Assembly: GCA_030737835.1 (NCBI GenBank)
Contig: JAUJYN010000012.1
Span: 10,464,729-10,528,728, forward strand
Source: Acorus gramineus
Lineage: Eukaryota; Streptophyta; Magnoliopsida; Acorales; Acoraceae
Length of the DNA: 64,000 bases
Direction of reading: 5' to 3'
The notes beneath the pieces are model-generated. The model was not told where the DNA came from, made no database searches, and saw only the letters and a program-made list of their open reading frames with translations. The position numbers were made by a program, and so were the translations under genes. Shown here piece by piece: positions 1-64,000 of the stretch (position 1 is the first letter of the stretch; each line of letters starts with the position of its first letter).

Positions 1-1180
1 ACATGATAGACATGAGAGGCAAAGCTCCCACGAACCATGGCATCAATAAGGTTATGAAGAGTCCGCATATCAAAGGACCTAGACGGAGCAGTGGAAGCAT
101 CACCCTACATTGAGGAATCAGCAATAGCAGCACGAGGGGCAGGCAGAGGAGCTCCAACATTGCGAGATTGCATTAATTGTGGGTATAGAAGAAAACACCT
201 GGTACATGTCCTGTTTTTTCCATAGTGGCTGCAAGTCACAATATTGTTGTGTCCTCGTCCACGACCACAACCGCGATTGCGACCACCATCGCTGTGGCTG
301 CAAGTGTCATATCCAGAATTGGCCGCCAATGCCATTTGATTGCTGAGGGTTCCAGTGGTCGTTGAGGAAGAGATCTGACAGCGACGCTCATCACCCTCAA
401 TAATAGCAAATGCCTCAAATAAAGAAGGAAGTGGTGTGTATTCCAAATCTAAACACAAAGAGATTCAAACTCTTGTCGAAGGCCCATAAGAAACGCATAC
501 ATCTATTGGTGTTGTAGTCGGCCAACCACAATTGTGGCAGCCTCCCTAGTCAACTCTGAGAGAGGCTCATAGTGGGCAAGGTCCTCCCAACGAGCCTGAA
601 AAAATCCAAAATAATCGGTAACAGACTGGGTACCTTGGGTGCCCTGTGCAATATCCTTGTACAACTCATAGATCCGTGAGTCATTCATGGGATGACCGTA
701 TGTTTTCTTCAGCGCATTCCACAGAGAGTCGACTGTATCATGATACGTGAACATATTATAGATCTGGGTCTCCATGGGAGTTGAAGAGCTAACCTTGAAC
801 TGTACAGTTGTTGATCTCTCACTTATTGAAGGTTGCATCAATGTCTGCTGACTTTTGAATGGTGCCAAGAAGGAGGCCTGACATGCCTCAACTACCCAAA
901 TATAATCGAATGGAATGTGACCAAGACGGATAATTCCATCCATCAAAGAGCACATTGGCAATACATTGAGCTTGACAATTGTGCCCTAATGGTATGGTGA
1001 TGTCTTTGATCTCCACAACCAGTGGTGGGGGTGGATCCTTGGGCGTTGGATCCTTGTTCTCTATTGCAAACCACAAATCTCAACCCAAGAGAGGAAGAGA
1101 TAATGGCGATCACCACGACCCGTGATGAATCAAGAAAAAAAATCGTGAAACCCTAGGGTTTCTTTGTGGCTCTGATACCA
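1..1180 (-). mobile_element. Ty1/copia retrotransposon, gag region remnant (antisense)
   Basis: Read on the minus strand, 1076 down to 105 encodes a broken copia-type Gag. The pieces lie in different frames, so it is a pseudogene. The N-terminal piece (1076-888) contains the motif LFDGWNYPSWSHSIRLYLGS, typical of the start of plant copia Gag. The middle piece (961-503) contains TVDSLWNALKKTYG and QSVTDYFGFFQARWEDL, as in the Gag/UBN2 family. The C-terminal piece (458-105) has PLPSLFEAFAII, then a basic Gly/Arg stretch and a damaged zinc knuckle, CSHYGKNRTCTRCFLLYP. Integrase and reverse transcriptase would lie to the left of base 1. The element is opposite in direction to the EDR2_C gene on its right and probably sits in one of that gene's introns. 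Confidence 0.85.
1167..1180 (-). other. Retrotransposon primer-binding site (initiator tRNA-Met type)
   Basis: The minus strand reads TGGTATCAGAGCCA, the standard copia primer-binding site complementary to the 3' part of initiator methionine tRNA. It lies just before the Gag frames, and so marks the inner edge of the 5' LTR, which must start near 1182 and extend rightwards on the plus strand. Confidence 0.9.
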
Positions 1181-1181
1181 A

Positions 1182-1480
1182 GAAGAAATAAATGGAATAA
1201 TGTTATATTAAATAATGAAATCTGAAAGGTCCTTTATATAGTTTCAAGATGTACAAACCTTAGAAACAGAAAAATATCAAAATATCAATGACAAAAATTC
1301 GAGTCAGGGGCGCTGCCCACGAACCCTCGTGCACCCAATGCGGCCCAGGGCGGTGTTGCCACTGAACCCCGTGCACCCAATCCAGCCGGGGGGCTACGGC
1401 CCAAGGGAGCGTTGCCCCCGGGTCTCCAGGAAATAAGCCTAACTGGCCTAATGACTCCAATAGTGACAAAGTAAAATAAC
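1182..1480 (-). mobile_element. Copia 5' LTR (outer end not resolved)
   Basis: This segment follows the primer-binding site and has the makings of a copia LTR read on the minus strand: a TATA-like CTATATAAAG at 1241-1232 and an AT-rich R/U5 part. Beyond 1290 it turns strikingly GC-rich, with a twice-repeated GTGCACCCAAT-type motif (1330 and 1370). I could not find a clear TG...CA end or a target-site duplication, so the right limit is a guess. The GC-rich part could be a separate insertion. Confidence 0.55.
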
Positions 1481-2342
1481 GCAGCAGAAGTAATGATCAA
1501 TGACCAGATCTATGTCAAGGTGTCATAAAACCTCTCTCAAAGAGAATAATCCTGGAATAAAGTTCAATTTATTGATGAAAAGATAATCTTCGGTGGGGCT
1601 ACAGGTTTTGCATATAATATGGACTCAATTAGGCCTTAAGTCAGATTACATAATTTAATTAAAATGGAAAATATTAATTAAAGATAATTGCCACTTATTT
1701 TGATTTTCCACATATCAATCAGAATTGATCGTAATTAATTTTGGTATTTGTGACAAGAGAAACAACCCTATAAATTATTACAATAAATGACAAATTTTCT
1801 TATTTAATGGCCTTGGAATTTGGCCAAAATTAAGCTTGCCTAGTTGTGGAGCGATTACTCGTGCTACCCTCCATAAAATAGCAGTAGGATTTTTGATGAT
1901 TGGTCAACCACTCTGCACAGAGAAAAGCTATTATTTTGGATGACATCTTATTCCTTGGGGGGAGTTATATATATATATATACATATATATTCTTTTGGTC
2001 TTTGAATTCTCACATAATTATTTACATCTTTAGGAAGTTTTCCTTTCATTAGGTATGGCATATTTGAATAAAGGAAGCTTTTTTACTGAAACTTGTTAAT
2101 CTCTGATTTTTCCTCGCTTATTCCAAACTTTTTGAGCTCGATAGTGGTTATTCATTTGGATTACAATATGGGGTAAAAATCCCTTTTATGGTATTCATGA
2201 ATAGGGATATCTGAAATTTCCTTTTTGGTTAACGATATATATCCTATTATCCTGTATGTATTAATTTAAAAAATACTTTTTCCTTTCCAAATTTTGATAA
2301 TTGTTAATGACTTTGACATCCATATTTTCTTTCATATATCAG
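1481..2342. other. AT-rich intronic sequence, no gene seen
   Basis: No coding frame or recognisable repeat. It includes a short TA microsatellite near 1967-1990 and ends in a pyrimidine-rich tract with the acceptor AG at 2341-2342 that opens the first EDR2_C exon. Earlier exons of that gene are probably left of base 1. Confidence 0.5.
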
Positions 2343-5020
2343 AGGCTAATTGATGATGAAGTAGAAAAGGTTAGAGGATTTCCTGTTGATACAATTTCAC
2401 CCTTCCGGGAAAGGTTAAAGATATTGGGTCGTGTGGTGAATGTGGATGATCTTCATCTAAGCGCTGCTGAAAGGAAGCTTATGCATGCTTACAATGAAAA
2501 ACCTGTTCTTTCTCGTCCACAACATGAATTTTATATGGTGAGTAGTTTTGCACCATGATTAAATTCTTTCTGGATTCTGTTGTATTAGTGTACATCTCTC
2601 CGGAATTTATATTTCGATGAAATTTGAGTCATAAGTTGCACACTTCATTCCTCTGTGTGCATCAATCTGATATGATCCGTGCATTTAGTAGACATACTTT
2701 TTACGTATTGCTGTTGCTATTTGATTCTTTCAATTGGACCCCTACTTCTCCTTAGTACATAGGGAGAGGGATTTTTATCACAGCAGCAAGAGGCCATCAA
2801 TATCCTGTTCAGCACCTTACACAATTGAGTATAGTTTGAGAATGATTAAATAACAGTTCCAACATTTTTAAAATTTTCAGGTGTCCAATTTGAAACCCTA
2901 TAGGATAGAATTATGTGCTAGTAAATTCCAAGGCACGGGCATTTTTTAATGCTGGAGAGGGTCTACATTAAGGGGATCCCTTATCCTCTGTTGTTTATTC
3001 TAGCAGCATATTTATTAATTAGTGTGTGCCTAAAGGCAAGAGAGGATGGGATGTTTCTCATTTGCATATGCAGACTGTACTCGATAATATGAGATGGATA
3101 CAACCGGAATACATGGGGATTGAAAATAGTGCTCCAATGTCCGAAGATGGTTTCATGGCTGAGGATCATCATGAAAAGAGTGCTGTTGCTGTGGTAAATT
3201 TGTGTGAGGCAGAACTGGGTGCTTTTGCAAAAATCCTTCAATGTAGAATAGAAGAGTGTCATATTAATACCTGGGGTTCCCTTTACATTGTGGCAGTCCT
3301 TTCTGCCAGGACTGAGTCACTGGTGGAGAGATTCGAGGAGTCGTGGAAGGAAAGGAAAACGCAGCCTGGGAGGGTAATTGGTATTTACTTAAAGATATGT
3401 AATCTTTCTATTTTTTCAGTTTGCCAAAAAGAATTTTGGAAAAGTTGGATGTTTTTCTTATTTGAAGAAAGTATAGGAGCATCCATTATTAAAAGAAACC
3501 CCTCAACAAAGGAGGAAAAGGATTTTAGGGGAGCACCACAAAGACTTCCCATGAGGTCACCCATCTCAATACTAATCTCGCCCAAGAGTGCTTAACTTCG
3601 GAGTTATGAAGAGCCTCGTGCGATAGTACTGTCATGATCGCAAAACAAGCTGGATGTTATGAGAAGGTTTCTATGTTGTGGGAACAATGAGGTAAGAAGG
3701 GTGTGCATCTAGCAAAATGGGGTGTAGTAAACGAAGAGGCTGGAGGAATGGTTGTATCGAACTTGAACATCAAAAAAAATAAAAATAGAAACCTTATTTG
3801 AGCTGTCTTCTCTTAATTGAGCTCCTCAACTATTTACGTTGAACGTGATTTATTAACAAACAGTGGAATCACCAATGCTTTTGCATTTTCTTCTTTTACC
3901 CAAGCATGGATCAGTGACCTCTCCTTGATGTAGCAATTTGGCATTGCAACTTCTTAAGAGAAGTGCCCTTTCCAATTGGTCCATAGTCTTCTCTCAACGT
4001 GCTACTGTTCATCCATAAGTTCTTTTTTTTTAATCTAAAAGAACTTACTACTGTTGAAGGTGATTAATTATCAATATAATTAATGAATAGTGTGACCACC
4101 AACATGCTTTGCCCATTCCTCTCGTCATATCAATGCATGGGACAGTGGTCTCTCCTTTGATGTGGGAATCAGCTATTGCAATTTCTTAGAAGCACACTTT
4201 TCTTTTGGTCTTTATCGCCAGATCATCTATTTGAATAGTGCCTTCCCACAGGTTCTTATGAACAGATTTTATAATATTTTAAGACTTTGTGTTATATGTA
4301 GATTAAATTCTATTTAATAACCTCATTTCTTTCTGTCCATTACAATCCTAGTCCTTTCCACTTCTTCTCTAAACTTGTTTCTGACTTCCTTCCACCTCTC
4401 ATATGTATCATTCAGTTTTATGCAAAATCTTAGTACGACAGCATGCACATTAAATTATCATTGTTGTTAGATTACTGTATTCGGATACCTCTTATGTGCA
4501 ACTTTATGAAATCTGCTTGTTTACTTCTTTTTTAAAAAAATTTCAAAAATATTATGGGTATTCATGTATTTTCTCATATTGTCATTGTTTTTCCTATTAT
4601 TCCCAAAATGCACCTATTTCATGTATATTACCATTCTCCACCAAAGTTGTATCCCCATAGATGGATACACAAAACTCAAACCTATCAATAATATATTCCC
4701 ATCTTTTGCAGGGAGAGAATTACTTTGAAATTGATATTGATATGCATAGATTCAGTTACATATCAAGGAAGGGATTTGAGGCATTCATGGACAGACTAAA
4801 GCTTTGCGTCTTGGATGTGGGATTGACTATTCAGGTTTTTGTTTGTATGTGTATTTCCTTCTATATTTAGAACTAATTTGCAGATAACAATGATGGTTGC
4901 TAATGCAAATACTAACAGGGGAACAAGTCTGAAGAGCTGCCAGAGCAGATCTTGTGTTGTGTGAGGCTGAACGGGATCGATTTCACTAACTACCACCAAC
5001 TTTCTGTGCCTTCCCTATGA
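2343..5020 (+). CDS. EDR2_C/DUF1336 domain protein, C-terminal three exons (partial gene)
   Basis: Three exons, all joined in phase 0, give the C-terminus of a plant DUF1336/ENHANCED DISEASE RESISTANCE 2 C-terminal protein. They are 2343-2537 (donor GTGAGT), 4712-4834 (donor GTTTTT, weak) and 4919-5020, ending in TGA. Diagnostic stretches are [58 protein letters not shown] and [18 protein letters not shown]. These match, from memory, the last part of the Arabidopsis At1g13970/At3g29180-type subfamily. The family's N-terminal half is missing and should lie left of the window. The domain is thought to act at membranes; its biochemical role is not settled. The 2.2-kb intron 2538-4711 holds unrelated material. 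Confidence 0.88.
3023..3373 (+). other. Unidentified 117-codon exon-like open frame inside the EDR2_C intron
   Basis: An open frame on the sense strand runs from an AG at 3021-3022 to a GTAATT donor at 3374. It is exactly 351 bases, so inclusion between the flanking phase-0 exons would keep the EDR2_C frame. The peptide looks like real protein ([57 protein letters not shown]), with amphipathic helical character and balanced composition. I do not recognise the family. EDR2_C proteins as I know them have nothing here. It may be a captured exon, a fragment of another gene moved by a transposon, or an old coding relic. The frame stays open past the donor to 3595, but that part is low-complexity. 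Confidence 0.4.
3527..3644 (-). pseudogene. 5S rRNA-derived pseudogene
   Basis: Read on the minus strand this stretch follows plant 5S rRNA over almost its whole length. The match is strongest around CTCCGAAGTTAAGC (about 3591-3604) and GGGTGACCTCATGGGAAG (3549-3566), which include the internal promoter region and the 3' arm. Many substitutions rule out a working gene. It may be a stray 5S copy, a 5S-derived SINE, or the 5S-like part of a Cassandra TRIM LTR; no second LTR or tail was found to decide. Confidence 0.8.
3840..4270 (+). repeat. Diverged tandem duplication (~200 bp) in the EDR2_C intron
   Basis: About 3840-4030 and 4050-4265 share an ordered series of similar words (GTGACCTCTCCTTGATGT against GTGGTCTCTCCTTTGATGT, then CATTGCAACTTCTTA against TATTGCAATTTCTTA, then a CATAAGTTCTT against CACAGGTTCTTA end). 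The copies are well diverged and non-coding. Confidence 0.5.
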
Positions 5021-6312
5021 TTCATGCCCACAAAGATGGATGCAAATGTTGATAATTTTTTTGTGGTAACCCATCAATTCTCAATATTAGCCAATAGCTC
5101 ATACCCTTATTTCTTCTGGCTAGAAAGTGAAGCAGTTCATTTCTGGTTAGAAAGAGTTCACACATCCGAAAGCACATCTGTATTTCCAAGTCAAGGCAGT
5201 CATAATTAGCCAATGAAAATCAATGGGAAAGAATCTCTGGAGGCATCTCAGGTGCGCATTCAGGTCAAGGGGAACGAAGTCCATCGTTATTTACCTCGGA
5301 ATCTTCCAATAAATATCCCATTTTTATGCGGTCCCAAAATGTATTATATTTATTTATATTATTTGTGATTAAATGTGTATTTCATTTACTTGATGCATCT
5401 GAAATATAATTCACAAAGAAGTATGATACGGCAAACCATGCCAAATATTCTGTCAAAATTGTCATTTTTTTTAGTGGGCAAGTGCTTTTTGTTTCCTGGG
5501 AAGCTAAAAGCTTACAGGAAATTATTTTTTCTTATACTTTGGGTAGATTTGATGGGTTTTGTAGAAGTTAATGAAGCCATCCATCGTATATGTTTATTAA
5601 TCATGATTATTTCACATAATTTTTTTCCAAATCTTAATTCAATAATCTTAAACATCAGTTAAAAATATTCTTTGTATTGTGTTTTAAATCACATGGTTTT
5701 GGTTGTGAAGCATAAGGTGAACCACTGCAAGGAATGTTCCACCTCGGGAGGGGTTTACCTGTGATTTATTCTTTTGTATGGGGACGTCATCGTCATTTAC
5801 GTATAAAATAGTGTTTTTAGTGTAAGCTAAAACAAAAATATGGATTATAATAAAATTAAAATAAAAGTGAAGTGTGGGGATTTTTAAAGGTTTATATTGT
5901 GAAGCTTGTGCAGTAAAAGGTTGCATTTGATAAACTTAAAAAATGTTAATAGTGAGATATCACGTGCAGTCATTCTTCGCGTATTTTAATTATTTATATG
6001 GATTTATAGGTATTATAACAGTTACATATGCATCATCATCAATTCAAAATTGTAATCACCCTGATATGAAACTGATGATAGTAATTTTTATCTTTTTCAA
6101 AAAAAAAAAAAAACATGGTAATGCATGGAGCACAACATCCATCCATTCAGGGGCCACATATATAATAAACAACATATCATTGGAAAACAATCAATACAAG
6201 CATTGCATCGCAAGCATTTTTTTTTTTTCATTCTTTTTTAGACTCTGATCATACTAATCAAGATTTCAGTCAAAATTTAAGCTGATCCAATCTTTTCAAA
6301 AACAAAAAAAAT
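5021..6312. other. Intergenic region between convergent genes
   Basis: This holds the 3' flanks of the EDR2_C gene (from the left) and the minus-strand MASS-like gene (from the right). It is AT-rich, with A and T homopolymers near 6100-6113 and 6219-6230. No intact gene, tRNA or clear transposon end was seen. Confidence 0.5.
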
Positions 6313-6576
6313 TCAAGATTTGGGTCTTCCCATGCACGATCCAAATAACGCAGGGAAACCGCACCTTTTGGGTCTCTTTGTGGAGGTCGTCTCCGGCCTC
6401 GGACGCTCACCGTTCGGGTGGTCGTCGTCGAGCGGTGGTCTCGTGACAGTGACGGCGGTGGCGGCGGAGGCTGTGGAGGAACCCTTCCCGTCCCATGTCT
6501 TGATTGGATCATCCCATATCCGCCCCGACGAGCCTTGCCTTCGGAATGAGACCGATGATCTCTGCAATGTTGTCAT
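6313..6576 (-). CDS. MAPK-substrate (MASS-like, At1g80180/At1g15400 family) small protein
   Basis: A single-exon, 87-residue protein. Its N-terminus LQRSSVSFRRQGSSGRIWDD matches the signature of the plant family annotated as MAPK kinase substrate protein At1g80180, or MASS (MAPK substrates in the stomatal lineage): a MxxLQRSxxSFRRQGSSGxxWDD start. The C-terminus RCGFPALFGSCMGRP matches the family's Cys-Gly-Phe...Phe-Gly end. The linker is shortened and rich in Thr/Pro/Arg, and I see no obvious Ser/Thr-Pro MAPK site in it, unlike the Arabidopsis members. The coding part is GC-rich against AT-rich flanks. Upstream, 6630-6710, the minus strand is GA-rich as in plant 5' leaders. The plus-strand frame over the same bases is a shadow. 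Confidence 0.8.
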   Translation of the reverse strand: MTTLQRSSVSFRRQGSSGRIWDDPIKTWDGKGSSTASAATAVTVTRPPLDDDHPNGERPRPETTSTKRPKRCGFPALFGSCMGRPKS

Positions 6577-6962
6577 TCTTTTTTATCAATAGAAGGGTGT
6601 AGGCCTACCGTTTTATCTATAAAAAAAAATGTTGTTGACATTCTTCTGTCTCTGTTTCTAGGTTTCTGTTTCTCTCTCTATCTTTGTCTTTATCTTTGTA
6701 TTTTTTTATGATTGGTGATTTGGATGGTTGGTAGAGTTCGTCATTGGATAAGCGATAACCTTGTCAAAGTTTAGATTTGGCAATTTTAAGTTAAATTTAG
6801 GCAGTGCTAAATTTAGAAAAATCTCTCTCTCTACCCCCGTTTTTTCTCTCTCTATACAAATGGGCGCCTTCTTACATGAAATATGAGTGGTGTTTTGGTC
6901 TGTTTATAAACTGTTTTTTTTTTTTTTTTTGTCAATTTTTAAAGATAACCATGGTCCTGTTA

Positions 6963-7027
6963 AATTTGAATGTTCAACACATTCGTTCCTGTTACTACGA
7001 TGAACGAATGTGTTGAACATTCAAATT
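6963..7027. repeat. Perfect 26-bp inverted repeat with 13-base loop
   Basis: Arms 6963-6988 and 7002-7027 are exact reverse complements; the loop is 6989-7001. The arm contains GAATGTTCAACACATTCGTTC-like sequence, including an internal partial symmetry (GAATGT...ACATTC). It lies 390 bp upstream of the MASS-like start. It could be a hairpin RNA precursor, a small foldback element or a protein-binding palindrome. Confidence 0.9.
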
Positions 7028-7067
7028 GTACAATTAACATAAGGCACATTTCCTTGCTCTCACCGTC

Positions 7068-7250
7068 ATAGTATGGGTCCAGATCCAGTGAGGTATGAGT
7101 ACCATCAGTATTGATCTACACAACTTATTAATCGAATTATGTAACATATTAATCAAATTGCACGATCATTTATTGAGTATAATATCACTCTTTATACAAT
7201 TTAATTAATAAATTATGTAGTGGCTAGAATCAGCCAAGTCGGAGTGAATT
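7068..7250 (+). mobile_element. MITE-like element, same family as 13105-13350
   Basis: Begins GGGTCCAGATCCAGTGAGGT, then ACCATCAGTATTGA and ATTAATCGAATTA words. The reverse complement of 13290-13350 has the matching GTCTGGATCCAATGAGG, ACCATTAGTATTGA and AATTAATCGAT words. The right end is not clear. Confidence 0.5.
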
Positions 7251-7269
7251 TTTATTAAAAAAACGAAAT

Positions 7270-7415
7270 ATCGAATTCTCCCGCCTGTGAACCTAAAAAT
7301 CCCCTTTACAAACCCTTCTCTCTCAATCCGTGTCTCACTCTGCCACAAGCCCCCTCTCGTTCGATTCTCCTCTCAACAGGGTCTCTCTCTCTCTCTCTTC
7401 CCCTCCCTCAATCAG
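7270..7415 (+). promoter_or_regulatory. Probable 5'-UTR exon / promoter-proximal region of the E2 gene
   Basis: A pyrimidine-rich stretch with CT repeats (7381-7400), typical of plant 5' leaders, ends at CAATCAG with a possible donor GTCCTT at 7416. The next plus-strand acceptor with a start codon right after it is at 10938-10939. That would make a 3.5-kb leader intron. The link to the E2 gene is inference. Confidence 0.45.
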
Positions 7416-8393
7416 GTCCTTTTTTAGGGTTACTTTTGTTTTCTTTTGAATTTCTTAATCTTTTTTTATGATGAATCTTATGTATGAAGGGACGAGAAAA
7501 ATCACCACATTGAATCAATTTTTTCCCTTGTCTTGCAAATTGATGTTTGTGGAACTCAAGATTTTGATTTCTGTTTTTCATTGTCACGAATCTGGTGTTA
7601 TTTTGGTAATACCTAGATTGTTACATATTTAATTTATTAACAGAATGCGAGAATCCTGTATGAGTAGTGAAATGATCTGTGCCTTTTACATGTGAAAAGT
7701 ATTTAATTTTTTTTTATGATTCTATCAGAATATGCTTTTCCCCAATCCTTTCACTTGATATAACACAGATTTGATGATTTAGATCTTTATCGCTGAATAC
7801 ACTCACTCCATTCTTTACGAGTGTCCCAAATGAGAGAAGGGTTTGGTCCTGTTAATATGTTGCCCATGATTGATTCTAATCATGTGGATTTACACTATTT
7901 ATATGTCGTTTTAGAATGATTTATGCCTTGACACTGTTAGATATCCAGTTAGTTGTCTTTCTCATTCTTTTGAACATGGATTTGTACTGTATGCCGTTCA
8001 ATGCCTTTCGGTTTTATACTTTTATATCTCTGGTGAAATTATGAGCTTTTATAGATACTAAAGAAAACATTTTGGATTTAATGAATTATAGTGCGGAGTG
8101 CAGATTCTGCTGAAATAAGATGTGGCATGGATTACTCTTTTTTGGTTTTGTCACAAAGGATCAATTTATCCATATGTACCAAAGAGCATTTGAGAAATTT
8201 TACGGCATGCCTCCACTAAGAAATGATGTACAAAGTCTCTTTACAATCTTTGAATCTCAAAATATTTCCAATTGCATATCTCATTCTCTTTCAAAGGGAA
8301 AAAAAAAGGATCTAGGTAATAACATCATATAATGAGTGTAAGTCGATCATTTAGGCCATATGAATGAAGAGTGGTCCATATCCATTTCTTGGC

Positions 8394-8908
8394 TTTTTTT
8401 CTTTCTTTTTTTTTATAGAAGGTTGGCTTTCACCTTTGTATTCAAAGTGAAAGCCCCAAGAACAAGAGAATTACAAACCCATCCACCTCATGTGGACAGA
8501 ACCCACATCAGGACACAAAAAGAAGAGTGCTCTACTTAATGCATCCCACCCAAAGAAAAAGCCCTGAAACTCACTGCCCCTGGATGGTTAGGCTCCCTCC
8601 CATCAGAGAAATCTCGCGCGCCCCTGCACAGAATTTCCCCCACATCACGATGAACATCATAGCCCCCTCACTGCTATTCTCCACATATGGAGTTGATCCC
8701 TTAAACACCACCTGGTTTCTCGTCAACCAAATAGACCATATCATCGTCGGGATCAAGGATTGAGAGATTTTAGCCTCTGCACTCCTATCTCCAGCAGATC
8801 GAAGACCCTTCCCCGTCCTCCATAGGTCCTCCAGAGTACCAAAAGGACCACCTAGTGCTGTCACTGAGCCAAGCCACCGCCAAGAATCCCGCGCAAAAGG
8901 ACACAAGC
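8394..8908 (-). mobile_element. 5'-truncated LINE with 14-bp target-site duplication
   Basis: The 14-bp direct repeat ATCCATTTCTTGGC flanks it at 8380-8393 and 8909-8922. On the minus strand the body encodes the C-terminal end of a plant LINE reverse transcriptase ORF: CPFARDSWRWLG, then SQSLIPTMIWSIWLTRNQVV, the zf-RVT region and its tail. The minus-strand end is an A/T-rich poly(A)-like tail at 8394-8420. About 515 bp remain, so it is dead on arrival. It sits in the long leader intron of the E2 gene. Confidence 0.92.
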
Positions 8909-9139
8909 ATCCATTTCTTGGCATTTGCAGATGAAACAAACTTGTAGTACATTTAATGTCTTGCAAATCTGATAAGCTGTCTTCAAGATAAGAGTTATTG
9001 TTATATATCTGAGGAAACTGAGTTCTAGGAATTGTTATTTAATTTGTTGATCATTTTGGTACTTGATTTCCATTTCCTGCAATGCTCACTTGAAAACAGT
9101 GTATTTTTCGGTCCCTTTTTTATTTTATTTTTTTGAAAA

Positions 9140-9235
9140 CAGTGCCCCTTTGGATTTGATCCCCTGACCTCCTTTTGGGAGGGGGGTGCTAATCGGCTAA
9201 TCAAATCTCGGTTTGCCAGTTCGGGAATTCCTTTT
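9140..9235 (-). mobile_element. tRNA-derived SINE fragment
   Basis: On the minus strand the order is AAACCGAGATTTGATTAGCC, TTAGCACCCCCCTC, AAAGGAGG and GGGGATCAAATCC. This looks like box A, the typical C-rich SINE head and box B of Pol III SINEs. It aligns word for word with the copy at 9679-9765. Confidence 0.65.
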
Positions 9236-9678
9236 GCATAAGCTTTTGTTTCCCTTAGACAGTAATAGTATTTGCAGGGAGTGGCTGCATAATTCTCTCA
9301 TAACTTTTCAATTGAATATGCTTCTTATTGACTCTATAGTGACTCATCACAAGTCCGTTGAAACAGGGCACATCTAAATGTAGAGACACACACTAAAAAA
9401 AAAAAAAAACCCTTCAAATAACAGTTCTTCTTTATCTGTGCTTTGACATTGTCCTCTATCCATCATGATACAAATACACCATTCTTCTAGGTGCATTACT
9501 TATTATTTATCTTGAAATAAATATGCTTGATACTTTTGATTTATCTCTCATTTTTAGATATCATATCTACATATGATAGTGCTAGTCGTTGTCAGGGCAT
9601 TAGTTGCAGAGTAAATTCAGTGAAAACTTCGATAAGTAGACTTTGAAAATGTATCCATGCCTATTTTTAATATATATT

Positions 9679-9765
9679 CGCGAACCGAGCTTTGGTTAAG
9701 TTGGCTAGCACCCCCCTCTCCATAAAGAAGGCCATGTGATCAAACCCAGGGGGCACCATTCTTCA
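9679..9765 (+). mobile_element. tRNA-derived SINE fragment, second copy
   Basis: Contains GAACCGAGCTTTGGTTAAGT, GGCTAGCACCCCCCTC and GTGATCAAACCC, like tRNA boxes A and B separated by about 40 bases. It is the same family as the opposite-strand copy 450 bp to the left, and both lie in the E2 leader intron. Confidence 0.65.
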
Positions 9766-10944
9766 TAAAATCATTTGCATGTGTGTTTATTCTTCTTTAA
9801 TGTTATGCTTCCACATATCTCTGAAAGTCAAAGCTTTTTATCCAATATAGTGAGGCATGCATCTTTAGCTTATCATCAATCTACCTTTCATAATTGTCAG
9901 TTTTTAGAAGATTAATTGCACAGTGTTGAATTTGGTGATAACTTTGATCAGAATATGATTGTGTATACATATCTACTTTTCATACATGTTTGTGCATTGG
10001 TTTTCCCCTTGATAAAATGATATGCATTTAACATATCTCTACCTTTTGTACTTGGCCATTTACTTCTTTTATTATAGTTGGGTTAAAAAAGCATACCTCT
10101 AAAGGAAATGTATTTTTACCCGTTATGCATATTTTAACTCTTCATTGTTGGGTGCTCAGTTTTCCTTTATTGTAGTGGCTGTCTATTGGTTATGATTATG
10201 TAATCCCATTTGTATTATCATGCTTATACCCCCATTGGGATCGATGCTACTAAGTTTCTTGAAAATATTGACTCTTCCATGGAATTCCCTGCTACGCAGT
10301 GCTTCTGGCTGTCAGATTTCTAATATATCTGATTATAGGCCTTATAAAATTGGTGCATCCTTACAGGAGGGTATTGCAATTCTTGAAACACTCTGGTGAT
10401 GTCAACATGTCTGGTGTTACAACTTGTATTTTGTTTTTTGCAACATTTATTATTCTATGCCACAGCATTTTTGCAATATAGAGATTTATTTTTTATTTTG
10501 TAGGAGGGTTGTCTGGTTATTTTATTTCATGTCGAATAAGAGTTATACTATCTCGGTATCTCCTGATAATTAAATTTTCTTTATCTCAAATTTGAGAATG
10601 TTATAAGTTGGATGCCTGTAATTTTTAGGGTTTCTTGGTCTCATCGAAATACACATTTATCATTTTTTACATGATCTTCATTCTTTCTTCCTTGATTAAT
10701 CATTTTGAACTTGTACTATAGTTAAAAGGACAGGAAATATCTTATACATTCTTAACTAACTAGGCACATTATGTTGTTGTTTTATGAGAATCTTTTGTGT
10801 CATTGTCTTTTATGTTATATTACTGACTTTGTACTTGTTGATTTAGATATACAGGGTTAGTCACACTGATATTGACAAGGTTCTACATATGATTTTCATG
10901 CTTTCATTGATAGAAAAAATTGGTGTGTGATTGATTCAGGCTAG

Positions 10945-12504
<1,560 letters not shown>

Positions 12505-13100
12505 GTCATGCAACTAGCTTGAGCATCCATGAAGTTATTGAATAGTGACTTTCCTGGCTTCTTTTAGTCCTATCTGTTGAAAGAGGTTTTTTTTTTCTTC
12601 GTTGCTGTTGTTTTGGAATTTATGGAATTGAACTTGGATGTCAGAAGAACAATTGAGTCATTGATATCAGGATGCCTGTGTCATGTATAGATGATACGTT
12701 GAGATTTTGTTTCATTTTTTCTTAAAATATTAGGGTTCAAGTCCAAATTTCAGGAATCATGTGGTTTATTGAAATCAGTTTTAGCTGGCTTTTGAAAAAC
12801 TGTTTTTGAAATTAGATTCCCAAAAGCGTAACTTTGTTAGATTCTTGGAAAACAATCTTTTTAATGTTAATAACTAAGGATGTTTCTAGTTACTATAGAA
12901 ACTAAGACCAGGTGTCTGAAAACATGGTTGGGTTAAATTGATTCCTAAAAAAACACAATCTACTAAACATTTCTCTAGAGATTAGTAGCTTTTAAGTGAT
13001 AACCCTGTTCAATTATTAATTGAAGCTTGTTTTCAGTTTGAAAACATGTTTCGGTTAAATTGATTCCTACAAAAATACAATCAACTAACATCTCCAGAGA
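12505..13100. other. 3' flank of the E2 gene
   Basis: AT-rich sequence with no open frame of note. Two similar segments (about 12905-12965 and 13030-13090, sharing GTTAAATTGATTCCTA and ACACAATCTACTAA / TACAATCAACTAA words) suggest a small diverged duplication. Confidence 0.45.
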
Positions 13101-13104
13101 AGAG

Positions 13105-13350
13105 TTTGGATCGAATCAAGCCTATTACCATCAGTCAGTATCGAACTATATTACTAATTAATCGAATTACACAGCCTAATGATTGAACTGTACAGGGAGT
13201 GACACAATACACAACGATTGGATGTGCAGTTCAATTCATAGGCTGTGATCGATTAATTGGCAATGCAATTCGATTCATAGGCTGTGATCGATTAATTGGC
13301 AATGCAATTCAATACTAATGGTACCCGGGCCTCATTGGATCCAGACTCAA
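13105..13350. mobile_element. MITE with degenerate long terminal inverted repeats
   Basis: The left end reads GTTTGGATCGAATCAAGCC, then ACCATCAGTCAGTATCGAA and AATTAATCGAATTACAC. The reverse complement of the right end reads GTCTGGATCCAATGAGGCC, then ACCATTAGTATTGAATT and AATTAATCGATCACAG. These are matching inverted ends of roughly 60-70 bp. The family has another copy at 7068-7250. Confidence 0.65.
13234..13311 (+). repeat. Two tandem copies of a 39-bp unit inside the MITE
   Basis: Units 13234-13272 and 13273-13311 are nearly identical, starting ATTCATAGGCTGTGATCGAT. This is a local slippage-type expansion within the right arm of the MITE. Confidence 0.9.
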
Positions 13351-13530
13351 TTTTTCAGTCACAAAACTAGAGGTCATAACTCCTACAATTTAAATTTATT
13401 ATAGATAAAAAAAATTCATCAAAAAAATTTATGGGGATAGTCAATTGAAACTTTAACAGATTTCTACATGCATTTTTCAAGTGATAGACTTTAGCAAACT
13501 TTCACGTACTTTTGTTGGCTTTCATAAATA

Positions 13531-13590
13531 GATTTTGATAGACATCCATTGACTTTGATAGATTTTGATAGACATCCATTGACTTTGATG
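13531..13590 (+). repeat. Two tandem copies of a 30-bp unit
   Basis: GATTTTGATAGACATCCATT begins both 13531-13560 and 13561-13590; the second unit differs only in its final base. Confidence 0.9.
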
Positions 13591-13600
13591 GACCTTCATG

Positions 13601-14045
13601 ACCCATTTGGATGGATAGAATAAAGGGTGGAATGTGGGGGGATAAGCGGAAATAAAAGTAAAAAAGTTGTTTGAGTGAGTGGTATAAAGGAGTATAGCTA
13701 TGCAGAATTAGGTGAGAATAAGCTAGTATTTGTATTTCAAGTCCCTTCATGTAATTGTGTTATTCCTCTATTGGCAAGGGGACTCACCTATTAAATCACA
13801 TGTCATCACATCAAATCATTTGTCATCACCTTTTATACATCAATGGGGCCCACATGTCAACTTTTTACACCTTATTTACATTTTATTCTTCATCAACCAA
13901 ACACTTCAATCTTCATTATTACATTTCTCAACGAGAATAACTGAAAACATAACCAAATAGAAAATTACTTATTCCATTGATAAAATCAACAATTCCAGGA
14001 ATAGGTATAAACTGCAGAATAACTTATGCTTCTATCCAAACGGGC
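13601..14045. mobile_element. MITE, copy 1 of a two-copy family
   Basis: Ends are inverted: CCCATTTGGATGGATAGAA on the left and GCCCGTTTGGATAGAAGCAT on the reverse complement of the right. The interior (about 13795-14030) matches 43540-43790 almost line for line, for example CACATGTCATCACATCAAAT, CACCTTTTATACATCAAT and CATTTTATTCTTCATCAAC. No clear target-site duplication was found. Confidence 0.75.
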
Positions 14046-14347
14046 CTCAAAGACTTATTTTTAGATTTTAAAATAATAAATTCAAATGGAAATTTATCCA
14101 ACATAATCAACGTGGGAATCGTTATATGAAAATATATCATTCATATTAATAACAAAATAAAAACTCAGATATTCAATTTCAACACGAATTATCCACACCT
14201 AACACCAAGTGCAATTTACCTAATAAATATCTTCACATATTTGAATTCATTAAAAAAACATCATTTTAACTAAATAATTACATTAATTTACCATGAATAT
14301 TGTTGTCACGGTCAACCCCACGTATGTGTAACTATGTTTAACTATAC

Positions 14348-14971
14348 TCACCGCCAATTGCTAGCATCTCCACGTTGTTGCTCTTCAGTTTGAACTTCCA
14401 GAAGGTCTTCATTGTCCTCTCGTTGTAGTTCCTCAGTTATAACATCTTCATTATTATCTTCTGTATCTTTTGGAAATTCATTTGAATAACACTCTTTAAG
14501 AAATTTTTTTTTGCAAAGCTACACAATTCACTACTATCTTCGCTCGTGTCCTATAAGGGAATGGAGGCGCCGATTTGAAAATGACGAATAATATGCCAAA
14601 TAATCTCTCGATCACATTCCTCGAGGAAGCATGACTAAGACTAAGCAACTTATTTGCGCGCTTTAGGTCACGTCCTAGACTAAACTCTTGAAGATGGTAT
14701 GAAATGGGGATAAAAATTGATGTTAATTTGGATAACCAGCATCAACCAAAAAAATATACCTAAAATATAAAAGACATTTAATTAGTATTTTTGTAAGAGA
14801 GATATATGACACTAGTAAAATATAAGTACCGGGCCGGCCTTTCTTATGTGGTATGCGTTTTGGATTGTAGAAATGACTAAATCTAACTTTTTCCATGTTG
14901 GACATTTTGAGGTCTCCATGCTGGATTGCAAACGGGCCGGCCTTTCCTAACATTTTCTTTTGACATATCAT
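14348..14971 (-). pseudogene. PIF/Harbinger (HARBI1-type) transposase C-terminal remnant
   Basis: On the minus strand 14760-14723 reads YIFLVDAGYPN, carrying the second catalytic Asp of Harbinger DDE nucleases. After an in-frame stop comes YHLQEF, then KLLSLSHASSRNVIERLFGI and PPFPYRTRAKIVVNCVALQK, the family's C-terminal blocks, then an acidic tail ending at the stop 14350-14348. The stop and a frame change between the blocks show it is dead. The frame upstream of YIFLVDAG (14971-14770) does not match the family, so a splice site or rearrangement lies there. Confidence 0.82.
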
Positions 14972-15290
14972 CCATTGTTAGGCTGGCTCTCATCAAGTCA
15001 AACTGGCTTCTACAAAAATTAATAGTCTACTAGAAGATTTTCATCAATGCTCTGATGCTCGAAAAAGTTGTAAATTAGACGTCTTATGTTTTCGGTTGGA
15101 CATGATCCTCAAAAGTACATGGCCCTTGTATCTCTCACTAGCATGCATCCATCTGAACTGTGATTTACTGAACAATATAATATATAATTTGATTACCAAG
15201 TTTTATTTAGCCACGTCAGATCTTCGTAAACAGTACACAGGTATTTCATGCAAGTACTATTTTCACACATAATGATAATATATAAAAACG

Positions 15291-15676
15291 TCATAATATA
15301 GAAGTTTGGTTCATGGAAGTATAGCATATGATATTTATTGATAGAAGATAAAACCATAGAAAACTATGGTTTAGCAGGATTACACACAACAAGGCATGCA
15401 GATTGTGGATTTAAAACCATCATAATATAGAAGTTTGGGGTCATGGAAGTATAGCATATGATATTTATTGATAGAAGATAAAACCATAGAAAACTATGGT
15501 TTAGCAGGATTACACACAACAAGGCATGCAGATTGTGGATTTAAAACCATCATAATATAGAAGTTTGGGGTCATGGAAGTATAGCATATGATATTTATTG
15601 ATAGAAGATAAAACCATAGAAAACTATGGTTTCGCAGGAGTACACAACAAGGCATGCAGGTTGTGGATCAACATTG
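15291..15676 (+). repeat. Three tandem copies of a ~130-bp unit
   Basis: Units start at 15291, 15420 and 15550 with TCATAATATAGAAGTTTGG. The second differs from the first by about two bases; the third diverges near its end. Each unit contains the small perfect hairpin AAACCATAG AAAA CTATGGTTT. The right arm of the inverted duplication has a single equivalent, so the tripling came later. It lies just downstream of the minus-strand peptide gene. Confidence 0.95.
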
Positions 15677-15773
15677 CCTTTTTTATTCTAATATGGTTTC
15701 TAATATGGTTTATGGTGAAGCATATTCATCATAAACCTTTATTCTATATAGATAGTACAACCAGGATTTGTCG

Positions 15774-15992
15774 TTAAACAATGCACCCGATGATGCAGTT
15801 GATGCTATTCAGTTCACATTTGATAAGGCACAGCGCATACGAAGTGATTGGTTGTGTGATCGGGCATGCCCTCACGCACATTTGGCGTTTCGCCTCACAA
15901 TCCGCGATGCAACGGCTTTGTGCATTGGCGGTGGAGGCCACCACGAACACGACGAGCATTGCAATCACAAAAGCTATCTCAAACTTGGCCAT
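15774..15992 (-). CDS. Secreted eight-cysteine peptide, copy A
   Basis: Single exon, 72 residues. Residues 1-24 are a signal peptide (AFVIAMLVVFVVASTANA), with likely cleavage before Gln25. The mature part has cysteines at 28, 32, 39, 43, 55, 59, 66 and 70, that is C-x3-C-x6-C-x3-C repeated twice with an 11-residue spacer (ACPITQPITSYALC). The doubled CX3C pairs recall alpha-hairpinin or thionin-like defence peptides, but I cannot assign a named family. It faces copy B (17760-17981) head to head. A TATA box lies at 16074-16064 on the minus strand, and the leader is nearly identical to that of copy B. Antisense frames over it are shadows. Confidence 0.82.
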   Translation of the reverse strand: MAKFEIAFVIAMLVVFVVASTANAQSRCIADCEAKRQMCVRACPITQPITSYALCLIKCELNSINCIIGCIV

Positions 15993-16063
15993 TGGAAAAT
16001 CAAGGAATGTATAACAATAGAAGGAAAAGTGTTTGGTGCAGATACTGAGGGACTGGATGAGGA

Positions 16064-16074
16064 GGTTTATATAG
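16064..16074 (-). promoter_or_regulatory. TATA box of peptide gene A
   Basis: Minus-strand CTCTATATAAACC lies about 75 bases before the ATG. The same word stands at the same distance before copy B. Confidence 0.75.
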
Positions 16075-16428
16075 AGGATGTTTGGTGGTATAGATTGGTG
16101 GAAGTAAACTATGCTACATTATAGTGAAATCAATGCCTTCCAGTAATAATAGTAATGCAGGGCCACACAGTGGTGCTGGAATTCAACCCTTATCTCATTC
16201 AAATATTTTATTGTTTTTCGGATCATGCATGTCAATGGTTCAACTTACATGAAATATAAGCTATTATTCGATTAATTGAACTGGACTATTTGTTAACATT
16301 TGTCCAGTTGATATGTTATAAGGCATAATTTGTATTGTTCAGTTGTGTGATTGTGTCCATTGGTGACTTGTGAACACCAAAACATATATGTTGTTTGTTA
16401 TATTTTTAGCCTGCTTAGTTGAAATTTG

Positions 16429-17319
16429 GAGAGGACGATCAACCAAAACAAATTAGAATATGTTATTTTACTAGAAAATCAACCCAAATGCAAAGACCAC
16501 CTAATCTTCGAATAGCTAGTCATGAAATATAATGAAACTAAAAACAGTACAATTAGATGGACTAATAGTACAATTGCCATACTTCTTGATGGTGATCATG
16601 ATCATTCTACAAATGAGTACTGGTGATCATTAAGGATTCAATGAGATAAAGGGTATATAAGTTATTTTAGGATGTAAAATAGTAAATTGGATTTTTTTTT
16701 TGTATAATTTTAAAAAATGGACTATTTTGGTATTTGTAGTTTCAAAGTTTCAAGATATTTGTTTAGCATTGTTACCCTCATTTTTACAGTCTCAAATGGA
16801 GTTCGTTAATCTCCTCCACTCACTGTAATGAGTATATATCTCGTTGAAAATTTCACATTTTCTATAAATAATATTACTCAATTTATTAGAGTAAATACTT
16901 TATAAAAGTACACACCTTCATCACATGAATTATATATGATTTTTTAAAAATGAAAATGTAGATTGACTGCGTTTGACACAGTAAAAAGGACGGAGTGCAA
17001 TATTTCCCCAAAAATATTCTGCTCTTGGAATACATGTTCCTTTTTTTATTTTATATGTTGACTGAGAAAGGATATTGGGAGGAAAACAAAGTTAAGAAAC
17101 ACCTTTTTTAAAAAAAATTTGCATGGTAACTAAATTATCGCTATGGAAGAACAATGTACATGAGGATTCTTACAACAGAAAAGAGGGGAAGCTAAGGCTA
17201 TAAACAAAATAAAAGGATGAAGAGAGATCAACTCCCTCATCCTTTACAAAAAGATATCAGATTAGCACCAAAATAAGCCCAAAAAATAAAAAGACTAGAG
17301 AAAGTCTCATTTCTGTGTC
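16429..17319. other. Unique spacer between the inverted arms
   Basis: AT-rich, no coding frame. About 16800-16995 resembles the dispersed AT-rich MITE family (ATATCTCGTTGAAAATT-type words and a GAGTGCAATATTT end). The rest is unassigned. It lies about 350 bases beyond each TATA box, so it forms the centre of a divergent promoter region. Confidence 0.5.
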
Positions 17320-17676
17320 CTTTCCCAAGTTCAACCAAGTAGGCTAAAACTATAACAAACAACATATATTTTGGCGTTCGCAAGTCATCAATGGACAACT
17401 GAACAATATAGATTATGCCTTATAGACAGATCAACTGAACAAATGGTAAGTTGTTAAACAAATAATCCAGTTCAATTAATCGAATAATAGCTTATTTTTC
17501 ATGTACGTTGAACCATTGACATGCATGATCCAAAAAGCAATAAAATATTTGAATGAGATAAGGGTTGAATTTCAGCATCACTGTGTGGTCCTGCATTACT
17601 ATTATTACTTGAAGGCATTGATTTCACTATAATGTATCCTAGCTTACTTCCACCAATCTATACCACCAAACATCCT

Positions 17677-17687
17677 CTATATAAACC
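17677..17687 (+). promoter_or_regulatory. TATA box of peptide gene B
   Basis: CTATATAAACC about 75 bases before the ATG at 17760, followed by a leader nearly identical to that of copy A. Confidence 0.8.
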
Positions 17688-17759
17688 CTGTCCATCCAGT
17701 CCCTCAGTATCTACACCAAACACTTTTCCTTCTATTGTTATAAATTTCTTGTTTTTCCA

Positions 17760-17981
17760 ATGGCCAAGTTTCAGGCAGCTTTTGTGATTGCGATGCTTGT
17801 CGTGTTTATGGTGGCCTCCACCACCAATGCGCAAATCCAATGCATCACAAATTGTCAGGAGAGACGCCAAATGTGCGTGAGGGCATGCCCGATCACACAA
17901 CCGATCACTCAGTATGCGCTGTGCCTTATCAAATGTGAACTGAATAGCATCAACTGCCTCCTCGGGTGCATTGTTGCATGA
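17760..17981 (+). CDS. Secreted eight-cysteine peptide, copy B
   Basis: Single exon, 73 residues. The signal peptide is 1-24 (AFVIAMLVVFMVASTTNA). Cysteines fall at the same eight positions as in copy A (28, 32, 39, 43, 55, 59, 66, 70). The two proteins differ at 14 of 72 aligned residues. Seven differences fall within residues 26-35, the first loop of the mature peptide, while the stretch from Cys39 to residue 50 and the second half up to Cys66 are nearly unchanged. The C-terminus has one extra Ala. The protein is probably exported and disulfide-bonded; a defence or signalling role is inference only. Some plus-strand upstream sequence is shared with copy A, so expression is likely similar. 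Confidence 0.85.
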   Translation: MAKFQAAFVIAMLVVFMVASTTNAQIQCITNCQERRQMCVRACPITQPITQYALCLIKCELNSINCLLGCIVA

Positions 17982-18364
17982 CAAATCCAAATCCTGGTTG
18001 TCCTATCTATATAGAATAAAGGTTTATGATGAATATGCTTGACCATAAACCATATTAGAATAAAAAAAAAGGCAATGTCGATCCATAACTTGCCTTGTTG
18101 TAGTACTCCCGCTAAATCATAGTTTTCTATGGTTTTCTTCTACCAATAAATATCATATATGCTACTTCCTTGACCCAAAACTTTCTGATGTTTTATTATC
18201 ATTGTGTGTGAAATTAGTACTTGAATGAAATACCTGTGTAAGTTGAATATGTGACTAATTAAAACTTGGTAATCAAATTATTGTTGAGTGACAACGAGAA
18301 CAACACGGATGCTAACTAGTGAGAGAGACAACAGGCATGTGCTTTTGAGTAGGCGCTGTATATT

Positions 18365-18640
18365 CATTCTTTTTTAATTACAATCCTATATGCATTGTTA
18401 AAAATCCAATAAATCATATGCATCGATAGATGATGTATATACATCGTTAATTTTTTTTTCACATTTTATTAAAAAAAGGATTCATTCAATTCAAAATAGA
18501 GTGATATACATTTTTAAATAAAGCATGTACATCTAACAATGATGTTTATTGTTTTTTTTAAATAAAAACATATGTGAACTACGTTTTGAATTGGACTATA
18601 AAAATGATTGACTCTAACATTTTCTTTTTTAATACATATC
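18365..18640 (+). mobile_element. AT-rich MITE inserted in the right arm
   Basis: Contains ATTACAATCCTATATGC, GATTCATTCAATTCAAAAT, a run of ATATACATTTTTAAATAAAG, and ends in GATTGACTCTAACATT. These words recur in the copies at 34625-34905 and, reversed, 34985-35262. It is absent from the left arm of the duplication. Confidence 0.65.
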
Positions 18641-18735
18641 AAGTTGAACCGGCTATCTAAGATGTCTCATTTACAACTTTTCGAGTATTAATTAGAGAAG
18701 AGCCAGCCCTAATAAATGGTGACAAAGGCGGTCTC

Positions 18736-20040
18736 GCCTAAGCCCCATATTCCAGCGGACCTAAAATCTAAAAATAATTTTTTTGTATCATAGGAATTTT
18801 ATTTTTCATATTTTTGTATATATTTTAATTTTTTTATTATTATATCTCTTACGTATATACATTATAATATATATTTAATATTTTAATATCTTAGTATACG
18901 CGCACCCATACACATACACATTACACACACACAAACAAACACATTATAGACACTCGATAAAATATGTACACAGAGTGAGATAGTACACATAATTAACATA
19001 ACATGCTGTACTGGAATGACCCAACACGCCATGGGGGGGGGGGGGGGGGGGGTTGGTCCAACATGACTCACATCTAATTACCTCCATTTCTAGTGTGACA
19101 GAGTTATTCTTCCCCCAACAAATTTATCGAAATAGATAACAATCATTGCAGAATAAAAAAATATTTATTTGATTATCTCTTTTAAAATTATCATTGAAAA
19201 ATGTAAAAATGACTTTTTGTTGTTTGGATTACTTTGAATAAAGTAATAATAAATGGGAATAAGAGATGACTAAGTGTTTATAATTGTTTAAATGATAATT
19301 ATACGTACCCCAGTATAAATTGTTTGTGTTTGAATAAGTATTAAAGATGTGTGTAGTGATATTATAGATGTGACTTTTTTTATGTCCGTAAAAGTATGAC
19401 TTTAATGTTTTGAAAATGACATATAAAGATATTTTCATTTGTTGACATAAATAATTTTTTATAAACAATTTCAACACCCCTAGAATATCAGGCCTATTCT
19501 AATTTATCCAAGGAGAGCTAGAAGTTTATTCTCTCAAAATAAATTTATTTTTCTTATTCCTCTTTGTTCCCCCTTATTCCCAATTTATGCCTCATCCCAA
19601 AAGGGAGTTGTTAACATATCATGTGTATTGGTTTCTCTGTGTGGTGTGCCATATCAATGTCATGTCATGTCATGTCGGCTTAACCTGTGTTACCCCCCTG
19701 GTTCAGACTTGATAACTAAAATTATTTATAGGAAAATAATATGTTTAATCCTTTTTTCTGTCCAAATTCCACTCCCCATATATTTTATAAAAATTTAATA
19801 GTATACCTCATACATCATCAAATAAGGTATATTTTTTTTATATGTAAAAAGTGAATTATATATTCTAATAAATCACGTGAATATATTTATAGAAAATGTA
19901 AAAAAATTCTAATGATGCATATACCTAGTTAAAATGAGTAGATAACACTGTCAAGATGCATGAGATTAAAAAAATGATTATGTACCTTCCCCGTTTTCTC
20001 ACCGACCCACCATTCATATTTACCAATAACTAAATCCACC
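18736..20040. other. Intergenic AT-rich region
   Basis: No gene seen. It includes a CA-rich stretch (18895-18945), a run of 20 G at 19033-19052 and low-complexity AT sequence. Confidence 0.5.
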
Positions 20041-20046
20041 CCTAGA

Positions 20047-20056
20047 TATATAAAAG
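20047..20056 (+). promoter_or_regulatory. TATA box of the small gene at 20.1-21.8 kb
   Basis: TATATAAAAG lies about 30 bases before a sharp switch to GC- and CT-rich leader sequence. Confidence 0.65.
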
Positions 20057-20079
20057 TGAAATCTGCCCGTGCAAAAGCC

Positions 20080-21827
20080 ACCCCAACCGTTTCCAGACTT
20101 TAGTTCTCTCTCTTTGTTCATCTCCCTCAGTCCCTCCTCCTCCCCCACGGCCGTTCTCCTTCCCGACCCTCCCTGTCGTCGTTGCCGTGTCTTCAGCCGT
20201 CATTCTCAGCCCCCCGTGCCCCCATCCGGTCTCCGGCAAGAACACCCACTGTGGCTTGGTAGGTATACACATTCCTCCTCTTCTTCTTCATGTTCTTCTC
20301 CGGTGAAGCTTGGGTATTGATTGATTTTTTCATGTTTTAACCCAAATTATGTATGATTTTCAAGTGTGGGTGTGCCATTGCTACTGAATGAGATGTATTT
20401 TGCAAACCCTAGTTGTGAATTTTTTTTCTTATTTGCATGGTAACCCTAGATTTTATTAGAAACAACTAAATATTCATTTTTGGAAAACAAATTTAATCCT
20501 AGTCATCCAATTTATAAGAAGACTATATACAGATAAATAGTGCGAATCTGAGGAAAGTCATCCAATTTATCAGAAGAATATTTTTTGAATAAAAAAGGTA
20601 GATGTTTGCTATCTGATTTCATTTCTAAACTCGAATTTATCAGAAGAATACATATGGATAAATAATGCTATGCTAATTTCTATGAGACAAGTAGAAATGG
20701 GACCAGGCAAAATATACATTAAGAATTAAGAATAGAATACATGACATACTTGAGCCCTAGATAGGCCACTAGAGGTGACATCAATATCTTGCCACAGGCA
20801 GAATAAGCAAGTGGCAAGTTAAAATATCATAACTAATTAGGATATAGCCTCATAGTAAAAAAAACCTTTATACTGTTTCCCAGTTTCGATTTTGTTTGTA
20901 TATTTTAGCATGATCCTTCAAGGATGGCTGAAGTCTGAAGACGCAGGTGAATCTCTCTTTATTTTTATGTCCAAAAGTCCACAGCTCTACTGCTTTCAGA
21001 ATCCCAAACTTCTAGCTATAGCATTATGAAAGTCCTTTGGCTGTACAATATGCATCCCCACAGGCTATTTTTACTGCCATGCACCATTCATATGTAACAA
21101 CATTCTTTAATTGTAGACTTCACATGTTAGTTAATATTTAGCGGTACCCAGTATAGAGTCCTGGAAGTTGAGAGACTGAATACAATCCTAACATTTGGAT
21201 TTTTTGCACAAAGCCTTTCTCAACCCGTCAACCTGAGGACTTTACCATTATTTAATATAGTCTTTATTGTAATATAATTACACACATCTTTAAGTAAGTG
21301 GAGAGGTGAGATACAATTTTTTATCTTTCATGAAGATTAGCAATCAGTGAATCTACCAAAGTTTCCACAAAAATTAAATTTAACATTTTGAACCAATGAA
21401 AGCATAACTTAGATATGTCACTGAAGCAAGCAGTAAAAGAGAAATCTTTGCAGTGGGAACCTCTTCCGACGCTGATTCGGTAATAAGTTTGATTATTCAT
21501 GCGTGGAATCCTTACTCGATTAAGTTATGTTTATATATGACCTTCAACTCTTTTTCACAGCGTATTACAACTGTGGCTCAATATATTGAACGTTTTCTCG
21601 GTAGAGGATCCACCATCATACTGGAGCATAGAGCCATTCAAGACGGGATTCATTTCTTTGGTGTACCTATACTACATATCTTTGTCAATCTAGGGCCAAT
21701 ATTGAATGTATCTTTGTATGCCTTTTTTTGTGTGGCAGTCCAGATGGGTTGGAGAGATCAGTCACTTGTATTCAAGACCATAACTGTCTTTATATTGGGG
21801 ATGTGTTCATTCCGAAATTTAATTTAA
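20080..21827 (+). CDS. Putative small-protein gene, family unknown
   Basis: Model: a GC-rich leader exon from about 20080 to 20258 (donor GTAGGT); exon 2 at 20909-20946 with the first ATG at 20910; exon 3 at 21454-21479; exon 4 from 21561. The exons join in frame and read MILQGWLKSEDA, then VGTSSDADS, then RITTVAQYIERFLGRGSTII and LEHRAIQDGIHFFGVPILHI. Reading on without a further intron gives a stop at 21825-21827 and about 109 residues; the last 39 look less protein-like, so a donor at 21708 (GTATCT) with a later exon is possible. I do not recognise the family. The TATA box, leader and consistent phases argue for a real gene; it may also be a decayed one. Confidence 0.5.
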
Positions 21828-21959
21828 ATTTGTGTTTTCATTTCTAAATGTGTTAATGTATTTGGGGAAAAAAAGTGTCAATGTATTTGAAAAAAAAAAA
21901 AAAAGCAGGCCCTCTTTTATCAATGTGTTGAGAGACAAAATAAATAAATAAATAAGAGT

Positions 21960-22300
21960 CCAGTTTGACATAACACATGTCGAACTGGGGCTTTATACTC
22001 CACATAAAAGGTGTCAAACTGGATGTAAAAAACTCTGGACCTTTTTGGTTCATGTTCGACAAACACTGGTCGAACCCAGGTCAACTAATAGGTAGTCGAA
22101 TATTTATAAATGAGGTTATGGAATGTTATCGAACGAGATCTAGAGAGGTCCTGAATTTCTGATGCTCGTTCGACAATGCTGTTGTCGCCCTGTGAAGCCG
22201 TGGAGAACACCCGACTAGTCGACGTTGCACGTAATACATCGACAAGGAGTTGGTCGAGCGACATCCAGAAAGACGACCAGTCGACCCTTCTAGTTCTTTA
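21960..22300 (+). repeat. TCGA-rich segment with an inverted repeat
   Basis: About ten TCGA-containing words occur in 340 bases (CATGTCGAACTGG, GGTCGAACC, GTTCGACAA, ACTAGTCGACG, CCAGTCGACCC), unlike the AT-rich surroundings. CCAGTTTGACA (21960-21970) is inverted at TGTCAAACTGG (22012-22022). No coding family was recognised. Confidence 0.55.
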
Positions 22301-22554
22301 TATTTGATTTTGGGTGGGTTAAGTCAATACATATAAAATTGTGGGGTTAAAAGTCTACGGGTGGGATCTATTAAAATGGGGTGGGGTAGGTATGGGTCGG
22401 TGGGGGTTGCTTTCGCCTATTTCAAAGGAACAACAAATAACTTTTTTAATGTTTAATTTGGGATGTGTTTCTTATTATAAGGTGTGGGTATGTCAGCCCC
22501 CTTAATATTTTTTCATTGGGAAAAAAAAAAATATATTGTAATGCTGAGAAGGAA

Positions 22555-23065
22555 TGGACCAAGGGCAAGTTAATCCAAAAAAACATTTATGTCCCTCTAA
22601 AAATGGATAATCTTATATAAGTCTCTATTAAGGTTGGGATAGACATACAAGTTCTTACAAACTCATAAAAACTCATAACATTGTCACCGTCAATATAGTT
22701 TAACCCTGATCCAACCTACTCTATTTAACCATAATTCATACCATGAAATAACTAAATTATCCATAATACTTCTATCCTTCTGAACAATGCCAAGGTAGAA
22801 GATGAATAAAATACAAGACTTGCAAGTGTAATTTGGTGTTTTGCAGGGGCTAATTTGTCTTTATGACTATTTATAGGGACTATGATGTCTGTACAATTAC
22901 TTGGTGATGAAATATTCTAGAAATATTCCATCAAATTTGGATGGAAATCTAATTTAGTGATAATAATTGGGTTTTGTAAGTTTTTAGGGACTTGTGCGTC
23001 TGGTCCAACTTTGTCAGGGATTTATATGGGATTACCCATGTTTGTAGGGATGTAGTGTCTTTTAA
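22555..23065. mobile_element. MITE with long imperfect inverted ends (family of 42772-43255)
   Basis: The left end has TGTCCCTCTAAAAATGGATAATCTTATATAAGTC. The reverse complement of the right end has CATCCCTACAAACATGGGTAATCCCATATAAATC. The interior is AT-rich and non-coding. The same terminal words recur at 42772-43255, with a fragment near 25185-25255. Confidence 0.65.
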
Positions 23066-23111
23066 CATGTTTTTTTTTTTTTAGGAGGCTAGTCTAGCTA
23101 TTAGATTTTTG

Positions 23112-23780
23112 GGAAAAATCTTCTTAACTCCCTCAAATCTTCTTGAAATCACAAAAAGTCCTTCTAAAATCAGAAAATCATCCTAGATTCCCATAGAGTG
23201 TATATGGTTAACGAATTTAGTCCCCCGGTCAAGAGTATATTGAAATAAGTCCTCAGAAACTTACTAAAATTGAATTCACTCCCTACAAACTTTATAAAAT
23301 CATATTTAGTTCTTTTGTAAGACAAAAATACCCATCATTTTTCAATATCCTCATGTCCTGAAATGTCATCTTCATCTGTAATATATATATATATATCCGT
23401 CGAATCTCAATTGATCTACAAAATTGAGTCATTTTTCAACATTTTTCCCTCCTCAATCTCATTTCAGATAATGAAAAAAAAAATTATAGTTTCATTAACT
23501 CCATTACAAAATCAGTAGAAAAAATAATTTAAAAACCAAATCAAAATTCTATAATACATTCTTAACTCAAAATTACTATCAATAAAAAGCATAACACCTT
23601 GACTATAAAACTATAATTTGTTTAATAAAAATTAAATAAATCAGTATATATTTTTAGATAATCATATAGATTTTTTATGAATTTTAGAAGTTTTCAGGGA
23701 GTTAAGACGATTTTTAAATTTCACAAGGACTTTTTTCAATTTTCATAAGATTTCAGTGAGTTATATTGATTTTTTCTAAC
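23112..23780. mobile_element. Foldback-type element
   Basis: Starts GGGAAAAATCTTCTTAACTC and ends with TCAGTGAGTTATATTGATTTTTTC, so the outer parts are inverted. The inner parts carry mirrored words such as CACAAAAAGTCCTTCT and ACAAGGACTTTTTTC. Non-coding. Confidence 0.55.
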
Positions 23781-23794
23781 AAAGAAAATAAATC

Positions 23795-24550
23795 TTGAAA
23801 GAGTATAACAGTAATTTACCATACATGGTTAGGGTTAACCACACATCTGGTTAGTTATAGGGACTAAAATAAACATTATCTAATAAGATAGGGACCTAAG
23901 TGGATTTATCAATTTTACAGGGACTTTGTCTGATTTTCATAAGTTTTCAAGGAGCTAGATCAATTTTTCCCTAGATTTTTTGTTTGGGAAAAATTGATAT
24001 AACTCCCTGGAAAGTTAGCGAAATTGGTTTTAGACTTTTAATCCTTACAAAATTGAAAAATCACTACAGGTCCCAGAAAATATGTATGGTTAATAGATTT
24101 CAGTCCTTAAGTTAAATTCCTTCAATAAATACATTCATATAAATCTCTACAAAATATGAAAAATCTGATTTAATGACAAATATGCTCCCACTTTTTCCTA
24201 AAATTTTTCCTACTATCTTATGCTCACTAACGATAAAAAAAAAAAAGGGAAAAAATCGATATAACTACCTAAAAACTTATGAAAATCTAAAAAGGTTCCT
24301 TTAAAATCATTAAATCTCTTTAAAGTCAATCACAAATTTAGTTAGTGTCATATAGTAATTTATCAAATAAATTTTAAAGGGGGTATTACAGTAAATTATC
24401 ATGTATGATTAGAATCAACTAAGATCTGGTTAGTTTCGATTACGGTAGGGATTGAAATAAATATTATCAAATAAGATAGGGGCCTAAGGGGATTTACCCA
24501 TTTTATAGGGCTTTTTCTTATTTTCATAAGCTTCTAGAGAGCTATATATA
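23795..24550. mobile_element. Composite foldback element(s), with an inverted relative at 41990-42570
   Basis: 23795-23970 looks like the right half of one unit, ending in AGGAGCTAGATCAATTTTTCCC. The segment 23985-24240 followed by 24246-24550 (starting GGGAAAAAATCGATATAACTA) reappears in reverse order and orientation at 42300-42570 and 41990-42310. Shared words are ATGCTCCCACTTTTTCCTAAA and TCTGGTTAGTTTCGATTACGG, allowing for changes. Confidence 0.55.
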
Positions 24551-25717
24551 TTTTGAAAATAAATTAATGTGTAGTTAAGGTTAACCATGTACCTCGTTAG
24601 TTATGGTGATGATTGGGATTGAAATGATTTTTCAATTTTACATGTATTAAAACCGATTTAGCTAATTTTATAAGAAAATGTGTTGATTTTTCCCTTTTTT
24701 TTTTTTTTTTTGAGGTTAGGTTAGCCATTAAAATATAAACTTGTAATCCAAGTCCAAGCCCCCCCCCCCACATGGGGGACAAGGTACTCTAGTTTCCTAA
24801 ATTTCAACTATCCAATATTCCTTGTTCAAGAAAAAACTATCCAGTATTCCAGTTATTGATATAACCCCCACGTCTTCTTGTTTTCTTTATTCTCTCATCA
24901 TATTCATACCGTATTAAATTAACCTCAAGTATCTCAAACCGTTCAACAACCCTCCACAAATGTCAAATCATACATAAATTTGAAGCATCTCTAGCCACCT
25001 ATATGTCTTGTAAGAGCAATTCCCTCTTCCTTTTATTTCTTGTATCGTACTAAATTTATATTCTTCCCCTTTCCTTGATTTTGAGGTAAGATTAGACTAC
25101 TGTAACTTAACGATGAGTTATATAGTCTATCATTTCTTCAAAAAAAAAAATCTTAAATATACATTAATAATAATTAAAAAAAAGGATTAAAGATATCTAC
25201 GTCTCTTGCAATCATAGATAATCTCAAATAAACATTTTTCAAAGTTAGGGCACACGTTGATGTTCTTCCTCTTCTAAGCATGCGTCACTTGATAATGGAT
25301 TAGAAAATCATTGAGAGATGGCAACTAATATACTTTGCTTTTCAGGATTTATATTCCTTGGTTTCTTTTCATTTCAATCTGTAAGTGTTGATATGTTAAT
25401 GCATTATGTAAATAAATAATTACATTATGTAAGTTTTTATCATGTTTCCGTAATTGGTCATTTTATATCTGTACATAGTTATGTAATTGAACATTACATT
25501 GTAGTACAATATAATGGTGCATGTGATTGTGACCATGAAAGGTGTATCAAGTATCTCTCATCTTTCATCGGGTGATCATGAACTCAACTATAGAAGTGAC
25601 ATAAGAATAATTCTGATTTATCTTTAATTATAGTATAATATAGTATAAAATTCTAAAAATCTTAACGTTGCATCCTCACATCCAAATGCTTATGAATAAA
25701 TTTTTTATTATAAATTC
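24551..25717. other. AT-rich intergenic sequence with repeat fragments
   Basis: No gene seen. About 24560-24690 carries another piece of the foldback family (GTTAACCATGTACCTCGTTAG). A partial copy of the 22555-type MITE lies near 25185-25255. Homopolymer runs occur at 24693-24711 (T) and 24761-24770 (C). Confidence 0.5.
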
Positions 25718-26220
25718 TATTTTTTTTTTTTATGGAATGGAAGGCATTAGCCTTAATTTTATTAAAATCAAGACTAAATATGTCTAAAGCAGTAAAAGGT
25801 AGAGGAGGAGTCTACCAAAAAAAAGTACAACAAATTACAAAGCTACTCCTCCACCACAAATTTTCCCCAATCAACAAAATCTTCCTTGCCCCCGCACACG
25901 CAAGACCCCAACTTTTGATGAAGAACACAACCGAATCCCATAAGTTTTCAAAATATATGCTCGTGTTACGAAAGATCCAGTGGTTGCGGGCTAACCATAC
26001 CGTCCAAAGAACAGCCGGAACAAAGGATTGTGAAATTTTGCTCGTCACGCTCCGGTCTCCCTTTCGCTTTAGACTTCTACCCGCCTCCCAAAGGCCATCC
26101 AGGGTGTCGAAATGGTCAAATATCTCCGTCGCCTCCTTCAAGCGCCTCCACAGCAACCTCACCAGGGGGCATTCGAGGAAGAGATGGGACACGTTCCCCT
26201 CCACCATCACACATAATGAT
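25718..26220 (-). mobile_element. 5'-truncated LINE, probable 12-bp target-site duplication
   Basis: The minus strand encodes the zf-RVT end of a LINE reverse transcriptase: GNVSHLFLECPLVRLLWRR, then SFVPAVLWTVWLARNHWIFR, then a short tail. A poly(A)-like tract lies at the minus-strand 3' end (25721-25731). Flanks TTATTATAAATT (25706-25717) and TTATTATAGATT (26221-26232) match at 11 of 12 bases. It is the same LINE type as 8394-8908, whose equivalent line is IWSIWLTRNQVVF. Confidence 0.9.
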
Positions 26221-26232
26221 TTATTATAGATT

Positions 26233-26548
26233 AATCTTGAAGAACCCTTCACTGTTAACTAAAATTTATTTTATTTTTTATTTTTTTTTTATATTTGGAA
26301 GAATTTGGTTACATTCAATTCTTTTTAAATACAGTCCTATATATCTGGTTATCTCACTCTACTCGCTATATCAAGGTATATATTTCATTAGAATTTTTTA
26401 ACATTTTTTATATCATTCAAATAATTGGAGTATATACTTCATATTTTATAAAAATATATATCTATTTAGATGAGATATACAATTTTTTTTTTAAAATGAA
26501 ACATCTACATTTTAAACTGAAAAATAGATTTAGTGTAACATTTTCTTA
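26233..26548 (+). mobile_element. AT-rich MITE-like segment
   Basis: TTACATTCAATTC, AATACAGTCCTATATATC and a final AGTGTAACATTTTC match words of the dispersed AT-rich family (18365, 34625, 34985). Strongly diverged. Confidence 0.45.
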
Positions 26549-26783
26549 AAAGAAAACAACACCGTGAACACGTGACTCCTGAGAAAAAAAAATGCAAAAG
26601 CTATTTCGAAACTCTCTTCAGGTATCTTGGTCAGGGATGCTTCGGATGTACATGATTTATCGAGGATATATACGCAAAGACCCATCATTAAATACCCCAG
26701 AAAACCCCCCCGCCTTTGACTCTCAAAAGACGGAATAACGAAAGCTAAACACAAAGCGGAGCACCAGATCATCTCCCGCCCAT

Positions 26784-26792
26784 CTATAAAAT
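26784..26792 (+). promoter_or_regulatory. TATA box of the DUF538 gene
   Basis: CTATAAAAT in the C-rich context CGCCCATCTATAAAATCCAC, only about 40 bases before the ATG. The leader would be very short and consist mostly of the A tract that follows. Confidence 0.7.
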
Positions 26793-26830
26793 CCACTCCA
26801 CCAAACCCCCAAAAAAAAAAAAAAAAAAAA

Positions 26831-27397
26831 ATGAGGACTTCCACTCTCCTTCCCCTCCTCCTCCTCTCCCTTACCCTCACTGCCTCCTTATCCTCCTCCG
26901 CCGCCACCCCAACCCTCCTCCGCGAGACGGTCCACGACATCCTCCCCAAATACGGCCTCCCGAAGGGCCTACTCCCGGACTCCGTCGACAGCTACACCCC
27001 CGTCGGTCCCGACGGCGATTTCGAGGTGGAGCTGAAGAGGCCCTGCTACGTCCGGTTCTCCGATCTCGTCTACTACGAGAAGAAGATCAAGGGGAAGCTC
27101 TCCTACGGCAGGATCACCGATTTGAAAGGCATCCAGGCCAAGAAGTTCTTCGTTTGGGTCGCCATCACGAGCATCGTCGCCGATGAGTCGAACGGGACGA
27201 TCGAGTTCGATGCGGGGTTCCTCTCAGAGAATCTTCCGGAGAGGCTGTTCGAGAGCATCCCCACCTGCAAGAACAGGGCTTGCGAGCACCATCACCACCG
27301 TAACGCGTTGCCGTCCGATGAGTTTGGGGCATCCGATGGCATTGTCGCTGAGGTTTGGTTCCTTTCTCCCTCTTTTGGATTTTCTATTGTTTGTTGA
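26831..27397 (+). CDS. DUF538 family secreted protein
   Basis: The frame starts at the first ATG and runs 188 residues. Residues 1-25 are a signal peptide (LLPLLLLSLTLTASLSSSAA). The DUF538 body is seen in VHDILPKYGLPKGLLPDSV, FEVELKRPCYVRFSDLVYYE, KIKGKLSYGRITDLKGIQAK and FFVWVAITSIV, then GTIEFDAGFLSENLPERLF and a cysteine pair. This fits the plant DUF538 family (At1g55265-like); the fold is lipocalin/BPI-like in known members and the function is unclear. The body ends near residue 174 (SDGIVAE); the last residues, WFLSPSFGFSIVC, do not look like the family, so a donor at 27352 (GTTTGG, weak) with a short 3' exon may be used. The coding part is very GC-rich. Twenty A residues stand directly before the ATG. 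Confidence 0.87.
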   Translation: MRTSTLLPLLLLSLTLTASLSSSAATPTLLRETVHDILPKYGLPKGLLPDSVDSYTPVGPDGDFEVELKRPCYVRFSDLVYYEKKIKGKLSYGRITDLKGIQAKKFFVWVAITSIVADESNGTIEFDAGFLSENLPERLFESIPTCKNRACEHHHHRNALPSDEFGASDGIVAEVWFLSPSFGFSIVC

Positions 27398-28730
27398 AAT
27401 TTCGTGGTATAGATTAGTGATTGATTGGTGCAACAATTTTGCATTCATCCATACATACATGTTTTTAGATGCATTTGATATGATTGTTCACTCAATGAAA
27501 TGATGAATTGTTTGATATTGCAAATCAACAAGATGGGCATTTGCTGAACAGTTCAGAATTTTGTTTGAACATCAAAGAGGGTTTGATTTGAAAAGGCGAA
27601 CATTTGTAATTACTTTCTCTGGTATTTTCTTATGTAACCTTACTCATATTTAATTAACCCATTTGTTCACCATTCCGTTCAGCTTTTTATTGTTTACTTT
27701 GTCTTTTTTTTTTTTTTAATTTCAGGCTTTCATTTCGGGTCCATTGGTATTGTGGTTTTTTATTCCATATATAACAACCGAAAATATTGATAACAGCAAT
27801 GCAAGGCTCAAGTGTTTGAAAAAAAAAGAAGGGCTCAAGTAAACACAAAAGCAACCTCACGTTTGCTGCAAATCAGATTGATAAAGGAGATAAAAGTTTT
27901 AATTCATACATAGATCAAAATGAGATTTACCACAACAAATCTTGGACAAAGTGAAGTTCAGGTTTGGAGTGTATCCCAAGATACCCGATCAATACTGAAA
28001 TTAAAAAAAAATATGTATACCATTTGATGCAAATAAGTTTGATAATAAGATTTAAAGGAGGACAAGTGCTGAAATGTTTTGGAGGTTTTTTTTTTTTTTT
28101 TCAGATTTAGGTTTAGAAAGGGTGCCATGGGTATTATCATCTTTTCCGCACGTTGGGTTAAGTTAATTAGTGCAATGATTTGATTGGGTAACGGTAGGGG
28201 GGTATGTGTATTAAGTACTGTAAATGAGAGGGTTATATGGATATTCAGGAAATTGAGGGGTGGATATGGATATCTGTCAAATTTCAGAGGCTATATGCAT
28301 TTAACCCTTGAAAGAAGTTGTGGGCTTTCAATAGAGGAATATTAGACGGAGGTGGAATTTTCATTGAGTTGGAGTATCCGTCCAATTCAAATTTAATCTC
28401 GTGAATGAATTTTCATTACGTATACATAATTTATTATTAATTGAACCCTACAATTTGTAGAGCAATTCTACTTATTCTTATTTGTTTTTCATGTCCATGA
28501 CACTAGGTTTATAAGACTACTTAAAGTTTACATCTCTATCAAATGTTTCAATGGGGAACTGAATGTCTACCTAGGGTAGAATTTGCAATAAAATTAGTTA
28601 ATTTATATTATTTTAGGTCTATGGAATGTGAATTCAATTCTTTTGATTAAAGTAAAGTTGTTTGACAAGGAGTCAGACCTTTTGTCCCAAGGAAAAAAAA
28701 AACTTTCTATTCAATATTTGGAATTTGGTT
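27398..28730. other. 3' flank of DUF538 gene and intergenic DNA
   Basis: AT-rich with T runs at 27705-27717 and 28087-28101. A possible acceptor TTTCAG lies at 27720-27725 but the frame after it is not convincing. About 28195-28315 has GAGGGTTATATGGATATTC and CATTTAACCC words like the foldback families further right. No other gene seen. Confidence 0.45.
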
Positions 28731-29214
28731 GTAAGCCTTGTCAATTATCCGAAAATATTTGTATCCGCTCCAAATCCATATTTGAAAAATCAGAAAGTAT
28801 CTGAAATTTGAATATCCATAGTGCAAATATAGATATCAATATATCAAATCCAAAAAAATTTCTAAATCTGACAAATATTATAAATTCATTAATTTTTCCA
28901 TGATATACTATTCATATTCAGTATCCTGCATAATTAATCACAATTATGAAAATTTAAATAATTATTGTATACTTTTTTTTATATGTGAACTCTGGAAGAG
29001 AGGATAAACCCTGAAATCTTAGTTTTAATTCTCATCTCTCTCTAATATATCATTTTGTTATCCAAATTAGTGTCCATATTTAGACGTGTTTATTATCTGA
29101 AAAATATTAGTATCCAAATCCAAAGAGTTTCATATTTGAAAGTAAGTATCTGATTCTGAATGATTTAAAGATAGTTAATTGATATCAACGTATCTCATCC
29201 GTTGACAAGCTTAC
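28731..29214. mobile_element. hAT-like MITE, diverged copy
   Basis: Left end GTAAGCCTTGTCAATTATCC, right end GTTGACAAGCTTAC. The ends are inverted and match those of 31103-31590. The interior keeps damaged versions of the same ATCCATATCCG and CAAATCC words. No clear target-site duplication remains. Confidence 0.7.
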
Positions 29215-31060
29215 TAGGTGGTGCTTTAAACTTTATTTATTCCTTTGGTGAAAGACCCTAAAATGATGCTTAGGAGTTAGTTCTATACACATACAAATTG
29301 ACTTATATTATTGTGCATCCAGTCATCTCTTCGTAATCCATCCCGTCATGCTTGTGAGCTTTGAAGCTAAATTTAATTGAACTTGGATTGTAAAAACTTT
29401 TGCTTTGGCAATGACAAACGTGTTTTTTTTTTGGACAAAACAAAGCAAGCACAGGTGATAGGAAGAGAACTTGAAAGTTGATATTTGGAAGAATAAGAAG
29501 AGTCAAGAGTAGGACAAAGAGTAATAGACCAAGCTGTCTTTTGCATTCTTATCATTTCAATGTGTTTGGTTCGGTAATATTGGTATATTTATAAATTGAT
29601 TTCGCGGATGCATCTCTAGAAGACATACTCTCTTTCTGGGAGGTTCTAACGCCAAGTTATATCATGTCCTACTATCATCCAAGTTTAAAAATGAAGGATT
29701 TTATTGGCTACACCAGCCAAGTTTAAAAGATAAGTAGTTTGGTTAGAAAAGATGTAACAGGTTCTGGTCTATGTTTGAAACCGCCTTTGTAGCCCATTAT
29801 CCACCTTTGGACAAAAAGTAATATATGATAGACTAGTTGATTGATACGCTTGGTCATAAAAAGACACGTTTCCTCAGGCGAATGTCAAAAAATTGCCTAA
29901 TATTTTCAAAGATGAGTATCAAATATCAACTCTGTTTTAGACATTGATAAGCAAAACATTTGGAGAAAATGAGAAATGGATATTGGGTTGGAAGGGCCCC
30001 TTTTGATCAACCATTCCAGGTAGGTATCCCTCATATTAGCTCATTGTCCATGTTTATAGTATCTTCCCTGCATTTATGTTATTCTATAGATGTGGGACTA
30101 AAACATGGACGGTGGGCTAGCAGTAGGAAATGCAGAGTTAAGAGTCACACAAGAAAGTTTTAGAGGCAAGTTGTTGTTTGGGTAAGATCATTTGCAAATA
30201 TGTATTTTTTCAAGAGTGATTTGCAAAAATGCTTCATATAAGAGAGATTTTTGGTAATATGGGGCTGAATTACAACTTATTCAGTGTATCTATATAAGAG
30301 AAATTTGAGGTGAAACTCGCAGTGTTTCACATTTATAAGAGGAAAGCACATGCGACCTATACAACCAAGGGGCTTGAGACTAATTTCTATAAACCCCTCA
30401 ATTTGCAATGATGTCCATGTGCCCTAGGCCATGGGTTTTTATAATACTGACCAAGACATAGGCACCCCTTATTAATTTGCAATGGAGATTAGCGCTCTAA
30501 ACCGTAGTCCTTGTTTAAATCTGGATGCCTAGGCAAATTTCAATAGGTGGATAATTGTAATTTACCCAATGGGATGTATGATGTGACTGGTTGCCTGACA
30601 TTTTTTGAGGCATGGGCAGATGATGCTGCATTTATACAATAGATATTCTAAGAGAGAAATTTAGCGTTTTGATGAAGGATGATGCTTAAAACATGACAAT
30701 GATTAATGAATGAAAACATGACCGAGGTTCTGGACCAGTATATAAATCGCAGTTGATAATGTTGTGGAATAGTAAAGCTCTCTGATCAAGTGCTCTACGA
30801 CATGTGCACCTCTGATATTATATTATATCAAGCATGTATGGAGTCGGAAGGGATTGCTGAATCTTTTGCATGGTGAAGTACTTAATCTCATAACATCTCT
30901 TGGACTATCTAGATGAAAAATCTTGGAGAGTTTGTTTGCGTACATCGGCTCTGGACCAGCTGCTTTTTAAATCAAACTATTGGTTAATTCTTGGTTAAGA
31001 CTCTCCTGAAAATATTGTAGTCTTCCATCAGATTAACTAATCTGGAATTTATGGGCTCCA
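29215..31060. other. Intergenic sequence with uncertain transcribed relics
   Basis: No intact gene. A short frame at 29960-30163 (GYWVGRAPFDQPFQ) ends in a plausible donor at about 30018 (GTAGGT). I cannot assign it. It may belong to the decayed gene whose exon is at 31061-31795. Confidence 0.35.
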
Positions 31061-31102
31061 ACCTCAGAGGATGAGAAGGGCAAAAGCCTTCCAAGGTGGA
31101 AG

Positions 31103-31590
31103 TAAGCCTGTCAATCGGACGGATACGGATCGGATATGCCAATATCCATATCCTAACTTTCGGATTCGGATACGGATATTAATTTTCGGATTCGGATCCC
31201 TTCGGATACGGATTGGATACGGATATTTTTCGGATAATTGACATGTTTGAATATTAACATTAATTTGAATAATCAAGTGATATTTTAGAGAGACATCAAA
31301 ATTAAAATTAAGATTTTAAGGCTTATTATCTCTTTCAAATATCATATATTGAAAATTTAATAGTATTATAATATATTATCATTGTGATTAATCATACAAG
31401 ATAACAATATGGGCAATATATAATACAAATATATATATTTTTATAATATATGTCGGATACGGATATTTTTCGGATCGGATAGACTGATATCCATATCCGC
31501 ACTCCGGATCTTCGAATATCAGATATTTTTTATTTTTCGGATACGGATTCAGATCGGATTCGGATTTTTTTCGAATAATTGACAGGCTTA
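31103..31590. mobile_element. hAT-like MITE with 8-bp target-site duplication
   Basis: GGTGGAAG stands on both sides (31095-31102 and 31591-31598). The ends are inverted: TAAGCCTGTCAAT and ATTGACAGGCTTA. Subterminal regions are packed with GGATACGGATATTTTTCGGA-type words in both orientations, typical of transposase-binding arrays. The interior is AT-rich and non-coding. Confidence 0.9.
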
Positions 31591-31663
31591 GGTGGAAGCC
31601 CTGAAGAAAAACATTGATGGTTCTGTTGAAAAACCCCAGTCAGGTCTAGCAGGGATGGTTGAT

Positions 31664-31761
31664 CTCTACTCCTCTCACCCCTCATTCAGACCGTGTACTA
31701 ATCTTTGTCTTAATGAAAGTGATTGGTGAACTGTGTCTGCCTGATTTCAAAAAAAAAAAGA
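31664..31761 (+). mobile_element. Short retroposed insertion with A tail and ~19-bp duplication
   Basis: TCTAGCAGGGATGGTTGAT (31645-31663) and TCCAGCAGGGATGGTTGAT (31762-31780) flank it, differing at one base. The 98-bp insert ends in a run of A (31750-31759), preceded by TAATGAAAGTGATTGG. It is the 3' end of a LINE or similar retroposon. Confidence 0.85.
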
Positions 31762-31795
31762 TCCAGCAGGGATGGTTGATGTAATGAGACGATTC

Positions 31796-33757
31796 TAAGG
31801 CATGAGTATTTTGATTTTTCTGTTGCATTGGTATTAAGGTCTCCGAGGTCTTCCTAAGATTTATGTTATCAGCGTCATCCTTTGTTTTGGTCATGATGTC
31901 AAAATGAGTGTCATTGTGCAGTTGGGCATCCTAAGCAGTGGAATGAATACTGTCAAACCCATGGGAGGAGCAACCTGCTTTATCTGTTTTCCCTGTTTCC
32001 TGAGTTTTATGCTTTGTGGACCTTGCTATATTGATTTCTAGATGAATAGAGCTTATGACTCAATAAAAACCATTATTTCGACTTGGCTCACAAGCGTTGA
32101 GATTTTTAATTGCATGATTGCACTGCTATACTGAATTAGTTTTTTTTTTGGTTTGTCTGAAGTAGTCAGTTATTTTAATTGTTATACTTATTTTAAGTTT
32201 TTAACAGTCATATTTATTCATTTGGAGCCTATAATATATGGAAAGTCATCAACATCTCGACCCCACATTGGATTGGAAGCACTATCTTGTTATTTACAGA
32301 ATGATACAAGTTATTTGTTTATAATTGTGGTGGATGTGAATTTTTCAGGTATGATGTTAAATCACCCCTGGGATGTATTCTTGTTCAAGTTCTGTAGATC
32401 CACTTCCATCCACGGCAGGGAAATTGGCAATAAAAGTCTGGTTGGTATTTAAATTATGTATAGTCTTGCAGTTAATGTTGGTATATTCCTTGTATTGGGC
32501 TGTTCATGGTGTCCATGCTTCTTGTTTCAAAATAAAAGTGAAGACACATTGAACAAATGAAATGCAGAATCCATTCTCTCTCAAGTGTTTGGCAAGGTTA
32601 ACTTTTTGAGGGGGGGAAATCCTGGATATCAGGGTGATTATTGATGTGAATTTCATCAGCACAAACAACCCAGCAGCTGGGTGATGATCTTATTACAAAA
32701 GCAAATCAATTTGCCCCTGGTTTGGTGCCAACTTAGTTTTTCCAGCATAAATTGATATACTGGGATGGATAGCTTTTAATGCCTCTGATGAAGATCTAGT
32801 TTGACCCTCACCTAACACCTTGAACATCTAGCTTACCCTCACCTTGAATGTGTTACACCACACCTCGTAAGCTTCGAATGCATTGCATACTTTTTACTTG
32901 AATCACCTGGGACTTGACTATACTTGAACTCGGTTCAGAAACCCTAATATGTGTTGCATTGTTCCATCTTATTCTCTTAAAACTCGGTTTGCACAAGTGC
33001 TTTCACACGCCATGCACACTGCCTCTGGATGCCAGGTACATGCTTACACTGCGCCTTGTTCGTCGTACCCACGTCTGGTATAGCTAACATGGTTTATCTG
33101 CTTAAAACAAATTTATAATTATCAGGGTTTGTTGGGCTCTTATGTCGTAGCCAGATAAGGCTTAATGTACTTCATAAAGCACTTCTTTCGTCGTATTCCT
33201 TTTGAAAATTGTTAGGGATAGTCATTTGTGCAATACATGTTCTGAATTTTTTTGAAAGGTATAAAATTGTCTAATGAAACCTTGACAAATATGAAGTATT
33301 CATTCGAATGAATTGCATGCATGTATTTCACATTTTTTTAACCTATTATGTTAGGACCATATTGTTTGTGTTGTTGGCAATGTTGGTGAAAAACAAAGGG
33401 TCATATAATGTCATGTAAATAGTCATCAATGTAAATTTCAAGTAGTTCTTAAGGTTGATTGAAGATGAAGATGAACTACAAATCAAAGCCCAACAATATT
33501 TGGTCACTGTGTCACTCACCCACAAGTAAATCACACACTTCTAGTCTTTTTCAGATTTTGAAAATACCTTTGACCTATAGTGTTAATCAAATTTGAGTGA
33601 GGTGAGTTGAAATTTACTTTAAAAAATTTTGATTTGACCAAAATATGATTTGAAATGTATTTTGATATATGATAACTGTTTTTTATGTGAGTTTATAAAA
33701 TTGTGAATGCTTAATTAAATTGGTTCAACTAATCCATAGTCTAACAGATAATCATAT
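31796..33757. other. Intergenic region, no supported gene
   Basis: A 99-codon frame at 32153-32452 shows no recognisable domain and lies in AT-rich DNA. The rest contains no transposon end or RNA gene I can defend. Confidence 0.4.
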
Positions 33758-33946
33758 GTTTGGCTTAGCGTTTGGGGCGTGTTTGCATTGGCTAACGCGA
33801 TGGAACTGCACCTCCAATCCAAACAAGACACGTTGTCGGCCGAATGTATGTGTTTGTAGGCTATTTTTTTTCGTGAGTTCTCAACGCTTCAAAACAATGC
33901 TTTTCCACCATCAGGTTACGCTGTGTCCCACAACGCTAAGCCAAAC
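33758..33946. mobile_element. Small MITE
   Basis: GTTTGGCTTAGCGTT at the left is inverted at the right (33932-33946, AACGCTAAGCCAAAC), 15 of 15 bases. The element is 189 bp, more GC-rich than its surroundings. No target-site duplication was recognised. Confidence 0.8.
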
Positions 33947-33996
33947 GGACTCGAGAGATAGATGGATAAAAAATTGAGAAACAGAGAAGATATAAC

Positions 33997-34032
<36 letters not shown>
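33997..34032 (+). repeat. Compound (GT)n(GA)n microsatellite
   Basis: About nine GT units pass directly into about nine GA units. More GA-rich sequence follows at 34245-34390. Confidence 0.95.
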
Positions 34033-34624
34033 TTGATTGGCTGGGAGATGATTTTGGGTGTGTAGAGTGTAGAGAGAATATAATCTGAGGTGGACTTTTA
34101 GTCTTTGAGATGGGCCAGCCCTATTGGGCTTTCCAGGGCCTGAGGGCTCTCCCTTCGTGGGGTCCAAGTAGTTGTCTTAGTAGCCTCTATCCAAGACCGC
34201 CCTGCCATTACCTAATGCAATAATAAGAAATGTTGGGGGCTTTGAGAGGGAGAGAGATGTAGAGAGAGAGAGAGAGATGGCTTTGAGTTTGAAGAGAGAA
34301 GACAGATTATCAAATAAATAGAGAAACTAAGAGAGAGAGATTGACAAAAAAAACTGAGAAATAGAAAAGGTAGAGAGAGAGAGAGCCAAATGAATCTGTG
34401 TGAGAGAGTAAAAATAAACAGATAGATGTTGGAGAGATTTGTTGAAACTTGAAAGATAAAACACCATCCAGAGAGAACAAAGAAGGAGACAAAATGGATT
34501 AATGACTGATTGGGAGGGAGCTGATTTTTGGGGGGATTTGTTGGGGATTTAAAACGGTATGAGATTTGAGTGTTGGTGTCTAGAGAGTAAGAGAATATAA
34601 TGGTGGAGTATTGGAATTGGGTGC

Positions 34625-34905
34625 TGTGACACTCAAATTTTTTTATAATCTAAAATATAGTTTTATATATCTCGTTACAAATTCAATTAATTATATAACT
34701 TATTAGATAATATATATACTTCATTAGATGTTTTTTAGACTAATTAAAAAGGGTTTCATTCAACTCAAAATGGATAGATATACACTGTTTATTAAAACAT
34801 ATACCTTATTAGGTGATGTTTATACTATTTTTAAAAAAATAAAAACATGTGTGGGATGAGTTTGGTGGTAAAAATGACTGAGTGTAATATTGTCCATTGG
34901 AATTT
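34625..34905 (+). mobile_element. AT-rich MITE, plus orientation
   Basis: Starts near GTGACACTCAAATTTTT and ends AAAATGACTGAGTGTAAT, which are inverted ends. It contains TATATATCTCGTTACAAATTC and AAAGGGTTTCATTCAACTC. Confidence 0.7.
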
Positions 34906-34984
34906 ATTTTAAAAAAATTGTATGGGCCAGCCTATTGGGCTTTACATGGCCTCGGACATCTAGTTAATGTTAGAGGAAAATGTT

Positions 34985-35262
34985 AAACTCAGACATTTTT
35001 TTCAACCAAAACTCAGACCACACAAGTTTTTATTTTATTTTTAAATATTAGACATCATCTAATGAGAGGTATATTCTTTAATAAAAATGTATATCGTTCC
35101 ATTTCGAATTGAATGAACTCATTTTAGTAAATGTAAGAAAAATTTTAACGAAGTATATATATCATCTAGCATGGTATATGCTCTACTGGATTTCTAACGA
35201 GGTATATAGGACTATATTTTAGACTGTAAAAAAAAAAAAACTGAGTGTAACAACACCCAATG
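34985..35262 (-). mobile_element. AT-rich MITE, minus orientation
   Basis: Reverse-orientation relative of 34625-34905, 80 bp away. It ends AAACTGAGTGTAACAAC and contains CATTTCGAATTGAATGAACTC, the mirror of the other copy's ATTCAACTCAAAATGG. Confidence 0.7.
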
Positions 35263-37848
35263 TTAGGGGATCATCTGAAAAATTATGTTTCTCACTTATC
35301 ATCAATATTCTAAAAGATAAAAATAACTTCTAGGCCCCGATTAATTCATCACCTAAACTTAAGCGTGCCTAACCACAACGCTTAGTGCTTAGTCGATTTT
35401 TCGGTCATAGGCAAACCCAAGAAGGAGCCAGTGGGGGCGGTGGCCTCCACTGCAATATTCATTAGATGGGGTATAATATGTTTTAAAAATTCAAAATACC
35501 TGCAGACTGTAATTGGAATTGATAAAGATATCATACATAACATTATCATTGATGTTTATTTATTAGTGATGGCCCCCACTAGGAAAAAATCCTAGGTCTG
35601 CCACTGATTCCGGTTAATCATCTAGTTGATTAATAAGCTATTAAGTTATTTTATATCTTATGTATCTATTAATTAATTCATTTATGCCATCCATATTATG
35701 TTTGTATTATTAATTTTATTTTAATGTTATTTTATTATTATTTTATAATCCAAAATATATATATATATATATTTATAGATTAATTAATCATCGTCTAACC
35801 GATTATTTCTTGGTCCATCTCCAACCTCTTGATTAATGCCAAGCTTTTTTTACAATATTGGTTTTCATAATGACTTTTAAGTGGTCATAAAAAAAAATTG
35901 TGTGAGGTATAATCTGAAAAGTACCTTCAATCCAGTTTTCATAATGACTTTTAAGTTGTTTTAACTTTTACTTAAATAATCTCTAATAATAAACAAACAT
36001 ATAACAATAACTTATTTTAAAATAAATGATAGAACAAGGCAAATCCTCTCTCCGGGCTTCTCTGGAATTTTTGGGAAAAGCTTACTAACAACTTGCAACT
36101 TGCATCCATGAAAATGCATAGTTCTGTCATTTCAACGTCACGGACTGATCGGATTATTCTCGCGCTACTGTTCAACACACGTCCATTATTATCTCTAAAT
36201 TATATATAAATAGATAGGTAAACAAAACAAAGATGAGACATGGAGATTGGTACAGAAGTAGACACACATATCAAGTTTTCATGAAACAGGGAATGGAAAC
36301 CTAGGTGCTGTTTCGTCCTACCTACTGTTAGTTATTTTCAACTCCTACTACTAACAATCTAAACTTTCACATTACCCAAAATAGAATTTGACTTGTTTTT
36401 TTTAATGGAAACAGTAAGCATGAGTCTTAATTTTAAATCAAGGAATAAATATCTAACCCATCTTGAGACTCACCATTTTCCATTTCATGTGGCTCATTCA
36501 CTACTTCTTATTTTTCTTTATTTTACTTTATCTCTCTTCCTTTCATCCCCGATTTAAATTTATAACTTTCATTTTGAAATATAAGCTATGTCTACCTTGT
36601 TTTTTTTTAAAAAGAGAATACATATCTAAATATAAACAAAAGCTGTGGATGAGGATTCTACCAAAATATCACAATCCCTCTGACTTTCTCTTCAATTACA
36701 TCACTAAATAACATAGTTTATAGATACTAAAAAATAAAATCACATTTCACAAATTAACGGTGTATGGACGGATGTTTGACGGAGAGACTAAAAACTAAAT
36801 AGACAGCTAAATATGGGGACTAAAAAAGAAATATCAGGAAGTGAGGGACCGATCCTTAAATAGGCATGTTTACATGGACTTAAAACTAAAAATCCATTTA
36901 AAAAAAATATACAACTCATAAAAATTTCAAGAAGTGAATGATTTCTCAAAAAAATGTACAGCTCATAAAAATTAACTGGAAATAATTAAACCCAAATGAT
37001 ACTTATATAGTTATATATGCAAAAGGATCATTACCTTATAAAAACCACAAAATGCCTCCCTTGTAATTTTATTTAAATTTTTACAACGAGTTAATCATTA
37101 TATACTTCCCCACCCTAGATAAATGGTCACACAAAAATGGTATTTTAGTGTGTGCATGTACTGTGAATATAAAATCATTGACTAGATTCTCTATCTGACC
37201 ATGTCTTGGTCATATTGTCTTTGACATGTGTCCCTTTTATTAATTTAATTTTTTGCATAGAATTAATTGACATATATCCAACTCCCAAGTCTAGCAATAA
37301 AAATCCAATTTGAACTGACATTCTCTCCACTATATTATATAGTTAGTTTTTTGCAACTTGCATGAAGAATGAAGACAAACAAAAATTGATCAAAACCAAC
37401 TATGGAATCTGAACCGAGTCACATGCATGCATGGGATTTGAATATATTTGATGTAACATCAGATTTTCTTGTCCAAAGCCATGGCAAGGATGAGCTTCAT
37501 TGAATTTTTTGTCATGCAATGATGCAATATGCACTTTAATCATGCAACAAATAATGTTGATAAAACAGGGAACCGAAATCCAGATGCTGTTGTGTACTAC
37601 CTAAATAGTACACAGATGAACTTGTACTTAACGGTACAGTCATTCAAATCATCCAAAAGAGAAGTATGCATTGTGATCCCACATTTGTAAGCCTAACCAC
37701 CAACAACATAAAAGGTTCTTATCTTTGACACAGATATAATATGTTCATCATATTATTTGTTAATCATGACATTATGTTTCATGATTAATTCATTACCTTG
37801 GGACATCTAGCTAATGTTACAGGATCATTATGTTAGTGTGATCAAATT
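35263..37848. other. AT-rich intergenic region
   Basis: No intact gene. It contains TA repeats near 35756-35772 and many short AT-rich open frames of no merit. Confidence 0.45.
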
Positions 37849-37866
37849 GGGGGGGGGGGGGGGGGG
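37849..37866 (+). repeat. G18 homopolymer
   Basis: An unbroken run of 18 G in AT-rich DNA, like G20 at 19033-19052. Confidence 0.95.
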
Positions 37867-38144
37867 TTGAGATGACCCCTAATTGGGCAACTGCAACCAA
37901 TTCTCAAAGAGAGGGCAAATTGGAGTTGAGCAAGTGACATGATGAGCTTAAAAAAGAGCACAACAACCAAGTAATGATCTATCTTGTGTAAATAGTAAAC
38001 AAGTGTGTTGCATGTTATCTTAAATGATGTTGTGTACTTTTGAGATGTCTTGCATTCAACCAGGAGGACACTAAAACCAACTAGCTTGAAAGGTTCAGGG
38101 ACAATGCTCATTAGCTTACCTGAATTATTTACATATGTTAGTAT

Positions 38145-38990
38145 TGGGTATTTTCAAAATTTGAATTCAATTTTTGAATTTTAGTTGTCCCCCTATGAGA
38201 AGATGAAAGTGGTCTTAACAATTAATCCCACATCGGTTGTTTGTAAAAGGTTTTGAGTGTTTATAAGGAGAGCTCAATCTACTCTAATAAAATCTTTTTA
38301 ATGGACACATTATGGTAGACCTTTGATGCGGATGGAGCGAGACACCACCACGCGCGCGCGTGTGCGTATTGGGCGTTTTAGGGCGCAGTTGACACTTTTC
38401 TTTTTGGCTAATCAGATGGTGGAGATCGTTTTGATCAGATGTAATCTGAACCATCCAATGAAGGAACGTTCAAATACAACGTGCACCGTTGGATTGACAG
38501 TTGGTGGTTATATTCACCAAGAGGTGCCATTGGAAGGGATCCATCTAGTGATAGATGATCTGGACTGCACGATCGCGTGAAAATGGTGTACCACCGATTG
38601 GACGGTTGTTGTAACTCCCCATTTATGAAAGGATGTCTCATTTGAATGAGAAGACACCATTATGCCTATAAATGAAGGCCATCAGATCCAAAACAAATAA
38701 GAACAACCACTCATCTTCCTTTTCTTTCCATTACGAGTTAGCATCATCAGCCCGTTCAAACAGAGAGTTCTAAAAGGTTCAAACAGAGAGTGCACACTCT
38801 GCTCTTAACACCTACAGTGGGCTTCATTGTATTCTGAAGGCAGCACTTCATCAATCCCTGGTGTACTCGCGGTTTATACCGGAACAGGAAAAGTCTGTCT
38901 AAAAGCATTCAACACAGTTGATCCTTGAAGCACTTGCATTGGTCCTGTCTCCTTTCATTGTCCCTATTTCCAATAGTTAGTAATTCAATT
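38145..38990 (+). mobile_element. LTR-like segment (possible solo LTR)
   Basis: The ends TATTGGGTATTT (38145) and CCCTATTTCCAATA (38966-38979) are inverted. Inside is AATCCCACATCGGTTG, a word common in plant LTRs, then a CG/TG-rich patch (38350-38366), a TATA-like CTATAAATGAAGG (38668-38680) and a leader-like CT- and CA-rich stretch. No primer-binding site follows and the flanking duplication is unclear. Confidence 0.4.
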
Positions 38991-39505
38991 TCTTTAGTTT
39001 TTTATTTATTAAGATTAGGAGAGATTAATTTTAAAATAAAATGCACATCGGAGATATTTTAAAGAGAAATAGATGGTGATGTGGAGAGACGCTGTGTCAT
39101 TTTTGTATTTTGATTATTTGAGATAATAAATCATTTCATATTTTCCTTTGCAAATGTAGGACAAGTTGCTGAACTAAATTAACCTCTGATTCTATTGTTA
39201 TCTGTTTTGTTATCCCTGGTTTATTATTATATTTATTACTCATTGATCTATAGGTCATAAATTTGCTGCATTTGTTTATCCTAAAATCCTAATGCACTCG
39301 TATGTATCATTTAGGCATTAGATCATCATTGACTTGATACTACAAAAAAAATCCCAAGTCCTATTGGACCACACAGTCTGTAGATTCGCCACTTGCATGT
39401 TTTCTTTAAATGATGAAGACAACAACAATTTGATAGAAGAGATCAAAAACCAGCTGCGAAGTCGAGCATCCCATGCCTTCTTCCTTTTATAAGACATTAT
39501 ACAGT
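38991..39505. other. Intergenic AT-rich DNA
   Basis: No gene or clear repeat seen. Confidence 0.4.
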
Positions 39506-40120
39506 AGGTCATCTCCAGCCCTTACTCAAATCTATACTCAAATTTCACTTAAAATTTAAGTAAAAGTTTGATTTGATATGATGTGTCTCTAACCATCACT
39601 TTGTGTTTTACTCAAATCTTTTAAAAATTTCATATCTTCTTATAATTATTTCCTATAAACATTTTCAAAGTCATTTTCTCAAATTACTATTCAATTTTTC
39701 TTTCTTTCAAAATTATTATCATCCAATTTTTTTTAAAAAAAGGTAAAGTAATATTTTTTTTATTGGAGTAAAAATAAGAAGTTAAAAAACAAAGATGAAA
39801 ACTTAAGAAAGAATATATTTTTTATTATTATTTCAAGAGATGGTGAAAATTTTGGGAGGTGAAAAAACATCTAATATAATTAAACTAAAGGTGGAATTGA
39901 GGGGGAAAAAATGTTACATTGAAAGAAAATGTGGAGATACAGAAAAAAAAAATGTTGAAATTTGGGTAAAGATTTGAGTCTTCCTTGATTTGGGTAAAGA
40001 CTTGAGTAAAAGTTTGATTTGGTATAAGTATAGGAAAATGATTGAAGAGGATTTTGAGTAATTTTTACTCAAATTTAAATTTAAGTAAAAGTTTAAGTAT
40101 AGGATTGGAGATGCTCTTAG
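39506..40120. mobile_element. DNA transposon remnant with CATCTCCA-type inverted ends
   Basis: Left end GGTCATCTCCAGCCCTTACT; reverse complement of right end AGAGCATCTCCAATCCTATACT. Both are followed by ACTTAAATTTAAGTAAAAGTTT-like words, giving inverted ends of about 70 bp. The interior is AT-rich and non-coding. GAGCATCTCCA termini are common in plant class II elements. Confidence 0.75.
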
Positions 40121-41814
40121 ACATGACAAAACAAAAACTGGTTGGGTACTATGTCATATATATTTGATGTATATGTTATGTGTCTCCTAATTCATATCAG
40201 ATTCTCTGATGCAAAATGAATTGCATGAGCGGACATTCAGTCTGTCTAACTTTAATTTTTTATTTTGTTATTGGACACAGATACACTTGGGTCCCTTTTG
40301 GGATTGCGTCGCGGAAGCAAGCCACGGTTTGAGAAATGGTCCGGTGTTTTAGAGCTTCAAGAAAGCTATTATATATTGTAGAATCAGAGGATATACGCAA
40401 AAGATTGTTGACGTTACGCGGGTTAGACAAGAGTTGAGATGTCAGTATAAAAGAATATCTCATATTTTTTATTAGATACTAGGGTTTTTTATATTCGGTG
40501 TGATCATTGTAAAAACTTCTCATTGATAGTAGATTGATCTCTGGTGTGCTCCGTGGACGTAGGAAAGATTTGCCGAACCACGTAAATTTTTGTGTCTTTG
40601 CTTCGATTTGTTTATTTATTTCCTTTGATTGATTGCATTCCAAGATCTGAAATCGTACTTCAAATGCATACGCCAATTTTTTGTTTGTTTTGAAGTTCAC
40701 GTTTTACCGCGTCCGCTGGTGTAAAAGTGCCCCGACGTAGTTCCAAACCGGACATTAGACTCTGTAGGAGCTTTTACAAACGTCACATCAATTTACATCG
40801 TATATCAAATTAATAACATATATTACGCTATTATATTAATATAAACTCTATTAATAATATATATAATTGTATGCACTCAATGTGTTTGATTATGTAATTC
40901 ATATTTTATGAAAACATGTAGTTCTTGATAAGTGATGAGAGAAATGACTGAATACAACATTTTTCTTTGTTATAAGACCATGGCTTGGATGAACAAAATT
41001 AATTAGATGAGCATGGTGCATATTAGTGAAGGCTAAAGACATTGTATATATAAACATAGAAATCAATTCATGTATGCATACTCATACATAAAAACATGCA
41101 TGTAATTTTTCTTAATATAATGTAAAAAAAAAACTTTTAGACATAAGTTAATTGGAATTTGTATGCTCAATCTAAAACTGATATTGATGTTTTGTGATGA
41201 TGGGTTGGGTAACCGAGTGATATCTCAAAATAATTCTCCAAACTCAAAACTAAATAGAAAAAAATTAAAAAAATGTAAACACATTTTTTATAGAAAAAAT
41301 AATAAGCTGGTTTTTCTAAAATCAATGGAGAAACAACTTCTTGTAAATTTGAGTTTAAATCAAATTTTTTGAAAAAAAGCTAATGTTCAAACTTACGTGG
41401 ACCCATGTCACAAATATGATAATATACGTGTGGGACATAAAAAAATAAATAAATAAATAAATTCAGAGACGAGATTTATGTGATTCCGTCAAGAAATATT
41501 TATGTGATTTATATCTATATTTTTTAAAATTGATAAAAGATTTTTATCCATCCAACTATATACAGTGATAGAATTCCTATTATTATTTAGTGGTTTCATA
41601 TCTGCCACATCATCGTTAATACGTCACCTAAATCCAGCCTTGTAAGTTTTGACGAACGTGTGTATATATATATATATACTATGTTAAAGTCCAAAATGTT
41701 GATGTTGATGTTTCTGTGGTGGTTCAGTTTTAGTGGTGGAGAATGATGATAAACCGCACACGCATCAATGTGGCACGTATATATAAATTATTCTTTCTTT
41801 CATAATATGATTTA
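40121..41814. other. AT-rich intergenic region
   Basis: No gene recognised. About 40785-40965 resembles the dispersed AT-rich MITE (ends AAATGACTGAATACAACATT). A TA repeat lies near 41663-41680. Confidence 0.45.
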
Positions 41815-42570
41815 TGGGAAAAATCATGTAATCCTAAATATAGTTAAATCAGTTTTAATTTCTATAAATTAGAAAATCTCCGTAGGTCCATCTATTATTA
41901 GAAAATATTTTTTCAGTCTCTATATCATTTTAATTAATTATATACATGATTAATCATAACTACATATTAAAAGTTATAAGAATACTCTCATTCCTTATTT
42001 TCAAAAAATCGATTTAGCTCTCTAAAAATTTATAAAAATAAAAAAAAATCCCTTTAAAATGGTTAAATCCTCTCATGCCCCTATCTTATTGGACAATATT
42101 TATTTTTGTCCCTGTCGTAATTGAAATTAACCAGATATGTGGTTAACTCTAACCATACATGATAATTTACTAAAATACCCTTTTAAAATTTATTTGATAA
42201 ATTATTGTAATATACTAACCAGATTTGCTGTTAACTTTAAGAGGATTTATTAATTTTACAAAGACCTTTATTTTATTTTCATAAGTTTCCCGGAAGTTAT
42301 ATTAATTTTTCACTTTTTTTTTTATTGTTGGTGAGTATATGATAGCATGAGAATTTTTAGGAAAAGGCAGGGGCATTTTTGTCATCAAAAGGACTACATT
42401 AGTTTTTTTATATTTTGTAGAGACTTATTTGAATGTATTTATTAGAACAATTTAACTCAATGACTAAATCCATTAACCATACATACTTTTTAGGGACCTA
42501 TGATGATTTTTTAATTATTCAGAACTAAAACTGATTTAGCTAACTTTTCATATATATATATATATCAATT
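41815..42570. mobile_element. Composite foldback element, inverted relative of 23795-24550
   Basis: 41990-42310 carries TCTGATTAGTTT-like and GGATTTATTAATTTTACAAAGAC words of the 24246-24550 unit. 42300-42570 is the reverse complement type of 23985-24240 (AGGCAGGGGCATTTTTGTCAT, CATTAACCATACATACTTTTT). The order is reversed as expected for an inverted copy. Confidence 0.55.
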
Positions 42571-42771
42571 TATTTTCATGATTTATTCATTTAAAATCAA
42601 ATTTTAATCAATTATTTGTATGAAAATAATGGGAATTGTCGAATTCTGAAATATACCTTCGTTTTCATGCAATTAAACCTTCATTAATTTCAGCCATAGA
42701 TCAAGTATCTTCGATGGATTGAATGAGAATACCAAGATTCAAGTCATTATCCAATAAATTCAAAAGGGTTA

Positions 42772-43255
42772 AAGATATCTACATCCATGCAAACATGGAT
42801 AATCCTATATAAGTCTCATATGAATGTTTGAGATGGCGTTTAAGTCCTTGAAAACTTACAAAAACTTAATTATCATCCTCAAGTCAAAATTCCATTCAAA
42901 TTTAACAGAATATTCTGATAATATTACGTCACTATGTAATTGTGTATGCATTATAGTTTCCATAAACAATCATAAAAATAAATTAGTCCTTGTAAAGATT
43001 AAATTACCTCTGTAGGATTTTTATGTTTTTTCACTGTTTAAAAATAGTAAAAGAATTGGTATATTTTAATCATTTCATGGTATAGATAAGGATTAAATAA
43101 GATATCTTAGGTTATGGTTAATCTCTGTTGACATCAGGGATGTATATGGGTTTTTGTGTGTTTTCAAGGATTTGTATTTGTGCGCCTGCCCCCACTTTAA
43201 CAATGACTTATATGAGATTATTCATGTTTGCAAGGATGTGGATGTTTTTAACCCA
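42772..43255. mobile_element. MITE with long imperfect inverted ends
   Basis: Left GGGTTAAAGATATCTACATCC and CATGGATAATCCTATATAAGTC; reverse complement of right GGGTTAAAAACATCCACATCC and CATGAATAATCTCATATAAGTC. Same family as 22555-23065. Confidence 0.75.
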
Positions 43256-43323
43256 ATTCAAAATTAGTTATTCTTCGTAATTAATAGAGATAAAATCAAA
43301 ATATGTTTTTCTATGCATTGAGT

Positions 43324-43797
43324 CCCCATTTGGATGGGGAAATAAAGGTGATATAAGCTGGGATGAGAACGGATAGGGGAAAATGGGTGTTTGTTTACAA
43401 GGTATAACTTATTATTATTATACCAATATAAATGAGTATAAGCGAGTATAGTAATTCTAAGTAACCCCTCGAATAAGCTTATACTCAATTTATCTATTCC
43501 CATGGAATAAGTGGGGCCCACCACCATCATATAAAAAAAATCACATGTCATCACATCAAATCACATGTTATCACCTTTTATACATCAATAGAGTTCACAT
43601 GTCATATCAACGTTTTACACTTTATTCATATTTTATTCTTCATCAACTAAACAACTCAACATTTATTATTATATTTTTCAATGAGAATAAAAAAATATAC
43701 AAACAAACAGAAAATCACATATTTCATTGATAAAGTTATCTATTGCTAGCATAGGTATAAATCCTGAAATAATTTATGTCTCTATCCCAACGAGCCC
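43324..43797. mobile_element. MITE, copy 2 of the 13601-14045 family
   Basis: Left CCCATTTGGATGGGGAAAT; reverse complement of right GGGCTCGTTGGGATAGAGACAT. The interior matches copy 1 over about 250 bp, in the same orientation. Confidence 0.75.
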
Positions 43798-44286
43798 TGA
43801 AGATATACCTTGGATATGTCTTTTTGGGGGTTGGTTTCCAAAAAAAAAAAAAGGTTTTTTTTTTTTTCAAATATTTATCCTCCCAACAAAACCACGAAAA
43901 TTCTCCATTTCCTTACCATTTTGTTTTTAGTGGAAATGTAGACCTTTTATGCATTTCCCTTACAATTTCCTTATCATTATTTTTTAAAGAAGTTATGTTC
44001 AGTCTTACGTGCAGCTGACGACTTATAATTTTTTTAAAATTATACACTTATTAAAGTATTTATTATTATAGAAAGTGGAGTATACGGTAACATGCACTGG
44101 TATATTTTTTTTATTTTTTAAAATTTTTATACAGTACTATCGCCGACGTCTAAAGTGGTTAAGAGATTATTTTCGAGTGGGGGAGCAAAATGATATGAAA
44201 TATATCTCATTTTTCAAGTAAAAATATAACCACTTCATCTTTCGAGAAGGAGAACAGTAAAAAGTTGGTATTCTGTCATTTTAAAA

Positions 44287-44918
44287 TAGGGATAAATTCA
44301 TATGACCTCTTGGAAACTATTCGAAATCCATGTATATAGCCCCCTGATTTTTTTTAAAGTCCATATAACACTAAAAAAACGCATGTACAAGTCCATATAG
44401 CCCTCTGAAAACACTTATATAAATCCAAATAACTCAAGAGGACTAGGACCTAACTTTGTTCTCAATCACTGGCTAAGACAAAGATAAAAGACTTCAGTTA
44501 AATTTTTGTTCACATATGAAGAATATTTTATTTGGTTAACCCTGCCTCAAAATACATTATACTAAAAATCTCATATAATGTGTTTAAAATGCAAAAAAAA
44601 GACTTCTGTAAGTGAGATTTTACCCCTCTAGATAGAGTTTTATAATCTATTTAGATGGGTATAATCATCATTTATAAAAAAAAAAATTTGCATTTTAATA
44701 TATTGTAGGAGATTTTTTTTGTATACCGTGTTATCAACCAAGATTAACCAAACATAATATTTGTATAATATTCCTCATCTGTTAACATAAGTTTCACTCA
44801 CAGAGCTATTTTAATTTACATAGACTTTTTCAAGAAGTTATATGGACTTTTAAAAAAGTCAAGGGTTATAAAATTTTTGAGTAGTTTGCAAGGGGGAATT
44901 ATTTAAAGTTTTTCCTAA
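44287..44918. mobile_element. Foldback element, copy 1 of 4
   Basis: The outer parts mirror each other: AAATTCATATGACCTCTTGG on the left, and AGGGGGAATTATTTAAAGTTT on the right. The inner words TTAACCCTGCCTCAAAATAC and GTATACCGTGTTATCAACC resemble a subterminal inverted set. No coding capacity. Confidence 0.65.
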
Positions 44919-45069
44919 AAAATAATAAAAGCTTTTTCATGTTGGCCTGCAGATGGAATTGTATTAGATGCTCGCGGGGTTTATCATAAAAAGGGTAAAA
45001 AGTGCTGGACAACCAGACATATTGGGATATTCATACCTACTCATCTACACGTGTTTGTTATAAATTCTA

Positions 45070-45594
45070 GGGAAAAATGCAAATAACCCCCTATAAATTG
45101 TTCAAGATCCATATAACCCTCTAATGTTTTCTAAAATTCATATAATCCCCTGAAAATACCAATGTAAATCCAAATAAACCCCTAAATTAAACTTCCATTG
45201 ACTGATGAGAAATATTCCTTGAATATTCCGTTTGGCTCCTAGCTGAAAACATAGTACACAAAATATCCTATACAATTTATTAAAAATGCGAAAAACTCTT
45301 TGTCAATGATGATTTTACCCCTCTGAATAAATTATAAAACTTTATCTAGATCGGTAAAATAGTAATTTATAGAGGATTTTTTGCATTTATAACACATTGC
45401 AGGGTTTTTTGATATACTACATTTTTAGACAGGGTTAATCAAACAGAATATTCATCATCCGTCAATGAAAATTTAACTTAGAGGGTTATTTAAATTTTCA
45501 TAGGTGTTTTCAGAAGGTTATATGGACTTAAAAAAAATCCGAGAGTTATATGGATTTGGGGCGGTTTAAAGGGGGTTATATATGGATTTTTCCT
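45070..45594. mobile_element. Foldback element, copy 2 of 4
   Basis: Starts GGGAAAAATGCAAATAACCC and ends GGGGGTTATATATGGATTTTTCC, the inverted equivalent. Same interior order as the neighbours: TTCCGTTTGGCTCC, CTTTATCTAGATCGG, then the mirror half. Confidence 0.75.
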
Positions 45595-46439
45595 TTTAAA
45601 ATAATCTATTTCGTTGTATCTATCCGAAAGTAGGAAGAAGTGACCTCAAAGAAAAAATCGTCTTCCATTTGCGTTTGGAAAAAATTAAATAAAATGAAAA
45701 ATGAAAGTAAAACATTTATATACATTCAATTACATTTTATATTTATCGATTTATACAATGTATTGGAGTATATATATACTTTCATTTTTAATAAAACATA
45801 TACCATTAAATAAGATATATTATTTATAAAACATGTTTTTTCTATTTATTCACCCATATTCCAATCTATTCACCACTATTCTACTAACAACGTTGACACA
45901 GCTCTACTTTTAACTCATTTTACCACACTAAAATCCTTGTAAATGAGTACATATGAACGTTCTCCATGTATTAAATACATATAAGTATTTTTTCAACTAA
46001 CAATAAGAATAAAATTCTACGGTGGGTGGTGGGCATTGAAAAATAAAATTAGAAAAATGATATGTTTAATCTTACCTTCTACAGTGTTTGATACTCGTCT
46101 AATAAAGTACAAATATGAAAATAAAACCATACTTATCTAATAAAGGACAAATATGAAAATAAAATGCATTTATAGATAAACTAATACATATTTTTTTATA
46201 AAAAAAAAAGTTACACCTCAATTTCAAAAAATACTTCAATAGTGGAGTATTGAGGGATTACTTTTGACTTCAAATGAAACTGAGTGTATCAGCTCTACTA
46301 ATATTAATAATATTTTTTGTTTTTGTTTTCATAGGACGTTATATTAATAATAATATAATAATATGGATGCAACAGAAAACGTTTCCATCGAATAAAGACG
46401 GAAAGGGTGAGGGGGACAACAAGGCAAGCATAAGAAAAT

Positions 46440-46978
46440 GGGAAAAATCTAAATAACCCCCTATAAACTGACTGAAATTCATATAACTCCCTGATTGTTT
46501 TTAAAGCTCATATAACCTCTTGAAAACACTTATGTAAATTCAAATATGCCCCTAAATTAAATCTTCGTTGACAGATTAAAATTATTTTATAAACATTTTG
46601 TTTGATCAATCCTTGTTAAAAACATAATATATAAAAACCCTTTACAATGTGTTAAAAATACAAAAAATCTTCTGTAGATGATGATTTTACTTTTCAGGAT
46701 AGGATTTTATAATTTATTTAGAAGAGTAAAATTGTCATGCACATAAGATTTTTCAAATTTTTAACAAATTATAAAAAAAAATTAGTAAATTGTGTTTTCA
46801 ATCAAAGTCAACAAAATGAAATGTTCGCAGACTATTCATCATCTATCAACTAAAGTTTAACTAACAGAATTATTTGGATTTACATTATGTGTTTTTAGAG
46901 GGTTATGTAGATTTTAGAAAAAGTCAGAGGGTTATATAGATTTTAAACAGTTTACATGTGGTTATTTGGATTTTTCCC
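46440..46978. mobile_element. Foldback element, copy 3 of 4
   Basis: Starts GGGAAAAATCTAAATAACCC and ends GTGGTTATTTGGATTTTTCCC, inverted ends. The interior repeats the same order of words around a central GATGATTTTACTTTTCAGG. Confidence 0.8.
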
Positions 46979-47013
46979 TAAGAAAATATATGTGTATTAT
47001 TATATTTAAATAT

Positions 47014-47558
47014 AGGAAAAAATTCATATAACCCTGTGGTGTAAACTGACTGAAATCCATATAACCTCTTGATTTTTCTTAAAATCCAAATAACCCCTTG
47101 AAAATATCTAATAAATCCAAATAACCCCCTGAATAAAATTTATGTTTATAGATGATGAATATTTGTGAATATTATGTTGAATAACCCTGATAGAAAACAC
47201 AGTATACAAAAAAAAAAAAACCTTACAATGCGTTAAAAATGTGAAAAATCTTATATAAATGATGATTTTATTCCTCTAAATAGGGTTTTATAATATATTA
47301 AGAGAGGGTAAAATCGTCATTTTCATAAGATTTTTCACATTTTTAATATATTGTAATAGTTTTATAGTATATTGTGTTTTCAGTCGTGGTTAACCAAACG
47401 AAGTGTTCACAAAATATTTATCATCTATTAACGAAAATTTTATTCAGATAGTTATTTGGATTTAGTAGGTGTTTTCAGGGGGTTATATGGATTTTAAGAA
47501 AAATCAGGGGGTTATATGGATTTTAGTCAAATTTGAGGGTGTTGTATGGATTTTTTCG
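47014..47558. mobile_element. Foldback element, copy 4 of 4
   Basis: Starts AGGAAAAAATTCATATAACCC and ends GGTGTTGTATGGATTTTTTCG. It lies 35 bp right of copy 3 in the same orientation. It ends about 250 bp upstream of the transporter promoter. Confidence 0.75.
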
Positions 47559-47626
47559 TTAAATATATAATAAAATATTTATATATCAGACACCGTTCCC
47601 ATTCCCTGTGCCCCACCGCTTAACAC

Positions 47627-47655
47627 CCCCCCCCCCCCCCCTCTCTCTCTCTCTC
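47627..47655 (+). repeat. C-run followed by CT repeat upstream of the transporter gene
   Basis: An unbroken run of C passes into (CT)n, about 150 bases before the TATA box. CT-rich tracts are common in plant core promoters. Confidence 0.9.
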
Positions 47656-47806
47656 CACCGGACATCAAATCAAACAAATCTCCAAAGTTTTTAAAACGGT
47701 CGTTAGTATTCTTTTTCGCTCCCTCTTTTGATATCACATTTTTTTATTTCTTTCTCTGTCTTCTTCTTTTATTGAAATCCCAAATTATACTTTCCTTGTT
47801 GAGAAG

Positions 47807-47820
47807 CTATATATATAAGG
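47807..47820 (+). promoter_or_regulatory. TATA box of the MFSD12-like gene
   Basis: CTATATATATAAGG, followed within 40 bases by a CT- and CA-rich leader. The leader must be spliced, since the coding start is 1 kb downstream behind an acceptor at 48829-48830. Confidence 0.65.
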
Positions 47821-48224
47821 ATGACCTATTCTTCTTCTTCACACACTCTCCCCTCCCTCTTCAACCCCATCAATACCTGCTTTTATAGGTTCTCTCTCTC
47901 TCTCTCCCCCTTCAATATATATGTGTATTTCTGGTGTTTCATTGAATTGTGTTTCAATACTATATTAATTTGTTTTTTTTGGGGAACTACCCATAGTGGT
48001 TTCTCTTCAGATGATGGGTTTGTGACTGTTATAGAAACTATTGTTTTTTTTTTTTTTTTTTTTGGGGGGGGGGGGGTCAAAAGGACTTTATTTTGCTGTG
48101 CAATTATCAAACTTGTTTTGGTTTGTTTAATCTTTGGGTTGATTCTTTACATAATTATTTGACTACCCAGTTCAGAAAAAAAATCAATTTTTAGAATTTG
48201 TGACAGTCCTGGATTTTTTAATCT

Positions 48225-48360
48225 CTTGGTCTAGCAAGAGTTGGGAAAACCCAGGTGCAAAGTACCCACAAACCCTGTGCACCACATAAGACCCAGGGGA
48301 TTCAGACTCGAGACCTATGGGAAGAAGACCCAGGGGAGTCACCCTGTGTGGGCTCGGTTA
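48225..48360 (-). mobile_element. SINE-like segment in the transporter leader intron
   Basis: On the minus strand GGTCTCGAGTCTGAATCC resembles a Pol III box B. It is followed by CAGGGTTTGTGGGTACTTTG, like GTATTTCTGTGGGTTTGGGG in the segment at 62172-62310. Box A is less clear. Confidence 0.45.
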
Positions 48361-48840
48361 TGGATTTTTTTGGCTAGATAGAATACTTTTTGTTGAATTA
48401 TTATCATGGCAAAGTTCCATTGTTTTACTACGATATGAGGAAACGTAATTTATCGATGGCAGATTAAAATAAGAGAACCTCAGGCTGATGGGGATTTTTG
48501 TACATTATGGTTATACTAGGTGAATAGTTACCAAAGTGGGTAGACTGAATTGTTTTTGAAATGAAGAGTGTCTTGTTAGATTTTGTTGGAGCCTGATCTA
48601 GGTGCCATAGTTTTCAAGAAGTAAATGAAAAACAAGGTATTGAGGATGTGTGGGTAGGTGCTGCAGAGATATTCAGATATCTGTGATATATATGATCGAG
48701 TCTTTGAGCTGCGTCTTAGAGCCACAGCATTTTAGATTAAATTTATGCATGCTTAAATTTCATGTTGATTTTTTGTATTTTCTTAATGCAAACAGTATTC
48801 TCGAATAACTTTGAGACTCTTCGTCGCAGTGACTTCAGTG

Positions 48841-51800
48841 ATGAAGGGCAACACTGATCCACCCTTCGCAATGGTTAACGAGAACGGAAATGACAATGAT
48901 GGATCAATTGCTGAGCCTCTTGGACGGCGTTCTGTATTCTTTTATGGTGTAGGTCACATGCTCAATGACATCACGTCTGCTTGTTGGTTTACTTATCTAT
49001 TATTGTTCTTGACAGATATCGGATTGAGTCCAAGGTATATTTTCTGTAAAGAATGTTCTTTTCTTCACAATTCAGTTTGGTTAAGATCATTTTTTTGTGC
49101 TACCGAATTTGGGTGCTTTTTTTTTTTTCTTTCAACATGTTGTGAAAGGAAAATGTTATTCTTTTGTTAATAATATTATTTATCTGGTTGATAGCATGTG
49201 GATGTTGTATTAATTATATAAGGCTTTGCTGAAAATAGTTTGCACAAATGTGTGTCTATGGAGTTGAAAAAATGTCAGAATTCAGGCCAGCATGGCCTTT
49301 TCGCATGAAATATCTTTCCAGTGATTACTGTATGTACAGCAACTGGGACAAAGTCCTTTTTTTTTTCCATTTTTCGTATACTAAAAATTCATTCACTTTC
49401 ACGTACAGTGAAGACTATAATGATGTCATACTGATGGAATATCCAATTTCAGAGGCTTTTCTACAATCTTTTACATAGATTTATCATTTATTCTCTGGCA
49501 TTATGAAACTATGTAGGAAATAAAATTTTCTTTTATGTGTAACCTGATAATTTGATTGACCTCATTTTAATTTTATCATAACATAGTCAGCCAACCAAAA
49601 TAGTCATCTGTTAATGCCAACTCTGAATTCATGGCTGGCTAATCAAATTTGTCATCTGTTATTATGAGCTGTGAACTCTTAACTTAGATGTTAAGCTAAT
49701 ATTTTACACAGGTTACAAATATGTATCACATAATAATGTAAATATTTTCATTGAGTAGCTTCATGAATCTGTGATGGATAATATCCTCCTTTGGTAAAAT
49801 AAATCCAGTAAATTTTTTAATCTAGTTGTCAAATTGACAATTCAAATAATCAAAATCTGGGTGTGTCAACGTTTTATAAGATTCTGTGTTGGAATCCCAT
49901 AAACGTTGGAAGGGAATACCCTGTTCTTTATGTTAGTTGGGAATAACACAATCTGGACACTGGAGTTCATAATCAAAACAGTTTTTGTAATGATTTATCA
50001 TTAATAGAGTAGGGGCATGGATAAATGTTGTGGCCATGGTCCCAAAACCTGGCTCGTTAGGTTGATTGAAATGAAGTACTTGACCTGGTTGTTACCTATT
50101 TCTACATGACCTTTTGAAAGTATGACATTAGCAGAGGTGAACCATGGAAAACCTTGTTGATTTGGGACAAATTGATAACATACACAGATTTTTTTTTGTG
50201 CAGAGTTGTAAAAATTCTGGGGACAAAATTTTAAATTGTGTTGCATTGCATACTTACATGGGGTACCTACCACTGGGCCTAGGTCTTTTCTCGTCTTTTG
50301 TAATGCTTCAAGACAAAATATTTGTTTGGTTCTGTTGAATTCTATTCAGGTACCCTTGCTATTCTTCTTGATATATAAGGATCGTTGACTCGCATTCATT
50401 GATATTTTACTTAATTTTTACTAAGATATACTGATAGTATTTGATTAAAATAGTATTGTGTCATTTTAATGATATAGGGATGCTGCTATTGTGATGCTTT
50501 CGGGTCAAGTCGCTGATGGATTTGCAACTGTATTTTCGGGGGAACTGGTACGTTCGGCTCTCTTTACGGTGTTTTTGAGTTTTTAAGATACATCTTTGAA
50601 CTCATCTTCAATGTATCTGTTTTAACCATTAAGCATATGAATGATTCCAGTCTGCTTTCTTCAGACCATATTTACATTGATAATGTTCTTTTTTCTTGCT
50701 AGTGTTTTTCGGATTTTAAGATACACCTTTGAACAATTCTCCACTTCTAACATTTTAAGCATGTGGTCCAGACGGATCTTTTGAAAATCATCTGTTCATT
50801 TTTCACAATGTCTGTTGTCCTTGATTAATTATGATATCTTTTTCTGCATAGTTTTAGGTTCATCCAATCCTACTATTCTAATTTCTAACTATGAAGCAGT
50901 GTAGTGAATGGCTCAACCTGCAACTATAGTTGAAAGTAATTGTTTATAAATGCTCAATGTAATATGCAGACTGAATTTGTGATTATCACAGTGCAGAACC
51001 TTGGTTTGGCATGTAGCTGTTGAACTGTTAATGATATTGTGAAAGGAGGGGGAAAAACTGTAAGCAAGCAATAAGTGCAATGTATTTATCATTGCATTCT
51101 AATCATTTTGGTTCGGGAATAAATCCTGAATAAGAATAGCAATGGCGATAAGTATTGCCTTCATTCCATTTAGTTGCACAAAAATACCTCAGATGATGTA
51201 TATACTTTAAAAGTTATGTGAAGGTACAGCTTGAATAAATTTTTAGGCATTTTATCCATGCAATCACGTTCATCCTGGTTTTATCCATGATAATAAAAAG
51301 CATAAATTAGAATAGTTATTTCTTAGTAGAATAACTGTTCGTCTATCTTATGTTATTCCCAAACCAAACATGTGCTAATATATTGACCACAGTACGATGG
51401 GAGACAGACGAAGTCCAAACTCAACTTTATATCAACAAACATTACCTTTTTCTTGCTTCAGAATTATAAAAAAAAATGTGGTTCTTGTATTCCAATGGTT
51501 GGTCTTCTGAGTTTATTTTGCCATACCCCATCTTCCTACCTCAAGGAAGAGATTCAGGTTTAGCACATGATTGTTGCTCTCTACTTCCAGAAGTATTTAT
51601 CCACTTTATTAATAATATTAATTTTATTAAATCGAATTTTACACCTTAGAACTTTAGTTATGAAGCTCTGTTCATATTTGTGTTGGATGTTTCTGAATGT
51701 ATTCTCCTTGCATGTCAGATAGACAGATTTGGTCACTTCAAAATATGGCATTTTGGAGGAACAGTTCTTGTTGCTATATCCTTCTCTTCCGTCTTTGGGG

Positions 51801-54800
51801 GCTGCCTGCTATGTAAAATCTTGGGGATTGACTCCTTGACTATGCAGACAATTGGGTACAGCATATTCGCTGCAATTTTTAACGTGGGCTGGGCAGCTAC
51901 ACAAGTTTCTCACATGTATTGGCCTCTATTTTAAATTTTTTTGTTTATCTGAGTCTTATCTTGTACAAAAAATGGTTTATTTATATGTTGATTTTTGTGC
52001 ATATTGCTGAAGGTCAATGGTTAATTGCATGACATCGAATTCAACAAGTAGAGTTGCGTTAGCAAGCTGCCGCAATGCTTTCACCATGGTATAAATCTCC
52101 TTACACTTTATTATGACACTTTTTTTAGTTCTTTATCACACTGATGATTGTGATTTTCTCCATGGTATTTAAAGGTTGCCAATCTCACTCTATATGCAAT
52201 TGCTTTAGTTGTATTCAGTCTAGATCATGCGAAAACAGCTGTCAATATCGAGAATCAGGTATTTATCATCTGAATATGTTAAATTAAAAATATATTTCTT
52301 AAATCATCTTTGGTTTTAACCAGTTCTCTCAAATTCATCAGTATCGTATGATCGCATATTCAGCAATTTTTATTGGTTGCTGTTTCGTGGGCATCTTTCT
52401 TATTGGCACCAAAGAACCAAGGTGTGTGCTTGAGATTTTTAATGTGCTCTTAATTTTTTTTTTTCTTTATGTATTTCATCATATGGTTACTCTGCTGTCA
52501 CATTTGCTGTACTATAGATCATTTCAGATGTAACCATTGAATTTAGTCAACTTATATATTGTATCGCATGTGCAGTCTCAAACGTCAGAGTCTTTGCTTG
52601 AATTACACAAAGATATCATGGGCCCACTGGTTCAAGAAACTTCTGTACTATCAAGTTGCTCTTGTTTATATGCTAACTCGACTTGTAACAAATGTTTCGC
52701 AGGTCAGTGCTGTTTTCCTTTATATTACTTACATGGTTACTTTGTCCTGATACTATGGGAAGAAAACTTATGCACTTTCTTACTGTAGTTTATCATATTT
52801 CTTAGTTCAGTGAATCACATTAAGAGATGAATGGATTATAAATTCCTATTACCTGTTAATGTAGTCCATATTTAAACTAGTCATTTTCTTATTCTCCATT
52901 TTTTTTTTATAATGAAAAAGGATAGAGGTTTTCTTTCTAACCTAGTAGGATTATTTTGTGGTGGTGAAATTAATTCTAACATAGTGCTTCTGTCCAAAAA
53001 GTGATCATTACTAGCAATATAGGTTTATCTTTCTAACCTAGTTGCATCAACAATATGTAACTCTTGTACATTAATATAAATATAGTGCTTCTGTCCAAAA
53101 AAGTGAACATTATTAGCAAGAACAGTTAAAATAAATTTTTCCCATAAGTATGAAACTCATTCCAGAAACCATTATACTACTATTTGGTTGGTACTGTATT
53201 TCCTTCTCGTGTAGTCTCCAAACCATCAAAGAGAACTAATCCTGCGGATGCATGGGTTATGAAAGTATCTAATACTTAAAGAACTTTCTGGTTCGGTACA
53301 CTACGGATAATAAAATTGTTGTTGTTATGTTTTCATCATATATTTATATATCACATGTAAAACTTATATATTTTTTTATCCGCTATTCCATTTGATTCCA
53401 AGGTGTTTCTGATTTTGCATTTATTATATCTTTCGTGAACCACAGTTCCTTTTCCCTTTTCCTTAGGGAATTCTGTTTCCATTTTCCAGTATGACAAGTA
53501 TTATATCTCTAAGGTAATGAATGTATCTAGTCTCTCCTCTTCCAGCACCCTGTGCTATATGCGGGACTGCTCGGGGTGATGGCTTTTATAAGTACTATGT
53601 CACTCAACCGAAACCCTTATTTGATATATTTGAAACAATGAAATGGATCAACTACTTTACAAAAAAGGGAAAAACAAAAACATTTTCCTGCTTTGGCATG
53701 AAATACAAAAATATAAAGCTCTCCAGTCACTTAAATATGGTAGCATGGAATGCAAGTCCTGAGTTTTTTAAATCATTGTCATGCTGAAGCTTCCCTTCAT
53801 CTAACAATAAGTTGAAGATATTGAAAATGTTCTTTGAACATCAACCTCAACAATCTGTTTGGTCCATTCCTTGTTATTACTCACATCAGTGCTATCCTAG
53901 CAGATTTTTTTTTTGTATCATAATTGAATTACAACAAGTGTTTGGCTGATGGCACATAGCATGTTAAAAGTTAATATAAGCAACAGTCTTGTCTGGGTAA
54001 CTTTTCTTAACTCGTTGATATTTTAGTACACTGAAAAACCCTGTAATTTAGTTTGTTACAATTCTTTTAAGTACACTTGATAATGTTGTCTGATTCATTA
54101 CTTGTATTTAACAGGCACTTCTTGCATTCTATGTCATTAATGACTTGCAAATGAATCAATCTTCCAAGGCATTGGTAAGCACCTCTCTTTATGTCTCAAA
54201 TTTTAATGTATCATGAATGCTTGTTCAAAAGCCTGAACCATTCGGTTTTTTATAACTGTATTGTGCAGGTTCCTGCTATTATTTACATCAGCAGCTTCTT
54301 TGTGTCGGTCATTCTGCAGGTCTCTATCATCATGAATTTCTATTGATACTCTACAAAATTTGTTATTTGTATTTTTTATATATATACTAATTTTTGAGAT
54401 GTTCTTTTAGGAAATCAAATGGACTGGATGGAGGCTCAAAGTTTTCTTTACTGCAGGAGCTGTTTTGTGGATTTTTTCTGGTGCAGGGATCTTCATCCTT
54501 CCTAGTAACCTGCATAATTTTATGTACCTTCTCTCTGTAACTACTGGTGTTGCCAATGCTTTGATGACGGTATGATACAAATCTAATGCACCCACATACA
54601 TAAAGAACAACCTCAGTTTTTTTTTTTTTTTTTTGGCTGAGGCTAATAGCTCAATCCATGGTTTTTGAAGTATCTGTTCTCACCAATATTCAGTTCTCTA
54701 TGCATGACTTATAATTTGTTTTTGCCTGAAATACAGTTAAAACTGTTAGAACACTGGTTCCAGGTACTTTCAAATCCAGCCACACTGCGCATATGACTGG

Positions 54801-56810
54801 ATTTTAGATAGTCCCTCTGAAGGTCACTTACTCCTGTGTTTGTTGTATAAGCAAAGTTGTGACTAGCTTGCTCACATCTCTGCCAACACACATTAATTAA
54901 GTCAGTATTGGGTTAGTTATTTGGTCTACACCGTTGCACAGTTTGAGGATGTATGAGTAATATCTTGATATGTCTACACTTTATTCAATCATTCAGACAT
55001 ACATATCAAGAACATTATCATTTTTTGGCTTCCAGTTAATCCATTGAGTGAAAAACAGGTGACAGGAATTAGCATGGAAAGCATTCTGGTTGGGGAGGAC
55101 CTCGATGGTTGTGCATTTGTATATGGATCCCTAAGTTTCTTGGACAAAATGTCATGTGGGATTGCATTATATATTCTTGAATCTTATCAAGGTAAGCAAT
55201 TGGTTTATATACTTCTTTCTCGTAGAAGATACTTCAAATGCTAAACATGCTTAAGGCACAAAGATAATTTAGATATGTTCTAAATATAACCAACCGACAG
55301 CCTAGTTTTTCTACTGGGTGCTATTGGTGTAAAAAAATCTAATTTGCTACCAGTAGTGCATTGTGTACGTATTTCTACAAAAAGCCACCAGTATATATCT
55401 TTACTGGTGCAGGATCAAGTACTTATTTGAATTATTTAGTGTTATATAACTTAAATGCATATGCTTTTCATTGTTTCTGTTGTCTTGTAATCAGCGCTTG
55501 ATTTCCATATCTATCTGTTTATTGGCATCACTAAAGCAACTTCTTCATGCATTTTCTTTTCTTGTAGATACTTCAAATATCTAACATGCAAAGGAGAGCT
55601 TAGATTTTCTGTGTACAGTTGGCTTGAATCGAGTTATGCTACCTGTGCACAATAGAGTTGTTTCTAGAAATTCTGCATATGGCTCTTTCCTATGGTGTTG
55701 GATCAAGCATTGATTTAAGCTTCATCATTGCTTATTCTTCCTGTGTTTCTGTTGCATGGTCATGTGCTTGATTTTTACAGCCAATTTTTTCTTTACATGT
55801 TATTAAATAAAACATATTTTCTCTACTGGTCTACTACATGGCTGGATGTTAAGATTTTGATGATAGGAGGTTGAAGTACAGGAGAGAATTGTTTCAGTTT
55901 TTCCATTTCAATATTTGTCATATCTTCCAGGGCAACAGACTAATCACAATCAAATGCAGATTTTCAACACAATCAAACGGGGAAAAAAATGTAAACTTAG
56001 ATCGGTTCTTCACTTCCTTTAAAATGCATTGCAGAATGAAACCCATTTGATGCTTGTTAATTCGGCAATAAACATTTGACAGGCTAAGCATGTGATCTTT
56101 TCTTTTGTGGTCCTTTTTCATTTTAATTTCTGGCATAGGTGTTTCATTGTGGATGATAGATATGCTCCTTACTTTTTCTTCTATGACTAGTCTCCGGAAA
56201 ATTTGTATCTTCCAATGTTACCATGGCATCTATATTTTATAACTCTCAGAAAGTTGATAAAAAAGTATAGCACTTAAGTCATTAAGACAAGTTTTAAGAA
56301 TTAAATGTTACTTTAAAGAAGTTCAACTAGGGTACAATTGCCAAAGGACGCTGTTACACATAGTCCTTGTATGCAATTCTAAAGGTAGTCCATTTTGCTA
56401 ACGAAGTATATAATTCGTTAATCATGTAAATTTTGTTATTGCATAAAGGGGTATATATAATTTGTTGAAGTATTTATTTCATTATCAATGAAGTATATGC
56501 TTTGTTACATGAAGTATCAAAGCATGTGTAGTAAAAGCTTGCCCAATTAAATGCTGGTTGTCTAAGGTTTGAACAAATCTCTCTCTCTCTCTCGATATAT
56601 ATTGATGTTCAGGACTGATTGTAATTGTCCCCATTTGTTGTAGATTCTGTTACTGGATGCATTGATATCAGAGGCTGTCAATCCCTTACCAGATATGGTT
56701 CAGGCCTCATCCCCGCAGTATGTGCATTTCTTGGAGCTCTCGTTACGTATACCATTGACATCCATGAAACTCCTGTGAAGAAGACTTTGGCTGAACCCCT
56801 GCTTGCTTAA
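48841..56810 (+). CDS. MFSD12-like major facilitator transporter
   Basis: Twelve coding exons join in frame: 48841-49034, 50478-50547, 51719-51915, 52013-52088, 52175-52258, 52342-52421, 52576-52702, 54115-54174, 54269-54319, 54411-54569, 55059-55191 and 56644-56810, giving 465 residues. Hydrophobic segments are spread through the chain as expected for 12 membrane helices. Landmarks are GRRSVFFYGVGHMLNDITSA, LLLFLTDIGLSPRDAAIVML, SGQVADGFATVFSGELIDRF, IFNVGWAATQVSHM and NSTSRVALASCRNAFTMVAN. These belong to the MFSD12/GPH-cation symporter-like branch of the MFS. Animal MFSD12 moves cystine into lysosomes and melanosomes; plant substrates are unknown to me. The start ATG is the first in frame after the acceptor at 48829-48830. 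The C-terminus (EPLLA) has no odd feature. Donors and acceptors are canonical. Confidence 0.93.
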
Positions 56811-57772
56811 TGTCCATGGACGCTACTTGCATGCATGGTGACCATCACTGCCAGAATCAGACATTTCTCTCGTTCAAGCAGGATTTGAACACATGGATAG
56901 TAGATTGCATAGATATCATTTATTATATGTTTGTTTATTATATCATTTATTATATGTTTGTTTGTATATCTGTAAATGTGATCCACTCATGCATATCCAT
57001 TAGAACAAAAGGGAATGAGATGAAAGGATGGGGGGGTTCAACTATACCTGCTATCTTTCAGGTTCATATGAGCAATAGGGCTGTTTGTTTGTCTTGAAAA
57101 TCATGGATGGAGTCATTGGCTCTCTCATTTGCTATTATGCTATGGATTCAAGATTTTTCATGTTTTTTTTATTATTATTTTGATAAAAAGTAATTTTCAT
57201 ATTAGTTGGAAATAATCCAATGTTTATCTAATTATAGGAAAATCCCAAGGAAAATGTCATGTATAGTCCTATGTGCAGTTTTCACGTACTTCAATTTTTT
57301 TATTGGTGTATGTTTCATTGAATAAATTGTATACATATATCTTAATGTAGGGATGGCAATGAATCAGGTTAGAGTTGGATAACCCAACCTGGCTTTAAAA
57401 TGTTCAACTGAATATCCGCTCTGGGTTTTATAACTTGAAATTCATATCCTCTCCACTTAATTCTGGGTTTTAAATCTTGAAATCCATATCTACCCTATCC
57501 TGTCCTGTATAAGGTGAGTCTGATTATGTTGGTCCCTTTATATAATACCATATAAAATTTATATAATCAATCAAATTATATTTTTAACATGCAAGGGAAT
57601 TATATTCATAAAAATTGCAACCGCTTGAACAAAGAAATATTAAAAATCTCAATATACATTAAACATAAGTAGTTCATGACACAATTACATAAAATACATG
57701 AAAGTTCTTTAAAAATATTTCAAAATATACAGTACAATTAGTTCATCTAATCAAATAAAACACTAAATAAAT
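56811..57772. other. 3' flank of transporter and AT-rich intergenic DNA
   Basis: About 57350-57500 carries GTAGGGATGGCAATGAATCA and repeated GGGTTTTAAATCTTGAAATC words, the look of a degraded plant element end. No gene seen. Confidence 0.45.
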
Positions 57773-59120
57773 GGGCTTTTTTAACCCGTATTGCGGAATT
57801 ACCCCTCTTGTTTCCATTACTACATAGATACCCTTATAATACTTATAAGTCGTGCAAATATGTCCCTCTCCATCAGGCGCCGTGAAGAATGCAGACCTAA
57901 CCATAATTAGATTTTTAACCCTACCCCATGAAATGACCAATTTACCCCACTTAAACCACCAATCCTACTCAACCCTGGGTTCTCTCTCTTTCATTCCTTC
58001 TCTTTCTCTTGCAAACTCTAACACACCCAAATCGAAAATTTTGGGTTTAATTTGGTTTGATTTGCAAGAGGGTATGATTGATGTGGTTTGGTTTGCAAAG
58101 AAATTGAAGAAGAAGGAGAGAAATGTAAGACAGAGAGGGAGAAATGGCTAAAAAATGAAGGAGAGAAGGGTGAAGGAAGAAGATATGGGCAGGGCCGAAC
58201 ATTAACAAAAAGATATAGGGCCCTAGGCGTGCTTGTAAAAGGGCTCCTAAATTCACTTAATTTTTTTCTATTTTTATTATTATAAAATATTTAATATTTT
58301 TTAAATTTTAATTTTCAGTTTTTTAAACAATTAAGCCTAATAAAAATGAACAAACAAAACTAACAAAGAAAGAGAAAATATGAATAGGTTTTTAAAATTA
58401 AATAAATTAATTCAAAAATAAAAAAATTCTCGAATGAAAAAGAAACAAAAAACAAAAATAAATAAAATTTGACCAATACTGTACGTTTTTTTTTTTTTTG
58501 TATATCAAATAATAATTAAAATAAAATCTAGAAATTTATTTTTCCTAACATAACACAAAATCCCAATTAAGTAGGGATAAAAAAATAAAAAATAAAAAAG
58601 AAGATAAAAACAAATGAAAAAAGATTAACAAACAAATTGAAAATAAATAAAAACTAAAACGAGTGAACTGAAGTTTTTCTTTGCAAATCATATAATAAAT
58701 AAATAAATCCTAATAAAATGGGAACAGCTATAAAATATGAAAAAGAATTTAAAATAAAAATAAAAATTAAATATAAAATAAAATGAAATCCTAATAAAAT
58801 AAGAATAAATAACATTTTTTTAGATTTTAGGGCCCTCGGAATGTGAGGCCCCTAGGCAACCGCCTTGGTCTCCTATGCTCAGAGTCGGCCCTAGATATGA
58901 GGTTCGACCAGGCAAATAAAGAGTGAGTAGGGTATTTTAAACTATTTACATATGAAACGGTGGCTATCAGAGATGATCTAACAAATTCTAACGTATACTA
59001 ACCTCACGGATATATTTTCACGATTTATAAGAATTTTAGGGATACTTATGCAATGGTGAAAATAAGAGGGATAATTCCACAAATACGGGTATTAAGAGGG
59101 ATATATATGCAAAAAAAACC
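57773..59120. mobile_element. Mutator-like element with ~100-bp inverted ends and 10-bp duplication
   Basis: CTAAATAAAT flanks both sides (57763-57772 and 59121-59130). Terminal parts are inverted: AACCCGTATTGCGGAATTAC on the left against ACCCGTATTTGTGGAATTAT on the reverse complement of the right, continuing for about 100 bp. Long inverted ends plus a 9-11-bp duplication indicate a Mutator-like element. No transposase remains. The left interior (57960-58180) is more GC-balanced and could be captured host sequence. Confidence 0.85.
58188..58892. mobile_element. hAT-like element nested in the Mutator-like element
   Basis: AGATATG stands on both sides (58181-58187 and 58893-58899), with the eighth base differing. 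Terminal words AGGGCCGA (58191) and TCGGCCCT (58885) are inverted. Subterminal GGGCCCTAGGCGTGCTTG and AGGCCCCTAGGCAACCGCC are also mirrored. The 700-bp interior is extremely A-rich with no coding frame. Confidence 0.75.
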
Positions 59121-59130
59121 CTAAATAAAT

Positions 59131-59366
59131 TTTAATCTTGTGTACTAAAAGGGAAAGGAAAAAGATAAAATCTTTTTTTGTGAAAATATTTTGAGTCTTT
59201 ATTTTGTGAGAAAGGTGAATGAAATAGATAGAGAGAGAGAAGGTGGCAACTGACTTTTCACTAGCAGAGGAATTAATTTTCTTTTGTGGTTTTTAATCCT
59301 AATGATGTTAGATTAGTAGTTGGATTGGATTTTAAACACAAAACCCAAACCCAACCCATGTTTTGA
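59131..59366. other. Short intergenic region before the F-box gene
   Basis: AT-rich with a GA-rich stretch at 59228-59240. No TATA box stands out. Confidence 0.4.
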
Positions 59367-61918
59367 ATGAGTCAGAGAATGTTTGAAAAATACGGAATCC
59401 AAACCCACCCTGATAAGGTAAGATCGGGTCTGGTTATCACTAAAACTTACTCCTTTCCTCATCCATCTTTGAATACTACTAGTCGCAGGCATTACACTAT
59501 TGATCATGACAAGGTAACAAAAAAATTGTCAAAAACACATTGTGATCCTATTTAATATATGAAATATATGATAATCAGATCTTGTTATGTGATTGTTACT
59601 CAAAACAGTGGGACAACGCTAGTGTGGAGAATGACATTACAGATGAAGATGAAGAGCTCTTGGAGGATCGAATAAGTGAACTACCTGATGCCATCCTTCA
59701 CTCTATTCTTATGTCTCTACCAGTGAGAGATGCATTTTGCTTTCGCGAACAATCGAAAAGATGGCGACACACATGGACTACAATCCCTACATTGATTTTA
59801 GATTACAAAAATATGTTCGAGTATGATATAAGCACGTCTAATATCCATAAACGCAAAAAAACATGAAGTATGGAAAATGCTAAAGGAAAGAGAGGGAAAG
59901 TTTGTACAATCAGTTGATCGTTTGTTAAAACTTTGTCAGGGATTCAGGATAAATACACTACAGATATGTATCCATCTTGTCAATGATGATTCTTCACATG
60001 TCGATCGATGGATCAAATATGCATTGGATTCAAAGGTTGAGAAGCTGAAGCTCACTTTATTGGAGCAGAAATTCTTTTATTCAACACCCTTTGGAAAGCT
60101 TTACGATTTCCCTTTCCATCTTTTTGACTGTGGAGCCGGTTTTTCATCGAAGCATCTGTGTCTTGAGTATGGAATCATGAGACCCCATTATGATTTTGGA
60201 GGCTTCAAGACCCTTAAAGAACTCACACTCATAGATGTGTTTATATCTGATGAACTTAGGGAGAGGATAATATCTGTATCTCCAGTTCTTGAAAGGCTAA
60301 TACTAGAGTGTTGTTATGGTCTATCCTATCCAAAGATTGGATGTCCATCTTTGAATTACCTGAATGTGGTGGATTGTGAAGTGGGGGGCATGCAAATTTG
60401 TGCAAAAAATCTGTCGACAATCGAATATAGTGGGAAGATGGTGGATTTGTCTTTCAATGGAGTTCCAAAGCTCACACATGCAATATTCTGCTTTCCACTC
60501 AAGAGGCGCACGAGTGGTCTTGATTATGTACTCAAACAGCTTACAGTTTCTCTTCAAATGATTAAATCACTAATCTTATTCACGTATTACCCAATTAAGG
60601 TGCACTGCTTTAAACTTGACCAGTTGTTTATCATTTTTTTACCCATGATTATTGATTACTTTATGTTGTTTTTACCTGGCATTTCAGACTGGAATCACTT
60701 TTGAAAGCTCACATCAGTTCACTTTCCTTGAGAAATTAGAGATGGAGATCACTGCAAGACCAAAATATGACCTTCTTTGGGTAACATCCTTCCTGAAAGC
60801 TTCTCCATCTTTGCAAGAATTGCACCTCCATGTAAGCTTCTTGTACTTGATTATGGAATATGGATGCATCTAAATAAGCTTATCTTGATGTTGACTAAGC
60901 TATAAACTGTTATGTAGACCTATCCTAGATGCCATATTTTATTTGTGCACAATAGATATATGATCTCACTTATTTTGTTTTAAGTGATTGGTATATTTTA
61001 CTAGTACTTGTATTAAGATTTTGATTCAATTTTTTCAAAACAAACAAATCAATAAAAAAAAATGAGATTTGTGGCGCTACTTGTAAATAATATATATAAG
61101 AGATAATTCTAGAGATTTGAAGTTTTTGGTGTTAATATTATCATATCAATGGTTCATGCACAAAAGTGAATCTGTGTAGATTCATGTAAGGACACCACCT
61201 CTATTGTATTATTCAGATGCTTAGCCTTCCTTATTTTCTTTTGTTTTTATTTCTTTGTATTGTTATAAGTCTTTCCTATGTTTTTTTTTTTTTGAGTTTC
61301 AAAATCAGTGTACATGGAAATCTCCTATCTCCTATTTGAGGATGAAGTGGTGTAATGTGAAATTGATGAGAGTATGAAAATGAAGTGGAAAAGCTGATAG
61401 ATGAAGGAAGGAGACAAGTAATTTTGAAATTAGAAAATTTATAGTAGTTTGTTTGCTAACGAAGTCAAATCATGTTTAATAAAATTATTAAAGAATGTAG
61501 TTTCTAATATATTTACCAAATCACATCTTAACATGTTGTAAGAGATACACCCTCTTCACTAAGAAAAACTATTTTTTACATTTATCTTTTTATGATGCTC
61601 TAGTTTTGAAGATACTTACCCTTTCTTTGCATAAAATTATTCTTGTAACAGATGAAAGAGTCTGGCAAAGAGGAGACCAAAGGAATTGCTACCCCTCCAA
61701 GATGTCCACACTATAATATCAAGAGAGTTCTAATGAGTGGGTTTACTGGTTCATGGAATCAAATAGAGTTAGTGATTTATTTGCTTGACAATGCTGTTGC
61801 ATTGGATTCTTTGAGGCTCGACTACAATAAGAGATCTTACATTGGAAGCGAATGGCATTCTTACAAAGTATCAGATGTTGCTATGGTGCATCAACGGGTG
61901 CATGAGAAGCTCATTTAA
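59367..61918 (+). pseudogene. F-box/LRR/FBD protein gene with a one-base frameshift
   Basis: Model: exon 1 59367-59513, exon 2 59609-60599, exon 3 60688-60831 and exon 4 61652-61918 (stop 61916-61918). The F-box is ISELPDAILHSILMSLPVRD with RWRHTW following. LRR-like text includes LKELTLIDVFISDELRE and VLERLILECCYGLSYPKIGC. The end, CPHYNIKRVLMSGFTGSW and QIELVIYLLDNAVALDSLRL, is an FBD domain. Inside exon 2 an A7 run (59855-59861) throws the frame: after it the first frame stops at 59864-59866, and the rest is open in the next frame. One base less would give about 515 residues. F-box proteins recruit substrates to SCF ubiquitin ligases. It may be a true pseudogene or an assembly/sequencing error in the homopolymer. 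Confidence 0.83.
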
Positions 61919-62171
61919 TAATTTTTTAAAGCTCGATAATTACCCTGGCTTTATAATTTGTTCATAGTGGTTGTTAGATACATCTCATTATTTTAGATGT
62001 ATTCTTTCTGTTGATAATCATTTTACTGTGAATTGTTTTATCAAGAATCTCTGTCACCTCAATTCAATTTTATTGCTAAAATCTGAGGAATGCCAAAAGC
62101 ATATAAAGCATTATAGGAAACACTTTGAACCAAAGAATTTGTGTCATTAATTAGACTGTTTATCCACTGCT

Positions 62172-62310
62172 ATAGCACAGTGGGTAGGGTTTATCTATGT
62201 TAAGGGTAGATCTTGGTATCGAGTCTTGACGCTGGCTCAAACCTTGTGTATTTCTGTGGGTTTGGGGGTATAAAAATAACCTACCTAGCTCAATCATAAA
62301 GTCAACTACA
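62172..62310 (+). mobile_element. tRNA-derived SINE-like segment
   Basis: TATAGCACAGTGGGTAGGG resembles a box A, and GGTATCGAGTCTTGAC about 35 bases later resembles a box B. Then come a GTGGGTTTGGGG block and AT-rich tail. Related to the minus-strand segment at 48225-48360. Confidence 0.5.
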
Positions 62311-62641
62311 AGAGGGCCTTTCGTTGTAAAAAGTTAAAAGATTGTTTGGTTCATTAATGGATTCTAATGCAGATTTAGTTTATTGTGTGGTTAGTATAAA
62401 AAAATGATTAGAAATTTGGTTAATTACCAAAAATACAATATGTGTGCAGGTGTAACATTCCAAACTTTTACATATGATATTGTCTGTTTTGCTTGTCCAC
62501 ATACGATTTTAAAACACATCACAAAGTGTGTAATTTATATTCACAAATAAGTACAAGAGAAAATATTATGCTTAACCCCAAATGCAACCCGAACCTTTTA
62601 TATTTTTTCAATTAGTATATGTCAATGAAATATATATTTTC

Positions 62642-62663
62642 ATATATATATATATATATATAT
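62642..62663 (+). repeat. (TA)n microsatellite
   Basis: About eleven TA units upstream of the PORR gene. Confidence 0.95.
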
Positions 62664-62839
62664 AATCCAATAAATAATAAATGGTATAAACTTAATTATT
62701 ATAAAACATAAAAAAAAAATCTACAGTGTTTGAGAGTAGTATATGTTTGAAAGGCAAACCATGATTCAATTTTTCCAAATAAAACTCTAAAACCCCGCCG
62801 TCACAACTTCCTCCACCACCACCACCACCATTGAAGAAA

Positions 62840-63985
62840 ATGAAGAAAATCCGGCTGAAATGGGTGAAAAACCGAGGCCTGGACCACATAATCAACCGCG
62901 ACACGGACCTGAAGGCAGCAATCCTCCTCAAAGACGCCATCCTCTCCTCCCCAAACTCCCACCTCACCATCCGCTCCCTCTCCCACAACAAACACCACCC
63001 CCTCCACCGCTCCCTCGCCCTCACCATCCCCACCCTCCGCTTCCTCCGCCGCTACCCAACCCTCTTCACCGAATCCCCTCACCCCACCTACCCCTCCCTC
63101 CCCTCCTTCTCCCTCTCCCAGACCGCCCACCTCCTACACTCCCGCGAGTCCTCCCTCCACCTTTCCCTCCTCCGCGAATCATCCGACCGCCTCTCCCGCC
63201 TCCTCATGATGACCCTCTCCCGCTCCCTCCCCCTCAAGTCCCTCCTCCCCCTCTCCTTCGACCTCGGCCTCCCCAACGACTTCTTCCGCAGATCCCCCCT
63301 CTCCGACGACCTCCGCATCGTCTCCCGCGACGGCGTCCCCTTCGTCGAGCTCGTCAACTGGCGCGACGACCTCGCCGTGTCCGCCGTGCAGAGAAAGACC
63401 GAATCTTGTATCGATTATCGCGGGTTCAAGAAGGGGGAGAATTTGATCAGGTTCCCGATGAGCTTTCCGAGGGGGTACGGGTTGCGGAACAAGGTGAAGG
63501 AGTGGATGGAGGAGTTCGATCGGATACCGTACGTTTCGCCTTATGAGGATTGTTCGGGGATCGACCCGGGGAGTGATTTGATGGAGAAGAGGGTGGTTGG
63601 GGTTTTGCATGAGCTGTTGAGCTTGACATTGCATAAGAAGACGAGGAGGGACTACTTGAGGTCGTTGAGGGGGGAGTTGGCGCTCCCGGAGAGGTTCACG
63701 AGGGTGTTCACCAGGTACCCGGGGGTGTTTTATCTTTCGTTGAAGTGTAAGACGACGACGGTGGTGTTGAGGGAGGGGTACCAGAGGGGGAGACTGGTCG
63801 AGCCGCACCCGCTCACGGAGTTGAGGGAGAGGTTTTATTATGTGATGCGGATGGGGTTGGTGCATCGGGGGAAGGATGCGGGGGAGATGATATATAAGAA
63901 GGTTGATGAGGAGTATGAGGAGGAGGAGGAGGAGGAAGAGTATTGTGAGGGGACTGATTCAGAGTATGATACGGAGTCGGATTAG
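62840..63985 (+). CDS. PORR-domain (plant organelle RNA recognition) protein
   Basis: Single exon, 381 residues, starting at the first in-frame ATG. The PORR domain begins at once: KIRLKWVKNRGLDHIINRDT, then LRFLRRYPTLF, LLMMTLSRSLPLKSLLPLSF, DLGLPNDFFRR, YVSPYEDCSGIDPGSDLMEK, RVVGVLHELLSLTLHKKTRR and VFTRYPGVFYLSLKCKTTTV. It ends with a Glu-rich tail (about 354-372). Family members (WTF1, RPD1) bind organelle group II introns and help splice them. Unlike most members, no N-terminal transit peptide precedes the domain, and the next upstream in-frame codons hold no ATG before a stop at 62780-62782. The 5' half is extremely GC-rich and falls off towards the 3' end. Reverse-strand and +1-frame long ORFs are composition shadows. 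Confidence 0.9.
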   Translation: MKKIRLKWVKNRGLDHIINRDTDLKAAILLKDAILSSPNSHLTIRSLSHNKHHPLHRSLALTIPTLRFLRRYPTLFTESPHPTYPSLPSFSLSQTAHLLHSRESSLHLSLLRESSDRLSRLLMMTLSRSLPLKSLLPLSFDLGLPNDFFRRSPLSDDLRIVSRDGVPFVELVNWRDDLAVSAVQRKTESCIDYRGFKKGENLIRFPMSFPRGYGLRNKVKEWMEEFDRIPYVSPYEDCSGIDPGSDLMEKRVVGVLHELLSLTLHKKTRRDYLRSLRGELALPERFTRVFTRYPGVFYLSLKCKTTTVVLREGYQRGRLVEPHPLTELRERFYYVMRMGLVHRGKDAGEMIYKKVDEEYEEEEEEEEYCEGTDSEYDTESD

Positions 63986-64000
63986 GAGGAGTAGAGATGA

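Follow-up and report, generated by a model that had tools for sequence, protein, structure and literature searches.

Two intact genes for small cysteine-rich peptides stand head to head on the arms of a large inverted duplication in the 64-kb window (the whole stretch of DNA analysed here) and, together with at least four relatives elsewhere in the plant's genome, they make up a fast-diversifying family. The wider family is new relative to the initial annotation of this DNA, whereas inverted repeats bearing divergent duplicated genes are already a known kind, as are variable secreted cysteine-rich peptides. The explanation that we favour, and consider reasonably probable, is that the genes encode secreted alpha-hairpinin-like defence peptides, with a function that we infer, which are diversifying under selection, and that one copy was duplicated in inverted orientation. 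In this scheme, inverted duplication of one intronless gene encoding a small secreted peptide would have given rise to the window pair. The peptide would be expressed and secreted, would fold as two antiparallel helices laddered by four disulfides, and would act outside the cell, likely in defence as alpha-hairpinins do, by antimicrobial or protease-inhibiting activity. Selection for variety would alter the mature domain while the promoter, leader, signal peptide and cysteine skeleton are held, with duplication, direct or inverted, supplying the gene copies.

The coordinates of the features are given in Table 1. Gapped alignment of one arm against the other, inverted, gave 972 identical bases of 1075 aligned (90.4%), with 25 gap events. 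The core of the alignment, 15561-16436 against 17317-18183, was returned by blastn as a single match of 894 columns scoring 1063 bits, with an identity of 86.5% when gaps are counted. This is the top-scoring self-match of the window (blastn, E up to 1e-10, dust on), and when 14900-18800 was shuffled 50 times with dinucleotides preserved, no inverted match exceeded 39.2 bits. The initial annotation had proposed arms of about 1.4 kb facing each other across a 0.9-kb spacer. The alignment confirms this, and the proposed outer coordinates were off by only 6 and 22 bases from the aligned arm ends. Apart from itself, the spacer has a single match in the window, of 51 nt at 19854-19903. Dispersed repeats also occur in the window, in direct and inverted order and with 68-78% identity (44500-47586 and 22579-24562 against 41995-43249).

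Table 1. Positions of the duplication, the two peptide genes and a neighbouring gene, numbered from the first base of the window
Feature	Position	Strand	Description	Basis
Left arm of inverted duplication	14981..16436	-	1456 nt	gapped alignment and blastn
Spacer between arms	16437..17316	.	880 nt	gapped alignment
Right arm of inverted duplication	17317..18708	+	1392 nt	gapped alignment and blastn
Left peptide gene	15774..15992	-	72 aa, 8 Cys, spacing 3-6-3-11-3-6-3	intact ORF
Right peptide gene	17760..17981	+	73 aa, 8 Cys, spacing 3-6-3-11-3-6-3	intact ORF
Putative signal peptide, left	15918..15992	-	residues 1-25; probable cleavage site placed by eye	family conservation
Putative signal peptide, right	17760..17834	+	residues 1-25; probable cleavage site placed by eye	family conservation
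TATA box TATATAAA, left gene	16066..16073	-	at -81	
TATA box TATATAAA, right gene	17678..17685	+	at -82	
Tandem 130-bp unit, downstream of left gene	15283..15668	.	3.0 copies; one copy in right arm	
Insert, right arm only	18350..18636	.	287 nt; relatives at 34674-34894 and 34976-35219	
Ubiquitin-conjugating enzyme gene	10945-12504	+	six exons, splice sites placed by eye	UQ_con, E 1.7e-40

The arms have since diverged. The two extra tandem units in the left arm were either gained by it or lost by the right arm after the duplication, and the K2P distance between the arms in non-coding DNA is 0.096, with 0.072 in the core and 0.166 in the outer part. At a plant substitution rate of ∼6.5e-9 per site per year, this distance corresponds to a duplication age of about several million years. 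Because the arms are 9.6% divergent, with extra tandem units on the left and the 287-nt insert on the right, and because the contig is 13.9 Mb long, it is unlikely that the inverted repeat is an assembly artefact. Mismatches were unevenly distributed across the whole arm alignment (dispersion P = 0.0068), yet the core showed no significant unevenness, either in dispersion (P = 0.10) or in its longest identical run (P = 0.19), and arm-to-arm gene conversion is not claimed. The long inverted repeats of Caenorhabditis elegans likewise carry homologous genes, some of them divergent, in arms that include intergenic DNA. PMC1803023, however, describes those repeats as nearly perfect and suggests that an active process keeps them that way, whereas the arms described here have 90.4% identity and 25 gaps.

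Both window genes are intronless and point outward from the spacer, and each would give a mature peptide of ∼48 residues. As the initial annotation had it, each arm carries an intact gene with the same TATA box (TATATAAA) and the same leader, the two genes having a leader motif at -46 in common. The left and right peptides are 80.6% identical, with all eight cysteines aligned, and the intact frames, the aligned cysteines and the lack of any coding indel support the earlier proposal of one inverted duplication of which both copies have been kept. The pair differs by 23 coding substitutions, of which 18 fall in the first 108 coding bases (18/108 against 5/108, P = 0.007); the 23 together cause 14 amino-acid changes.

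It could be argued that both genes are functionless relics that are drifting. Amino-acid changes were not reduced, the 14 observed comparing with a mean of 15.7 in simulation without constraint, and Ka/Ks, which here is drawn from few sites, was 0.69 for the whole coding sequence and 1.26 for the mature part. In addition, the pair attracted notice through its intact frames, which biases the tests of selection. Nevertheless, we regard drifting relics as highly improbable. No coding indel was seen where 4.15 were expected at the core non-coding rate (P = 0.016), an expectation taken from 12 gap events in 625 core non-coding columns, one of which touches the stop, with the two tandem-unit gaps excluded. 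A start, a stop-free frame and all the cysteines were together retained in only 4.0% or 5.2% of 20,000 unconstrained simulations, depending on the gene from which they began, and the cysteine skeleton is kept in all six family genes. Because of the missing indels and the rarity of intact frames in the simulations, the frames and cysteines of the window pair are probably held by selection, and the residues between the cysteines are probably held only loosely.

The relatives were found by a DNA search of the 398.6-Mb genome (137 contigs) with the right-arm core, and the family count is a lower bound. Searching the genome at the protein level with the right peptide (E up to 0.001, seven candidates scored) recovered the right gene again and returned the window genes only. 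The relatives form two direct pairs, on contigs C1 and C11, while the window lies on contig C32, from 10,464,729. The C1 genes, of 114 and 90 aa, share one orientation and are 4.7 kb apart; those of C11, of 99 and 163 aa, also share an orientation and are 13.8 kb apart. A six-frame motif scan of 172,803 bases, made up of the window plus 11 stretches that are each 9.4 to 10 kb long, returned exactly the six family genes, and the 20 kb adjoining the C1 and C11 stretches on each outer side held no further member.

All six genes share the promoter, leader and signal peptide. Similarity between the window genes and their relatives in blastn covers these three parts (in C11, the promoter from the TATA box onward), and the matches break off where the putative signal peptide ends, at window base 17834. 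Upstream homology is based on the blastn E-values and not on the identities over 180 nt, which were 75-82% against 67-74% for shuffled sequence. Similarity between the 3' flanks of the window and C1/C11 genes is visible by eye (72-82% against 67-73% shuffled), but it is not significant, the lone 60-nt match having an E-value of 0.293, and homology there is not claimed. The idea of a seed promoter was also set aside: both window promoters have CATGCATG near -240, yet there is no shared position across the relatives. Within their upstream 600 nt, CATGCA/TGCATG is found at -118 to -114 for C11, at -592 for C1b and not at all for C1a. A scan for bacterial promoters and terminators was disregarded as meaningless for plant DNA.

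Beyond the signal peptide, the cysteine skeleton is exact in all six genes, C-X3-C-X6-C-X3-C-X(6-11)-C-X3-C-X6-C-X3-C, the central spacing being 7 and 10 in the C1 pair, 6 and 6 in the C11 pair, and 11 in the window pair. In the relatives the signal peptide is followed by a proline-rich linker and then by the eight-cysteine domain; the linker, which the window pair does not have, measures 45 and 19 aa in C1 and 33 and 97 aa in C11, and in three of these linkers tandem units can be seen. The two C11 genes (L013:1696-1995 and L014:5795-6286) are 99-100% identical in promoter and signal peptide. That their linkers nonetheless differ about three-fold in length implies that the proline-rich unit grows or shrinks fast.

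Three gene pairs of different ages in one genome, two direct and one inverted, allow the held and the changing parts to be seen side by side, and such pairs let the origin of peptide variety be tested directly. The pattern of variable secreted cysteine-rich peptides, which plant defence peptides also show, is found here, with the signal kept, eight cysteines in all six genes and a divergent mature part. Between pairs, the signal peptides are 64-80% identical in amino acids, whereas for the domain with cysteines excluded the identity is 3-19%, which we judge to be little above the level of unrelated sequences. Within the C1 pair, the domain without cysteine codons differs at 50 of 105 sites, compared with 24 of 336 in the 180-nt flanks (Fisher P = 4e-19) and 10 of 75 in the signal peptide. 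Against wider flanks the domain is still far faster, with 94/860 differences at 600 nt (P = 8e-18) and 274/1669 at 1200 nt (P = 1e-12). The younger C11 pair behaves in the same way, with 10/123 differences in the domain against 17/1267 in the signal peptide and 600-nt flanks (P = 4.7e-5), or 78/2986 when the flanks are taken to 1500 nt (P = 0.002).

Two results count against selection as the sole cause of this pattern. The domain of the window pair has not changed significantly faster than non-coding DNA (P = 0.12), and in the C11 pair silent sites of the domain have changed too (pS 0.08). Cysteine codons 1-4 are TGC TGT TGC TGC in all six genes and codon 8 is TGC throughout, while codons 5-7 vary; the fixed TGT at cysteine 2 speaks for a common origin of the eight-cysteine domain. 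Silent sites of the C11 domain outpace the flanks while codons 1-4 stay fixed, so selection on the domain may be joined by focal mutation or by conversion homogenising the flanks, a combination proposed for cone-snail toxins. A bolder reading, which we put forward only tentatively, is that the family represents a new plant scaffold, a secreted helical hairpin with eight cysteines to which a proline-rich linker may or may not be added, and in which the domain would be a sharply bounded, fast-changing cassette set between a conserved promoter, leader and signal peptide and, within pairs, a conserved 3' flank. If confirmed, the eight-cysteine hairpin would offer a scaffold that is compact and probably stable.

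Modelling of the mature right peptide from a two-sequence alignment predicts a hairpin of two helices (residues 2-16 and 24-47, pLDDT 92.8), and the symmetry of the cysteine spacing suggests four disulfides arranged as a ladder, C1-C8, C2-C7, C3-C6 and C4-C5. In layout, the eight-cysteine peptides resemble the alpha-hairpinins (MBP-1, EcAMP1, VhTI, BWI-2c), which have two antiparallel helices and a CX3C-Xn-CX3C core whose two CX3C motifs are joined by disulfides C1-C4 and C2-C3. Family features are described in PMC7191063 and PMC11591084, and in the former most members are antifungal or antibacterial and some inhibit trypsin. All six genes contain the four-cysteine core, CX3CX4-20CX3C, formed by C3-C4 and C5-C6 at an n of 6 to 11. 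The differences are that alpha-hairpinins have a 4C motif or a 6C motif (3-3-n-3-3), where the present genes have eight cysteines spaced 3-6-3-n-3-6-3, that four of the six genes have a proline-rich linker, and that the PDB search gave no detectable sequence match between alpha-hairpinins and the window pair. Precursors with cassettes or of vicilin type are usual for alpha-hairpinins but not required, and all six genes here have a single domain per ORF. Under section 4.1 of PMC11591084, any three or more further cysteines have to make up a second hairpinin motif or a portion of one. Each half of the skeleton, C1-C4 and C5-C8, is readable as CX3CX6CX3C, yet the predicted structure places one helix, not one hairpin, in each half. 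The list of fold comparisons includes four vicilin-derived hairpins, ranked no higher than unrelated entries.

The main rival is that the peptides serve reproduction or other signalling, such as pollen–stigma or pollen-tube recognition, and not defence. A conserved signal and cysteine skeleton with divergent mature parts would fit recognition peptides equally, and the charge of the domain is near neutral (0 to +3). We consider this rather unlikely, as it has no specific support and no Pfam match above the cut-off, and as the predicted helical hairpin is more like the seed defence peptides than the known reproductive peptides. Pfam gave no match for the window pair and only below-cut-off ones for the relatives, and there was no match to the pair in a PDB sequence search. 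In a large protein collection no candidate shared three 5-residue words with the pair, although short unannotated genes may be missing from such collections. A word search of open papers found no description of this cysteine spacing, which is weak evidence of absence. Neurotoxin B-IV of nemerteans (1vib), an animal peptide with no sequence match in the PDB search, shares the layout, presumably by convergence. NCR peptides likewise combine a better conserved signal peptide and fixed cysteines with a variable mature part; as described in PMC9515463, they have four or six cysteines and mostly two exons, whereas the present genes have eight cysteines in another spacing, one exon and a predicted helical fold.

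The initial annotation had further suggested that read-through transcripts could fold into double-stranded RNA and feed small-RNA silencing of the family. The folding part stands, as prediction: in a transcript of 14970-18730, 1002 of 1409 pairs run from arm to arm, the longest run being 77. The source of such a transcript is the difficulty. The two mRNAs are sense copies that leave the spacer in opposite directions and are not complementary, and because the genes are divergent, normal transcripts and 3' read-through leave the partner behind. Since their own transcripts never cross both arms, a hairpin requires a transcript entering from outside; thus a striking inverted repeat of divergent genes gives no hairpin RNA from its own promoters, and silencing is neither shown nor favoured.

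One gene from which such a transcript might come is the plus-strand ubiquitin-conjugating enzyme gene, which ends 2.5 kb before the left arm and whose read-through would enter that arm as antisense. Like an siRNA locus, the window contains a long inverted repeat of a gene. PMC3608071 names two suggested triggers of natural plant silencing, read-through of genes that were duplicated and rearranged and transcription that converges and overlaps, and reports that soybean chalcone synthase inverted repeats correlate with silencing of those genes. Silencing loci and newborn MIRNA genes also arise by inverted duplication of protein-coding sequence, which in the birth of MIR163 took in the promoter as well (PMC3608071 and PMC1790633). 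Unlike those loci, both genes here are intact in promoter and frame, and the domains of the relatives are so different that small RNAs would reach them only through the leader and signal peptide. That the repeat is a source of hairpin RNA, from which small RNAs tune the family, is accordingly quite improbable.

Other features of the window include a lone 5S rRNA-like match at 3528-3645 on the minus strand (39.7 bits, gathering score 38), perhaps, at a guess, a relic or derived repeat, and a weak gag-like retrotransposon ORF at 503-985 on the same strand (E = 0.0091, under the Pfam cut-off). On the plus strand, at the right end of the window (62834-63985), lies an intact single-exon PORR-domain gene similar to WHAT'S THIS FACTOR 9. 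It matched 379 proteins; among the 120 listed, one belongs to this genome itself, and the remaining 119, from a wide range of flowering plants and led in score by oil palm, reach no more than 63% identity, so that the DNA probably comes from a flowering plant, perhaps a monocot. The plus strand also has a gene for a protein with a DUF538 domain at 26720-27397 (E = 2.1e-30) and an ORF at 59832-60704 with hits to LRR models for FBD/F-box-type proteins (E = 2.9e-26 and 1.6e-9).
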